Source of the DNA: Patellaria atrata CBS 101060
Taxonomy: Eukaryota; Ascomycota; Dothideomycetes; Patellariales; Patellariaceae
Direction: 5' to 3'
Assembly: GCA_010093705.1 (NCBI GenBank)
Contig: MU006100.1
Span: 633,024-697,023, forward strand
Length of the DNA: 64,000 nucleotides
Part shown: piece after piece, positions 1 through 64,000 of the stretch
Layout of the letters: the number at the start of each line of letters is the position of its first letter
Position numbering within the stretch: position 1 is the stretch's first letter
Translations under genes and position numbers: made by a program
The notes under the pieces: model-generated
Seen by the model: the letters and a program-made list of their open reading frames with translations, nothing else
Told to the model about the DNA's origin: nothing
Databases searched by the model: none

Positions 1-358
1 CTCTCCTCTCCTTCATACCGTTGCCTTCGTTGAGGAATCGCGAATATAGCAAAGCCCGTTCTCATCCTCGATCGCAAGCAGCTTTCATCTACCCCACTAC
101 CGCTTCCAAAAAAAGGTCAATTCTTGCAAACGCGGAAGGGTGCAACATCCATCTGGGAACCGGTGTTCTCTCCGCTGAAGATCCGTCACCTGTCTTGCAC
201 AAACGAGCTGTAAATCTCTGTCTCACAGCGCGGATCTTGATCGCCGCCACAACCTCAAATTCACGTCGTGTCAACTATTCTATCGTCAACGACGACAACC
301 TCCTGCGTATTCGGTTAATCCCGTCGTTCGTCCCTCTATTTAATCGAAATTACCCATA
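1..358 (+). promoter_or_regulatory. 5' leader and promoter side of hog1
   Basis: This stretch lies directly upstream of the hog1 start codon. A 112-codon open frame crosses it on the plus strand, but it ends exactly at the hog1 ATG, resembles no family I know, and is best read as chance or untranslated leader. It is pyrimidine-rich near the start. No other gene is supported. Confidence 0.4.
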
Positions 359-1882
<1,524 letters not shown>

Positions 1883-2474
1883 CCATGTTAGGCATCTTTA
1901 CGATTGATCAATATCAGACGAAGCTACGATGATTTTCTTATTATTCGGCGAAGGCTGGCCGCATGCTCAATAACCCTTGGCCGTCTATTACCCAGGTAAT
2001 ATATGGTAGTCCCGTCTCTGTTACCTATGCGGTTTAGAATGATTTATTGAGGTCACTGATGAGAAAGTGCGATTGGTATGTAGTGTGGTGGGCATAACCT
2101 GACTTTAGCAACTGTGGAGAGGTTGATGGTCAGGTCAGGCGTTTCGGCCAAGGCTCCATAGCATGAAACTCTCGAGGTACAGAAAATGAAGAAAACGTAC
2201 ATGATGTCAAAACATAGAATACGCTCTTTCAATCTAATCCCTAACTTATGTACAGTGTTGGTTGTGATCGTGATATTCAGACCATTGGACCGCAGATCCA
2301 CTAGATCGGTTTAAACTAGCCGGTACCGTAAGGCTGGGTATGGGGACATCCTGTCAGAAAATTGTCTGGTTCAACACTATATACTCTACCATAACGTTCA
2401 CAACCTCCTTTACGTGATGGACAGGTATCCCGCACGTATATATTGTACAATTACGCCTGTATGAGTCCATTGTG
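1883..2474. other. Intergenic region between hog1 and avl9
   Basis: About 590 bases holding the hog1 3' UTR and avl9 promoter. Only short open frames without family resemblance occur on either strand. I see no gene here. Confidence 0.5.
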
Positions 2475-5294
2475 ATGGCATCCCAACACCCCTTCCAGCC
2501 GATCGTCTGCATTGTCGATTTCCACCACGCACGGTTCGTATCTCGCACTGGATTGTATGCGAAGTCTCGCTAATGAGGAGAGTGTACAGGGGACCTGAGG
2601 TTGAAAAATGGCTGGGTGTTTCAGATGAAGAGGATCCGGCGGAGGAGAATGACTGGTCCTTGTTACCGTTTATGGCGTTGAGCGATGGTGCGCACGCGTA
2701 CGTCCCATAACCTCCCTCCGCAATCCTCCTATCGACCCGCTGTGCTATACTGAACACCCGACTGAATATACCGTATGCATACTGTAGCTCGGTAGAAGAT
2801 TTCTCCTACTTCACCCTTCGCCGCGAAGCCACAGCGGAGCATCCCGCGGCAAGCCTCTTTGGTATATCGTGTACGAGACAACTGGATGCGAATGAGTTGA
2901 TCAACCGCCCAAAGGAGGTTACGAGGAGTACGGTACAGAAGGCCGTCGTGGTGATTTGTGATCGCCCACAGTGTTTTGGGAATTTGAGGGAGAGGTTGAG
3001 TATTGTGGTGAATGCTTGGTTTGCTCAGAGGGACTTTACGGATTTGGATATATTACAAAGGTTTCAGGAAAGTTTGGATAAGAGCTTTAAGGCCCAGGAG
3101 GAGGAGAGGGATCAGTATTTTGGTGAGTCCGGTCTTGTTGGATGGGGGGTCCCGGGGGGTTGCTGACATTCTGCTAGGCCTCTCGTTGAGGGAATTGATA
3201 CATGAATTTAAGTATCAGACTTTGGTTCTTTTTAAGTGTTGTTTATTACAACCTAAGGTATGCTGCTCACTGCTCAGGGTATGTTCTGTATCCACACTCA
3301 CTTCTCCAGATGCTGTTTTTCGGTTCGCATTGCGAACGAATATGCATGTTACAATTTTCTTTGATATCTTTGATACCCGGATTGATTCGCAATCTTAAAG
3401 ATTGTGCTGATCCAACGTTTAATTCTTATGAAAAATTTTTGGTTATGCCTACGTCTTTGAAAACGAGTGAACGACCATCTTGTAAGTATTCCTCTCAACC
3501 TGCTGTCGATAGTGCTAATGAGGTTAGTACTTGCATATATGGGATTACCTCTGCAACTATTCGGAACAGTAAGTTTGTTCGCGTCTCTAAAGGATACTTA
3601 TTCACATATAGCATAGGGAAGTTTGTTCGGGCCATATACTCCCTTACAACAGCTTGATCTACTCGCCGATCATGGAACGAAATCTTATATAGTTGGATCC
3701 ACGAATTCTCTTCTGCTACAACAAAAGGATAGATATAGTGACATTCTAATCAATGTAGGATACCATTTTCCATTCTCTCTATTTCATTTTGTTGTGTACT
3801 TCTGGTAGGAGTGCTCTCAGTCTCTTTTCCCCTGTGGTGCAATCCTTACCTACTGTACGCTTGCTCTCAAGATGGTCCCAACTCAGTGTATAAAAGCGTG
3901 TCAAAAGGACGAACGATGGCTAAAGCGTGGTGTACGACCTGAATTTTACAGACAACGGTGATTGATTAACACGGCAGAATTAGCTCTCTCCCTGCTGTTG
4001 TCCGGCGAGCATACAAGGGTCTGGGGAGGTCATATGCACCCTTCACCGACCATGATGTGATGATGTCTTAATGTAGTCATGCTTATTCCTCACATCACTG
4101 ACGCATCTTGTGGATAGCTTGACGAAGACACGATCAATATCACTTCTCCTTCCCTTCGCGCTGCCTTGACGCTATCTACTCCCGATCGACGGTGGATTGA
4201 CTTTCTCACACAAACAGTTAATGATACTTGGGATGAATGTACGAGTTGATCCCTTCACTCAACGAGCTATCTCTAAACAATCTGCAGCAAATCCAAGTCG
4301 ACCAAAAACCATGGGTTATGCTGGTAGCGAAGAGTTCATCCGGCTTCAGTTCGAAGAATACATTCTTGCGCTACTTGCAGCTGTCAAGTACAAACAGCAT
4401 ACAGGTCATAAAGATGACTCTCAGTGGGGTGGGTGATGAGACCGTTCGATTTCAATGGTCTGCTTGTTCTCGTCACAGTCAAGCTAATTCTCAACAGGAG
4501 AGGATCCATCCAGCGAGTTCAATCCGGAGTTCATAGATGCGTGGATGAAAACAGACAATTTTAGGGTTTTCAACAAATATACTTGTAGGGCAATCGCTGT
4601 CTTCCGGTAACAGTGTAGATTCTGATCACTGCCTAGATTCCGATCTTTTTGATGTGGTCCAGCCACTCCATCCATGCAGCGGCGGGCTCTCTATTGAAGA
4701 TGTCCAACGGCGTGTTGCACAGTGAGTATATGGATGAATCCTACTTCTTGCGGAACTAATGTTTTTATCCTTAGACAAATTAACGATCTTCATCTCGATG
4801 AACGCTTTCAGGCATCCCGTGAAACTATAGGAAAACACCTGGCTACTGGTCAGCAGAAAGTTTCAACAGTATTCAATAACTTGTGGCAAGACATTGAAGC
4901 TATGCGTGAGGCGCAAAAAAGGAAACATGAAGAACAGAAAGCGGCCCAGATAGCGGCCAATGCTTCAGGTCCATCATCACCGACCGAAAAGTCTCCCACC
5001 TCCAGATGTAAGTCGATCTATCAAGCTTATCACTGCCAATTAAGATCTGGATGTGGTGGACCTACATTGCATGTCTATACTGATACTCTCGTAGTCGCCA
5101 AAGCGCCTGATTTCTCACAAGCGCAAGCATCAGTACAGGCTGCTGGTTCTCGCGCAGGTGCATATCTTTCATCGTGGGGTACGTGGGCGGCGGAGAAAAG
5201 AAAAACGGGATGGGGGAGAGGCTCGACGCCGGCTTCACCAACGACGGAGGAACCGAAGTTTGGGAGTCTGGGGAAGGAGGGTGGTGGGAAGTGA
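2475..5294 (+). CDS. avl9: AVL9-family DENN-type late secretory transport protein
   Basis: Avl9 proteins carry a divergent DENN domain and act in exocytic traffic from the late Golgi. I read 13 exons, from ATG at 2475 to TGA at 5294: 2475-2533, 2590-2697, 2788-3122, 3178-3257, 3310-3481, 3528-3568, 3617-3754, 4118-4238, 4288-4428, 4498-4584, 4619-4721, 4775-5007 and 5095-5294. They sum to 605 residues. Family landmarks: N-terminal IVCIVDFHHARGPEVE, then VTRSTVQKAVVVICDRPQ, NAWFAQRDFTD, LLQQKDRYSDILIN, RPKTMGYAGSEEFIRLQFEE, and a C-terminal GLSIEDVQRRVAQ followed by a helical, charged tail. The intron after LIN (3755-4117, 363 bases) is long for this locus. Exon 11 could instead start at 4637, removing six residues. 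The start sits just before the conserved VDFHHARGPE motif. Confidence 0.92.
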
Positions 5295-5713
5295 GGGTAG
5301 CCAGCTATGATAACGTGAATATGAGGTTAGATGAGCACCGGGTATAAGCAATAGGCGAATCGTCAATTCCAGGGCGCAATATGGGGCAGTGGGGGTATGA
5401 TTTTGCATTATGGAGAATTTCAACTATCTAAGCAAGTAGGTAAACTTTTCTTTCGCCGATCCTGGTTCGTAATTAGCAGTCTTTCTGTACTATCTTCTTA
5501 CTGGATACACACCGTCGTACCACTCCAATTGATCACCGCAAAACATTCATCCAGTCGTACAAGATTGTCGAAGAATTATTGTACAGCTGGAATACCCTAG
5601 AGAGGGACGGAAGAACGCAGCGAGTCGTCTCTTATTCGTACAGTTGATAGGGGAGTGCTATACACCGTCAGTTCCACACAATCATGTTTTCAGAAGTACG
5701 TTTTTCGCATACC
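5295..5713. other. Intergenic region 3' of avl9
   Basis: About 420 bases with short unsupported open frames only. It contains the avl9 3' UTR and probably the 3' end of the minus-strand small gene next to it. Confidence 0.4.
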
Positions 5714-5879
5714 TTATTTTGCAGCTCCAAACTTCCACCACTTGCCCTTCGGGCGGTTTGGGTAGTGGACTTCCACGAGGCCCCGGACCGGGGACCTCCT
5801 GGTCCTGTCCCACTCCCGCTCCTGCCGGCGGTGTTTGGCCTTTCGGGCTTTCCGTACGATCTCCTTGATGATATTCATT
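5714..5879 (-). CDS. Small basic hypothetical protein (about 54 aa)
   Basis: A single-exon minus-strand frame starting at the ATG just downstream of an A-tract. The product is strongly basic (many Arg/Lys in the first 30 residues, for example KARKAKHRRQERE) and ends in GKWWKFGAAK. I do not recognise the family. The amino-acid make-up, with clustered Arg/Lys and a conserved-looking WW near the end, is less random than the overlapping plus-strand frames. A small nuclear, ribosomal-associated or membrane-proximal protein is possible, but this is inference. The frame stays open upstream of this ATG, so an upstream exon cannot be excluded. Confidence 0.4.
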
Positions 5880-6368
5880 TTTTTTTTTGGCGATGCTGTA
5901 CGGGGTTGTGGGTTGGTAGAGAGAGATGTGTGAGAGTGATGGGCTGGAGGATTGGGGTCAGTTCTGCAGCACCATTGCTGGGGGAGATATGGAAGATGCA
6001 CGTACGGGTGAAGCTTGAGGTTGTGGATACTTTTGCTTCTGAGAGAGTTTTTACGTGCGGTTGAGGGGAGATAGGTGGGTTTTGTGTGGAGGACTAGCGT
6101 ATTTTGGAAAGCAGGGGGTGTTGTTTGGTCAAGTGGTGATTTGGGCTGTTTGTGGCAGGAAAGGGGTGATAGTTCCACTTACACTGGATTTTTGAAGGAT
6201 GGTTTCTCGAGATTACCCCCTCGTTCGGTTCTTCTACTACTTCATAGACACTTCGTATTATTAGTTCTTATCTTTGCCGTCTACTTTTTATGGTTCTATA
6301 CGAAAGCGGCTCTGGCATTTGGCATATACTACACGTCTCTAAGTTCTCACATTGCTTCGTTGCCGCAG
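5880..6368. other. Unresolved stretch with a hydrophobic open frame
   Basis: A plus-strand open frame at 6075-6383 (no ATG start) includes a hydrophobic run (about 6220-6330) that could be a membrane helix. I could not join it in phase to the spliced exons that follow at 6369. No gene is firmly supported. Confidence 0.2.
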
Positions 6369-6834
6369 AGGCTTTCACGGTGACTGACAGAGAGGATGCC
6401 ATCGAAGCTTTCAGGGGGAAGGTGGTCATGAATACTAGATAGTGAGCTATGTTACTGAACGATTGGGATAGAAGTAGGTTTTCTGCAGCCTCTATTCTAC
6501 ATTATGGGCTTGACTTCCTGATCGCTAACTTTCTGGCCTGCAGTAATTGTCCATATGGACCATTTTCCCACCAATCGAAGAACCTGGCATCAAGCTTGAC
6601 AAGAATCCTAACGCATCGAGTCTTTGGATCAAGGGTGGGTCTAGGGCTCTCTTCGTTCTACTGTATGGTATTGATTTGCTGGTTGCGAATGATATGATTT
6701 GCAGCAGTGGACCGTACAAATACCGCAGTAAACTAGCTATATTTCAATTTACGGCTGTAGGTTGCAAATATATAGACGTCAAACTTCAGGTCCGGAGTGT
6801 GAATGATCACAAGGTGGCCGGTAATACTGGGTGA
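6369..6834 (+). CDS. Possible 3' exons of an unrecognised spliced gene
   Basis: Three exon-like blocks can be joined: about 6369-6439, 6544-6640 and from about 6687 to TGA at 6834. The first intron begins GTGAGC and ends with a good CTAAC branch site followed by CTGCAG, which is strong evidence for real splicing. The first block reads EAFTVTDREDAIEAFRGKVV, faintly like the C-terminus of a dehydrogenase, but this is not enough to name it. No start codon or upstream exon joins in phase, and the second block has an alternative open frame. It may be a decayed gene. Confidence 0.25.
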
Positions 6835-7304
6835 CTGTTTATAGACGTCTCTCTGGGAGCGTAGGTGTCTATTCTTGATATTTGACAAGCAATGAACGTT
6901 TTCCCCTCATATCTATTGCTTCACTCATGATTGTAGAACTTCATGTTGACCGTACTGATGCTTCACAACAACTTATAATGAACTTTTTTACACCTATTCG
7001 CTTCCCTGGGTAGACTTTGAGACGTACGGTCCCAAAGCGACGTTGACAGTTGGGCGCTACCCCTGTCCACTCTAGCCAAACACTTCCATACAAGCCCTTT
7101 TTGCTCCACTTCCTTCTCGCTTCCGAACACCATCGTTAACACTCTAAATCTACTTCATAACTAATAATAGTAAAGACCACTACTCAAGAATTAAACCATC
7201 CCTGCGATACTACGCTATTTTTTGTACTGACGCTGATCCAAAGTATAACCACAATTGCGTATGAACTCCAGCGCTCGCCTATCAGACTTATTCCCAATAG
7301 TCCA
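6835..7304. other. Intergenic region containing one copy of a diverged duplication
   Basis: No gene seen. About 7030-7240 is a diverged copy of 9225-9450 (see the repeat entry). It lies just beyond the 3' end of the minus-strand gene at 7305-8114. Confidence 0.4.
7030..7240 (+). repeat. Diverged direct duplication, copy 1
   Basis: Shares with 9225-9450 a perfect 20-base block (7105-7124 versus 9325-9344) inside a longer alignable stretch: a CCTGTC...CCA.ACAC block upstream and CACC...ACTT blocks downstream in the same order and orientation. The two copies are 2,220 bases apart and flank the gene at 7305-8114. No terminal repeats or coding motifs are visible, so the type of element is unknown. 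Confidence 0.5.
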
Positions 7305-8114
7305 TCAAACAATCCCCGGTTTCTTGACCTTAATCCCATCTTTAGCCATCCACACCCGAACCAGGATCCTCACAACTTTGTCACCAACCGCCGCATTCCC
7401 CTGCACTTTCCAGACCCTGTCCTGAGCAGCCAAAATGTCATACTCGTGATGCGTCGTAAAGCCCGCCTCGCGCAACCTTCCCAACTCCCCCGACTCCCTC
7501 TCGCGCTCCCTCACACAGTCTTCAACGAGACCGCGGACGACGCCGTACGCCGGATCGGGCAGGGGCGCCGCGCACCGCAGCCACTCGACCCTCCGCGGGA
7601 TCCACGTCATGCCGGTGCTCAGAGCATCGAAGTCCAGCGTGAAGTAGACCGGCGGGGGTAGTGGCAGCATCCGTTCCGCTTCCGCTTCCTCGTCCAGATC
7701 CGGGGTCCGGGTTCGCTCGCTCGGCATAGGCGGGGGCAGGTCTCCGCGCGGTGGTCCTTTGAACCCGAAGCAGGAGTAGAGGATCAGGTTGTCCTGCTCG
7801 AAGTAGTCGCCGCGGTCGTATTTGCGCGCGTTGAGCCGGGGCGTCGCGCATCGCTGCTCGGGATAGGTGACGTGGAAGTGGACGGGCATTGTGTCTTTGT
7901 AGTGGAAGGCGCGGACGAGATCCTGAGGTGGGTACTTGGTTGGTATTGTTGTTGGAAAGGGGTGGGGATGATGGGGATGGGGACTTACGGTGTATTTTGG
8001 CCAGCGGGCTGAGCTGCCGTTTACGTCGTCGAGGAAGATGCGGTTGCGGACGACGGTTACGGTGGTTTCTTTCGTCATGGCTTCTTTGTTTGTGCTGTGG
8101 ACTTTAAGTTTCAT
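7305..8114 (-). CDS. Hypothetical protein, two exons (about 247 aa)
   Basis: Exon 1 is 8114-7989 and exon 2 is 7922-7305. The 66-base intron between them starts GTAAGT, ends CTCAG and is in frame. The product begins MKLKVHSTNKEAMTK, has a central Pro-rich and acidic stretch (DLPPPMPSE, then DLDEEAEAE), and contains YFTLDFDALSTGMTWIPRR followed by VVRILVRVWMAKDG near the C-terminus. I recognise no domain. No signal peptide or membrane helix is evident. Its coding exons are much more GC-rich than the surrounding DNA, supporting a real gene. The start is the first ATG; a second in-frame Met lies at residue 13. Confidence 0.65.
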   Translation of the reverse strand: MKLKVHSTNKEAMTKETTVTVVRNRIFLDDVNGSSARWPKYTVSPHPHHPHPFPTTIPTKYPPQDLVRAFHYKDTMPVHFHVTYPEQRCATPRLNARKYDRGDYFEQDNLILYSCFGFKGPPRGDLPPPMPSERTRTPDLDEEAEAERMLPLPPPVYFTLDFDALSTGMTWIPRRVEWLRCAAPLPDPAYGVVRGLVEDCVRERERESGELGRLREAGFTTHHEYDILAAQDRVWKVQGNAAVGDKVVRILVRVWMAKDGIKVKKPGIV

Positions 8115-8280
8115 GGATGAAGATGTATGGTTAGAGGGAGAGTGTGTGGCACGTAAGATAAGGGATCAGGCATACGTGATAATTGGGAAGTATGAGTGAT
8201 AGGATGTGTGAGAGGTGGGAAATGTAAACGTTGGGAAGTGTAGGACTTGAGAAGTATAGGACTTGGGAAGTGTGAGAGAT

Positions 8281-8371
8281 AGGATGTGTATGAGGTAAGG
8301 TGTGTATGAGATAGGGTGTGTAGAAGATAGGATGTGTAGAAGATAGGATGTGTGGAAGATAGGGTGTGCGA
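8281..8371. repeat. Purine-rich minisatellite, about 15-base unit
   Basis: Near-tandem units of the type AGATAGGATGTGTAG run through this stretch. A looser TGTGAGAGATAGGA / GAAGTGTAGGACTTG degenerate zone extends back to about 8165. It lies just upstream of the minus-strand gene at 7305-8114, so it sits in that gene's promoter or leader. Confidence 0.75.
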
Positions 8372-10429
8372 CGCAAAGGCTGCGTGAGGAAGGAGATATG
8401 CAAGAAAAGGGACGTAGAAGAGACACCTCGCATGTTCAACTCAGGTGAGGAATCTAGGGAGGCAAAAGGCAAAGAGTGGAGTATCTTACCTTTCTTCCAA
8501 GAGATAGATGCTGTTCTGGTAGAAGAAAATAGAAAAAGAAGTGGTTGTAGGTGAGGTTGTCTTTATATTACCCCGAAGCGAGATTCAGAATTGTCCACCG
8601 GGACAGAAAAAACTGCAGCAAAAACGTGATCTAGGGCGGATTCTTTGCGCACTCAACTCTCTTACCCCCTCATTTGTCGAACAGGTTTATCTACTGGTCT
8701 GCAAGCAAGATACGACCATTCTTAGGAGAGCACTGAGCGGATTTCATACACTACCTTCGCCACTTAGGATCAACACCTTGCCATTGAGCTCCAATCCCGC
8801 AGCAGTTCCCTAACCAGATAGAATAAGCGAGAAAGAGGGTGAATATAGTTCACACAAGCAGCTCTGACCTTTGGAGCAGACTCTAAATCCCGATACGAAC
8901 TTATGACAAAGGTCGAGAGTGGATAAAAGCTGAGCAGGTCTCTTCTTGTTACAAGTATTATCGGTTCTCGAGGTATCCATTAAGTGAGTACCTTTGAGAG
9001 AGCATAAGTATATATTCTAGATAGCTGCCGTCAATGATCCCATTATGTCACTTGGTTTGCCCTCACAGTCTTACTTGGTGACTGCGTAGATATACTATGG
9101 GATAATCGAGAGTTAAGTGATAGTTTTCAATTACTTGTAAGGAGTAAATGGATCTAAAACAGTCCTCCATCTTCCTAGAGGCAATGTATCCTTGAATCCG
9201 TTGCGTGGGTAGATTTGGGGAACGTACCGGGCGAGGGTGCCGCTGACAAATGGGTTCCCCTAAAGTGCCCCTAAGACTGACCCTGTCGAACCTAACCAGA
9301 CACACTTTGACAAACAACCTTGGTTCCACTTCCTTCTCGCTTCCTTGCACCGCCTGCTTTACTTTAAACTGACTTCACCCTTCCCTCTCCTTGCTGCTAA
9401 GAGAAATATTATTCTCCCTCCGATACGAGATCAATCGCTCCAAAGTCGATCAAGTTCAAGTATCGAACAGTCCAACTCTCTCTCTTTCTGCGATAACTAT
9501 ACATAACGAGTTGGGCTAGCGATGATCTTCCACTACTCTCTCCCCCAAAAGATCCACCTCCGCCATAAGTAGCTCCACTATCCTAGCGAATTTGGAATGC
9601 TACTTATTGTCGAGTAACGCGCCGAGCAGCCCCACGGCGGCGTATTACTGTCAATCTCAATCAATCACGTCTAACTCGGATCTATACTAACAACACCTAT
9701 TACTACCTTTACAAAATTCTTCGACGCGGGTGCGTCATTAATTGAAAGGGCAAGATGCCAGAAGATATCTATACCTAATGTTAGTCTCACCAGTTTGTCA
9801 TCGATAGGCTATGACTTCAGTTCAAATTTTCAAATACCTCAACGTCGTTTATCCATGCTCTGCTTACAGCTACCTCTACCTCTGACGACGTCTCTTCTGC
9901 ATATTTCCTTAGAGACGCGCTGCGGGAGTGACCAAACGCGCTGATTACATCCAAGAAGACATTTCGACACACTATCGCGCGTTACATCCTAAAATAACTG
10001 AGAGCAAGGTAGCTCATCATAGCTTTACGCTTGATCTGGAGCGCAAAAGGCCTGCTTGCACCGTTCAAAGTTTTCATCTATTACACTCTAGTATTTGCAA
10101 TACCCTAGCTGCATTTTGTAACGCGGAATCAAGAACTTTGGACAACACTGCGCGACTGTTATCTCTCACAAGAGTATTGCACCTTCCAGGCTGAAAAAAA
10201 ACCGCGGGCTATCTGCCAGATTGATAGAGAATAAGGGAACAACGAAAATTCTTCCGAGTATTTTTGAGCTTCACAGCACAGTGTTTGATGCATTCCTCAC
10301 GGACTCCTTGATATCTATAGGAGTTCCGGAGGTGCTTGGGATCTCATTCCCACGAGGGAGCAAATTGATTGAAACTCCTCTCCAATCGCCCAACGGGATC
10401 TCTGGATGAACGCGAATACCTCTAGTCTG
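8372..10429. other. Gene-poor region
   Basis: About 2 kb with only short frames on both strands (longest about 95 codons), none with recognisable motifs or convincing splice structure. It contains the second copy of the diverged duplication (9225-9450). Confidence 0.4.
9225..9450 (+). repeat. Diverged direct duplication, copy 2
   Basis: Counterpart of 7030-7240. The 20-base identical block is at 9325-9344. Order and orientation of shared blocks match copy 1. Divergence outside the core is heavy, suggesting an old duplication or two members of a dispersed repeat family. Confidence 0.5.
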
Positions 10430-11010
10430 CTGGAAGTCAGATGAGATATATCCGCTGAAGATATTGGGTGTTTGATGTGGTCTAGTTCCAAGATAGTGGA
10501 GTCATGTTCGGGATTCGGACTGACAGATTGGTTGTTTGAAAGCAAGAATGTTTGATGTGGGCTGGTGGAACCATATCCGGGATTCGGACTGACACATTGG
10601 TAGCCGAAAATGTTGAGTTTGAAGATGGTGAACGAGTGCTGGAACTGGGACTGACATATATGACGAATGTTTGATGTCGGCTGGGTGGAGTCACGTCTGA
10701 GATTCGGACTGACATAATGGAAGCTGAAAATGATGAATTTAAGATGGTGGAAGCATACTGAAATTAGGACTGACAAATGGTAGCTGAAAATGATGAATGT
10801 TTGATGTGGGCTAGTTCCACGACGGTAAGGTCACGTCTGGAATTCAGACTGACATATTGGTGGCTGGAGATGATGAGTTTCGGTACTTTGGAACCGTGCC
10901 GGAATTCAGACTGACATAATAGTAGCTGGAAATGATGAGTTTCAAGATGGTGAATGCATGTTGGAACTCGGACTGACAAATTGGTAGCTGGAAATATTAA
11001 ACCTTTGTCT
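10430..11010. repeat. Degenerate tandem array, about 61-base unit, at least 8 copies
   Basis: A core (G/A)GACTGACA recurs at about 10517, 10586, 10648, 10706, 10767, 10846, 10908 and 10970, spaced 58-79 bases (mode about 62). Each core is preceded by a GGATTC/GGAATTC-like block and followed by ATTGGTAGCTGAAAATGATGA-like sequence. Some units carry an extra TTTGATGTGGGCTGG segment, so there are two sub-types. Read on the minus strand the array stays open over much of its length, giving repeated SVRI/SVSPNP-like peptides, but with no start or splice signal that convinces me it is coding. Confidence 0.85.
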
Positions 11011-11602
11011 AGACCACTTGCAAAATGGTGGAGCATACAATAGATAGTCTACAATTAATCATACACTTTACTCCATATTCCTCAGCTTTATTACTCTGTA
11101 TGTCATAGAGTGATCTCTTAGAATTCTGTATAAAGATCTGATATTACAACTCCACTATATGGAATGTCTCCATTCATTTTTTCACCTGATAAGCTTTTCA
11201 GTAGCTATAAGATCGATCCCTTCCACAATCCCCAACTGATCAAGGAACATAAACCCAGGAAAGCTACCCACTCTTCAGTATTTCAGTATGTGAAGAGATA
11301 GAACCTGAATCTAGAAAAGGGAAAAGTGATTGCGAGGAATGAGATTGTTTCCGGGGAGGATTTTTCCAGGAGATTGAGGACTTGATTCTATAATATTGTG
11401 TTTGCTCTCTACATTAAACACCTATCTTGAGCAAACTTCCACTCCGCTGTAGATAGCGTGTTAAATGACCCTGCTCCCTCTGGAGCAGCCCATGTGGGAA
11501 AGCAGGTATCTATCCTTATCCATTGTATTTCGTTGAAGATTGGTTTACTCTCAAGGTATCTATTGGTTCTATCCATTTGCATATGTGAGGTTCCGTTTCT
11601 CT
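11011..11602. other. AT-rich sequence without a supported gene
   Basis: Short frames only. This begins a long AT-rich and TA-rich stretch reaching to about 17 kb. Confidence 0.4.
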
Positions 11603-12003
11603 TTAACTCACTGTGCGCCATTCAAACACTCCGCCATCCCGGCTCACATTGTCCTTAGCGCCAATGACTTTCTCTGTATTCCCCCTCATATTTGTTTCAA
11701 TAATGACTCTAAGCGCTATGTCATCCATACCCAGCCCCAAAATGGCATTTTTACTCCTGTCCCCCGCGACAGCCGATGTACTAAATGTTCCCTTCACCGA
11801 CTGCAAGCTCCAGAAATGAAAACAAGTATCCCTTCGTTCAAACCATTCACCCTAAGTATTAATCCTGCTCCAAATTGATTTTCAATTTCATTCGTATAGT
11901 ATTTTAGAGTATGTACCTTTCTTTTTTTTTTGAAAGAGGCCATTGCCATGGCAATCACCTCATCCCATCCTAGCTTTCCCTGAACCATACCATCGTTCCG
12001 CAT
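11603..12003 (-). CDS. Candidate small two-exon protein (about 94 aa)
   Basis: Exon 1 (12003-11917) reads MRNDGMVQGKLGWDEV and ends in a Lys-rich FKKKRK. A 116-base intron starts GTACAT and ends TTGCAG. Exon 2 (11800-11603) reads SVKGTFSTSAVAGDR, then GMDDIALRVIIETNMRG and ends GGVFEWRTVS. Both junctions are phase 0. No family is recognised. It sits in an AT-rich region otherwise free of genes, so it may be a relic; the 66-codon second exon is the stronger evidence. Confidence 0.35.
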
Positions 12004-12318
12004 CTCTCCTCCAATTCCTTGTTTCCCTTTGGTTTGAGCTTTATAGCCATCATATTAAGTCGTAAACTTTCTTACTGCCCCTGTGATCCCGAATGGTATC
12101 TTCATGACGTCCCGATTTCACTCTTCTTGTACGGAATATTGTGGTACTGTTGTCCTCCTCTTTGGTCTGCTAAAGTTGAATTTCAATAATAGTATACGGA
12201 GTGCTTGGGTGATATGTTGAGCCGTAGGTCCGCTATTGCTGTGTAAAGAAGAGAAGTTGTTAGATGGTAGAGCTGTCGGAGTATTGGTCCTACTGGCGAC
12301 CAGGGCTGATGTTGAACT

Positions 12319-12654
12319 ATGGATCCTTTGGTGGATCTGTCAGCTGTCAGCCACGGAGTAGCATGGAGCACGAAAAAGTCTATCTTCAACAATTATCTGT
12401 TTCGTCCTCAACTGACTACACTATCTCAACAGATATCTCAACGACTATTAGATATATTGAGATTTGGATACGTGTTCTCTGTAGCTCTTCAGTATATAGA
12501 AATTCCTTCAGTAGATAGAGAGAAAATCAAGCGATATATTCAGTGCACCTGCAGATCCAGTTTATCTAACAGATGTGCACTAAACGGACCAGGGAGGTTT
12601 CTGCTGGCATACCAGTTCAACGCCGTATTTCCTATGAAACCAACCTTACTGTAG
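12319..12654 (+). CDS. Open reading frame of unknown status (111 aa)
   Basis: An ATG-started frame reading MDPLVDLSAVSHGVAWSTKK and then LTTLSQQISQRLLDILRF, with a Cys pair (CTC) later. The composition is protein-like, with amphipathic helix character in the middle, but it is a lone frame in AT-rich DNA, with no splice support and no family I know. It could be chance. Confidence 0.25.
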   Translation: MDPLVDLSAVSHGVAWSTKKSIFNNYLFRPQLTTLSQQISQRLLDILRFGYVFSVALQYIEIPSVDREKIKRYIQCTCRSSLSNRCALNGPGRFLLAYQFNAVFPMKPTLL

Positions 12655-14307
12655 TTATTTCAAGCGTTGTATCTCTCGTAAAGGGGCTAGACTCTTGTAT
12701 TCCCCATCTGCTCCAACCATACCCCCAAACACTATCTCACCACCTCTGCTTTTTGAGCCCCCGTTATAGTAGTCTTGCAGAGTTAATATCTCCCTCTTAT
12801 CCTACTAGCGGAGTACGGTTTTACCACGGTATAGGGGGTATCGGGGATGATTCGCGAGGTTGATGTCCGCTGTGCGCGTGAAGTGATGGGATAGATCCTT
12901 GGTGGATCGGTGGGTTTTCTGCTACAGGTTCAGTTACTTCTTGTATTTCTCGTATTACTCCTCCTTTTGTATTCGGTTGGGAGTTTAGCATCGTACCGAG
13001 TGCGCTAGATCCTTATTTTTCTTCCCGCCACCAGTGTAGTCTGCAACGATATGGATGCATTCCGTGGCACCCAAATGTGTGTGAGTACCCTGTAGAATCT
13101 TTATTCTCCTCTTATTTCCGCATGCTGATTAGTTTTCGGCTACTGTCATAGGTATAGGGCTATGAATGGGTCTATTATTGATGGAGAAGCGTGGAATATG
13201 TTTCAGGTACATCAGGGAGGGTGACTCTGGGTTATAGGTAGAGTGGACTGGAGTTCTACCAGAAACGTGGGTTAATAGATTGTTCTATAGCGCTTATATG
13301 AAAAGTAGGTGTTTCTCTATGCGTTAAACATAGATTTCCATGATACCAGCCATATCTTGTGATTCTCAAACCGTGTTTTCGGGCCGTTAAGTATAGCGTT
13401 TCTTGAGATGATATAGGTGAAAAGGAACTAAAATGAAGTGTAAGTGAGTATAAGTAGCATTGAACTAGAATATAAGACTGATGTGCAACTAACTGGAAGT
13501 ATAGTATGGTGGCCGTTAATGAAAGTGTCCTTTTACGTCTCTTTTCGGTTCAATATCTCGGAATTGATATACCTATGGCTATATTGTCTTTTCTCAAAGC
13601 TATATACGAGAATATATAGGAAGAATTAGATAGGATATCCGAAGATAGGTGAGACACCGGCTGCCATGTCCGAAATCCAAGAGAGTTACGATGAATATTA
13701 GTAACCTATAGAGCCCAAATTGGAACTATAGAGCGACCATGCATTATTAATTACTGTTTAAATCAACTAAATATTACTTGCAGTGACTGAATAAGCCGGC
13801 CAATGCTCTCCCACACAATGAACTTATCTTGCTATCTACGTACTTTCCCCGAGAACCAATTGAGGGGCTAGTGGGCCAATTGTACGGGTAATTGCCGTAA
13901 GTTCTATCCGACCGCGCATCTTTTCTACTCCCGTGATCACTTCGAACTCGCTTAGAGGCATCGTGAGTTTATATTTTAAGACAGCCTTATCCACGACCAC
14001 ATATCTACACCAGCAACAGCAGATCTTGCAACAACCTCATGTTGCAAAAGTAAGGTCACTCCTCCGCATCTTCATTCTATTATGTCTTTTGCTTATACCA
14101 ATTCATAGAACCTCTACTCGCTAGATCAGTATTCAACAGCAATAGCCAGAACTTCTTTAAGCCCTCACCACCTCATGCCTTAAAGTTAGTCAAATTTTTT
14201 CTCCTTTAACGCTCTATACCACGGTGTTTCTCACTCAAGCGTATTTGAATTTAATCATATACCCTTCTCCAGCTATTACTCCTATTTAGCTAGCGATAAT
14301 ATAGACA
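12655..14307. other. AT-rich gene-poor region
   Basis: About 1.65 kb with high TA content and many stops in all frames. A short CAGCAACAGCAG-type stretch near 14010 lies in what would be the leader of the small gene that follows. No gene seen. Confidence 0.45.
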
Positions 14308-14601
14308 ATGCCGACCGAAACAACTCTCCTCATTAACATGCCGGAAGAGCTTCGCTTGGAGCCGGTTCCATTTGAGCGGGTGAGGACGTACCGTGTAAAC
14401 GTGTCTCATATTTACGAGTATTGATTATATAGCTAATGAAGAATACAGAAATTAATGGAACAAATGCGTGCTTGGGAACTCACGAGTCCCGTCCATTTCC
14501 ACGTTGAGCAATGCGACGACTGCTCTACGGAGCGCGTTCAGAAATACCTGTATAACCAGGGTGTCAACTTTGAGGGGGCTGCCATTAATTACGCTTGTTA
14601 G
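14308..14601 (+). CDS. Small two-exon protein of unknown function (74 aa)
   Basis: Exon 1 (14308-14379) reads MPTETTLLINMPEELRLEPV and ends PFER. A 69-base intron starts GTGAGG, carries a GCTAATG branch-like site and ends ATACAG. Exon 2 (14449-14601) reads KLMEQMRAWELTSPVHFHVE, then QCDDCSTERVQKYLY, then NFEGAAINYAC and stop. Both junctions are phase 0 and codon use is far more gene-like than the flanking AT-rich DNA. There is a CxxC pair and a C-terminal Cys, but no signal peptide. I do not recognise a family. Each exon is too short to be noticed as an ORF, so automatic annotation could miss it. Confidence 0.5.
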
Positions 14602-17171
14602 GGCCCTCCAACAAACGCCTGGTGGTGATTATTGGGAAAGTCAAGATATGTTATCTTACCCTGTTACGAGTATATAGCACTAAAAGCAATTGAAGTCAAT
14701 TCAAACTCCTTAAATTTCTCCACTCCATGTTAAACTCAAACTAATCTGTGCTTATATATCCTTATAGGAGGATTTCTCAGAGTAAAGGGGTGTCCTATCG
14801 GTAATCTTGGACTGAAACTTCAGCTTTTAGCTGAGAACACGTTCGATTTTAAAGCATATTCTAGTATAGGCACTCAATATCTGAATTATCACCCGTTCGA
14901 AGCTATCTTACTGCCCGAATATTGGTTTATCACCAAGCTATACCACTAGTAACACGGCCATTCACGCATATTTGGGCACCTTTTCTATATGTTCCCTTAC
15001 CCTATATCGGCTAATACCGATTCACCTTCCTTTACTATACACTCCAATAATAACTGTTATGCTCTTCATATTCTTTAACTTCCCTATTTTCCACCACGAT
15101 ATGAAACACCACTTGAAAACACTCCGCTTACTAACTCTTCACCGAAGTTATTGCCAACCTGGGATGCTCCAATTCCCAAAGGCCGAATACAGGTAGGGCT
15201 TGTTTGTTGTGCAGTACAGAGCTAGTACTATAGTCGAGTTTCGAAGGGTGTAGGAGTAGAAAGGGGTAAGGTGGACCCGCTTCGTAGGCGTTAGATCTGT
15301 ACATGATTGTAAGCGTTTATACTATAAAATATAGAGACAAATATTAAAAAGATAAAGATTAAACTCACTAACTAATCATATTTGTTTAAGACCTAATAGA
15401 CCTCGATGGATAACGTGAGAGTCGGTAAAGGATAGAGGGTAGGAATCGATTCGGCAAAGATATAGAAGTGATTCGAAATGGTTAAACGAACGTAGGAAGC
15501 CTGTATTAATTTAAGTGGTAGGAAGAGGACGTCGGTAAAGGGTATGTCTCGTTTAAATTGCCTATAGACAATTAGTTCTTAAACTGATACCGCATTGAAG
15601 AGTGCCTATATAGAGAAGAGCGAGGGAAAAAAAGATGAGAGGATATAGAGCGGATATGAAATTTGGCCCTATTCACCGTTAGCTTAAGAGAGGAAAAATA
15701 AATACGTTATCACTTACTACCTAAAAGATATAATAATATGGTTCCGGTTCTTCGTCCTGCCATTTGGAAGAGATTTTTTTTATCCATTGGAATAGATGCG
15801 AAGTGTGGCAGCTCTAGTAGAATACAGTTCTGGGTAAATCCAACGGTTAGCATATACAATTCTTTCTCGTTTTACCCGTAGTCTCGCCCTATAAAGTAGA
15901 GGGGTGCTTATAGTTGATTTCATTTCGTTGTTTGCTCACGCCTCACTGTTTGATGTTTGGACATTGGGTGACTTTGTAAAAAGGCCGACTGGAGACAATA
16001 TTAGTTCGTGGAAAAACCATAGAAATGAGCTTCTAGGCACTCCTAGAAGACCACTTTTACAAGGAAGCTATTAGAAATAATATAGTTCATTATATCGCTA
16101 CTAGCTATTGCTCTAAAGTTGTCCCTACTTCGAGTTTCCGGTCGCGGTGTATTTCCGAATTCCGATCAGCGAGACTAGGCTGTCTGTTGCCATTCGCGAG
16201 AGATGTAAATAAGACGATCCCTTATATACGCTTAGAAGTTTACGGCGATGGTTTTGGATTGCTTTGTAGTAGAACTAAAGATTGGGATTAGATGCAGAAG
16301 GTTTTCCAGGTGTTTCGAGTTTAGGACCGCCTATTGTAAAACACAACTGTTTCCGTGATTGTCCATACCTATTATACAATTGTTTAGTAGTCGGTACAGC
16401 ACCTCCAAAGATACCTGGAGATGAGTTTTGTATATAATAGAGAGAATCAGGAATAGTTAGATGCGCCATTGCCGTCCCCGGAGTTTGCGGAGCGCTGAAG
16501 CTGATGGAACACTTTTGAGTATTGTAATGACCATTAAAGGACCACCATCCCAATCTTGCAGAATAAGCTTATAGTAATCTATGTCGCTATAGAGATGAAT
16601 GCTGACCGAAAAGGAGAGATGTTTGGGGTGTTGTGTCTGGCTCTAGAACTGTGTGGAATTCGACTCTCATCAGAGTGCCATTCTACATCAATAGTAGCAC
16701 ACATCCCCAGTCCATTCTGATAACACTAGAAGGTATACTAGGAGATATTAAAAGCGCAAAATAGAGAAATAAACCGTAAAATACTTCGAAAAGCAAGCAA
16801 ATGCCCTCCCTCTAAAGCAGTTTCTGGGGGATGGAACTCTTCCCAGACCCCCAATCATAGCCGACTGGTTTGAAAAAGGGAATATCACATTTTGAGCATC
16901 AAATGCGAAAACATCATTACGGCTACCAAGAAGTCCACTTTCAAAACAATTTCTACAACCTCATTTTTCGACAACATCTCTCACCTTACATCATCATCCT
17001 GCCGCATACTCTACATCACACATCTTATCTCTCTTTAACCATCACATAACAAGCCACAATATTGCTGGAAAGTTATACGCTCAACCTTATATTTTTGCAG
17101 AGGCAGGAAATAACAATCAAACCTGGCCTCCTACATACCTTACGAACCTTTTGCTTGCCGTCTTTGCAGAG
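14602..17171. other. AT-rich gene-poor region
   Basis: About 2.5 kb dominated by TA-rich sequence. A minus-strand frame at 16275-16553 (92 codons, first codon ATG) is the longest; it has protein-like Pro/Gly content but no recognisable motif or splice partner. I looked for retroelement and transposase motifs and found none convincing. Confidence 0.4.
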
Positions 17172-17845
17172 ATGGGCAATAGTAACAACGGTCAGCAAGC
17201 ACAGCCGTGGTGGGAGCGGTGGCACGAGAAGCTACTATATAATGTAGTGATCGTAGAGTACGCGCACGGAGGTGGTCCCCTTGATGCGAAGATAGTGCCT
17301 GGCGAAGAGGTACAAACGTTCGAGGTAAGATTTCTCCTTTGCGCTCTATTCCCTGGTAAAACCTGAAAGGTCTGGTTGTCATCTATGCATAATTCAAACT
17401 TCTGATTCAGCCTCACCTGTTTCATGGTCCTTCCTGTACACCGAGAACCCTTTTCTACCCTTTTCGAAACATACTGATCGCAAACCCGGCCCTAGGAACT
17501 CCGCAACAGAGCCTTCGCCGAGTACAGCAGGTCTGCGGCTACCTCGGAGATCCTCTGGAAAAAGTGGGGAGGAATTCCATTCACTAAGCCCCACGATTGG
17601 GAGGGAATTCTCGTCACTGTCGAGAATAGTGTCGATACGTTGGTGATAGTCCATATCGTCTTCGTGCATCTCGCCACAACTAACGATCAAGCGCAAGCTT
17701 TCGGTACGTACGTGTTTGTAGTATGGTTTTTCCGTTTTTGCTAACGCGTTCCTTTGCCATAGATATTCCCGACGGTACGACTTTGAAGCAAGAGGGAGAG
17801 GATGCGGAGGTCAAGCCAATAATCAGCAAGAAGGAAAACGAGTAA
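17172..17845 (+). CDS. Hypothetical protein, three exons (about 147 aa)
   Basis: Exons 17172-17324, 17496-17703 and 17763-17845 join in phase, sum to 444 bases and end in TAA. The product starts MGNSNNGQQAQPWWERWHEK, continues VVIVEYAHGGGPLDAKIVPG, has ILWKKWGGIPFTKPHDWEG in the middle, a hydrophobic stretch (LVIVHIVFVHLATT) that might be a buried strand or short helix, and an acidic/Lys-rich tail (EDAEVKP...KKENE). I recognise no family. The first intron (171 bases) is the weakest part of the model; a shorter one would hit a stop within a few codons. Confidence 0.5.
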
Positions 17846-20045
17846 GAAGTCCGTCAGTGGTATGGATTATACTAGCTGAAGTTTCGTGGTCTCAGGTGCT
17901 TCTTTGGGTTGTTATAAAGCGACGACGAGTATGGAGTGCCAACACATATGATATAAAGGCGACGGTTGGTATGGAGTTCTGAACATTGGGGGAATACAAG
18001 TGAGATCTCTTCGCTTAGACGAATCAGGCGGAGGATAATCAATAAATTCACCATTAACTTCTAGCATATTGCACGTTGTTCCATAGCATAGGATTATATA
18101 AGATGAACTTCATGACCGGAAACCATACTGTTATAACGACTACTTCTTTCTGATCGAGAACGTATGGGTGACAGCCAGTCTATCTGCAGGATTCTTACTA
18201 TAATTAAAAGCAAATGATAGCAATAAAACACTACCAGATGAAAAGTTCCCCTCTCAATCTTTCACTAGATGTAAAATATAGAAGACTATGGAATATGGAC
18301 AAGCAGAAGGACTAATCAACAATTACCCCCTTCCAGCGCTTAGAGGGCGGTTAGCAAGCCGTAATTCAAACAAGGCCATATCTTCTTCGACCTTTATGGT
18401 CTTGTTAATTTTGTGAGCCTTTAACATGAAAAGTATGCTCTGTGACAATAGCGGAAAGCGCTATCTGAATGATAGGAAATCAGTCGTAGTTGTAGTACAG
18501 ATTTTCTGTGTCCCCAAATAGCCTTGGCGCTTTGCTCCACTGTACCGCACTTGTTTCAACCTCACTGTACACTCTTTCTGTGGGATGAACTGCTCCAGAC
18601 CAGAGCGGAAGCCCCTAGGAATGCGTCGTCATGTTACGAATTAATTTTTTTGAGGTCTTTTCACGGCAGCGTCCTTGATGTTGAGGCGAGAAACGATGAC
18701 CGCAACTTGCAGCACGCGCTGTCACTGGGGCGGAAATCCCGTCCTATCTGGCCCAGATGCGTGCTTCCTCTGAGTGAGAATCTGACATCGCTATCCAGCC
18801 CTGGAGAACAGCAGATATTCTACTTAGATTTCGTCTCATTCGCGGTCGTAAGACATCTTCTTCTTCTTGGTTTGCCACGTTGATTCCTGTGATTGGGTTT
18901 TCTGCTTGACCGTCAAGTTAGGGCTCAAGACTCTTCTTTATCCTTTGCTTTTTTTCCTTCAAAATTCCGGTTATCTTTATGCACCATCAATGTCAACAGA
19001 GTGAGAGCACAGCGATTCTGACCTCCGGAGTTGTTCTGCATGCTAGTTCTGCATCATCTCACTCGCTGTTGTTGTGTTGGATGACTGGATCTCCCAACCC
19101 ACATGAACCGTTCAAACACACAACCCTACGGATCTTGGATGGTACAGCGTCGGTTTTGCGTTTGCCCTAGAGGACTAGAAATACTGCAGGTCCTTGGAAC
19201 AAAGGAAAGATCTGAAAAGAGTCCGGACACTTGCTAAAAAGGTCACGGAGATTTTGTTGATAGCTCTAGTCCAGGGACCGCCTACGTTGCTCTTGGCGAG
19301 CTCTAACATCATTCAGATACCAATATTATAGCGATGGAAAACTTGAAGGTCTGCGCTATTCAACTCGAATTGGGTTTATATCATCACGTTGTACGAAATT
19401 CCCATCGGCACTCCGCTCCCCGAGCGATGAATTATCGGAATTCGTGGAGAATTCGCTGAGCCTCAACTAAAATTCAGGGCTGATCAGAAAAGTCAGCACA
19501 GACCAAGGGGGTTAAAAGCAACTTAGGGGCCGCCATTTTGTGTCAGGATTTCAATTGCCGTTAACTTGCTTTGGCAGAGATTAACGCGCTATGAGCCGTC
19601 CCCTTGACATTGTTTTGACATGCTATTCGTCAGCAGGAAATTAAGAAAGACGTTTCAGCAACTTGTTCCTGATTAGCCATCTGGAACGGATTAGCGCAAA
19701 TGTGTTGTCGCGAGCCCTGTCGGGGGTGCTGTTCCTGTTTCCTTTTCCCATTTCTTCTGTCGGGCGCCCGATTTTGAACCCTTCTCTTTTTTTCCTCTTC
19801 ACGATATCCAGTGTCGAAGTATCGTTAACATTTCTCAGAGAATTACGTTCACTCCTTTACGTAGTTCTTCTGCTGTCGCTCTCTAGTTAACTTTCTCCGA
19901 TTACCGTTCGTCTTTTTTGACTCAACTCGACTCATACCAAAACAAACCGTGTACCGTTTAGCGCTCGCATACCTGTTTATATAGCCAACGACCCTTAACG
20001 AACTCTTCGAACGAAACAATAGAAGAAACTTTCGCAAACACCAAA
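17846..20045. other. Long intergenic region upstream of the Asp f 4-like gene
   Basis: About 2.2 kb. A plus-strand frame at 18524-18883 (119 codons) and smaller ones show no family resemblance or intron structure. The last 80 bases contain a TTTATATAG element (about 19976) suitable as the TATA box of the next gene. Confidence 0.4.
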
Positions 20046-20867
20046 ATGCGCTGCTCAATCACTGCCATTGCGCTGGCCGCTCTTGCCATCGGCCAAGCCG
20101 CTGCTGGTCCTTTCAGGCATGCCCAACTCCACAGGAGAAAGATCACGATGCCGGAGAATATTCAGTATGTTATATCGCACTAATATTGAGAGCAGAACAC
20201 TAACAGGTTTATTAGATACGCCGAAAAGCGTTCTCTTCTGAGCGCCGTTGATGAGGCCAACCTTATCGGTAAGCTTCAGTTGAAGCAGCTTGGTGTTAAC
20301 GCTGTATCAAAGTGCGCACACTCCTGGATCGGCAAGGACGGCCCCTATGTCAATGAGGTCGTCAATGAGTCTGGCGAAGATCTCACGGTCGTTGTCTGGG
20401 GTCCTATGGGTTCCTGGGTCAATGCTGTTCAACCTCAGATCACCATCTCCCTCGCCAACGGTACTAGCACCCACATCTCTTTTGCCTCTGGTGCTATCGG
20501 CGCATTATCTGCCGTATATCCAGATACCACCAATGTCATGGGTCAGCTTTACAACACCTGGATCGAATTCACCTTTGCGCCTATGGGTGTTGTTGATGTC
20601 TCTCGCGAAGTCAACATGAACGGACATGTAATGTCAATCGAGGGCCCTGACTGCGTATCCGACATGGACACCTGTGTTTTCAAGTGCAGCGTTGATCCTG
20701 CCACTGGTGTTGCTCCCGAGACCTGCTTAGAGCCTTATGAACTCGTCAACTGCGAGAATGGCTCTCAACCCGGTGCTACGAAGGGTCTTCACTTTGGTGC
20801 TGAGACTGGTGGCTGTGGCTGGCTTTTCAAGGAATCTGCCAAGTTCAGGACCGTCTTCGGTGCATGA
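20046..20867 (+). CDS. Secreted protein resembling the Asp f 4 allergen family
   Basis: Two exons (20046-20164 and 20216-20867; intron GTATGT to TTATTAG) give 256 residues. A signal peptide is clear: MRCSITAIALAALAIGQAAA. A basic EKR site near residue 42 could be a Kex2 cleavage point. The mature part has DLTVVVWGPMGSWVNAVQPQ, ITISLANGTSTHISFASGA, WIEFTFA and a Cys-bearing C-terminal region (CVSDMDTCVFKC). The pattern 'TVV.W...; ITISL..G....ISF..GA.GA..' resembles fungal Asp f 4-like secreted proteins of unknown biochemical role; this is inference from memory of the family. A strong AACACCAAA-ATG start context and TATA-like element suggest high expression. It is isolated between gene-poor regions. 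Confidence 0.75.
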
Positions 20868-23800
20868 GCGAGGGTTGTATTTTGACGTGGTGCATGTATA
20901 TCCTGTAATTTCTATTCTTTTCGATTCTGTTCACCACCTCTGTTCTTCGACGCCCGGGGCAGAATTCTTTCGTTGAGCGGGGAACAGGTACCTGTAGACT
21001 TTCAATTGTGGGCACTGGTGGCTTGAAGACCATAGCAATGTAAGACCTGTATACATTGTAGTACATTTGAGATGTATAGAAGTCGTATTTGTTGATTGCA
21101 ATAGAGCATGTAAATCTCATGGACGATTTTACGATTTCCATACCCATGTCCCTTCTATTGTGATTGTCGCTAGGTTACTGATATCTGAAATTCGATTTTG
21201 GTGAAACCTCAGGCCCCTTAAAATGACGGCGAATCAATCTTTACCTGTTCCTGAATTTTTCGGCTGATCTTGACTCATTATTTCCCTAAAATTAGGGTGT
21301 GCTTTAATACAGGAACGATAGCGATCGCCCGCTTAGGCCCTGAATCTGGGGTGCCGCCGATACGGACGCCACGCGAGCTTCCGTAGCAAGAGATGGCATC
21401 ACGTTCATCGTACTCAACGAAGAAATGTTACATGTGTGTAGCAGTACTGTACAATTGTCAGGACCGCCAGTGTCAAAGATGAAGTTCGATGAAACCACTG
21501 TCTGATCGGAACCGCAGTACATGTGCTATACAAAATCCGCTTTCCTGCACCATCAATTCTAATTACCGCTCAAATTGTTCTCCTAGCAGACCTGACGTTA
21601 ATCCAGAATCACCTTTCTTTATATCTATTGTAAGTCCCATTCACCGACACAACAAAATGAGTTGAGACGTATGATCTAGGGAGTACCATCTATATTCTTT
21701 CATCTATCATGGTTGTTGTTCATCTACGGGGATCAATCACTGAAGGTCTTTTTGAACGAGCTGATGAATCCGCTGCATAGAGGTATATCGAGTTCGTGAA
21801 AGAAGGATGTAAGGTACTACTACTAGAACAAATTATTTGCAATGGGATATCGTTGTGATCAAGTTAGAGTTAAAGTTTCCGTCCGTCGAAGCAGTCTCTC
21901 CCTTAGTTAGGAAGGAAAGGGAACATTCCTTCCACATTGAGTACGATATAACTGCAATGGGTCGCCAAGTATGTCAGGTTCTCTCAACGTAACGTATTTG
22001 CATCAGAACGGAGAGGAAATTCCAACCTGATTGCATAACATAGCCAGTTTGCATATCTATCTCTTCAACTACCACCATAGGCCTCTTCACTTGATCTTCT
22101 GTACATGACCTGGTGTATTTTCAAGACTGGCGTACAAAATGGATATATGAAATGTATAGTCAGTCTTTTGTACAATTATCGAAGTGCTGACACATGATTA
22201 TTCGGTGACCATGTCTGCTTGATTGTAACGATTTAATTCTTTGATTGCTATACACTTGATATACATATAACGGACATAGTATTAGGAATGCATGCTCACT
22301 GAATCGTACTGGTGTATATTTTTTAAACGAAAGATTTTAGTCATTAAATGCAAAAGGTCGTTGAGTTGACAGGTTGAAAGATAGTCGAGGCGTGCATCAA
22401 ATCTTAAGAGGCCGGTGATACTCATACCAACGTTCCTCAGACGTAATTACGTTATCAGATCCGGTTAACCTAAAGAGTTTATTATCGCCGAACTGGGATT
22501 ATAAGAAGTGCAAACGATTCCAAATAGGAAAACATATAGAGTATAGTATCCATATGTGGACATATGACATATGAAAAACGCAATATGACGATATTACTGT
22601 ACATATAAGTTGATCCATTAATGCCAAGACCCCGCCTATGAACCGTTAAGAGATCACGGGTGGGATTGCGGGTCTATCTTTAGATCACATTCTTGGAATC
22701 ATACCGACTTCTCATTCCCAGGTATAAACGCACAAAGTTATTGGTAATTCTTTAGATCAGCAATCTCTGAAATCGATTTACATCTGCCTGGGCTTTAGGG
22801 AGCGCCAGTATGATGTAGAAGGTGACCGTAATGTGGAGAGTAGGGGGGAAACTGAAGTTGTTTCATTCTGGAATCGATAAATCTTACCCAATAAAACAGG
22901 CGTAAGTGGGATATCGGAGCCTTACTCCGCATTCTAAAAATTACATACTGGAATCGTCACGGTATCCAGGTTACCGGTGTGCTCTCGTATCTCCCATGCA
23001 GCGTTATCTGGAACATAAGCTTCCTTATTCGCCTGGGAGTATGATTCCAACTCGGGAGAATACGATTTGTCGTCCTGGTTTCCAAATCTATTGCCGCTTT
23101 AGAGTTCATGTGAGATGCAAGTGCTTTCTGGCCCTAATGAGACATGGTCCAGCTCTTCTAAGCTTTCATGAAGCAATGCCAATCTCTTCTCTGTTTGTGC
23201 CCCAGATATTTTCCATCGTAGTCGGATCCGAAAGTGCGCGTAGAGAAAAGGCGAGGAACATTAACGAGTACCTAGCTTATGGAGAGATGGCACCATGGGT
23301 CTATATCGCGTCCCTTGTCATAGCATCGCTAGCATGCTGACGGTTCTTAGGAGCGTGAACGACTAATTCTATTTAAATCTTGACTATAATATGCTGTTAG
23401 ACGGTTTCGAGAATTCAGGAAGTCCGGGTAAGGGACATTCTTACACACTTCGAAGATTAATTGACTTTGGTAGTAGTAGAGACATTGAAAACGGCAAGGG
23501 GTAGCGTAGCCCCAAGGGAGCAGACGATGATGAGAGGAATAAACTCGCAGTATATGTCTCATCGCTGGAGAGTGATTCGAAGCTGTGATCTATATATACA
23601 ATATACGTAGGTGAGTGAAAATGCGATAGGAGATGATGCTGGTGATGGGATCGTCTCCCTTTACGTCAGCAGTTCTGCCGACGTCACTCGGCGACAGGAG
23701 AGATCAACTCAACGACTCATTTAATCCGACAGTGAACTTCATCTTCATGCAGCAAATGCATCTTTATATACGAGCTCAATAAAACAGGGTGATTATTTGT

Positions 23801-23951
23801 ACCCTCACATCAATGAAAATGACAAACATCTATGCCACAGTGTTTGGAAGCGTCCTACCCAGCGAGCTCGAAAGACCAGCTATAAATCCTTTCTTACCTT
23901 ACTCCATAACTCCAAAATCGCTCCTGTATCATGCAATCGACTTTCAAGGAA
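20868..23951. other. Gene-poor region between the Asp f 4-like gene and uge3
   Basis: About 3.1 kb of moderately AT-rich DNA. The longest frame, 22906-23340 plus (144 codons), begins at a GTG that is part of a GTAAGTGGG string and shows no recognisable motif. I could not build a spliced gene here. Confidence 0.4.
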
Positions 23952-25466
23952 TCAACGCACGCTACTAGAACCCAATGATTTCTTCGCGAAATTCCATACG
24001 TCAACTGCACATTCATAAAGCGACTTTTCGGCCTTCCAGTTCAGCTCAGTCTCAGCTCGTTTTACTTCAGCAATGCAGAAGCCAACATCTCCTGGGCGTC
24101 TACCAACTTCTTGGACGGGTACTTCCATCGAAGATGCCCTTTGTAGGCAATCTATGACTTCGCGAACAGTATGGCCTTTCCCGGTCCCTTCAAACAGGAC
24201 GTTAGTGCTTGAATAAGGACTCGATTAACAAGCATACTCACCAAGATTGAACGTTCGGAAAGGATCGGAGATTTTTCCGGACGCAGCAGCAGCGAGCGCT
24301 GCGATGTGCCCTCGGGCTAGATCAACGACATGGATGAAGTCACGGACCGCTGTACCATCTGATGTGTTCCAGTCTGTTCCGAAAATGCTTAAGACCGGCA
24401 TTTCCCCAAGCAGGACTTTCGTCACGACAGGAACCAAGTTAGTTGGCTTTTGTCTAGGATCTTCCCCTAGTAGACCAGATTCATGGCTACCGACCTGTGC
24501 TGAAATTAGCGCTCTGAAATCTCTCGAGGGGAGTTGATCACTTACTGGATTGAAATATCTCAAAGCAGTTATCTTCCATGTTGGATCTGAATAGGCAATA
24601 TCTGAAAGAATACACTCGCCCATAAACTTTGTTCGCCCGTACGGTGATGTTAGTCCAAAAGTTCCAGGTATTGCCTTTCGTTCCTCTCCATCATGATCAA
24701 AATAGGATTCTGGGGAATGAACGCAATGTTCCTCCTTCAAAGGGATAGACTTGTTTGCCATGGATCCATACACAGTCGCTGAGGATGAAAATACAAAGTT
24801 CTTGACTCCGAACTCGTTCAAGAGATCAAGAAAGTTGACTAAGCCGCAGAGGTTGTTCTGGTAGTAAGGGATTGGTTCTCGGATACTGTTCTCCACGGAC
24901 TTGAAAGCAGCGAAATGGATCACACCGGTGATTCGACATATGCGTTGTCTGCTCATGGATTCAACGGATGGACTATTGCAGCAACTGTTACGGACAAGTC
25001 GAGGCCGAGTTGGACCCGCCTTTTCACATACGCAGTTCCATGGATTCACGTATGTCGTATATCTCGAGAGGATTTTCCGCATCATGGCACTCCGGTAGTC
25101 GAATGAGTAGAAATGAAGCGCTGGCATTTGTTCTCCAATTCGCTGAAAGTAGTTCTCCGCGAGCAACTTGAGCCTGTCAAAGACATTTTGGAAGGAGTTG
25201 CTGAGATCGTCTACTATGATAACGTTGTATCCTTCTTTTAGTAACTCCAGGACCGTATGGGAGCCGATGTACCCAAGACCGCCGACAACTAGAATGTATC
25301 GGTTTCGATCAACAGCAAGATCAAGAGGATTTTCTTCGATGTCATCGTCGAAGAGCACCGATACATCAGTATCGGGTGTGTTGATCGGATCAGTGGAGAC
25401 AGGGGTTGCCAACGATGAGACAGAAGAGGACGGGGATAGTGCCCCAAATTCGACAAGATCACTCAT
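23952..25466 (-). CDS. uge3: UDP-glucose/UDP-GlcNAc 4-epimerase of GAG cluster (Uge3-like)
   Basis: NAD-dependent epimerase that interconverts UDP-Glc/UDP-Gal and, in Uge3 enzymes, UDP-GlcNAc/UDP-GalNAc, supplying both sugars for galactosaminogalactan. Three exons (25466-24546, 24494-24242, 24187-23952) encode 469 residues. After a Ser/Thr-rich N-terminal extension of about 57 residues comes the Rossmann motif VVGGLGYIGSH, then VIHFAAFKSVE, SSSATVYG, the catalytic SPYGRTK (Tyr about 276), ALRYFNPVGSHESGLLGED and DGTAVRDFIHV. Introns of 51 and 54 bases are GT-AG. The start is the first true ATG (MSDLVEFGALSP); the frame is open upstream but only with TTG. Residues about 140-177 form an insertion with several Cys that has no in-phase intron to remove it. 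It is divergent from sph3 with about 580 bases between. Confidence 0.93.
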
Positions 25467-26048
25467 GATTTGCAGAGCCTCCAAGTGATTGCCAATGTTA
25501 GTCAAGATGCACGAGAAACACGTCTTTATACACTTTCCGTGATCAAACCCCTTATATCATCATCTTCAATTTGGCAGAGCGAAATTTCTGAAATGCCCTG
25601 TTCCGCCCAAATTCAGTCCCGTTAAATCAACCCATACTCAACCGGCTAGTCAAACTTCAGTTCTCAAAAGGGTTTCATACATGCTATGCGGGCCCAAAAT
25701 TCTGGATCATACTCTCGAAGGTCTTCGCTGGGGCCGGATCCTTGCACACTGTATGGAAATTTCGGAAATCATCTTGCATAACACGCGTTCGTCCAACGTG
25801 CGAATTAATAAGCCTGGCCTGCATTCGCTGCCCGAAAAAACATCTCTTTTATATTCTGCAATGTGGGATTCATGTAACTCAAATTTTCACTCATATTCAA
25901 GTCCGATCTTGGCTGTGTGTATTTTGTTGAGAGATCGCTTCGCGTCAGACTTTGTTCCTCCGTTCTCGCCCCGTTTTTAGACCATTCGCGCTGTGATTTT
26001 ATTGAAAGATACGCCTACTTGGGCGGAAATATTATCTGGATCTGTAAA
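25467..26048. promoter_or_regulatory. Shared divergent promoter region of uge3 and sph3
   Basis: The start codons of uge3 (minus) and sph3 (plus) face away from each other across about 580 bases, so both promoters lie here. I recognise no specific operator. The frame of sph3 is open back to about 25914 without an ATG. Confidence 0.6.
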
Positions 26049-27021
26049 ATGTCAGTAATACTACCTCTCTATGTTTACCCTAGTCCTGGGGCGTGGGATC
26101 CCCTCTATCAAGCGTAAGATAGTCTCCAATCATCTCCAGGTTGCATAACGAGTCTCTGCTAATCAGCCACAGTGCTTCAACATACCCTGATGTCGATTTC
26201 ACCGTTGTCGTCAACCCTCACAGTGGGCCTGGAGATTCATCGCTTCCAGATCCGTTTTATCTGACTGAAATTCCCAAACTTAATCAGCACAACAACATCC
26301 AAGCACTGGGTTATGTTGCTGTCGATTACGGAACAAAAGACATCGATGATATTCTTGCTGAAATTGACACCTATGGTGGCTGGGCGGCTGCGGATTCCGC
26401 CTTAGCTATGAAGGGCATCTTCTTAGACGAGACGCCTAACAAACCAAACATTGAGCATGGCGAATATATGCAGAGAATCCAAAAAGCCGTGCAGAGCTGT
26501 AGTGGCTTGGCTGGTGATTTCATTGGTCAGTCAAAGTACAAAAAAACCGTTCCGTTATTTTTTCAGTTGTAGACGGGGGGGTTCAGCGGCGTCTCGAGAA
26601 CCGCAAAACACCCTAAACGTCTATATTCTCATCGATCAGTAACGTATCCTTGCGATTTGAAGCGGAGTACTGACTCTTGTCTCTGACAGTACATAATCCT
26701 GGTTCAATACCGATTTACTCCAAGGTCCAGGAGACAAAAATTGAATTCGCCGACTCAGCAAACGTTACAGTCATCTTTGAGAATACGTTCGATGCCTGGC
26801 TTGACAAAAACTCATACACGGCGCTAAGAGGTCTGCCTCATGCAAAACCTACACTTGGCGTTCTCTTACATTCCGTCCCAAATATGACCCCGGAGCTGCT
26901 CGGATGGGTAGTAGATCAACTCCACGACATCGCCGGCTACATTTTCATTACATCTTTGGCCGACAACTACTACTCCAAGTTTGGCCCCAGTTTCCTAGAC
27001 TTTGTCAAAGCCATGGCGTGA
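26049..27021 (+). CDS. sph3: Spherulin-4 family GH135 glycoside hydrolase (Sph3-like)
   Basis: GH135 enzymes hydrolyse N-acetylgalactosamine-rich stretches of galactosaminogalactan and are needed for its synthesis. Exons 26049-26113, 26173-26525 and 26690-27021 join in phase to 249 residues. Landmarks: LPLYVYPSPGAWDPLYQA at the first barrel strand, VVVNPHSGPG, GYVAVDYGTKD, the catalytic pair in GIFLDETPN (Asp107-Glu108) and a second acidic site in VIFENTFD (Glu170). The first intron (59 bases) has a GCTAATC branch site before CCACAG. Oddly, the protein as modelled begins right at the barrel and has neither signal peptide nor membrane anchor; an upstream exon may be missing, but I could not find one. 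It converges with ega3. Confidence 0.9.
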
Positions 27022-28050
27022 TCTGGGCAAAACCTTGCGTTTTCTTATTCACCTCCTCATTATAACGGATAGATGGGGTAAATAGACGCTGTGTCCCCAT
27101 TGTATATACGATTTATGCACACTTTATTCGTGCGAAAAAGTTGAAAGGTCAGCCTTGTTAGACATATCCCTGTTCGGTACTTTGTTCAAGAGAAAGGTCA
27201 CTCATCATTCAATTTCTCGCAAGGGTTCGGCACTTTGAAGGGGCAAAACTAGCTCATTGTAAACTGTGGAGAAAAACGGAGTCTGAACCTTACCTTATTC
27301 GACGGAAACGTTAGGAACGTGGCGGAATGCAACTATAAAAACAAGCAATTTTGATCACCATCAACCCTGGCTCTCCCCGCATTCTTGGCTACGATCGATC
27401 TGTCGCTGCTTTATCACTTAACCCAAATTACTTTTATATGATTTTCGCTTGGCAATATTCTCCGGAAACTATTCATCCAGCTTTGCAGCTAGACTGACAC
27501 CTCTTCAAACCTACCAGTTGCTCTCGGCAGTCCATGAGCGGTATTCGATCTTAATCAACTGGAAACGGACCAGAGCCCCCGTTTACATCACCCAGCAAAG
27601 AGCCGCGTATGCGTGGTCACCTCTTCAGGTTTCCCCAACACCATCCACCGGCGAATGTGGTACGGCTCGGTGCAATCTCGAGTTCAATTGGGACGCGCAA
27701 TCAACTATATACAGAAGAATGAGAAAAAACCCACTGCTTCTCCAACTCTCCGACTTCCGGAAACCGCCATACTGGAAAGCAATCACGTAAAGGAAAGGGC
27801 TGAGAAGCACTCTCACCATACATTCTCCACGTGTTTCTACAAGCGGTTCGGACAAGTACAAGCTTCGTGGCGCTTTGGTTTTTTTTGTTCAGTCGAGTTC
27901 TCATCACATCTAACCAGCATATATTATTCCCATGCGAGTCACTGGAGGCCTGGATCCACCATAACAACATCAACCGTTCGGTTGACTAGGTGTATTGAAC
28001 CTTTTCCATTAAAATTATCTTACAAAGTATCAAGATTGTCTTTCTATTCT
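27022..28050. other. Convergent intergenic region between sph3 and ega3
   Basis: About 1 kb holding the two 3' UTRs. A plus-strand frame at 27613-28059 (148 codons, first codon GTG-like) overlaps the ega3 end and resembles nothing known; I treat it as chance. Confidence 0.45.
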
Positions 28051-29113
28051 TCAATCTGAATTTGGAGTGTCCAGTGCGGTTTCTGCAATTGAACCATCGC
28101 AAAACTGTACCCAGCCGTCCAGATCCATATTCTTGAGAACGGTACTGAAACCTTGCTCATATTCCGCATTGCCGGCACTTTGACAGAGCTCTGAGCGCAC
28201 GTTTGACGCCACATTTGGTACGTCTTCGGGGTATTCAATGTGGAAAACCGGCTTACCTGCCGTGATGAATGGAGTAAAATCTTCACACTCATCATACTCG
28301 GCGCATTGCTCGTTAACTGAGAAATGAGTAATATTGAGAACGTTCTCGATGATATTTAGCGCGTTCTTCAGCCCAATGGATAGACCGTGGTCGGCAGCTT
28401 CCTTAGCGAGGAACCGCATAAAGTCGATTGAGTCTTCAGCTGTGAGATTGAGACCATTTTCATTTTGCTGCGAGCAGGTTTAGCTTTAGGTAGGCCCTAG
28501 CGACCCTGAGGCTCTGACTTACATATCCGTCCACGTTGTCGGGATCGATCGCGTCACATCTTTTTGAACCGGCCAGGGCGATTCGCTTCTTCATAATGCT
28601 TCGAACATTTTCGCTCCCTAGTTTTAGCCACATTTCTCCCGGCCATCCATCCAGTTCAAGGCCCAAGTCATCCTCCGCGAAGTCGTCCGAGTCGGGTCTG
28701 TTGGGCTCATATGAACCCGCGGAGAAGTAGCAGATGACCTTCTTGTCGAGTCTATGTAGAGTGTCGATAATCTCTTGCGAATTGTCGTATAGATCAATGT
28801 CGTAAATTGACACATCTGGATCGACGGACGTCGCATCTGGAGAAAGGTCGAGCGGGTTGCTCAGTATGATTTGCCAAGTCGAGTTGACTTTCGGCTGCCA
28901 TAGAGTCCCAGGAGGAGAGGTTGAAGTTGGAAATGGTCCGGTAGGCGACGGCGAGGACTCGCCATCAGAGTCTTTGCCAACTGCGAGCCCGACCCCCAAT
29001 CCCACCGCAAGTCCAACGACTACGACCACAGGCACCAGAATCAGTGTCACCCTTTTGCATAGCGACTGCCGACCCCACCAACTCAGCTGAGACTTGCGCT
29101 CCATGTCTCTCAT
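28051..29113 (-). CDS. ega3: Membrane-anchored GH114 endo-alpha-1,4-galactosaminidase (Ega3-like)
   Basis: GH114 enzymes cleave alpha-1,4-galactosamine; Ega3 trims deacetylated galactosaminogalactan at the cell surface. Two exons (29113-28523 and 28467-28051; intron GTAAGT to CTCGCAG) give 335 residues. A short cytosolic basic segment (RKSQLSWWGRQSLCKR) precedes a Gly/Val-rich type II membrane anchor (LILVPVVVVVGLAVGLGVGL), then a Ser/Pro/Thr linker and the hydrolase. Family motifs: STWQIILSN, DIDLYD, KVICYFSAGSYE, KRCDAIDPDNVDGY (the DPDNVDGY signature with the catalytic Asp), GLSIGLKNA and VFHIEYPED. A second in-frame ATG three codons later is an alternative start. It is transcribed in the same direction as agd3, with about 750 bases between. 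Confidence 0.93.
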
Positions 29114-29862
29114 GCCACCTTGGCGATGCAGAACGGAATGAAAAGAAAGGTTTTAAGGGGAGGTCCAAGGGCCTATTTCGAAAGGAAGTTAAGCATTACA
29201 GCAAATATTCGCGCCGTGAGACGCTTTGTAGTTCTATACGAAGCTATATCCTTCCCCTTTTCGTATCTTAAGCTAAGCCTCCTAGAGCGGACGGCGCTGA
29301 AGGCTTATTAAAGAAGCGTTTCGACGTTCGTGCAGAGGCGTAGAACGTCGAGATTCCCGCTAGAAATTCCTCTCGTTCCTTTTAACCAGGATCCAGCCGC
29401 ACTATAAATTAGTTTTGAGTTGGCGACTAGGCGGAGGAGTTGGCGCATGCTTGGTGCATCCCGGATCATATCACGATCCCTGCATTGATGTTCTGACAGC
29501 TATAACTCTTCCCGGCACGGACCGGCCGGTTGGTCGAGGCACGAACATGCGCTAGCGAGTACAATATATAGTGGTATGACAGGTACCTATACAACTACAC
29601 AAGGGCGAAAAGTCTGGCTATTACCAGATGTGCAACGTCAAGACTGATCTTCTACCACGATCACCCGTCGTGATCTCCTATTATGGCCTGACATCGCCTA
29701 GTTCTATTTATGCCCCGGTTTTTGGCCAGAAAAATTTTCTGCCATGCAACTTTTTGACCCAAGTCATGCAGGTGTTTGCGAATTTTGACCAGATACAGAA
29801 AGAATCCATGCTACAGTGAAGAAAGATGCGGAAATAACAAATGCGAGGACCCTGAAACCCGC
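29114..29862. other. Intergenic region between agd3 and ega3
   Basis: About 750 bases with the ega3 promoter and agd3 3' UTR. I see no extra gene between the two. Confidence 0.5.
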
Positions 29863-32106
29863 CTATGCAGAGACAGAAATAGGAGTATCGAAAGCATAAT
29901 TATATGCAGCACCGTCCATGTTGACCCATAGAGTTGGAATGTCATGACCAACTTGTTCGACAGTTGAGCCGTCGGTCGAGGAAGGGAGTTTTGGCACCGT
30001 GACTGGGATGGGTGTAGAGCACTGGTCATTATCACCTGCGCTAACTTCGAAGCCGATAATCTTCGTTCTGTCCTCTGAAATGTCGTATTTGAGACGGGGG
30101 TTGCATTGATCGCGAGTCATGCGGTTGATCCAAGCCTTGACGATATCGTCGTGCTTCAGAGTAATCATTGGCCAATCGACAAGTCGGATCATTTCTTGAA
30201 CCACGACCTCAGTCCAAGATTGAAGAAGAGAGTACCGTCCAGATTTGCCGTTAATTGTTGTTCTGGGAACGTCATGAACGCGCATGTTTGCCTGATGGAA
30301 CATGAACGGGTCCCAATGTAGACCAAGCAAATGCCTGGTGTTAGTCGAGCGAGCATCGTTGAGAAGATCGGTAAAGGTACCCTTTCCGCCAGACGTGTCT
30401 ATCCACTCTATTTAGGAATTAGATAAGCTCATTCCTCGCTTCTTCAAATTTTGACGTACCTTGTGTTGTACAATCTGGAAGATCACAGTTATAGAACATC
30501 GTCGTCGCCCAACGACCGATTATATACAAACCTTCATATCCATTTTGTTCCACAGTAGTAATTAACGGCCACCACTCGTTATCCTAATGGTTGTCAGTTC
30601 TCATATCAAGGGTTGCAGACAAAGGTATATACTTACCGGATTACGGATTGCAGGGCGAGTATTATCTCCAACGACGTATTTGATCCCGCCCTCAACCCAG
30701 GCACGAATTGCATCACCATTATGAAGACCTGTGATTCCTGGGGGAATGAGACCTTCAGGCGAGAAGAGTTTGGCTTCTGATATGCCAGTATTTGCTAGCC
30801 ACTGCTGGTTCCAGGTAATTTCCTTGTAGGTATCATCGAAAGTTGCGTTATTAAGAACTTCGTGGGTGAATGTGTGAGAAATATGAGCGAATGCGTTCAA
30901 GTTATTCTTGTCCGCAAACCAATTTCCCAAATCATCTAATTCCAAACATTCGGATTCCCACATGTATTCCTCTGGAGTTGCTGGCCAAATATCCTCTCCG
31001 GTTCCCAGAGGCTTTTTGAACTCCAGAGGAGTATCAATCTGTTCAGGATAATCGATACCCTCAGGAGGATCACAGTATCGGTAACGGTCAAGATCAGATG
31101 CGGTTTCAATTTGGCCGTTACCATTATGGCCTATCTCAATGATGAACTTTGATCCACTTGGCATCCGCTTATTGATATCTTTTTGCCACGTTACATGAGC
31201 ATCCAAGTCCTCAGGCACAATCCGGAAATCCAAATCCTTTGGTTTATACATAGGCGTCGCCAAGAACATGTCATCGACCTGTGTACTCAGATAAAGGCGT
31301 CGGAACCCAAGATATAAGCCTCTGGTCATCCATTGAACCCAGGCGTGAGCCAGGAAGTTAGAGGTGGCAGACCAATCTGTCGCAAACGGCAAGAACCAGA
31401 CCATCTGCTGACGGCCTTTGATACTATTGATGACGGCGGCAGTAGACACAGGATAACCATCACCAGCTGCGAATTGTGCGATTTCCCATGCCATACTAGG
31501 GTCTGAGATTTTAGCAGGATTGTGATAAAGACCCGTCGTGTCCATTCCGGCACTGGGTCCTCTAAAGGATGAATTAAGTCAGTACAGAGTGCTATGGATA
31601 TCAATAACGTGAGCTTACGTCTTCAGATTGGCTGTCTTGAAGCTGGTGTCGTTGGAGATGCTGATTTGTTGATTCTCGCTGGTGCCGCCCAAAGCGGTAA
31701 CTCCGAACTCTGTAGTTGGCCATACCCCCCATCTCACCATTCTCACACCAAAGTGAGTCTGATAGGAGAACATCTGTCGCCATTGAGGTTGAGTTAGAGC
31801 ACTTGTGCTGTAATCCTCATATTGATACGTCACATCCGCTATGATGACGATACCACCATAATTTCCAGATTCAGCGGTCGAGTTCAGCGTAGGAAGCTGC
31901 ACGCCCTCCTTGGGCACAATTAAGATTTCGTATGGTATGCCATACCCTCTCAAAGGTGACCAAGCACTATATGCCGAGGCTTCATCAGGAGATATGATTA
32001 GAACAGTGCTGTCCACTGTGACTGCGGCTTCTACTGCACCCAACCAACTCAGCAGTACTGCATACGCCCCGATGGCAAGCAGGAGAGGCCGTGAAGGGAA
32101 AAACAT
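29863..32106 (-). CDS. agd3: Secreted galactosaminogalactan deacetylase (Agd3-like, CE18)
   Basis: Metal-dependent deacetylase that removes N-acetyl groups from GalNAc in the exported polymer, making it cationic and adhesive. Four exons (32106-31619, 31561-30637, 30583-30460, 30407-29863) sum to 693 residues, ended by TAG. A signal peptide is clear (MFFPSRPLLLAIGAYAVLLS...AVEA). The N-terminal domain has TVLIISPDEA and GIPYEILIVP; the NodB-like domain has the paired Asp motif YLSTQVDDMFL (about residues 259-260), KFIIEIGHNGNG and the metal-site histidines in FAHISHTFTHE (about 389, 392, 396); later YNCDLPDC and LGLHWDPFMFHQANM. The start is the first ATG; the frame is open 12 codons further but only from TTG. 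All introns are GT-AG. Divergent from gt4c. Confidence 0.94.
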
Positions 32107-33128
32107 CGCGGAAAGGGTTAAGTGTTGATTAATAGCATGCAAAACGAAAGGAGGGAGGCAATCCTCTTAAAGAAAGTCACATCAATGTATAGAACGAATG
32201 ACTTAAAGGCGCTTTTACTCTGCAATCATTGCAGTCAATCCCTAATGACGAGAGAGAATATTGAAAGACACATCTCGACACGCGCACAGTGAATTTTCTT
32301 TCCTGGAACTGTTGTCAGTACACGCGGCGCTCTATTCCCGCAGGGAGGATCCTGTTCTAGATGCAAAATCCAATGATATGCCGGTAGATGTCCCTTTCGC
32401 GGAGCATTTCTGGGGAATTGTAGAGTATTGCACGCCTTACCTCGCTGTGGGGCGGCAGACATGGGAGCACCCATAACTGGTAATGATTATGCTGCACCTA
32501 TATTGTATATTGAGGTACAAACAGGGGAGCTGTTCGATGTTGCATGTCGATATGAAGGTTTATTGATTGGACCTGCGGCTAAAGGACGTTTTCTTAAAGT
32601 TTGATGAAACGAGAAGAGAACAGTGCTGACATCTACGCGCATCAGAACTAAAGCGGCGCGGGCCGAGTGTTCCTCCCCACCTCACCTCCTCCTTGCTCCC
32701 TTGTATGTTGCTCTCGCCTTGACTTGATTATTGTCAATGAATAACCTTAGTAGTAGTACAGTTTGCCATTGCACCGACATACTGAACCTAATTGAGACGC
32801 GACCCCAAGCGATATGGCTCAAGCTCTCGCTACGGCAGCTTCAATGCTACATGTGCACGAGGGAATCCGGCTCCAGGGCTCCGAAGGGTGTCAAAGGCCG
32901 ACAGTATTATTCCAGAAATGATTTTTTGCTAGCCCGCGATCAGCAAAGCTCACACTGAGTATGCGCCGTCATGTGTTGCTCTGCTGTGCGATGTTGTTTC
33001 TCTCCTTGATCTTGCCTCGTTGTTGAAGACTCCAACTTGAGGATGGTTGGCATCTTTTGGGTTTTCCCCTTCTTTTCTTAACTCTCATTTAGAGGACCGT
33101 CTCTTAGGAATATTGCTTGTGGTCCTCT
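32107..33128. promoter_or_regulatory. Shared divergent promoter region of agd3 and gt4c
   Basis: About 1 kb between the start codons of agd3 (minus) and gt4c (plus). Short frames on both strands lack motifs, so I take the whole stretch as bidirectional promoter and leaders. Co-regulation of the deacetylase and synthase from this one region is inferred. Confidence 0.6.
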
Positions 33129-36100
33129 ATGGCGGAAATACTGGGAATCACCGCGTTTAGCCATGGAAGTATCATCAACTCCTGGTGGAACGTGGTTCTG
33201 ATAGCCATACTCGGAGCTTGCGTGCTCTTTGGACTCGCTGCAATATTCTGGAGAATCGTAAAGTTATTCAAGAGGTTTAATAAGGTATGTTGGCATCTTA
33301 TACATCTCTGGGACGGCTGCTCTAGATGTTTTCTGCTTGATAATTCCCAAATACCTCATTCGTTCATCCTTATCAGTGGTACCCTCTAATTGCTCTGCAG
33401 AAGAACAATACTTCTTCGGCTCTGGTTCATACTGCTTGCGAGCAATTCACATGTCCCTACTTACCTCGAAGCTCCAACACTCATTCAACTCTTAAACCCT
33501 CCTCATTTGGCGTCTATCTTGGCCCATTCTCTTATCATCTTACGGAGCTAGAACTTAGGCTTTTTTCTCAATGGAAAGTCTTAGTATTAGATCCATACCA
33601 GCAGAATGTTGTCCACGTTGTCGAAGAACGCCTTCGAAAAGAACCACTTCGGGTCATTCTACGATTTGATATAAGCGTACTACTTGAATCGGCCTTCGGA
33701 TCAAAAGAAGTAAAACCATTGGAAGCTATTAAAACCGTGGTAGAGGAGATCTGGAGAACAATAATCAGAGTACACTGTGACAATACCACTATAGGCGTCC
33801 TTGTTGCTGGATGGACTTCAATGCCGTTGCTCAATGCTATTACGGCTGTGCTCCGGCAGAGTAGCCTTGAGGTATACCTTGAGATCACTCCTCCCGACTT
33901 CTTAGAGATTCCCGATGCACCGGTTCTGGAGTCCTATTCAGGGGTACTGATAAGAAATGGGACAATTCTTGAAAATGGCGAACCACGTGATTATTTCACA
34001 ATGGAAAAGCTCCGTTCGACAACACGTGCGTTTGTTGGACAATCTTGCCTTCGGCCATTCTTAGTCATGATGTGGGAAGCATTAGATGACGATGTTAGCC
34101 TCTCCCATGCTGTAATGAAGAGATCTTACTCCTGGTGTAGCTATCATGGAGCTGTGACATGGATTTCATTCACAAAAGGGTTGAAGAACGTAAAATATTG
34201 CAAACCCTCGTGCGAGCCCATAGCAGCTTTCCAGTGGTTGAAAGAGAATAGGACAATGAAGGTACATGAGGTATCGAGAACAACTAAGAAGGCAAGTCAT
34301 CCTTCCATGCTCGCCCGTGGGGAGCAATCATTAACAAGTATTAGCTCGAACCTATGTCGACAGTCTCTACTGATATGTACCGAGATCTATCATTTATGTC
34401 TTCAACTATTCAGCAGCTTGTAGAGACTTCACGTCGCAGCAGTATTGAATCTACTGTTCACTCTAATTCGTCTACTCTTACCACTCAGCACTCTGACTTT
34501 TGGGAAGAAGGTGTCCTTCCTGAGGGCTTTGATATTACGTTTAGTAAATTGGACTGGACCGAAGCTGTCGAGAAGGTAGACACAGACCCGTTATCCAGCT
34601 CCTCTTCGGGTGATTCCTATACTGGCTTGGGTTGCTTTCCTGTTGGATTCCACCAAACACATGATGATTTCCAGCGCGTCCTGCAATCACAGCAGCGACT
34701 GCGTAACCTCGGTCTACTTGAGGAAATGTCTGCTCCAGAGCTGCTTAAAGCAGCCGAGGCACTGAAGAGATTCGATGATCCTGACCGTGTTGTTCCCGGT
34801 CTGAACATTCCTAAAGCTATGCGACATGCCATCAGATATCTCCGAACGCTTATGGAAGATGCCGCATCTTTGGAGGACTCATATGGGTGTATCAAGATTT
34901 TTCGTGGACTCAGCTCTGGGTTTCGAGTCCCTGGGAACGTCAATTTTTGGGGTGTCTACGAAGTGGACAGTGGGGACGGTTCCATCAGCATTTACTTATC
35001 CAAATCTGTTGCTAATACGCAACATGCTTTGCTACACACATTCATGAGCTGTAAATCCTTTGATCGGTACCAATGTTTCCGGGCAGAGTTCATTCTACAT
35101 CAACTGGAAGCTTCGAATACACAGCAACAGCTACTGCCTCCAAATATAGAACAAGATCTTAATCTCCTTTCACCAACTGACTCTCTCATTTTTCTACAAC
35201 ATATGAAATTCTCTCGCGTCAATTCCGAGTGCAAGCTACTGTCCGGTATCAATATAGTTTTGCGATACCTTCTTCTAGAAGCGCCTTCGCGAAAGCAGCT
35301 TGAAAACCTCAGTCATGTTGACTATCTCGCTCGCAAGATCTCGGAGGAGGATTTAGTTGAAACAAGATTAACATGGTACCGTCAGACTTACGAGACCTTC
35401 CTCGACCCGAGTTTATGTCTCCAGCTATTTCGGGAGGTTGACGCAAAATTTCAACAAATCCTATTCGAGCAAAACTTTGAAAGCCTTGATCAACTTACCA
35501 TGGCTTTGGAATCATTGTTGGAACACGGGACTCCAAACTGTCAGACAGACTTTTTTCTATTTTCAATTTTTTGTGCCGCTCGTAGGGCTGCATTTGAGGA
35601 AGTTTATCTTGAAGTTACGGATAGAAATCCGTTATTCAACGAATTCTCCGACCAGAGTGCGGCTTTCTCGGAGTTATTTGCTCTCGGTTCTCGCTGCGAA
35701 TCATATTTCGGGATAGTGCCGAGCGCGTTTGGCAAACTTCTTTCGGACCGCCATCGAGCTTATTACAGCGTCCCTGAACGCCAGCCCCCCTTGTGGTTAG
35801 ATAACGCGCCCTCCTTCGCATCAGTATACGCTGCCGCACAAACGGATATTGATCCTGCTCAACCTTCAATATCAATGCCTGGTTATCGACGCTTCACTTT
35901 CCTCAGCGTTTTCGCCATACCAGCGCTGATTGATATTCTGTTGCTAGTCTCGACAGGTCGCGGGCTATACCTTAGTGCTTTCATGAGCGAGGATGAACTT
36001 AGGTATGCAACATTAGCTTTGATGTTGTCTCTACTCCTATCTGGAGCGATAGGTACAGCCATATCTATTGGCGAGACATACTATCTCGTTTCCATGGCGT

Positions 36101-39100
36101 TCTCCGCTGCGAACATGTTCGTGCTAACTCGACTGATTGGCGGACTTGCTCTGACTATAGCTGGAGGCGTCATCGGATTCATTGTGATTGCTGCATTACA
36201 CTCTATACATCTCGGTGCAACATTCTTCTTCTACCTCTTCGGACTCACTTCATATTTATCAGTCCTTGCAGTTCTTGCCGGATATCAATTTCCAGGGTCA
36301 TCTTTCCTCAATGGCCGTTACATCATTATCACCCTCATACCAACGCTCCTTATTTCCCCACTAGTAACTACGTGGATCAATGGGCACGACATCATCATCT
36401 ATTTGGGTATCTTGCACATATTTGTTGCTCTCCTATTCCTGGGAACTAGGCGAATAAGTTCACGCTGGGTTACGTGGTTGAAGTCTATCAAAGCGATTAA
36501 TGACAGCCAAGTAAAAGAGTGGTACATCAAAAATAGAGCTGACAATGATGAGAAAGCATTGAACCATCTCAATGGCCCCTCAGCATTGAACCTATGTAGA
36601 GCGGAGCTATATCGTACTGTTGAAGCTGAGGGAAAGCTCCGATTCTGGCAGAAGTCGAAAGCAGATTCTTTAGTGCAAGAGTTAGCTAAGAGTTGGGAGT
36701 CAACGATATTCCTGCTGGACTGGTATTGCCGCCTTGCCGACGTGAAGCGACCTCTACCTTACAGCTCCACCTGGAACCTGGAAATACAAGTGGCGCTCGA
36801 CAGTCTTCTCCAAAACCAAAAGGGGATCCGTTTGCACAATGCTTTCATTCACTGGCGCAACGCCGGAGATGAAATTGGTTGCGGTGTCTTATACTTTTTC
36901 GTCGCGCTTCTGGATCGTTGGATTGCGCTTGTTGCTGGAGGACAACTCGTTGGTCTTTCTTTGGCGGCTAATGAGGCATTCCGTATCGCTGTAGGCTGTG
37001 GGCTCGCATATTATCTCATTGGCGCAGTCCTTCTGGATTACAACGCTGGACATCTCCATCAAATGGCTCAGCAAGCAACTCCGGTGTCTATTCCGACAAC
37101 CGACGACATTCATAAAGCAAGGGTTAATGATGCTAAATTCAAACGAAAACTCTACTGGACGACGTTGGCACGGTTTCTTCACATCCATGTATGGGCTTTG
37201 GCTCTCAGTGCTGGCCTCGTGTGGATTTTTGCTGCCATTCCGGATGCACTGATCATGTTCTTATCCTATGTAGGCGCATATACGGGTCTTTTATTCTACC
37301 AGTATAATAAAATCTTTGCCGGACCGCATGCATTGATCCCACTCTTCATGGCTTGCGTATTCGGATTTGGCTCGGGTCTTGTCCTTAGACTCGCCCTTCC
37401 AGACTGGATATGGAATGATGTCATTGCCCTTGCAATAGCAACATGGACCGCCGCATTTTTATGTTTGGCCAAAGCGAAAATTGGTTTACCTGGGAAGGAG
37501 ACCAGGAGATACAAACTTTCCTCCTCACATTTTCATGCTTACGGTGGCATTGGTACTGACCATGAGTGGAGCCAGAGTGAGCTTGAGTCATTCTACGAAA
37601 CTTTACTTTCTGGTCCCTCGCAAAACTGTTTTGGTGTCCTTTCCCAGGGCCATCCCGGAAATGAAATAAAAGAAATATTATTGTCCTGCGCTCAGAATGG
37701 GCTCTCATACCCGGCCTGTGATGCATTTCCCGAAACATCCGAGATGTTGAGAAGGATCGTGTCTCTTTGGGATGTAGGCCGTATCTCGATCAGTCTTATC
37801 TCCTTTAAGTCTATAATCAAGGCAGAGGCTGATATCCGAGCTATCAGCTCATTCCGTAACGATCACCTTCATCTTGTGATAGCTTCTGACGCCGAACAAT
37901 CGACTTTCCAGGGAATGAGTGTCAGCAGTAATTGTAGAGCTATTGCCGAAACCCTTATTCACGCTTGCGCTGAAGAAATATTTGGTATTGAGCACAACCA
38001 CGCTGTCATCGCAGAATCTCTCTTGGTTTGCGACTTTACGAGGAATGATGCTTATCAAGTGTCAGAATGTGTCAAGCGAGCTGTTCCGTTCGATTTCTCA
38101 GAGTCTAAAGTAGCGCATCTTGTGGAGTCAGCGAGGAAAGAACTCATCCACAATCTCTGTGTTGGTGTAAGAGAAACGTCTTGGAACTCCTTACCTCCCG
38201 ATATGAGGGTCTTATTCGTACAACGATGCCTGAACGACACTTGCCGGTGGACTAAAACCGCTCTCAGTTGGATCTCTGCTAATATCGAGGCTGAGGAAGG
38301 GTGCACCATCGCGACACGGCTAGCCAGATATGATCTCGGTGCCGTGCTTGCTATATCGAAGTGCAATTATCTCAAATACCAAGTGCCATTGCGCCTGGGT
38401 GAAAAGACATACCAGCAACGAACAGCAGACATCTACTATTACGACGATAAACCTCAACCATACTCTCCTAAAACATTTACACAGTTCCTTTTAAAGCAAA
38501 TGAAGGTTCCGTTTGCACGATCGTATCACTCACTGGGCACAATTGTCAAATTCTTTGCCATAGCTATTACCGCCGATCCCGAATTCCAGCGAGAGTTGGA
38601 TTACATGATATCAGAGAAACCACACTTTGTCGCTGCTCCGTCTTCTTTCCTTCTCAACTGCCTTTGGATCTATACGAGATTTGCCCAGTCTCTCGTGTTT
38701 CCATTCTTTCTGGTAAGTGAATGTCCACTTTTCATTTTTTTGATTTGAAAATATTTTGGTTTTCAGGTGCATAATTGACATGGACAACAGTTATGTGGCC
38801 GTGACGAGATTAAGACCATTCTCAGTACAATCACGGGAGCTGTGATAACGCTGAAACCAGGCCGAGTGTTGATTGACACTCTAGACAAGAAAACTACTGC
38901 CTTTATCAAGACTATTGATGAGGGTGTCAAGTTGACCTTCTATAATGGGATCGTAAAACAGGAACCGGCATGGGGCGCTACGCGTATTAGTACATTTTCC
39001 AAGGATTTACTTCTCCTTTCACGAGAAGATCTTGATGGTCATGAGGTTCAAAACAAATATATCTATGAATACTCACTGCAGCGAGAGAAGCGAATAAGTA

Positions 39101-42100
39101 CCATTGTGCGACCGGAAAACCTGAGAATTCCCATGGTTCGAAAATGCGTCGCTGGAACCCAGGAAGGTGCTGTTTTCTATTACAATAACAAAGGTCTTAT
39201 TGAATCTGGATCTTACATGCAGCACGGAAATTTGGTCCGGTTCAAATATAGATACCGCAAGAATGCCAAGTATGCAGATGAATTACTCCGAGCTGAGTTC
39301 GTTTTACCTCACATTTTCGTGAGCGTCAGCTGGTGCGCACCACCTATCAGGCATCCAGAGAAGACAGAAAGATGGATTCCACATTCTAGAGTGCATGAGG
39401 CTACCTTTGTACAAGGAGCAGACGTCTATGAAAGTACTTGGCTCTATGACCACAAATTCCATCCGACAATCACGACAAAGCTCAACGGCCAAGCCGCTGC
39501 TACCCCTGATATGATCCGCCACGATTGGCTCGGCGTATTGAAGAAACCAACATCTACTAGTTTTGTGGACGACAACCCGTTGGTGGATTTCCGATCTCTA
39601 AGTTCAAATATCGTGACCAGAACTCTTGGAAAAAACAAGAAACGAATTCCCGTGTCAACATCAACATCACGCTCTCATTTGTGGCGGGCATGGAAAACTC
39701 AGCCACACATTGACGGAGTAGTCATTAGATGGCTCGACGAGCAACTTATGAGGGGCGAGCCCCTGCTCAAACAATATTGGACTAAAAGAGATTGCGGAAA
39801 GCTTGACAAAGCTGAAGACTATCTCGCACTCCATGCTGATGCTATCATGGCCACCACTGAGCTCTCTAACGAGGTTGGTGCCTGGACACCACTCGCAATT
39901 CGAATGGGTGATCTGTCAAGCTTTGGTCAAGGCGGAGACGCTATCATATACACAAGGACTAAAACATTACAGCCGGATACTGATGACCGTTTGCATGTAA
40001 TTGCTGTAGATACCGGGACCTGGCCGAACGAAGGAGGTGGTGTATCAGCATGCCGAAGAGATCTCATAAACAACCTCCGGTCAGTTAGGTGGCATATGGT
40101 GGTCGAATCTGCGAGTGACTTTGGTATTCCGAAACATCAAACAGAAGAGAACGTCGAATCGTTGAAAGTAGTCCCACTTTGGGGTATTGATTTCATGCAT
40201 CCTCATCACGGTATCTTCACCAATAAATTAGATGGTGAAATCGACATGATGGTCAAGGATAACACCATAGAGGATATCCGCCTCAATTTCGTCCCGATAT
40301 TAACCGCCCTTGTAAGGGGCGCTCGTTCGATTAAAATGTCGAGTGCAGATATCAAACAAGCAACAAGAGCTCTCGTCAACCTAAATACCTATTTTGAAGA
40401 CTCTCGCCACTGGAAAGAAGTATGGACAAGTGATGTTGTCAAGGAAAGTTGGAGAAACCTCTGGCTTGAGGAAATACCTAATGCAAAACCTCCGTCGGAA
40501 TGGTTCGAAACCGAATGGCCAACACTTGGTCATTTTGACACAGCCCTTGATCTATGGTTCAGGTACCTCTTCATCTTTTCGGTTCCTATCCCCGAGCGGA
40601 TCCCAAGTGTTTTTCAAAGCTCACACCATAGCGTATCAGCATCCTATGGGATTGTTTGTAAAATCAAACGCAACTGTACACTCCAGGTTTGGGACCACGC
40701 CATATCTTGGAGAGAGACCAACCTCTATTTGTCTTCTGCGATGTGTACTTTGCCTCCATTCATTCGGAATGCACTTCTTGGTTTAATGCGACTTACCTCA
40801 GTACTTGTCCTCCACCATGCGGACCAAGTGCTCCCTTGTGCTGATTTTTTTAATCCCGGGTGGGAGATAGAAATTGGCAGTTCCGAGGGAACTCTTACAC
40901 ATAGAAATGTGTTTAAGAGAAAGGTGGACCCCATAGTAAATGGAATTACGGACATGCAAAAGTTTGCTCCAGTATCCGAAATCAAGACGAAGAGCCCTAC
41001 TGTCACTATGCTTTCGCATCTATGGTTAGCTAAGGACATCAAAGGAGCCCTGCTAGCGGCAGACATTATTATCAACAAATGGGGGTTCGAAGACTATACC
41101 CTTGACATCTATGGAGCACTAAATAAAGCACCGGTATACTCTTCAGAATGCCAAGAGATTATCGCTAGTAAGGGTCTAGGAGAGAAGGTCACCCTTCGGG
41201 GTACCGCAGACCCTAGCATGGTGCTTTCAAATACTGTAAGTTCCACATTCCGTAAGTGCATTACAAAATGCTAACATACATTCAAGTGGGTCTTCCTTAA
41301 CTCCTCGGTTTCTGAGGGACTGCCACTAGCTCTTGGGGAAGCTGCATTGACTGGGGCACCTGTTGTTTGTACAGACGTAGGAGCTTCGCTCAGAGTCCTA
41401 ACAGACCCCGACGACAACAGGAGATACAGTGAAGTCGTGGCACCGAATGATGCTTTGTCTCTAGCACGCGCTCAGATTAATCTTTTAGCGATGCTGGGCG
41501 AGTGGAGCAAATATGCTGATGACGACCCAACTAAACCAGCTCCTATTCTTCCAGTAGCACCAACCAAAAAAGATGTTGAGATTATCACTAAACGTATGTA
41601 CGAAAAGACAGCTCAGCGCCGTAAGCTAGGTATGATGGCAAGAAGTATTGTTCAAAAAAGCTTCAGCGGAGAGCGGTATCTGCGAGAGCATGAGCAGGTA
41701 GGATCCTCTAACTACACATTGTCTGCTGTTCGGTCTCTAACTATATGCTAGATGTTATGGATCGGAAAAGCCTGTTACGAGATGTTGGATATTCCGAAGA
41801 TCACAGCCAAACCTCTGGATCAAGTTGTAAGACCTCGGGCGACGAAGCGGAAATCAAATCAGATTGTAGACGAACAGCTTGAAAGGATGGTTCATCCACC
41901 TCGCCCAGCGTGGCTCAAGCATACATCAACGTCGACATCATTCTCAAGTGTGTACATGGATGATAGCAAATCAACGCGCGCCTCCCAGGCCTTGGGTCCG
42001 TTCTCTAGAGGTCAGTATCAAAGAGATGCATTGGTTGACCTAGAATCCGGAGTAAGTGATAGCCCCGCAAGGGCGAAGTTCAAGACTGGCCTGCTAGCAG

Positions 42101-42231
42101 GAAGAGAGATTCCGCCATCCAGAGCGTCAATTCCCATGGCGGCAAGCGGGAAAAGCAGTATGAGTATGAAGAGTGCTAAGAGCAGAGCTCCGAGCGGACT
42201 GAGTCAGGTACTCAATGCAACAGCATATTAG
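33129..42231 (+). CDS. gt4c: Giant multi-pass GT4 glycosyltransferase, galactosaminogalactan synthase (Gt4C-like)
   Basis: Predicted to polymerise and export the Gal/GalNAc chain at the plasma membrane. Six phase-0 exons (33129-33284, 33401-34291, 34345-38712, 38791-41235, 41287-41697, 41752-42231) give 2,916 residues. Order: an N-terminal membrane helix (about 20-42); a soluble region with barrel-like strands (GVYLGPFSYHLTE, VLVLDPYQ); a large membrane block (about 864-1056) and further helices (about 1192-1254 and 1292-1400); then the GT4 part, with a donor-domain loop VIAVDTGTWPNEGGGVSA near 2205, much like bacterial PelF, and the E-x7-E motif in FLNSSVSEGLPLALGEAA (about 2624-2641). The tail is Ser/Lys-rich. 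The second intron is GC-AG (GCAAGT...TATTAG), the others GT-AG. This completes the cluster with agd3, ega3, sph3 and uge3. Confidence 0.94.
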
Positions 42232-42669
42232 AATGGACTTGGGGATACATCCAGAGATTACGACATTACGACCACTTTAGACCTGAAATTGCATAGTAGC
42301 ATACACTAGCTTGGAGTTGGGGAGGAATTATTTGTTTTGGAAAGTGTAGAATTATGCGTTAGAAGTACGATGAGCGCCCTTTCTTTCACCAAGATCATAG
42401 TATTAGTACACTTATTGACTTTGGAATTTTTCAACCTATGTTGTTATATGTTCACACGTTTTCATTAGTCATATTTGAAATAGCCCTGCTTTGGGTGGAC
42501 TTGTTATCCATATGCGCCACTCCACGTTTCTATAAAATGCTATGTCCATCTATGCAATGTGTAATCGTAAGACTTCAACAAGAACAGATCACACCATCCG
42601 ATAGAAGCGTCTACCGCTCTGGCCGATAATTCAACCCCAACTTCTTCCACCGTACCATCTTTAGGCCCT
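42232..42669. other. Intergenic region 3' of gt4c
   Basis: About 440 bases between convergent genes; UTR-like, no gene seen. Confidence 0.5.
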
Positions 42670-43137
42670 TCAACGGCGAACAAGCCTGTCCCATGCCCTC
42701 CGAAGTCTCCTCCTTTCCCCTCCCCTTTCCTCAACAACCTCAGCGGCCCCCTGTACAAGCTCTAGCACGTCAGTACGCACGACGAAGAACCCCTCCGTAA
42801 ACTCCCCCCTCAACACCCACATCAAATTCTGGACTCCCGTCCTCATCCACTGGATTCGGTTCTAGAGACCCCTGTTCTGTTCCTCCAGGTTTGTGATGAT
42901 ATCGATCAGAATGTTTACCATCCGTCTATCGTGCTCGAGCCGGGTTATCATCCGAGCTTGAGCCCGAACTAGGGTCTTTGCGGCCCGAAGAGAGGCGTCC
43001 TGCTCCACGATGTGTTGGTGCTGCTCGCTGATGAGTGCGAGAAGCTCGACATTGGTATTGGCTGTGACGGCGGCAGGAGGGGAGGAGGAAGCAGCCGAGG
43101 GGGTGGTGGTGGCGTCGGGGGAGGAGGTTCGTTGCAT
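42670..43137 (-). CDS. Small coiled-coil hypothetical protein, two exons (136 aa)
   Basis: Exon 1 (43137-42919) encodes a Ser/Thr/Pro/Ala-rich N-terminus (MQRTSSPDATTTPSAASSS) followed by a helical stretch with heptad spacing (LLALISEQHQHIVEQDASLR, then MITRLEHDRRM). A 57-base intron starts GTAAAC and ends TCTAG; it is in frame except that its last codon would be TAG. Exon 2 (42861-42670) continues NRIQWMRTGVQNLMWVLRGE, then a basic Arg-rich end. Without splicing the protein would stop at 91 residues. The layout, a low-complexity front and a coiled-coil back, recalls the plus-strand gene at 59975-60739, although I see no clear sequence identity. Function unknown. Confidence 0.5.
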
Positions 43138-44502
43138 TTCGTTCGTGGTGGGGTTGTGATTGTGTGGAGATTTGATAGTAATTCGATGTTGTGGATTTAA
43201 TAGAGCTTGTGGGTACTAGACGGAGAGACAATAGAGAGATTGTAGGAGGAGGTGAGAGTGAATACTTGTATGGGGAAGGGGAATCGAACTCGAAGTATTC
43301 AATAAGTACTGGGCAAAACCGAGGATTGTTTGAGGCGGAAGGTTATTGGTCGGTTGAGGTCATGCAGTTCAACATTACTGAAAGTTTTAACACTGAATAG
43401 GCGAATGTAGACTGACATCGGGGAATCATATAGTAAGGTGATGCTTAGCATTCACTTATGGATTGTTCAGATGAGAATCTTTCCCTTTTATTGGGCTTTG
43501 CTGAGAGAGTGAATGATCATTGGCGTTACAAAGTACTTCAAAGATGTAGTGCAGAGGTTATGAGAGAAGTGAATACACGTAGACGATATTGAGATACTAT
43601 TGAGGACAATACAAGACCGGTTTCAGTTATATCGAAAAAGGGGATGAAAGCTGCTGTATAGAGAAGTTGAGGTCATGTATTTCAGAACAACTATTCCCTT
43701 CACCCAATGGTCATTTTCATTACTATATTTTTCATTTTGAAATCTTTACTTGCTGGGAGGTAATCAAGGGACTTCCAGTGGAAAACAGTGGGTGCTTCAG
43801 GAGGATTCTATGGTCGAGCCCATCAATAGTGAGCTTCATATTGAACTAGCACAAGTTCACCATCATCTGAAATGTCTTTCCAGGCTATTTTCAAAGCTTT
43901 TCTTTATAGCGCAGATGCTTGGAATTGATACAGGTCCTCGAGTCAGATATATCAAGGCCACTGACAGTCGAATTAAGCTTTCCCGAGTGCAAATATTAGG
44001 GTGTATCGTTCTAGACATTGGAGGAGACTTTTGATACTGTTCACTTCCCCCCAAACCGACTACTTTACCGGTTTGCATGTTTATATGACCAAATTTCCTC
44101 CTGCAGACGTTAAGAAGTGAGTGAACAATAACGTTGGAAAGGTTTGACGAGAACCGTTGCGACGATCCGGTCGCATGCACCGGCTGAATGCACAGTGTGC
44201 CCAATCCAACGCCAGCTCTTTCGGGGAATACTCAATATTTATGCCTGAGGAATACATCATGCCCAGAAACTCAATATTGAATCCTTACAACTACTAACTG
44301 TACGTAGAGGTTAAACTTGCCCTTACGTCGCGTGAGATCAAAACGGATGAGATCGCCAACGAACTAACGGATACCATAACAACGTTTAAAGGCTGAGAGA
44401 TCCGCAGCCTCACACCATGCCATTCCCGCTCTTCATAGGAAACGGATCAGCCTCGTGGGAGCTGTGTGAGACCGCGTTGTTGTTTTCTACATCTAACCAT
44501 AC
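43138..44502. other. Intergenic region upstream of the CFEM gene
   Basis: About 1.36 kb. Plus frames at 43750-44034 (from 43811 an ATG reads MVEPINSELHIELAQVHHHL) and a minus frame at 43863-44204 overlap each other; neither has motifs or introns I can support. Confidence 0.4.
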
Positions 44503-45503
44503 ATGATGGGAAAGTTCTCAGTGCGAGATCTTCAGCTCTCTGTCTGCACTGGCCTCCTTATGCTCATTTCCCTCCCCAGGATCAGCGCATGGGACCTAGC
44601 TCGGCTACCGTCTTGCGCCGTGAGTGAAAGTTGGCTCCTCTTGTGTTTCGAATTACTGAGAAGAAAATATCCTAGATCAAATGTGTAGAGAATACTCTCA
44701 GCACATCAGACCTTTCGTGTCGTTGTAGACGCTTTGACCGGTCCTCAATCAGGCTCCCGCCATGCGTGCAGAACAGTTGCAGCATAGAAGACTACAAGTG
44801 TATGTGAGAACTGAGAAGTAACAGAGAGCACTAAAGACCATCCCGCTGATTTTATATAGTAATTAGAAAAGTGTTACTCTCCATATGCCATTCCACCGAT
44901 TTCACCGAACCGCATTCTTCCTTGACGGGAGATATAGCTCGTGTAGAGCTGAGGGCTCCCGCCAGTTCGTCTGACACAGTTGTAGAATATCAAACTACTA
45001 TATCCGGTTCTCATACTACCTTAATAACCACCACCGCCTCCACCCTACCCTCTCAGCCCGTGGAATCTGCATCCGAAGCACCTCCGTCTAGGGGGCTTTC
45101 GGCAGGAGCTAAGGCCGGCATTGGAGTAGGCGTCTTTCTTGGCTTCATATTATGCGTAATCGTTGGAGTCCTTTTCTATTTACGAAAGATTAAAAAGAAT
45201 GGAGGTAATCGCTATATTGAGAGGTATAGGAGGAAACTGGAATCTGGAGGGCGCCGAACTGCCGGCTCAGCAAACACTGAAGTAGGGACGGCAGGCACAC
45301 AAGAGTCAAGACAATCAATAGGAAACAGTGGCTCAGATCCCGAAGCAAACGACGTGAAAAAGGCGGGCATAACAAGGACTTCCACGGAACTGGAGTCGCT
45401 CGATCAAACTAAAAATGAGTTACCTCCATCTCAGTCTCTGAAATACGAGCTGGGAACCAAAGAGACCCGCAGACTCTCGCGGATGAAGGAAGAGTTTGGT
45501 TGA
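44503..45503 (+). CDS. CFEM-domain single-pass membrane protein
   Basis: CFEM proteins are fungal cell-surface proteins; some bind haem or act in host interaction. Three exons (44503-44619, 44676-44799, 44860-45503) sum to 294 residues. A signal peptide is evident (LQLSVCTGLLMLISLPRISA) and is followed by the Cys-rich module: LPSCA, IKC, SDLSCRC, PPC, NSC and LLSIC. Only seven of the usual eight CFEM cysteines are visible; the one expected before the SD of SDLSCRC is missing. After a Ser/Thr-rich stalk (TTISGSHTTLITTTAS) comes a transmembrane helix (AGIGVGVFLGFILCVIVGVL) and a cytosolic basic, Ser-rich tail. This domain plan matches CFEM receptors rather than GPI-anchored ones. All introns are GT-AG and in phase. 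Confidence 0.85.
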
Positions 45504-46417
45504 AGAGAAGGAAAAGAACAGTTATCTATTGGTTATAACAATAATATAATGTCTTATGATTCCAACGCGAATCCGAGGGCTGGACCTAGACCAGGGGATC
45601 TCTTGCAATGTCTGAAGCGTTTTGAACTAATTACGGGACATAATACGACACAGAGATCAAGATCTACATTAGGAGCTACTAAATGAGACGACGGATCCAC
45701 GTGGAGGACGCCGCCCTGGACGATCCCTAGTGTTGAATGCAGTATTCAGAGCGGCTAGAGCGCATATCCGATAATTGAGAAAGAGCTGCGCTCGCCGCAC
45801 TAGCCAAAGTGAAAATCTAGAAAACGTTCTTATGCTCTAAACTTGATGATTTGAAAGCATTAGCTAACCCTGCGGTGTAGCGCTGGCAAGATCTTCAACT
45901 TTCCACCTTCAGGGACCGCCCTTTGCCTCCGCCCTATTGACACCTCAGTCGCCCAGGATGATGTGAAGTTTGGTGCTCTTGTATGACTGTAGAGCAATTT
46001 ACTGCCCAGAGAATTCGGTGTACAAATCTGCACAAATGTGGGTGCGGGTGGGAACAGTGGCTTTGAGATCACTGTGCTCTATTTCGTATCGGACAGGATA
46101 CCGATCTACTTACTACGGCTAGATTTTATAAGTAACTAATCGATTAGAGATGCTAATATTCAGCTAAAACGCTAAAAGGATGGGCTTAATCAGCTATAGA
46201 CCGAGCTTCAAAATGTTGAATCCGTGCACAGTTGTCTATACGAGCTGAATTAGTCCGCCTCTAACCCTCAACTCTACAAGCAACTAGATATAAAACCCAG
46301 TCTGAACCGCATAAAAGAATCACAATTCAGACTGCAGTGCGAGAAAAACCCTCGATTGGAATAGTCTTCAGATATTCAACCAGAGTTCTTGTCTCAATCA
46401 CATCCAGCATATTCACA
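45504..46417. other. Intergenic region
   Basis: About 0.9 kb without a supported gene. Its last 100 bases hold a GATATAAAACC element (about 46287-46297) that fits as TATA box of the next gene. Confidence 0.45.
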
Positions 46418-47349
46418 ATGAAGGCCAACTTTCTTTTCGCTCTTCCACTGTTTACTGCGCTTGCTTATGCCGCACCGTCCAAAGATGTCGCGGATCTCAT
46501 GAAACGGGCCCCTGATCGCCGTGTTGCCTTCAAGCTTTGTACCGGTACCAATCTCTCCGGCGACTGCTACCGTCACACAGATGTCGACGGCTTCTGTACG
46601 TGCGCACCTCCAAAAGCTTCGAGTTGAAGAAAACTAATCCTAGATATTAGATAACCTTGATGAACCGTATTTAGACAACATAAATTCGTTTTCCATCAAC
46701 AAAGGAGTCTGGTGCTATGTGACTACGTATTTGGCCTCACTGATCTTGGTTATATATTGCACGGACTAACCCTATATCAAGGGAACTTATGGGTGAAGGA
46801 AAAGTTAACACCGCATTTGAATATCCGGGAGTGATGGACTTATCTACGATTGGGCTGGCTAATACCATTGCATCTGTTGGATGCTGGTTCAAGTGAGACC
46901 CGCTTTTATTACGAAATGGAGAGTTGAACAATACTTAAACATTTATTAGAACCCCTATCAGCGAGATGGAAGTCTGCGACGGCCCGAACCGTACTGGAAA
47001 CTGTGGTCGAATCCCTATGCTCATAGAGGAAACTTGCAGTAAGTCAGGATAACTTCGAGGCTATATATCTATAGAGCAGCGGAGATCTAACCAAAATTGT
47101 AGAAAATATCCCTTCTCCGTATGCTGGTTCGGCACAGTCATTGTATCCCGTTACAGACTCAAGCTGCGTCGTGTTCAGGTAGATAGCCCATAATACGCAA
47201 TAGATCAATACTGACTCCGACATAGCGAACCGAACTGTCAAGGAGATACTTTGTATCTTGATTCACCGGGTGTAGATGATTTCTCTACTGCGTACGGTGG
47301 TGAACCGTTCGATGCACAGAGCCTGTTATGTTGGTTGTGGAATTGGTGA
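46418..47349 (+). CDS. Secreted Cys-rich protein with crystallin-like repeats (217 aa)
   Basis: Six exons (46418-46595, 46651-46726, 46782-46892, 46950-47038, 47103-47178, 47226-47349) join in phase and end in TGA. The N-terminus is a signal peptide (MKANFLFALPLFTALAYAAP), with a KR dibasic site about residue 27 (DLMKRAPDRR). The rest shows units of a beta/gamma-crystallin-like type: FKLCTGTNLSGDCYRHT, INSFSINKGVWCYV, IASVGCWF, EVCDGPNRTGNCGRIP and CVVFSEPNCQGDTLYL. Two units plus two units suggests two domains with paired cysteines. I infer the fold from the aromatic-x6-G spacing; no sequence family is named. No membrane anchor follows. A secreted antifungal, killer-like or effector role is possible but unsupported. 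Each exon is short, so simple ORF scans miss it. Confidence 0.7.
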
Positions 47350-47893
47350 AGACACCTATTTTGGTCGTATCTAACATCTAGTCTTGTCTGGTCTTCCTGT
47401 CTGTACAGGTGGTGAGTCAATCTGGCTTCCTCTATAGGCATTTGAGACCGTACATTCGTTCGTACAGTAACACAGAGCTTCAATTGAACGTCCCCTCTCT
47501 CGGTCGGCGACACTCGTTATGGGGGGGTAGGACGTTGTGATACATAGAATAGTGGAATATATCATTCTGATCTACGATTAGATATTAGGCTTCCCAAGTA
47601 TTTCGTACATTCTTCACTTTAGATGTTATTGTAGTTCACCCATTTTCCTGAAACATTTCACTTTGACAATAGGCATATTGTACCATTCTTCCGGAAATAG
47701 ATACTCAAGCTTCAGTTTCAGTACCTCAACTTCACCTGAAAAATGGCCATTCAGTTCCTATTGTTTACACTCTCAATACTTTTCACTTAGAGACCGTCCA
47801 CCGTCCGTTTTGCTTCTCTCCTACTTATACCCCTTCCCCTCTCCTCCACTTCCTGAGAACCTACAGAGAAAACTTACATTACAAATCACCAAA
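47350..47893. other. Intergenic region
   Basis: About 540 bases. A plus-strand frame from 47663 runs in phase into the next gene but has no conserved content; the stretch looks like promoter and 5' leader. Confidence 0.45.
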
Positions 47894-48166
47894 ATGCAAA
47901 TTTCCAGCACCGCTGCGCTGGCGGTGATCGTCACCTCCGGCGCCATTGCCGCCCTCTTCCTCTTCTTCCTCACCGCCCGCTCTGTGAGTCCAGCCCAATT
48001 CCCTATCCTACCTGATCCGTGTAATGTCACAGTAACTAATTACGTACGGCAGTGCCGCCACGAATACAGAAGGCGGTCAAACGCTGAAATCCAGGCTGTA
48101 CAGTCTGACATTGAACTGCAGCCCCTTCCACTGGCTGCTCAGACGAATCCAGCAAATGGCGAATAG
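47894..48166 (+). CDS. Tiny single-pass membrane protein (67 aa)
   Basis: Two exons (47894-47983 and 48053-48166). The 69-base intron starts GTGAGT, has an AACTAAT branch site and ends GGCAG. Being a multiple of three, it leaves the frame open if unspliced (90 residues). The spliced product starts MQISSTAALAVIVTSGAIAA, has one hydrophobic helix to about residue 27, then a basic turn (CRHEYRRRS) and a polar tail ending NPANGE. The positive-inside rule predicts the tail in the cytosol. No family recognised. A TCACC-AAA-ATG context supports the start. Confidence 0.55.
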   Translation: MQISSTAALAVIVTSGAIAALFLFFLTARSVSPAQFPILPDPCNVTVTNYVRQCRHEYRRRSNAEIQAVQSDIELQPLPLAAQTNPANGE

Positions 48167-48382
48167 GCCGTTTTGCGGAGGCAGTGCGGGTGAGTGCAAA
48201 TGTACCATCTCTCCTTGAGCTGAACTGACTATATTGTAGTTTTAAATCCGTACTGTACCGCCTTTTTCTTCGTCGAGATACCAGTTTTTCTACGGACGGC
48301 GTTAAGAGTATGGAGATTCAGTAGCTACAATGAGATTTCTCTTCCGGATGCGCCTATGCGTCCACCAAAAGCCCACAACTAT

Positions 48383-51300
48383 CTACCAGTCCAGTCCCCC
48401 AGCTCCCCTTTCCCCTCCAGCCAGAATGTGCGCAGCTTTTCCCCTTTCGCCTTTGCCGTTTTCCAAATGACTCACATCCCGTCCCTTACGGCCCTTGAAC
48501 CCCATCCCGTTCTTTAACTTCTCATCCAGAGACTTGAATGGATCTTCAGTTTCCCCCTTCCTGACCTTCCACTTCTCCGTCCCTAGTACGCTATCCAGCT
48601 CCTCGACTGGCGGCAGCTTCACGTACACCATGCCATCCTCTCTTTCCTCGACGGGAAAGGTAGCGATATTGACCTCAGGATCATTTCCACACTTGCCGGC
48701 GTTCGGACCGCCGAGTTCGTAGTTCCTCTTGTGGAACGGACAGGAAACCCAGAGTTTGTTATTCTGTATATCGTCGCCTATGAGACCGTCCGACAAGGCA
48801 AATGCGCGTTTGTGGGGACACATCTGTTGGGTACAGTAGTACTTCCCCTTGACTTTGAAAATGGCCAATTGCGTATCGCCCCTTTTGATGGCCTGGGAGT
48901 CACCGGTAGGTAGGTCCTTGAATTTGTCTGCCTCTATGATAGGCTGCCACGATAGCTCGCTCCATTTTGTACCTCTGAAATCTTCTTTAGCGGATTCACG
49001 CGGCCAGTATGCAGGGCGCTGTTGGCCGCGGTCTTCTACGGGCTCAACGGTGTCAGAGATAGTAGTCCCGGTGTTCGCGAACTGGGAGAAGAGTTTGCGG
49101 CGTTCGGGGTCTTTGAGCACCTCTGTCCATTCGCAGAAATACGACCCTACCAAGTCTGCCATTTGCTGCTCGAGGTCGGCGCAGATGCCAAGTTTATCCT
49201 CCAGAATCACCTCCTGCAGGTACTTGATGCCGCCAGGTAGGTTCTCGATCCAGCGTGCTGTTCGTTGGAGTTTGTCAGCTGTGCGGATATAGAAGCTTAG
49301 ATAGCGGTCCAGGATCGGGACCACGTCATCTGGTGGGACATCCTTGGCAAGTAGTTCAGAGTGTTTTGGTTTCGCACCGCCGTTACCCGCAACGAAGATA
49401 TTAAATCCCTTTTCCGTAGCAATAAGGCCGAAGTCCTTATTCTGCGCCTCCGCGCACTCTCTCACGCAGCCCGAAACACCTCCCTTAATCTTATGCGGCG
49501 CACGAATACTCTTATACCGTTCCTCGAGTCGGACAGCCATACCTACACTGTCACCGATACCGAAACGGCACCATGTCGTGCCAACGCAGGATTTGACTGT
49601 GCGAAGGGATTTCGCATAGGCATGTCCGGACTCCATTCCGCCGTCGATAAGCTCTTCCCAGATGGCTAAGAGGTCCTGTTTCTTGGCGCCGAACATGTCA
49701 ATACGTTGTCCGCCGGTGATCTTAGTGTAGAGGCCATATTTCTTGGCGACGGTGCCGATGATGATGAGTTTTTCGGGTGTGATCTCGCCGCCGGCAATAC
49801 GGGGGATGACCGAAAAGGTACCGTTGCGCTGGATATTGCCTAAGAAGCGGTCGTTTGTGTCTTGAAGTCCTCTTCGAGGTGGGTCGAGGATGTGCTTGTT
49901 GCTAAGAGAAGAGACGATGGAGCCAATTGTGGGTTTGCAGGATTCGCAACCAAGGGAGTTGGGATCTTTACCACATTCTTTCATCACTTGTTCGAAGTCT
50001 TGCAGTTTCTTTACGTAGATAATGTTAAACAGATCCGCACGAGAGTATTCGAAATGAGGGCAAAGATGGTTTTTGACTTCTTGGCCCATGGAAGTCATTG
50101 TCTTGTTAAAGATGGTTTGGACGAGCGGCATACAGCCACCACAACCGGTTCCAGCCTTCGTGCACGATTTGACGTCCCCGATACTCTTACAGGTTCCGTC
50201 CTTGACAGCTTTGACGACATCGCCTTTGAGTACGTTATGACACGAGCATATTTGCGTGTCATCGTCCCTAGATGTGTCAATATACAATCCTTGAGTTAGT
50301 CTTCTTGGACTTACAGGTCATCCGCATCATCATCTCCTTTCGATGCTCCAACAATAAACTCACTCGGTGGCACCTCCAGAGCTTTCTGATTCTTCACCAT
50401 TGGAACTAATTTTACATAATCCTTCGTATCACCAATCATCATACCTCCAAGTAGATACTTCCCGTCCATGGTAAACAAATACTTCTTATACACCTGCTGG
50501 AAGGGATCCTTGTACGTCAATGCTTTCACTGGAGGTGGCACTGGACCAGAAGTCATATTCTTAATCCTATCCTTCGATTCAATGACACCCTCCTTCTTAC
50601 CTGCACCATGGCGTTTTGGTAGCTCCTTCGGTCCATCACGGTCTGCAAAGAAGTCACCGAAACTTGCTACTTCAACGCCCAGCAGTTTGAGTTTGGTGCT
50701 TAGATCTGGACGTTTGAATACCCGTGGTGAGTGCGCTTTAGCTTGTGTGAGGTTGAACGCGAGGACATCGGCCATCTCGACACCCGGAGCGATGAGACCG
50801 AATGTTTGATTTTCCCAGCTGGCGCATTCGCCGATGGCGTAGATGTCTTTGATGGAGGTTGAGAGGTCGGGATTGATGACGATGCCACCGCCTCTGTCTG
50901 CGCATTTGATGCCAGCCTTCCTTGCTAATTCATCTCGGGCTTTGATACCAATCTAATGATTTTTGAGTTGCTGTCCGAGCTGGTGGTGAAACATGTCCAC
51001 TTACTGCAAAACATATACATGAACAATCCATCTCCTCCCCATCCTCAAACACAACCCCCGTAACGTAGTTATCGGCATCGTGCTTAATCTTACCCACTCT
51101 TTTACTAAGTAGGACATCTACACCCAATGCTCTAACCTGCTCTACAACCATATTCCCCGCATCCCCATCCAACTGTCTCGACAGAACCCACCTATTCCGC
51201 TCAATAAGTTTAACAGCTCCGAAGTCTTCCAAATCCATCATTGCTTTAGCAGCCTCAAGACCTAACAGACCTCCTCCCACTACAGCACCAGTTGTACCTT

Positions 51301-51994
51301 TTCGTGTACTCGAGAACTCGATCAACTTTTGCAAATCATCTATTGTGCGGTACACAAACACGCCCTTGGCATCATGGCCAGGTGTGTGGCGTGGGAGAAG
51401 TGCATCGGACCCAGTGGCTAAGACGAGGATATCGTAGGGGACCGTGTCACCTGCGGAGGTCTTGACGGTCTTTTCTTCGGAGTTGATTTCGGAGACGAGA
51501 GTGTTGAGGTGGTAGTTTAGGGAGCCTTCAGGCATGCCTGAGTACTGTTCGAATTTGGATCAGCATTTGGATGAGATTACTTATGAAAGGTGAATCTGGA
51601 AGTCATACCCATTCTTTAGGATTGAGATACAAGTTTTCCACTTGCCGATGCTGGAAGAAGCTTGTTAGGCCGACCCGATTATACGCTAGATGTGGTTCTT
51701 CTCCTATGACTATGATATCGTACTCGCGACGTTTGACATCAAGTTTCATGAGTTTTTCACTGTATTCCTATATCAGCTAAAGTTGGTAACTAGCTAAAAT
51801 CACCACTCTTTGCCCGAAGGGTGGTGAAAATGCTATATAGACACTCACATAAAGGCAATCCCAACCATACCCAATCCCACAACCACTATCCTCTTCCTCT
51901 TCGTATCTTTTGGAACTCCATTGGTCTGCTCCAACTCGTTCACCTTCTCGGGGAGCTTGTTGGCCTCGGGATCGTTCCACTCGCTGTTACTCAT
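48383..51994 (-). CDS. niiA: Assimilatory nitrite reductase [NAD(P)H]
   Basis: Reduces nitrite to ammonium with six electrons from NAD(P)H; cytosolic second step of nitrate assimilation. Five exons (51994-51849, 51759-51609, 51544-51005, 50952-50315, 50267-48383) sum to 1,119 residues. Order: FAD/NAD(P)H domain starting [18 protein letters not shown], with [15 protein letters not shown] and YAIGECASW; a bacterioferritin-associated-like [2Fe-2S] domain (CSCHNV, CGGC); the siroheme/[4Fe-4S] core with cysteines in SCVGTTWC and SGCVREC (about 719, 725, 759, 763); and a C-terminal Rieske domain with CPH (975-977) and CPFH (1001-1004). Length and order match fungal NiiA. The start follows a promoter with NirA and GATA motifs. 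niaD lies upstream on the same strand; no nitrate transporter gene is seen. Confidence 0.97.
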
Positions 51995-52500
51995 CTTGTC
52001 TTGTGCCTAGTGAACCTTTCCCAAGCGCTTGACACGCCTTTCAGATGCTCAAGTACCACCACTGAAGCTCAAGGACTATGTGGACGATCAATTGTGCCAG
52101 TATAAGACGACAATATCGTAACACGGAACACGTAGCAAAACAAGTGTCTTCCCGAGGACCATTCACAAACTCATAGAGACTTTCACACTCGCATTCGATA
52201 GGGAAACGAAAGACACGGAGCCGAAGAAGTAAATCGAAAGAGCAATGGCCAGGGACTGTAGAGAAAACAGAAAAAAGAATCAAACATCGCCCCTCCCAGC
52301 TATCTTCCCATCATCTCTATCATCCAATCAACCACTAACAAGAGGCCAATTCCTCATAACGTCAGCCGAGTAGGGCCATCTCAAGCTACTCTCTCGAGCA
52401 AGCATACCCGCGGCGCCGGAAATGTACAAAAGGTTCTCAGTTGTTGATTGTAAAGTACAGTAGTAGCATGGTAAGGTTGGGATATACATCACCCATCTTT

Positions 52501-52522
52501 CTCCGAGGACGATCCTGATAAG
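52501..52522 (+). promoter_or_regulatory. NirA-type site next to a GATA (AreA-type) site
   Basis: CTCCGAGG at 52501-52508 fits the NirA consensus CTCCGHGG exactly, and TGATAAG at 52516-52522 fits the AreA/NIT2 consensus HGATAR. They lie about 510 bases upstream of the niiA ATG. Side-by-side NirA and AreA sites are the known arrangement for nitrate-induced, ammonium-repressed promoters. Confidence 0.65.
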
Positions 52523-52579
52523 GAGAGCGTGCATGGTGGTCCGTGCAATGCGACAGCTAGAACTGGGGACGGGAACGTC

Positions 52580-52586
52580 TGATAAG
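52580..52586 (+). promoter_or_regulatory. Second GATA site upstream of niiA
   Basis: TGATAAG, about 60 bases further upstream than the NirA/GATA pair. Paired GATA sites within 100 bases are typical of AreA-responsive promoters. Confidence 0.5.
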
Positions 52587-53039
52587 GGAATGGGTAGCTC
52601 GGATATGAGCACGGACCTACTGTGTTTATGATGCTAGGCATGGTAGAAGATAGATATTTCCCACATTTACGAACGAAATGTAAGCGTTACAAATTGCTTT
52701 TGGCGATTAGATCTGCGTGGGCATGAGAGACATGGTTTCTGGATCGAATAGGGTGTTTCTGAAGTGCCATCCTAGTCAGTTGCTCTGAGAGTCCGAAAAT
52801 AACTGGTGAACTCGTAGTTCAAGGTACGGAGTGTTGTAGATATCAAATATATACAGATTTACAGCACAGCTGAAGCCGCAAATACTCACACAGCTTTGGA
52901 GAGACATTCAAGATGCTCATAGCTCTCTAGATCGATGCGCCAAATGCCAACAACATACGTATCTAAACATGCAATAGTGTTATTGTATCCAAGAATGAGA
53001 ATCCTTACTGTAGAAGTAATTAGTGAGAGCAGTTGAATC

Positions 53040-56000
53040 TTAGAAGAAAAGAAGATGTTCATCCTCCCATCCTAGTTCATTGAGCGCCTTATGTGCTGCC
53101 TTTTCCAGGGCCTCGGGACCGCATATGAGCACAAGAGTCCTGTCTTGTCTGATAGCGTGCACCTTGAGCAACGGATGAGCTATCCGACCTCTGAGACCCG
53201 TCCAGTGTTCCGGTGCCTGTGTAAGAGTGTATAGTAGTTTGCATCTGTCTTCGTTATCGCTCGCGAACTGATCCAGGTCCTCTTTGCATAGAATGTCTTC
53301 GATGAGCCTGTTGCCGTCAAGGACGGTGCATTGTGTCTTATCTTCCTTGTCTTGCATCACCGCTCTGAGAACTTGATATATAGGCGTGATTCCGCTGCCT
53401 CCAGCAATCATGATGAACCTATCCACAAACCGTCGTGTGCTATTGATAAGACAGTTTCCCCGGCCCTTGTACTCGAACTTGCCGATCGGGCCCTTGAACT
53501 CGACGAAATGGCCTAACGGAAGTGCATCCATAGCTTTCGTCATCTTGCCTCCCTTCCGCTCCTTCGTGTCAAAGTAGACTTTGACAAGGACATCGAGGTA
53601 GCCCTTCTGTGTCGTTTCGGAGATCGGAGTATAGCTGCGAATAATTGCCTCTCGGGTTGCCGGGTCCCGTAGTCGGATCATCAAGTGCTGTCCGGTCGGA
53701 AGACCTAGAATCTGTTCGTCATGATCTAGTTTGAAAGTAAAGATACGAGTATCCCAAGAGACGGTTTTCTTGGAATGTAGAATTGCCTTATTCCAGGCCC
53801 GAGTGTCGAGGAATGTTGGTCTTGGCTCGGTCCGGTCACTTTGCACCTCCCCCTCGCTAAGAACTTTTCTCGACGCCTCGTCCAACGACCCGATGTGGTA
53901 CGTCGGCATCATCGCCTTTGCTGTCTCACTGTCTGAAGCTTGTCAATACTTTGCAAATACGCTCGCATGAGGTCAAAGAACTTACGAATGGCCATGAACT
54001 CGTCGGTAGCATCGAGGCCGGCCGCGGAGATGATACTCTGTGCGCCGCCGGGGTGATCTTTGAGGAAGGCAATTCCGTCATACACCTCACCGTTGACAAC
54101 AAACCACGGACTGGAGTCAGTATCATGTTTCCTAAGCTCATCGATGGAGATCTCTCTGTTGATGTCGTCCTTGGTCATCTTGATGTCCTGCGCCTGGCCC
54201 TCGACGACCACCTCCGCTTCTTCTCCGCCGATCTTCTCACCCCAAAAGCCATTCGTCAGGTTACCGCCCGCTCTCTTTACACGCTCCATCCAACCTCCAG
54301 AAATGAGAGCAGGCTGAGTTGGATGCTCAAATCGTAAGTAATCCTTTTCCTGGCTGATGGTAATGCGGTACCAAGGGTTGTTCATCATACCAAGGACCGA
54401 CCAGTACATGTCCCGCGGTTGGAGGTTCATCGCCTCATCCATCGCTCTAACAAAGATATCTTTGGCTTCCTTGAGTTCGCTGACGGGGATATCCATATTC
54501 CAGAAACACCAGCAGAATGAGCTCTGCCTCCAGCTCATATCAAGCGTGCCACCGAAGAGCTCTTGAGCACTGGCTCCACGATACCTGTCCTCAGCATAAT
54601 CGATCTTCGCTAGTCGCCAGCTCTCCCCTTTATTCAGGGATACTTCTACTCGAGTCACTCTACGGCCACCACCTCCATATGCATATCCTTTCACCCGGTA
54701 GTTTTCAGGCCCACCTACAACACATAATTGCTCTTCATGGGCGGGATAAGCAATAGCAGAATTGGTGTTCAGATCATAAATGGCATAACGCTCATCCCGC
54801 CACCACTCAGGCTTATTAGCAGCCTCATCTGGAGACACCATGGTCCTATAGTCAAGCGTTAGAGATATACATTCTTGGAGTGCTTTCAAGTTTCACGTAC
54901 GGTAGTACACGGTTATCGTATATATGGTACCAGTTATCACTGGGACCAGGAGTGAGCGTAAGCTTCTTCAGCCATTTCACACTTCTTCCGCCGATCTGGC
55001 CTGGTATCACTACTCTCAGAGGTTTTCCATGATCTGGTCTTAGCATTTCTCCATTCATTTTGTGCGCCAGCATCATTCCTCTTTCGTCATCCATAGCCCA
55101 GTTCAATTTTACTGAAGTGCCGTAGTATCCATTTGGCTAGATTTTCAACAGTCAGTTACTCTTCTCGTCTCTCGAATGCGAAATTCATGCTAAAATTTGA
55201 CCCAAAAGAAAGTATTCCTCTTTCAACAGCGATGATTACAATTGAAATAGTCTTTTCTCCGTAGATCCTTGATCGTCATACTCAAACTTTCTTTTTGTCT
55301 TTCCATTTCGATTTTGCAATTTCTTCTTTAGTTTTCGGCTTTCGTCTTTCATGAGCGATTAAGATGTCGAAATATAGAACAGAGTCTTCGAGTCTGCGTC
55401 CTTCTTTACGTCTGCGTCCTTCTTCGCATCTTCGTCCTTGTTTGCGTCTTCGTCCTTCTTTGCGACCTTGTCGATCTTTGCGTCCTCGTCTGTTTTAGCG
55501 TCTCCGTCTGGGTTTGCGTCCTCCTTTGTCTTTGAATCCTCACCTTTTTTTGCGTCCTCGGCGTTGATATTGAACTTCAGATGCGAACCGTTTCTTCTGT
55601 CATTCTGCATTGTCATTGAACTTCAGATGCGAACCCTCTCTTTCGTCTTTCTGCGTTGAACTTGAGCTTCAGATCAAGCGGTTTCTTCCATCATTCAATA
55701 AGATTAACGCTGTCCTTTCTTCTTCCATTTTCGAACATTCCATCGAAAACAGTCATTCCTTCTCGCGTCTTGAAGTAGCGAAATGAAATAGTCTTTGCGT
55801 CTCTTGTCGTTCACACTGAGCTTCCGATAGTCTTTTGGTCCTTGGTCTCGCGATTCTGATACTCATACTCTTTTCGTCTATTCCTTTTTCCCATATCATT
55901 CTGAAATTGAACAGTCTTTTCATCTCTTCTCTGCACCCATGCGAATTGAATTTGAACGGAACTTGAATATCTTGTCTAAATTGAAATTAAATTAAACTTA

Positions 56001-56683
56001 CTAGCTTGTCCGCTCCTTCCATACAGACGTATCTTGCATTCCTCTTTGGTCTTGCTTTTCTCAAAACTTCTGACAGTACTACTCCCGTAAAAAGCGCTGT
56101 AGAAACACCTGCTGGTCCCCATGAGAATCCTTTCGTCTTTCGTACTTGGTTTTGCTCCTTTCTTCTATTTCCTGCGCAGACGAGTGTAATCGGACAAGTT
56201 ACTTGCTCGAAGTCTGCGATAAGTTCTTTCAGAGTCAATGTCAATGGGTTCTCCACAAGTCTTTTCTTCCGTCAGCATGATATTCAAAGTCAATTCCGGT
56301 AACATTTCTCACCCGTCAACCGTAAATTCCCAGTCTGGTATTTCCTCCTCTTTCACTTGCGGTACTGCTCCATGGTTTCTCACGTAGAATAACTCCGGGC
56401 TTGTCAGGAATCCTTCATTATATAGATCAGATAGAGGTGCTTCAACATTGAAAGGGTGGACTCCCGTTAGTCGGATTAACCTAGGATCTCTGGGAACATG
56501 GTTGTCGGGAGTCTTCTTATCCAATTCAAGTATTTCTGAAGGTTCTTGTGTGGGTGGTGGTAACGGGAAATCCACAGGACTGGGGGAGTTTTCACCATCT
56601 ACCGTCTCTGGTGGAGTAGGTGGTAATTCGGCCGGGACGCGGTCCGGATGTGACTTCTCGTTCTCGCTCGGCTCAATGCCCAT
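53040..56683 (-). CDS. niaD: Assimilatory nitrate reductase [NAD(P)H]
   Basis: Reduces nitrate to nitrite; homodimeric cytosolic enzyme with molybdenum cofactor, haem b5 and FAD. Five exons (56683-56313, 56260-56002, 55136-54901, 54845-53986, 53932-53040) sum to 872 residues. Order: Pro/Glu-rich N-terminus; Moco domain with FYVRNHGAVPQV, the Mo-ligand Cys in ITLVCAGNRR (about 152) and GFSWGPAGVSTALF; dimerisation domain (YGGGGRRVTRVEVSLNKGES); cytochrome b5 with the haem motif DHPGGA (His about 553); FAD domain with RSYTPIS; and NAD(P) domain ending in CGPEA and LLFF. The start is the first ATG (MGIEPSENEK). The second intron (56001-55137, 865 bases) is far longer than the others (about 52-55) and carries tandem repeats, yet its exons join exactly at the conserved ADKL/PNGYYGTS. 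Confidence 0.97.
55396..55563. repeat. 18-base tandem repeat inside the niaD intron
   Basis: About nine imperfect 18-base units of the type GCGTCCTTCTTTGCGTCT on the plus strand. On the minus strand a frame across them reads as repeated Lys/Asp/Glu/Ala units (KKDEDA-like), but there is no coding need for it here. Confidence 0.85.
55565..55680. repeat. About 45-base duplication inside the niaD intron
   Basis: The block TTGAACTTCAGATGCGAACC occurs twice (about 45 bases apart), followed each time by a CTTTCGTC/CTTCTGTC-N-TTCTGC(A/G)TTG segment; a third, weaker copy (TTGAGCTTCAGAT) follows. It adjoins the 18-base tract. Confidence 0.75.
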
Positions 56684-58978
56684 TGTGTATTTGCTGACTA
56701 TACAAGCTGGATACACAAAGACTGTATAGCGGTATCGATGGAGGATATACTAAATAATACTGGATTGTAATAATGACAGGACGACTAAACGTCAAAAGGT
56801 AGACTGTAAATCACAATAGAGCGTAATCACAAAAGTAGAGAGAAAGACCGCAACAAGCTACATAAACCCGGATAGACGCCCTGGTCCGGGCCTGACGACG
56901 ATCTTGGTGGAGGCATTGGTGGCACTCTACTAGAATATTTGCGTTTCGTCATTTTGTGACTACAGTAGCCAGTCAAGAAGCCGGAGAAGGCGAAAAAGCA
57001 CGATGGCCAGAATAGCAGTCAGCAAGGAATCGAAGGACGTGCCGCCGCGGAAGTGGATGCGTAGAAAAGGGCAAGAATAATTATTGTTCGATCCGTGGAG
57101 AATTCACTATCGAGATCCTGACAAAGTTCACGACGCCTTATCAGCAAGGAGGCAAATCCGTGTTAGTCGAGAAATAGCGTGCATCTTTATCTCTGGGCTC
57201 TGTTGGCGAATAGAGTCCCCTTGGTCGGTTTTTGATGCCTTTTCTGCCCTGCCAGTGTCTATCGATACCCTTCGATATGCCGCAGTCAAAGTATCTCCCT
57301 CATCGGTGTGATCGTTGCATCGCGCTGAAGGGCGTCATCTCACATCTGCAAGGCATCCAGAACGGTTAAATCGTAGACAAGGTTGCTGGAGAGGGTGTGT
57401 TTCGAACTGCGGGGTGCGAAGCCGTGGGTGTTCATTCTCGCAACCGGGAGCTGGTGTTGAAGCAATTGCAGCATCTCTATACTTGCGAGGAGCTTTCGGA
57501 GAAGCCGTAAAACCGTATAAGGGATATAGGAAACAATATCGACGATAATAATAGCACTTCGTGGATAGAAAGATTGTCGTTGAGGTTTGACTAGAGAGGT
57601 TTCCGCGGACCTCTGCCCTGAGAACCAGAACACGAATGGGGGATAGCGGTGCAAGGACCACTCCTTACTTTTAGGCTAGGATGAGAATTCAACGACATCC
57701 CATCATTTACAAACATGAATTCGCATCTTTACGGTTTCCATGTTGTTTGCTATATAATTTCCCTTCTGTACCGTGTAAAACATACCCTATTTGAGAGTCT
57801 GGAACTCCGAAAAGAAGATTTGAGGTACATAGAGGCGCACTGTTGGCCTACATACCCACACCAGGACGGGATGGATAGTTCAGGCTTTTGCAAACAAATA
57901 CGATACGGAATCACTATGAAGCCGGTCTATTAAGTATAGTAATCACCATTTATACCATGACGGAGGGGGGCGTGTACTGTACAGTTTGGGCATACCGTTT
58001 CTTCCACAGCCAATATCGAACCACTACAGTTTTCCCAACAAAAGGTTTAAGATTCGCCCTGGATGCAATCTCGTCGCATATCAAACTGGACCGCAAGGTA
58101 CCAGTCTATACAAATAGAACGCCGAATCCATTTTCTGGATGGAGTATGGGATAGCTCTTGCTGCTATCGGAAGACAGTACTAGGATAGAAGAAGTAGACA
58201 TCACCGGTGCGCAAAAGACGGAAGACGAGCATTCTAACCGAATTTACTCTCCAATCTTTGTCGTCATACAATCTCGAAGGGTATACGAAAACTCTAGCGT
58301 ACTGCAGAGGAGGAGCCGGTTTACCAGGTCACTACCTGCAATCCGTTCAATTTCTACATCACCGCAGCTTCTTCCCGTCGTATAGACGTAAGAAGCCCTT
58401 TTTTTGCAGTCTAATAGTATCATCTGGCATATCATTAAGAGCTGAGTCGCTTCTATACCAGGGATACATGCGAACGGAAATAGAGATCCTTAAATATGAG
58501 CCTTTTGGTGGAAAATGGTGTGGGGGTGTATTTCCTTCATATATCTATCCAATCTTCGTGGGCCTACGTCAAGATACGTTTGATGCGTTGAATTGTTCAT
58601 TAGTCATTTCAGAGAGTTCCGCGATATCATCCTTCGAAGTGGAAAAGTGGAGTAGAAATTATGTATTCATCGTAGTATTCTCTTTGGTTACACCCAACAT
58701 ATGCATATTGCACGCCGTGTCCCTATTCCGAATCCCTGGTCTTGAACCCATGTTATCTATTTCAAGTTGAACCTCCGCTTGATTCTGCGCAGACGTCCAT
58801 GCAACGAGCTATTTCCCGGTTTCATGCAAGTTTGACGCTCTTATTCGTCATTAATCTCCGTCCATGGTTTGTTGTCCTAGCATACTCCTGTCAGCATCAA
58901 TCAGAAGGGAACCAAGCGTCGTACGCGCCCATAAGGGATTTTACCTTGCGCCATTCCAGCAACATCACGTCGTATTCT
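56684..58978. other. niaD promoter and gene-poor region
   Basis: The first few hundred bases are the niaD promoter; I see only weak matches to NirA or GATA consensus there (TCCGTGG at about 57093). Beyond it, frames at 57335-57661 (minus), 57084-57311 (plus) and 58207-58770 (plus, 187 codons, first codon not ATG) have no recognisable motif. None is supported as a gene. Confidence 0.4.
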
Positions 58979-59342
58979 TTAAGTCCTTGAAGAGCGGCGC
59001 AATGGGTGTGCGCTCATTCTATATGGATCTGTTCAGCAAATATCGCATAGAAGTCCAATTTATATCGTCTATACTTACTCGTTCCTTCCTGGCCTTCATG
59101 GCCTTCCTCACTTTTACTAGCCGCTGAGGAAGACTAGAATTGAACTCTGGAATCGATTTCAGATCGACTGTGGTCTATAGTGGGTCGATATCGGTAAGAA
59201 AACATAAAGTAGAGATAAGTACGCTTACTTCTTCGGATTTGATCGAGATGCTGGGGCTAACTTGTCCGTAGCGACCTTCGATGCCGCCTGACGAGTTCGA
59301 GCCCCCTAGCTCGTTGCCTACAGCAACGTTGCGTACAGGCAT
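58979..59342 (-). CDS. Small hydrophilic protein, three exons (72 aa)
   Basis: Exons 59342-59229, 59133-59079 and 59028-58979 join in phase and end in TAA. The product begins MPVRNVAVGNELGGSNSSGG, continues IEGRYGQVSPSISIKSEE, has an acidic Ser/Glu-rich middle (SKSEEGHEGQEGT) and a basic end (HPLRRSSRT). It is fully hydrophilic and probably disordered. Introns start GTAAGC and GTAAGT and end TTCTAG and AACAG. A further intron in the 5' leader (59406-59344, GTATGC...ATCAG) ends one base before the ATG. A TTATAAAG TATA box sits at about 59461. This promoter plan recalls small abundant fungal stress or starvation proteins, but the family is unknown to me. Confidence 0.55.
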
Positions 59343-59974
59343 ACTGATTAATACTGTTAGAGCCGGTATGATGTACAGTTTCTGTCTGTAAAAGAGAATA
59401 GCATACCTGCTTTGGAAGAATGTTGTGTTGTTGTGTGGTAAAAAGTGAGGGGGGACAGCTTTATAAAGGGGTCGATGCCTCAAAATCGAGCCGGGCGGAC
59501 AACAATGGTATAGCTGGCCGAAGCAAATATTAACTCACGCGAACAACCCGAGCAGTATTGGAATACGCTTATCTAATATCCGTGACCAAAAATCTCAGGT
59601 CAGTATCCTACTCCTGAGCTGTCATTGACCCCATTTCACTGAAGATACCTGACTGCAGTAGTCCTTGTATACATGAATAGAATAACTATGCTTCATTCAA
59701 ATGCCTCGAATACAATAGAAACCTCAAATTATAACAGTTAGAGCGCTGTCTGCCGTCGGGGAGCCCATGTGCCTTCCCTTTCAGGCACCTCGTGAACGTC
59801 CCCTAAGTGAATGATTCTCCCACAATAGCTCCTTTACAAACGCTTGTATACGATACTGCCAACATAGGCCCGTGCTTAAAAACCTCCGCTCGCCCCAGAA
59901 ATTGTTTCTGGTTCTCCAGCACAACAAATTCTTTTTGCATAGCAACAGCAACAACAACAGCAGCAGCAAGAAGA
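59343..59974. promoter_or_regulatory. Divergent promoter region with TATA box and CAR-triplet repeat
   Basis: Lies between the minus-strand small gene and the plus-strand proline-rich gene. The TATA box of the former is at about 59461. At 59936-59971 a CAGCAACAGCAACAACAAC-type triplet run lies directly before the ATG of the latter. Confidence 0.5.
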
Positions 59975-60739
59975 ATGCGTTTCCCATTCAGAGGGTTTGG
60001 GCGCTTTAAGCGTAAAGAAAGTAAGCTTATCCTCTATTTGCTCTAGTTTATAACGTCTATTGCCCTGTCTCATTCAATGTACTTTTCCTATCTCAAAACG
60101 CGTATTTTCGCCTTGAACCGCGGATTTCCCCCATCACATATCAGAGTTATTCCTATTTCCTGTGGTATATTACCCTTAATGGCTTCTGCATATTTCATTT
60201 CGTATATTATCACTATCCTATATAACGTACTAATATGGCTACCTATAGAGAAAATCAAATTCGACATCTGCGACCCTCCGAGCGGCACCCCTCCTCCTCC
60301 TCCTCCTCCTCCATCTCCTCCACCACAACTCCCCTTTCTCTCTTCCCCGGACCCTATCCCCCCTCCCGGAGCCGTTGAGCCCATCCTCTCTCCGGCCTCC
60401 GGCCCTCTTCCTCCTCCTCCTCCGCCGCCGCCAACATATCGCCCGGGGGTCTTTGAGAACCCGAGGATGGCACCTCCTCCTCCCACTTCCGCCCCAACCC
60501 CGACCCCGACCTCGCCCCTTCCCCGGCCCCAGAGCCGCGAGGCTCTCGAGTCAGCATTGCGCCGTGCCCTCGCCGGCATCAGCAACGTCGGCCGGGAAGC
60601 GGAGATGGCAAGGAGGACTTATGAGGAGACGATCGAGATGCAGAGGTGGGAGATACGCAGGCTGTGGGTTGAGATTAGGTACTGGAGGGAGGTGATGAGG
60701 AACTTGGTCGATAACGAAGGAGAAGCTATAGACTTATAG
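59975..60739 (+). CDS. Proline-rich protein with C-terminal coiled coil (178 aa)
   Basis: Exon 1 (59975-60020) encodes MRFPFRGFGRFKRKE. The intron (60021-60248, 228 bases) starts GTAAGC, has an ACTAAT branch site and ends CCTATAG. Exon 2 (60249-60739) continues KKIKFDICDPPSGT, two runs of eight or more prolines encoded by CCT repeats, and then a helical C-terminus (SREALESALRRALAG, EETIEMQRWEIRRLWVEIRY) ending DNEGEAIDL. Without the intron the plus frame would start elsewhere with an unlikely hydrophobic stretch. The function is unknown. The proline tracts could bind SH3, WW or profilin partners; that is inference. Confidence 0.6.
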
Positions 60740-62194
60740 CCGAATATATCACGATGACGCTGCTGCTATCAAGCGGCTGTTTACCCGGGTGGGGTATCTC
60801 GACTTGTTTCTCTCCATATGCGTCTCCTATTGTGATATCTGTCTCTTAATGACTGCCATTGTATTTCCTTATTCCGTTACTATAACATCCTAATTCGTCT
60901 ATGATCTACACTGTTCCCTATGCTACTACAACTATACAGATATTAGACCATACCATCTTGGTTTCGCCGCTACCACGCTACGTTCTTAAGAGATAGAACT
61001 CTACACCAGACCCCCCAGAATTACCCTCAGAACACTACCATATTCTTGAGTATCAGAACAAGTCCGTCCGTCGAAAGTCAACGCTAGCAGAACTCCAAAA
61101 TACCACAACAAACATAGCAACAATACGAATCCCGTGACATCTCTCACACGTACGCATTCTAAACTCATCTAAACCCATACCCAGCAAGCACCAACTCCAA
61201 ATACCCCGTGTAACCAATCACCCATCCTGTCCCTCCGTCTCAAACTCCCGTACGACCAAAGAACTTTCCAGACCTCGGACTACAAGTTTGACGGGCGAAA
61301 AACACATCATTCCACGTGCTCAGGAATTGTCAGATTGTTGTTTCGAAAAAAAGAGAAAAAAAAAAAAGCGCGCTCTCGATGTACGGTTCACGACCTCCCT
61401 AGCAGCGATTGCTTACTCTTAGCCAGGTTTGTCTGCGAGAAAACTGGGCCGCGCGCATTGCCTGGGTTTTGTCAAGCTGGAGGGTGCTACGATAGATCCG
61501 TCGGCATGGCTGAGCTTCTCATGTTGGGGCGGAGTTGCCGGGGTTGGCGAGGGAGTGAGAGGAAGGCTACTGTGGAGATACATGGGATTCCAGGAACGTT
61601 ATGGCGATCACTCGAGTACCGCGCGTGTCGTTTTACGGACTCAGCTCTCCCGTCAGATTGACTGCATGATTCTGTCAGAGGGAAGCTTGCTTGCGGCTTC
61701 TCGGGACAGGAGTGTCTTTCTGGCGGAAGGCCAATGATCTTGTAGGAAGAATGCAGGTATCACGATGCTGAGATTTGTTGAGAATAAACAAGTGGAATAT
61801 ATCTAGTGTGACTAGAGTGGGTGATGATGACTCGACCAGCAGATACTGGGATAGTGTGAAATTGGGTCACGGTGATCAAAAGACGGTATGGAAGTTATAG
61901 GGCTATGTTGGGCTGATATTGTTTGCTAAGTATCAAGCGATACCATCGAAAAGAGGGTTGAGAGGCGAGAGGGACTTTAAAGTACCCTCACCGCTGCGCA
62001 AACTGTCTTAATTTTCGTTACACAGCATATTCAGGTCGTACCCTCTCTTAAACCACGTTAGGATCAGGATACCTCATGTCCTTATCCTGCAATGGCATAT
62101 AAGAACTTCCCTCCACCCATAGCTCCTTTCCATACACCACTCGACCAAACTTACTCGCAAAAGATCTATTCATTACTACTATCTACATCACACA
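60740..62194. other. Intergenic region with possible frame
   Basis: About 1.45 kb. A plus-strand frame at 61429-61737 (102 codons, first codon TTG) and an overlapping one at 61335-61661 follow an A-rich run at 61351-61368; codon use is fair but there is no ATG-consistent model or known motif. Confidence 0.35.
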
Positions 62195-63226
62195 ATGACC
62201 CTCTCTCCGTATGGAGCATACCCAGACGTCTCAGTCATACTAGGAAAAAGCCAAGTACCTCTCGACGAGCGGATTCTTCTCAAATATCTCCCCAATGCAG
62301 CGGCGCACATCAGCCCTTACGGTAGTGTAGACCTTACCCAGCATATATCGACATCGGAATTGGTTCAGCGCAGGGTCACTCCGCCACGAGTTATGATACA
62401 GACCTATAGGAAGGTACTTCGAATTCTATCCACCCATCCTACAACCTCCTCGGAATTCGACGTTTGCGTTAGCGAAATTCTCGAACGAGCATTGGATCTC
62501 GACATGTCACAAAATTATCCCCATAGGCGCACACGCTTCCCCAAGACATGGCTGCGATTTGTGTGCCTTGCTGAAATCTCATTCCGAATGCGATCACAGC
62601 GTTTAGGCCAAGTTCTAGCACGGTTCTTTATGAGACATGGGCCAAAGATTGCGAGGCTGGATCACTTAAGGGGATTGATGAGTTGGGGTGAGGGAATCAT
62701 GATGGCGGAGATAGGAGAAAAAGAGAAATTCGCATGCGCGAAGGTAGTATTGGAAGGCCGACCAGAGCTACGGTCAGAGATCATAGCTAGCGGATACGGA
62801 GGTACATTACATGGCGCAAGGAACCCAAGGAGAGCCATGTTCCTTCAGTACTTGGAGTACGTGGCGCAAAAACTTCCGTACGAGGGACTGGACTTTTTGG
62901 GCCGCGGTAGAGAACGAATCAGGGGTTTGGGGGTTCTGGGTGGCATGGATGAAGGGCTCTCACCTTATCCTCTGGGCTTGGGCACAATCGACTGCCCCGG
63001 TAGTCTCGGAGTTGGAGCATACAACGGTGCAAACACTCTGATGCCCCGGGCACGAAGGACAGAGAGACGGGTTGATCGACTGACCGAAAATGTGGTCGAA
63101 CTTGCGGAGCGGGTTGCGATTTTGGAGTCAGAACAAAGGGAAATTCAGCTGGAACTTGAGGCGGAAGATACGGATAATGATGCAGATGGCTGGGATTCAG
63201 TGCCCTGGGACATGGAGGAGTATTGA
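62195..63226 (+). CDS. Hypothetical protein, single exon (343 aa)
   Basis: An uninterrupted ATG-to-TGA frame with a good start context. The N-terminus reads MTLSPYGAYPDVSVILGKSQ. The body is helical and Arg/Leu-rich (RFVCLAEISFRMRSQRLGQ, HGPKIARLDHLRGLMSWGEG, FLQYLEYVAQKLPYEGLDFL). The C-terminal 60 residues form a coiled coil (RRTERRVDRLTENVVELAER) followed by an acidic tail (EAEDTDNDADGWDS, ending DMEEY). No signal peptide or membrane helix. I recognise no domain. The lack of introns is unusual among its neighbours. Likely a lineage-restricted gene. Confidence 0.75.
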   Translation: MTLSPYGAYPDVSVILGKSQVPLDERILLKYLPNAAAHISPYGSVDLTQHISTSELVQRRVTPPRVMIQTYRKVLRILSTHPTTSSEFDVCVSEILERALDLDMSQNYPHRRTRFPKTWLRFVCLAEISFRMRSQRLGQVLARFFMRHGPKIARLDHLRGLMSWGEGIMMAEIGEKEKFACAKVVLEGRPELRSEIIASGYGGTLHGARNPRRAMFLQYLEYVAQKLPYEGLDFLGRGRERIRGLGVLGGMDEGLSPYPLGLGTIDCPGSLGVGAYNGANTLMPRARRTERRVDRLTENVVELAERVAILESEQREIQLELEAEDTDNDADGWDSVPWDMEEY

Positions 63227-63638
63227 GTTCAGGATCAAGAAAGGTTCATTGTATATTTCAACTTTATATGGTGTTGTTGAATTTCAGAATACACGTCAGC
63301 TCGTATTGTCTCATCTATTATATAAACCGTGCAGAGATCTACCCTCCACCTCATATACTCATCGAAATACGACCTCCTTTCCCGCTCTCTCCCCAACTCC
63401 GATATATCTTTCGGATCATGTCGAAGCCGCAACGCAAAACCGTCTCCAAGCTTTCATCATGAAAGTAACCTTTGCGTATTGATTTACCCGTCTCCATTAT
63501 TTGAAAGTGTTGGAAGTTCTCGCCATGCGGATGTACGAACACATTTACAATCCATTAATACCATAAGTTGTAAGGAATGAATTTGTACTTACGCCGTCTA
63601 GAAAAACTTTATATATCACACCCATGACTTCTGTCATT
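63227..63638. other. Intergenic region
   Basis: About 410 bases between convergent genes; overlapping short frames only. Confidence 0.4.
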
Positions 63639-64000
63639 TTATCTTGATTTTCGTTTTGCTTCACCGAGCCCGAACTCCGTCTCTCTCATCACGTCTTCCT
63701 ATACATAAACCCTGATCAGTCAGCTTCTTTGTCGCGTTTTAGAATCAAGTTGAATGATCCTTACCTGTATCGACTCATATTTTCGCTTTGCCTCGGAGAT
63801 TCGAATCGCTTGTTCTAGCATCTGTTTTACTTGCTTCATCTGTTCCGTCGTATGCGTCGTAACTGAAGAGCTCTAAACGTGCTGCTCGTGGTTCACCGCC
63901 GCTTGCTCCGCCTGCTCTGTCGATTGTTCGCTCTCAACCGTGTATATCGTCACTTCTTCCCCCTATTCAAGTCATCCATCAACAATCTCTTCGTCGTTCT
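63639..64000 (-). CDS. 3' end of a coiled-coil protein gene (runs off the window)
   Basis: The last exon (63698-63639) reads EDVMRETEFGLGEAKRKSR and stops at TAA. The intron before it (63699-63764) starts GTAAGG and ends TGTATAG. The preceding exon ends at 63765 and reads back as EQMKQVKQMLEQAIRISEAK, then RKYESIQ, a Gln/Glu-rich amphipathic helix. Further upstream the same frame reads EEVTIYTVESEQSTEQAEQA but with a TAG at about 63873, so either another intron ends there (GTTTAG is a possible acceptor) or the gene is damaged. The 5' part lies outside the window. Confidence 0.4.

Follow-up and report, generated by a model that had tools for sequence, protein, structure and literature searches.

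A galactosaminogalactan gene cluster, complete by gene content, in Patellaria atrata, with a Sph3 lacking a recognisable anchor and a synthase of predicted Pel-like architecture

The wood-inhabiting fungus Patellaria atrata CBS 101060 (Dothideomycetes) carries the five genes uge3, sph3, ega3, agd3 and gt4c (gtb3) of a galactosaminogalactan (GAG) cluster, which is complete by gene content; such completeness is no proof that every product acts in the same place as its Aspergillus counterpart. The window analysed is a stretch of 64,000 nucleotides (contig MU006100.1, 633,024 to 697,023), and all five genes fall exactly inside its positions 23952-42231 (Table 1). For three of the products, the proteins deposited for this genome are 100% matches. 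Taken as a whole, the best explanation is very probably that of a complete orthologous GAG cluster, vertically inherited in the Dothideomycetes and operating through the pathway proposed below.

Table 1. Features of the P. atrata GAG cluster, in window coordinates
Feature	Position	Strand	Description
uge3	23952..25466	-	UDP-Glc/UDP-GlcNAc 4-epimerase, 469 aa; 3 exons: 25466-24546, 24494-24242, 24187-23952
intergenic uge3/sph3	25467..26048		582 bp, divergent
sph3	26049..27021	+	GH135-type (spherulin-4) hydrolase, 249 aa; 3 exons: 26049-26113, 26173-26525, 26690-27021
ega3	28051..29113	-	GH114 endo-alpha-1,4-galactosaminidase, 335 aa, N-terminal TM anchor; 2 exons: 29113-28523, 28467-28051
agd3	29863..32106	-	CE18 deacetylase, CBM87-type N-terminal domain, 693 aa; 4 exons: 32106-31619, 31561-30637, 30583-30460, 30407-29863
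gt4c/gtb3	33129..42231	+	GAG synthase, 2914 aa; 6 exons: 33129-33284, 33377-34261, 34345-38712, 38791-41235, 41287-41697, 41752-42231
Gt4c TM1	33192..33248	+	aa 22-40; positive flank on C-terminal side
Gt4c N-terminal (beta/alpha)8 barrel	33482..34261	+	about aa 88-347; structurally closest to GH191/GH166
Gt4c membrane core	35893..37476	+	aa 864-1391; predicted MOP (MATE/Wzx/MurJ) fold
Gt4c GT4 domain	40009..41766	+	about aa 2210-2760; PelF-like (DTGTWPNEGGG, SEGLPLALGEA)

Gene content, order and conserved residues

All 13 introns of the cluster are of the GT...AG type, the spliced frames contain zero stops, and catalytic residues are conserved across the products, which bears out the original prediction that all five GAG functions are present and intact. 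The motifs that it named (YGRTK in Uge3, DE and FENTFD in Sph3, DPDNVDGY in Ega3, VDD and HISHTFTHE in Agd3) are all there, and the protein searches that it called for matched all five products to GAG relatives or solved structures. The relationship to the Aspergillus GAG proteins holds by sequence for every product, whether against A. fumigatus rows or solved structures, and this homology is far beyond chance. By the definition given in PMC4817252, a GAG cluster combines a glycosyltransferase, an epimerase, a deacetylase and a hydrolase and/or spherulin-like gene, and in P. atrata the first three were found clustered with at least one hydrolase or spherulin-like gene.

The predicted agreement in gene order with A. 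fumigatus, which has the same five families and conserved catalytic residues, also stands, as PMC4817252 gives uge3 as AFUA_3G07910, sph3 as 07900, ega3 as 07890 and gtb3 as 07860, and PMC7229062 reports that agd3 adjoins ega3. Neurospora crassa (NCU05132-05137) has the same five families but a different order, the synthase being numbered beside the epimerase according to PMC11356417, with a sixth small gene described there between the epimerase and the GH135 gene.

Uge3 best matched UDP-glucose 4-epimerases (E 1.5e-85) and is about 54-56% identical to the A. fumigatus enzyme, relative to whose row it has ~30 more residues ahead of GVIHFAA; its Cys429 is invariant in 15/15 aligned Uge3 sequences, and the deposited model P0175 deviates only at the C-terminus. 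Ega3 matched 6ojb (E 3.5e-74, preliminary gene model) with DPDNVDGY (at 190) and NEQC conserved, and the catalytic Asp and Glu of GH114, named Asp-189/Glu-247 in PMC10485009, are matched at the level of motifs. Agd3, which has a signal peptide as judged by eye, matched 6nwz (E 2e-202, preliminary gene model); all of the CE18 motifs CM1-CM4 are present, including VDD at 258 and HISHTFTHE at 389, and counterparts of D377/D378, H510/H514, R613 and M666/H668 (numbering of PMC7229062) were located by eye on the alignment. Gt4c shares 47% identity with A. fumigatus P0097 at 99% coverage, and the deposited model P0001 is 8 residues shorter, at one acceptor. A search retrieved 276 homologues, the best 120 of them listed, with the first (100%) from Patellaria itself. 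In a tree of ~980 aa and 33 rows, all 16 Dothideomycete rows lie on one side of a branch (support 99/99).

The gene kit itself is ordinary. GAG clusters were an already described kind in 2016, when they were counted in 28 of >250 genomes, and the one in P. atrata belongs to that kind and was inherited vertically, which makes GAG its expected product; a GAG-like polymer can reasonably be inferred from the genes. Homologous clusters are reported to make GAG in Metarhizium (PMC8224951), Neurospora, by the N. crassa cluster compared above (PMC11356417), and Verticillium (PMC13245733). Two points go beyond the original prediction, namely the Sph3 without an anchor and the architecture of the synthase.

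Sph3 and its missing anchor

Sph3 matched 5c5g (E 2.7e-54), and its catalytic residues D107, E108 and E170, the first two forming the DE pair and the third lying in FENTFD, are invariant in 25/25 aligned sequences. The catalytic residues of A. fumigatus Sph3 are named as D166, E167 and E222 in PMC10485009, and PMC12054363 gives Asp196/Glu222 instead. A. fumigatus Sph3 is described with an N-terminal membrane anchor, and the model published in PMC8647848 and PMC12054363 has the enzyme membrane-anchored and puts its action at the polymer exit. In contrast, the N-terminus of the P. atrata protein is the beginning of the hydrolase domain, and neither a signal peptide nor a TM anchor can be recognised in the 249-aa product. 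Because it has no recognisable targeting signal, P. atrata Sph3 may be cytosolic, and this would be its most likely location.

In the Sph3 tree, P. atrata is sister to 23 anchor-less homologues (support 100/97), making a clade of 24 anchor-less rows, and 22 of these 23 relatives begin within one residue of the same Met-Ser, the remaining one having a 12-residue hydrophilic extension. That this clade is set apart from the anchored group is consistent with sph3 being a cytosolic paralogue of other function, present in the cluster by chance or as a replacement and not orthologous to Aspergillus Sph3, with GAG made without Sph3 or with this substitute. In 12/12 checkable species, moreover, the anchor-less relatives lie on a contig other than that of the listed synthase or epimerase, and in four genomes three genes separate Gt4c and Uge3 by locus tags, which leaves room for another Sph3. 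Against this, P. atrata sph3 is flanked by uge3 and ega3, like its A. fumigatus counterpart, its catalytic residues are the same, and a genome search for spherulin-4 gave matches confined to the exons of sph3, with no second gene found. We regard a paralogue as possible but doubtful.

Following the published view of an anchored Sph3, the cluster could instead be canonical throughout, with Sph3 anchored or secreted by way of an undetected upstream exon and working on the outer side, where the chain leaves Gt4c. Some one-intron models do contain a weakly hydrophobic exon, but among 68 one-intron models of the uge3/sph3 intergenic region there was no convincing exon for a signal or TM segment: the best (KD17 1.88) was equalled by 23/200 dinucleotide shuffles and has poor splice sites, and a KD17 of 2.5 was reached by no model, compared with 3/200 shuffles. 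The deposited model P0121 is the same 249 aa (100%), and the 23 clade relatives are likewise without an anchor, all of which makes a missed upstream exon unlikely. A point against a cytosolic Sph3 is that N-glycosylation sequons are almost as frequent in anchor-less Sph3 (mean 3.73, n=22) as in anchored Sph3 (mean 4.44, n=18), P. atrata having 2. The positive-inside rule is weak evidence for membrane side, and by this rule the anchored group is ambiguous (n=19), with the N-flank more positive in 6, the C-flank in 8 and the two equal in 5.

Predicted architecture of the synthase

The GT4 end of Gt4c matched NCBIfam PelF on two exons (1.3e-5 and 3e-7), as did its A. fumigatus orthologue (1.7e-19). 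The scores (24.5 and 29.9 bits on the two exons, 70.2 for A. fumigatus P0097) lie below the 100-bit equivalog cut-off of PelF NF038011, and judged by these profiles the domain is a distant relative of PelF and not a member. That PelF is the closest of the NCBIfam models, and that Pel and GAG have linkage and sugars in common (PMC9135694), might suggest that the product is another, related alpha-1,4 hexosamine polymer such as a Pel-like GalN/GalNAc chain without galactose. This is very unlikely given that the whole cluster is orthologous and that Uge3 is closely related to the A. fumigatus epimerase, for which two activities are described.

Of the best 120 of 276 homologues, 98 showed a TM1 and 22 did not; the flank of TM1 that was more positive was the C-flank in 92 and the N-flank in 2. 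For the membrane core, a predicted structure of moderate confidence (pLDDT 75.7, pTM 0.59, 1038 aa) has twelve helices that read as membrane-spanning, compared with eleven by hydropathy, and agrees, at the level of fold, with the 12-helix (6+6) MOP exporter superfamily; exon 3 matched no Pfam or NCBIfam family, PelG included, at E<=1. The helix parity on which a shared membrane side of the barrel and the GT domain depends is not secure, since hydropathy gives eleven segments and not twelve, and V. dahliae Gtb is reported to have 11 predicted TM domains in total (PMC13245733).

The N-terminal barrel is 11-13% identical to GH191, GH166 and GH114 galactosaminidases, and a Foldseek search with it had GH191, and neither PelA nor GH114, among the best 50 matches listed. 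The canonical catalytic pair, an Asp on strand 4 and a Glu on strand 6, was not seen when strands were matched in order by eye. Strand 6 has an Asn invariant in 38/38 sequences (residue 194 of the exon-2 fragment), and E169 and E/D234 are conserved. The modelled barrel appears to be without the canonical pair.

The likeness to the bacterial Pel system (PelF, PelG and PelA of Pseudomonas and Bacillus) extends over a PelF-like GT4, a predicted exporter fold of the MOP superfamily, glycoside hydrolase and deacetylase partners, and, as expected from the genes, an alpha-1,4 GalNAc/GalN product. Unlike in that system, glycosyltransferase and exporter form one chain in P. atrata and a barrel is fused to the synthase; in the exons scanned, neither Pfam nor NCBIfam models gave a match to PelD or PelE. 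On this predicted architecture, the GAG synthase resembles a one-chain PelF-PelG machine more than it fits the published ICA/PGA analogy, in likeness and not as a member of the Pel system.

Proposed pathway and its meaning

In the pathway that we propose, Uge3 would supply UDP-Gal and UDP-GalNAc, which the PelF-like GT4 end of Gt4c would polymerise in the cytosol, and the chain would cross the plasma membrane through the MOP-fold core of Gt4c itself. Outside, secreted Agd3 would remove part of its acetyl groups, turning it into a cationic adhesin, and Ega3, anchored in the membrane, would trim the deacetylated stretches. Sph3 would cut acetylated chain, in P. atrata most likely in the cytosol and not on the exit side, with the growing chain or oligosaccharides able to serve as primers as its substrate. 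Such action inside the cell has been proposed for intracellular AmyG with the alpha-1,3-glucan synthase. We suggest tentatively, as one possibility, that GAG synthesis in this lineage involves a cytosolic Sph3 working on nascent chain or primers beside an inactive galactosaminidase-like barrel on the same side, the synthase being a Pel-type PelF-PelG machine in a single polypeptide with a MOP exporter core.

Two reviews (PMC8647848, PMC7329490) pose the question of how an enzyme that cleaves GAG can be required for making it. An apparently anchor-less Sph3 that is encoded in the cluster and is the sole spherulin-4 gene found in the genome makes this question testable, as one of which side of the membrane the enzyme occupies. 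The predicted architecture, for its part, offers a concrete model of export, through a MOP fold, for the little-characterised GAG synthase, and connects a polymer of the fungal wall with the Pel machine of bacteria by more than common chemistry. If the reading with a cytosolic Sph3 and a Pel-type synthase is true, both the anti-clogging role of Sph3 at the exit and the ICA/PGA analogy for Gtb3 would need revising for fungi in general.

Gene content and surroundings of the cluster

The original prediction of a complete GAG cluster in the window (G000:C12:633024-697023 of a 28.3-Mb assembly) is borne out by five open frames, matches to characterised relatives and retained catalytic residues. Its claim that the gene order is that of Aspergillus fumigatus agrees with the A. 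fumigatus locus numbers given in excerpts of PMC4817252. The frames are interrupted by 13 introns, all GT-AG and 51-164 bases long. In the protein homologue listings, the Gt4c (synthase), Sph3 (GH135 hydrolase) and Uge3 (epimerase) products matched Patellaria atrata CBS 101060 proteins at 100% identity; the deposited Sph3 is the same 249 aa as our model, the deposited Gt4c differs by 8 residues, and the deposited Uge3 differs only at its C-terminal end. The Agd3 (deacetylase) and Ega3 (GH114) models were set against homologues, with the Ega3 acceptor placed at AG and a 19-residue coding stretch, which carries the catalytic motif CM3 arginine, kept in Agd3.

Agd3 31-671, queried as a model 19 residues shorter, aligned with the solved structure 6nwz (E 2e-202). 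Residues D377/D378, H510/H514, R613 and M666/H668, described as catalytic or essential in excerpts of PMC7229062, have identical counterparts in P. atrata by hand-counted numbering on this alignment, that of R613 falling inside the 19-residue stretch absent from the query. Ega3, queried before its acceptor was set at AG, aligned with 6ojb (E 3.5e-74); its N-terminus carries a TM helix whose N-flank is positive. Uge3 Cys429, within GDVGxC, is invariant in 15/15 aligned rows; it would correspond to human GALE Cys307, a position tied to UDP-GlcNAc use, and would then fit a bifunctional enzyme. An extra Uge3 stretch (see table) has comparable counterparts in 4/14 other aligned rows (P0176, P0177, P0179 and P0190).

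A GAG cluster was reported in 28 species among >250 genomes (PMC4817252, 2016, in excerpt), and excerpted accounts describe the clusters of Metarhizium robertsii (PMC8224951), Neurospora crassa (PMC11356417) and Verticillium dahliae (PMC13245733) as shown or reported to make GAG. No GAG work on P. atrata was apparent in a listing of the 13 papers found for the species. In a Gt4c tree (~980 residues, 33 rows), a branch with 99/99 support sets apart the 16 Dothideomycete rows, their class presumed from species names except for Patellaria and Coniosporium, which were looked up, and vertical inheritance is thus enough as an explanation.

By Pfam, the adjoining nitrite reductase has NIR_SIR, Rieske, Fer2_BFD and Pyr_redox_2 domains, and the nitrate reductase pieces have Mo-co dimerisation, cytochrome b5, FAD and NAD domains. 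The open frame with a Ser/Thr-rich stretch looks like a wall-stress sensor.

Coordinates of features within and around the cluster
Feature	Position	Strand	Observation
Protein kinase exon	1018-1539	+	Pfam Pkinase 5.8e-36; TGY activation loop; resembles Hog1-type MAP kinase by eye
Upstream of cluster	20190-20864	+	Allergen Asp f 4-like domain, PF25312, 5.9e-7 (Pfam)
Extra Uge3 stretch	~25045-24930	-	~30 residues ahead of GVIHFAA vs A. fumigatus row
Gt4c aa 348-765	34345-35598	+	No Pfam or NCBIfam match
Gt4c aa 1392-1803	37477-38712	+	No Pfam or NCBIfam match
Open frame	44850-45500	+	Ser/Thr-rich stretch, then one strong TM helix (by eye); no Pfam family at 1e-3
Nitrate assimilation genes	48386-51559; 53043-54892	-; -	Adjoin GAG cluster (Pfam)
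Second GH114 gene, outside cluster	G000:C16:541675-542516	+	Loci L012 and L015; one TGA and one TAG within one six-frame piece, may be introns

The N-terminus of Sph3

P. atrata Sph3 aligned with the solved structure 5c5g (E 2.7e-54) with D, E and E all kept, and its N-terminus, MSVILPLYVYP, is the very beginning of the hydrolase domain. Of 54 homologues found, the 7 under 240 aa were left out; in the tree of the remaining 47, P. atrata Sph3 is sister to 23 rows (support 100/97), and none of the 24 rows of this clade has a hydrophobic N-terminal segment. All but one of the 23 begin within one residue of the same Met-Ser; the remaining row carries a hydrophilic 12-residue extension. Among rows outside the clade, a hydrophobic segment is present in 20 (reaching 2.5 or more in 18) and absent from three (P0135, P0142 and P0150).

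Among 68 one-intron models enumerated in search of an upstream anchor exon, the highest 17-residue hydropathy was 1.88, and the splice sites of that model were poor. This value was matched or beaten by 23/200 shuffles of the 594-bp upstream sequence, and 2.5 was reached by 3/200 shuffles and by no real one-intron model. No second spherulin-4 gene was found in a genome search, whose 3 matches were all exons of sph3.

Linkage and membrane side of Sph3

Linkage was checked among the homologues shown (120 rows for Gt4c, 54 for Sph3 and 120 for Uge3) in species with one contig per protein entry, leaving out those with several contigs or no listed partner. In Patellaria all three lie on one 792,643-bp contig. 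The anchor-less spherulin-4 and the listed Gt4c or Uge3 lie on different contigs in 12/12 checkable species (Zopfia, Clohesyomyces, Lindgomyces, Pyrenophora seminiperda, Delitschia, Lojkania, Decorospora, Clathrospora, Westerdykella, Polyplosphaeria, Sporormia and Bimuria). Gt4c and Uge3 locus tags are 4 apart in Neocucurbitaria, Plenodomus lindquistii, Pleosporales sp. CAS-2024a and Elasticomyces and 3 apart in Coniothyrium, which leaves room for an anchored Sph3 inside the cluster. In Venturia effusa, the tags of Gt4c (FKW77_003684, P0048) and a Uge3-like protein (FKW77_003630, P0245) differ by 54, which may reflect a split cluster or a Uge3 row that is a paralogue.

Excerpts of PMC12054363, citing Bamford 2015, state that Sph3 cuts polymer leaving the extracellular side of Gtb3 (Gt4c), probably against clogging. 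Judged from sequence, an in-cluster Sph3 without an anchor would point to the cytosol. Sequons for N-glycosylation are nearly as common in anchor-less Sph3 (mean 3.73, n=22; 2 in P. atrata) as in anchored Sph3 (4.44, n=18), which counts against a cytosolic location. The flanks of the anchored TM helices (n=19) are mixed, with the N-flank more positive in 6, the C-flank in 8 and both equal in 5, and do not fix the orientation of anchored Sph3 either. The intracellular amylase of the alpha-1,3-glucan system, thought to supply primers (PMC7329490, in excerpt), serves as a working analogy for a cytosolic Sph3, not as evidence.

Gt4c architecture and the cluster as a whole

The second Gt4c stretch without a family match (aa 1392-1803) is predicted, in a structure model, to be mixed alpha/beta followed by a helical region. 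The cluster is an ordinary, complete GAG cluster from which Sph3 apparently departs, and this departure and the predicted architecture of the synthase are the points worth testing.
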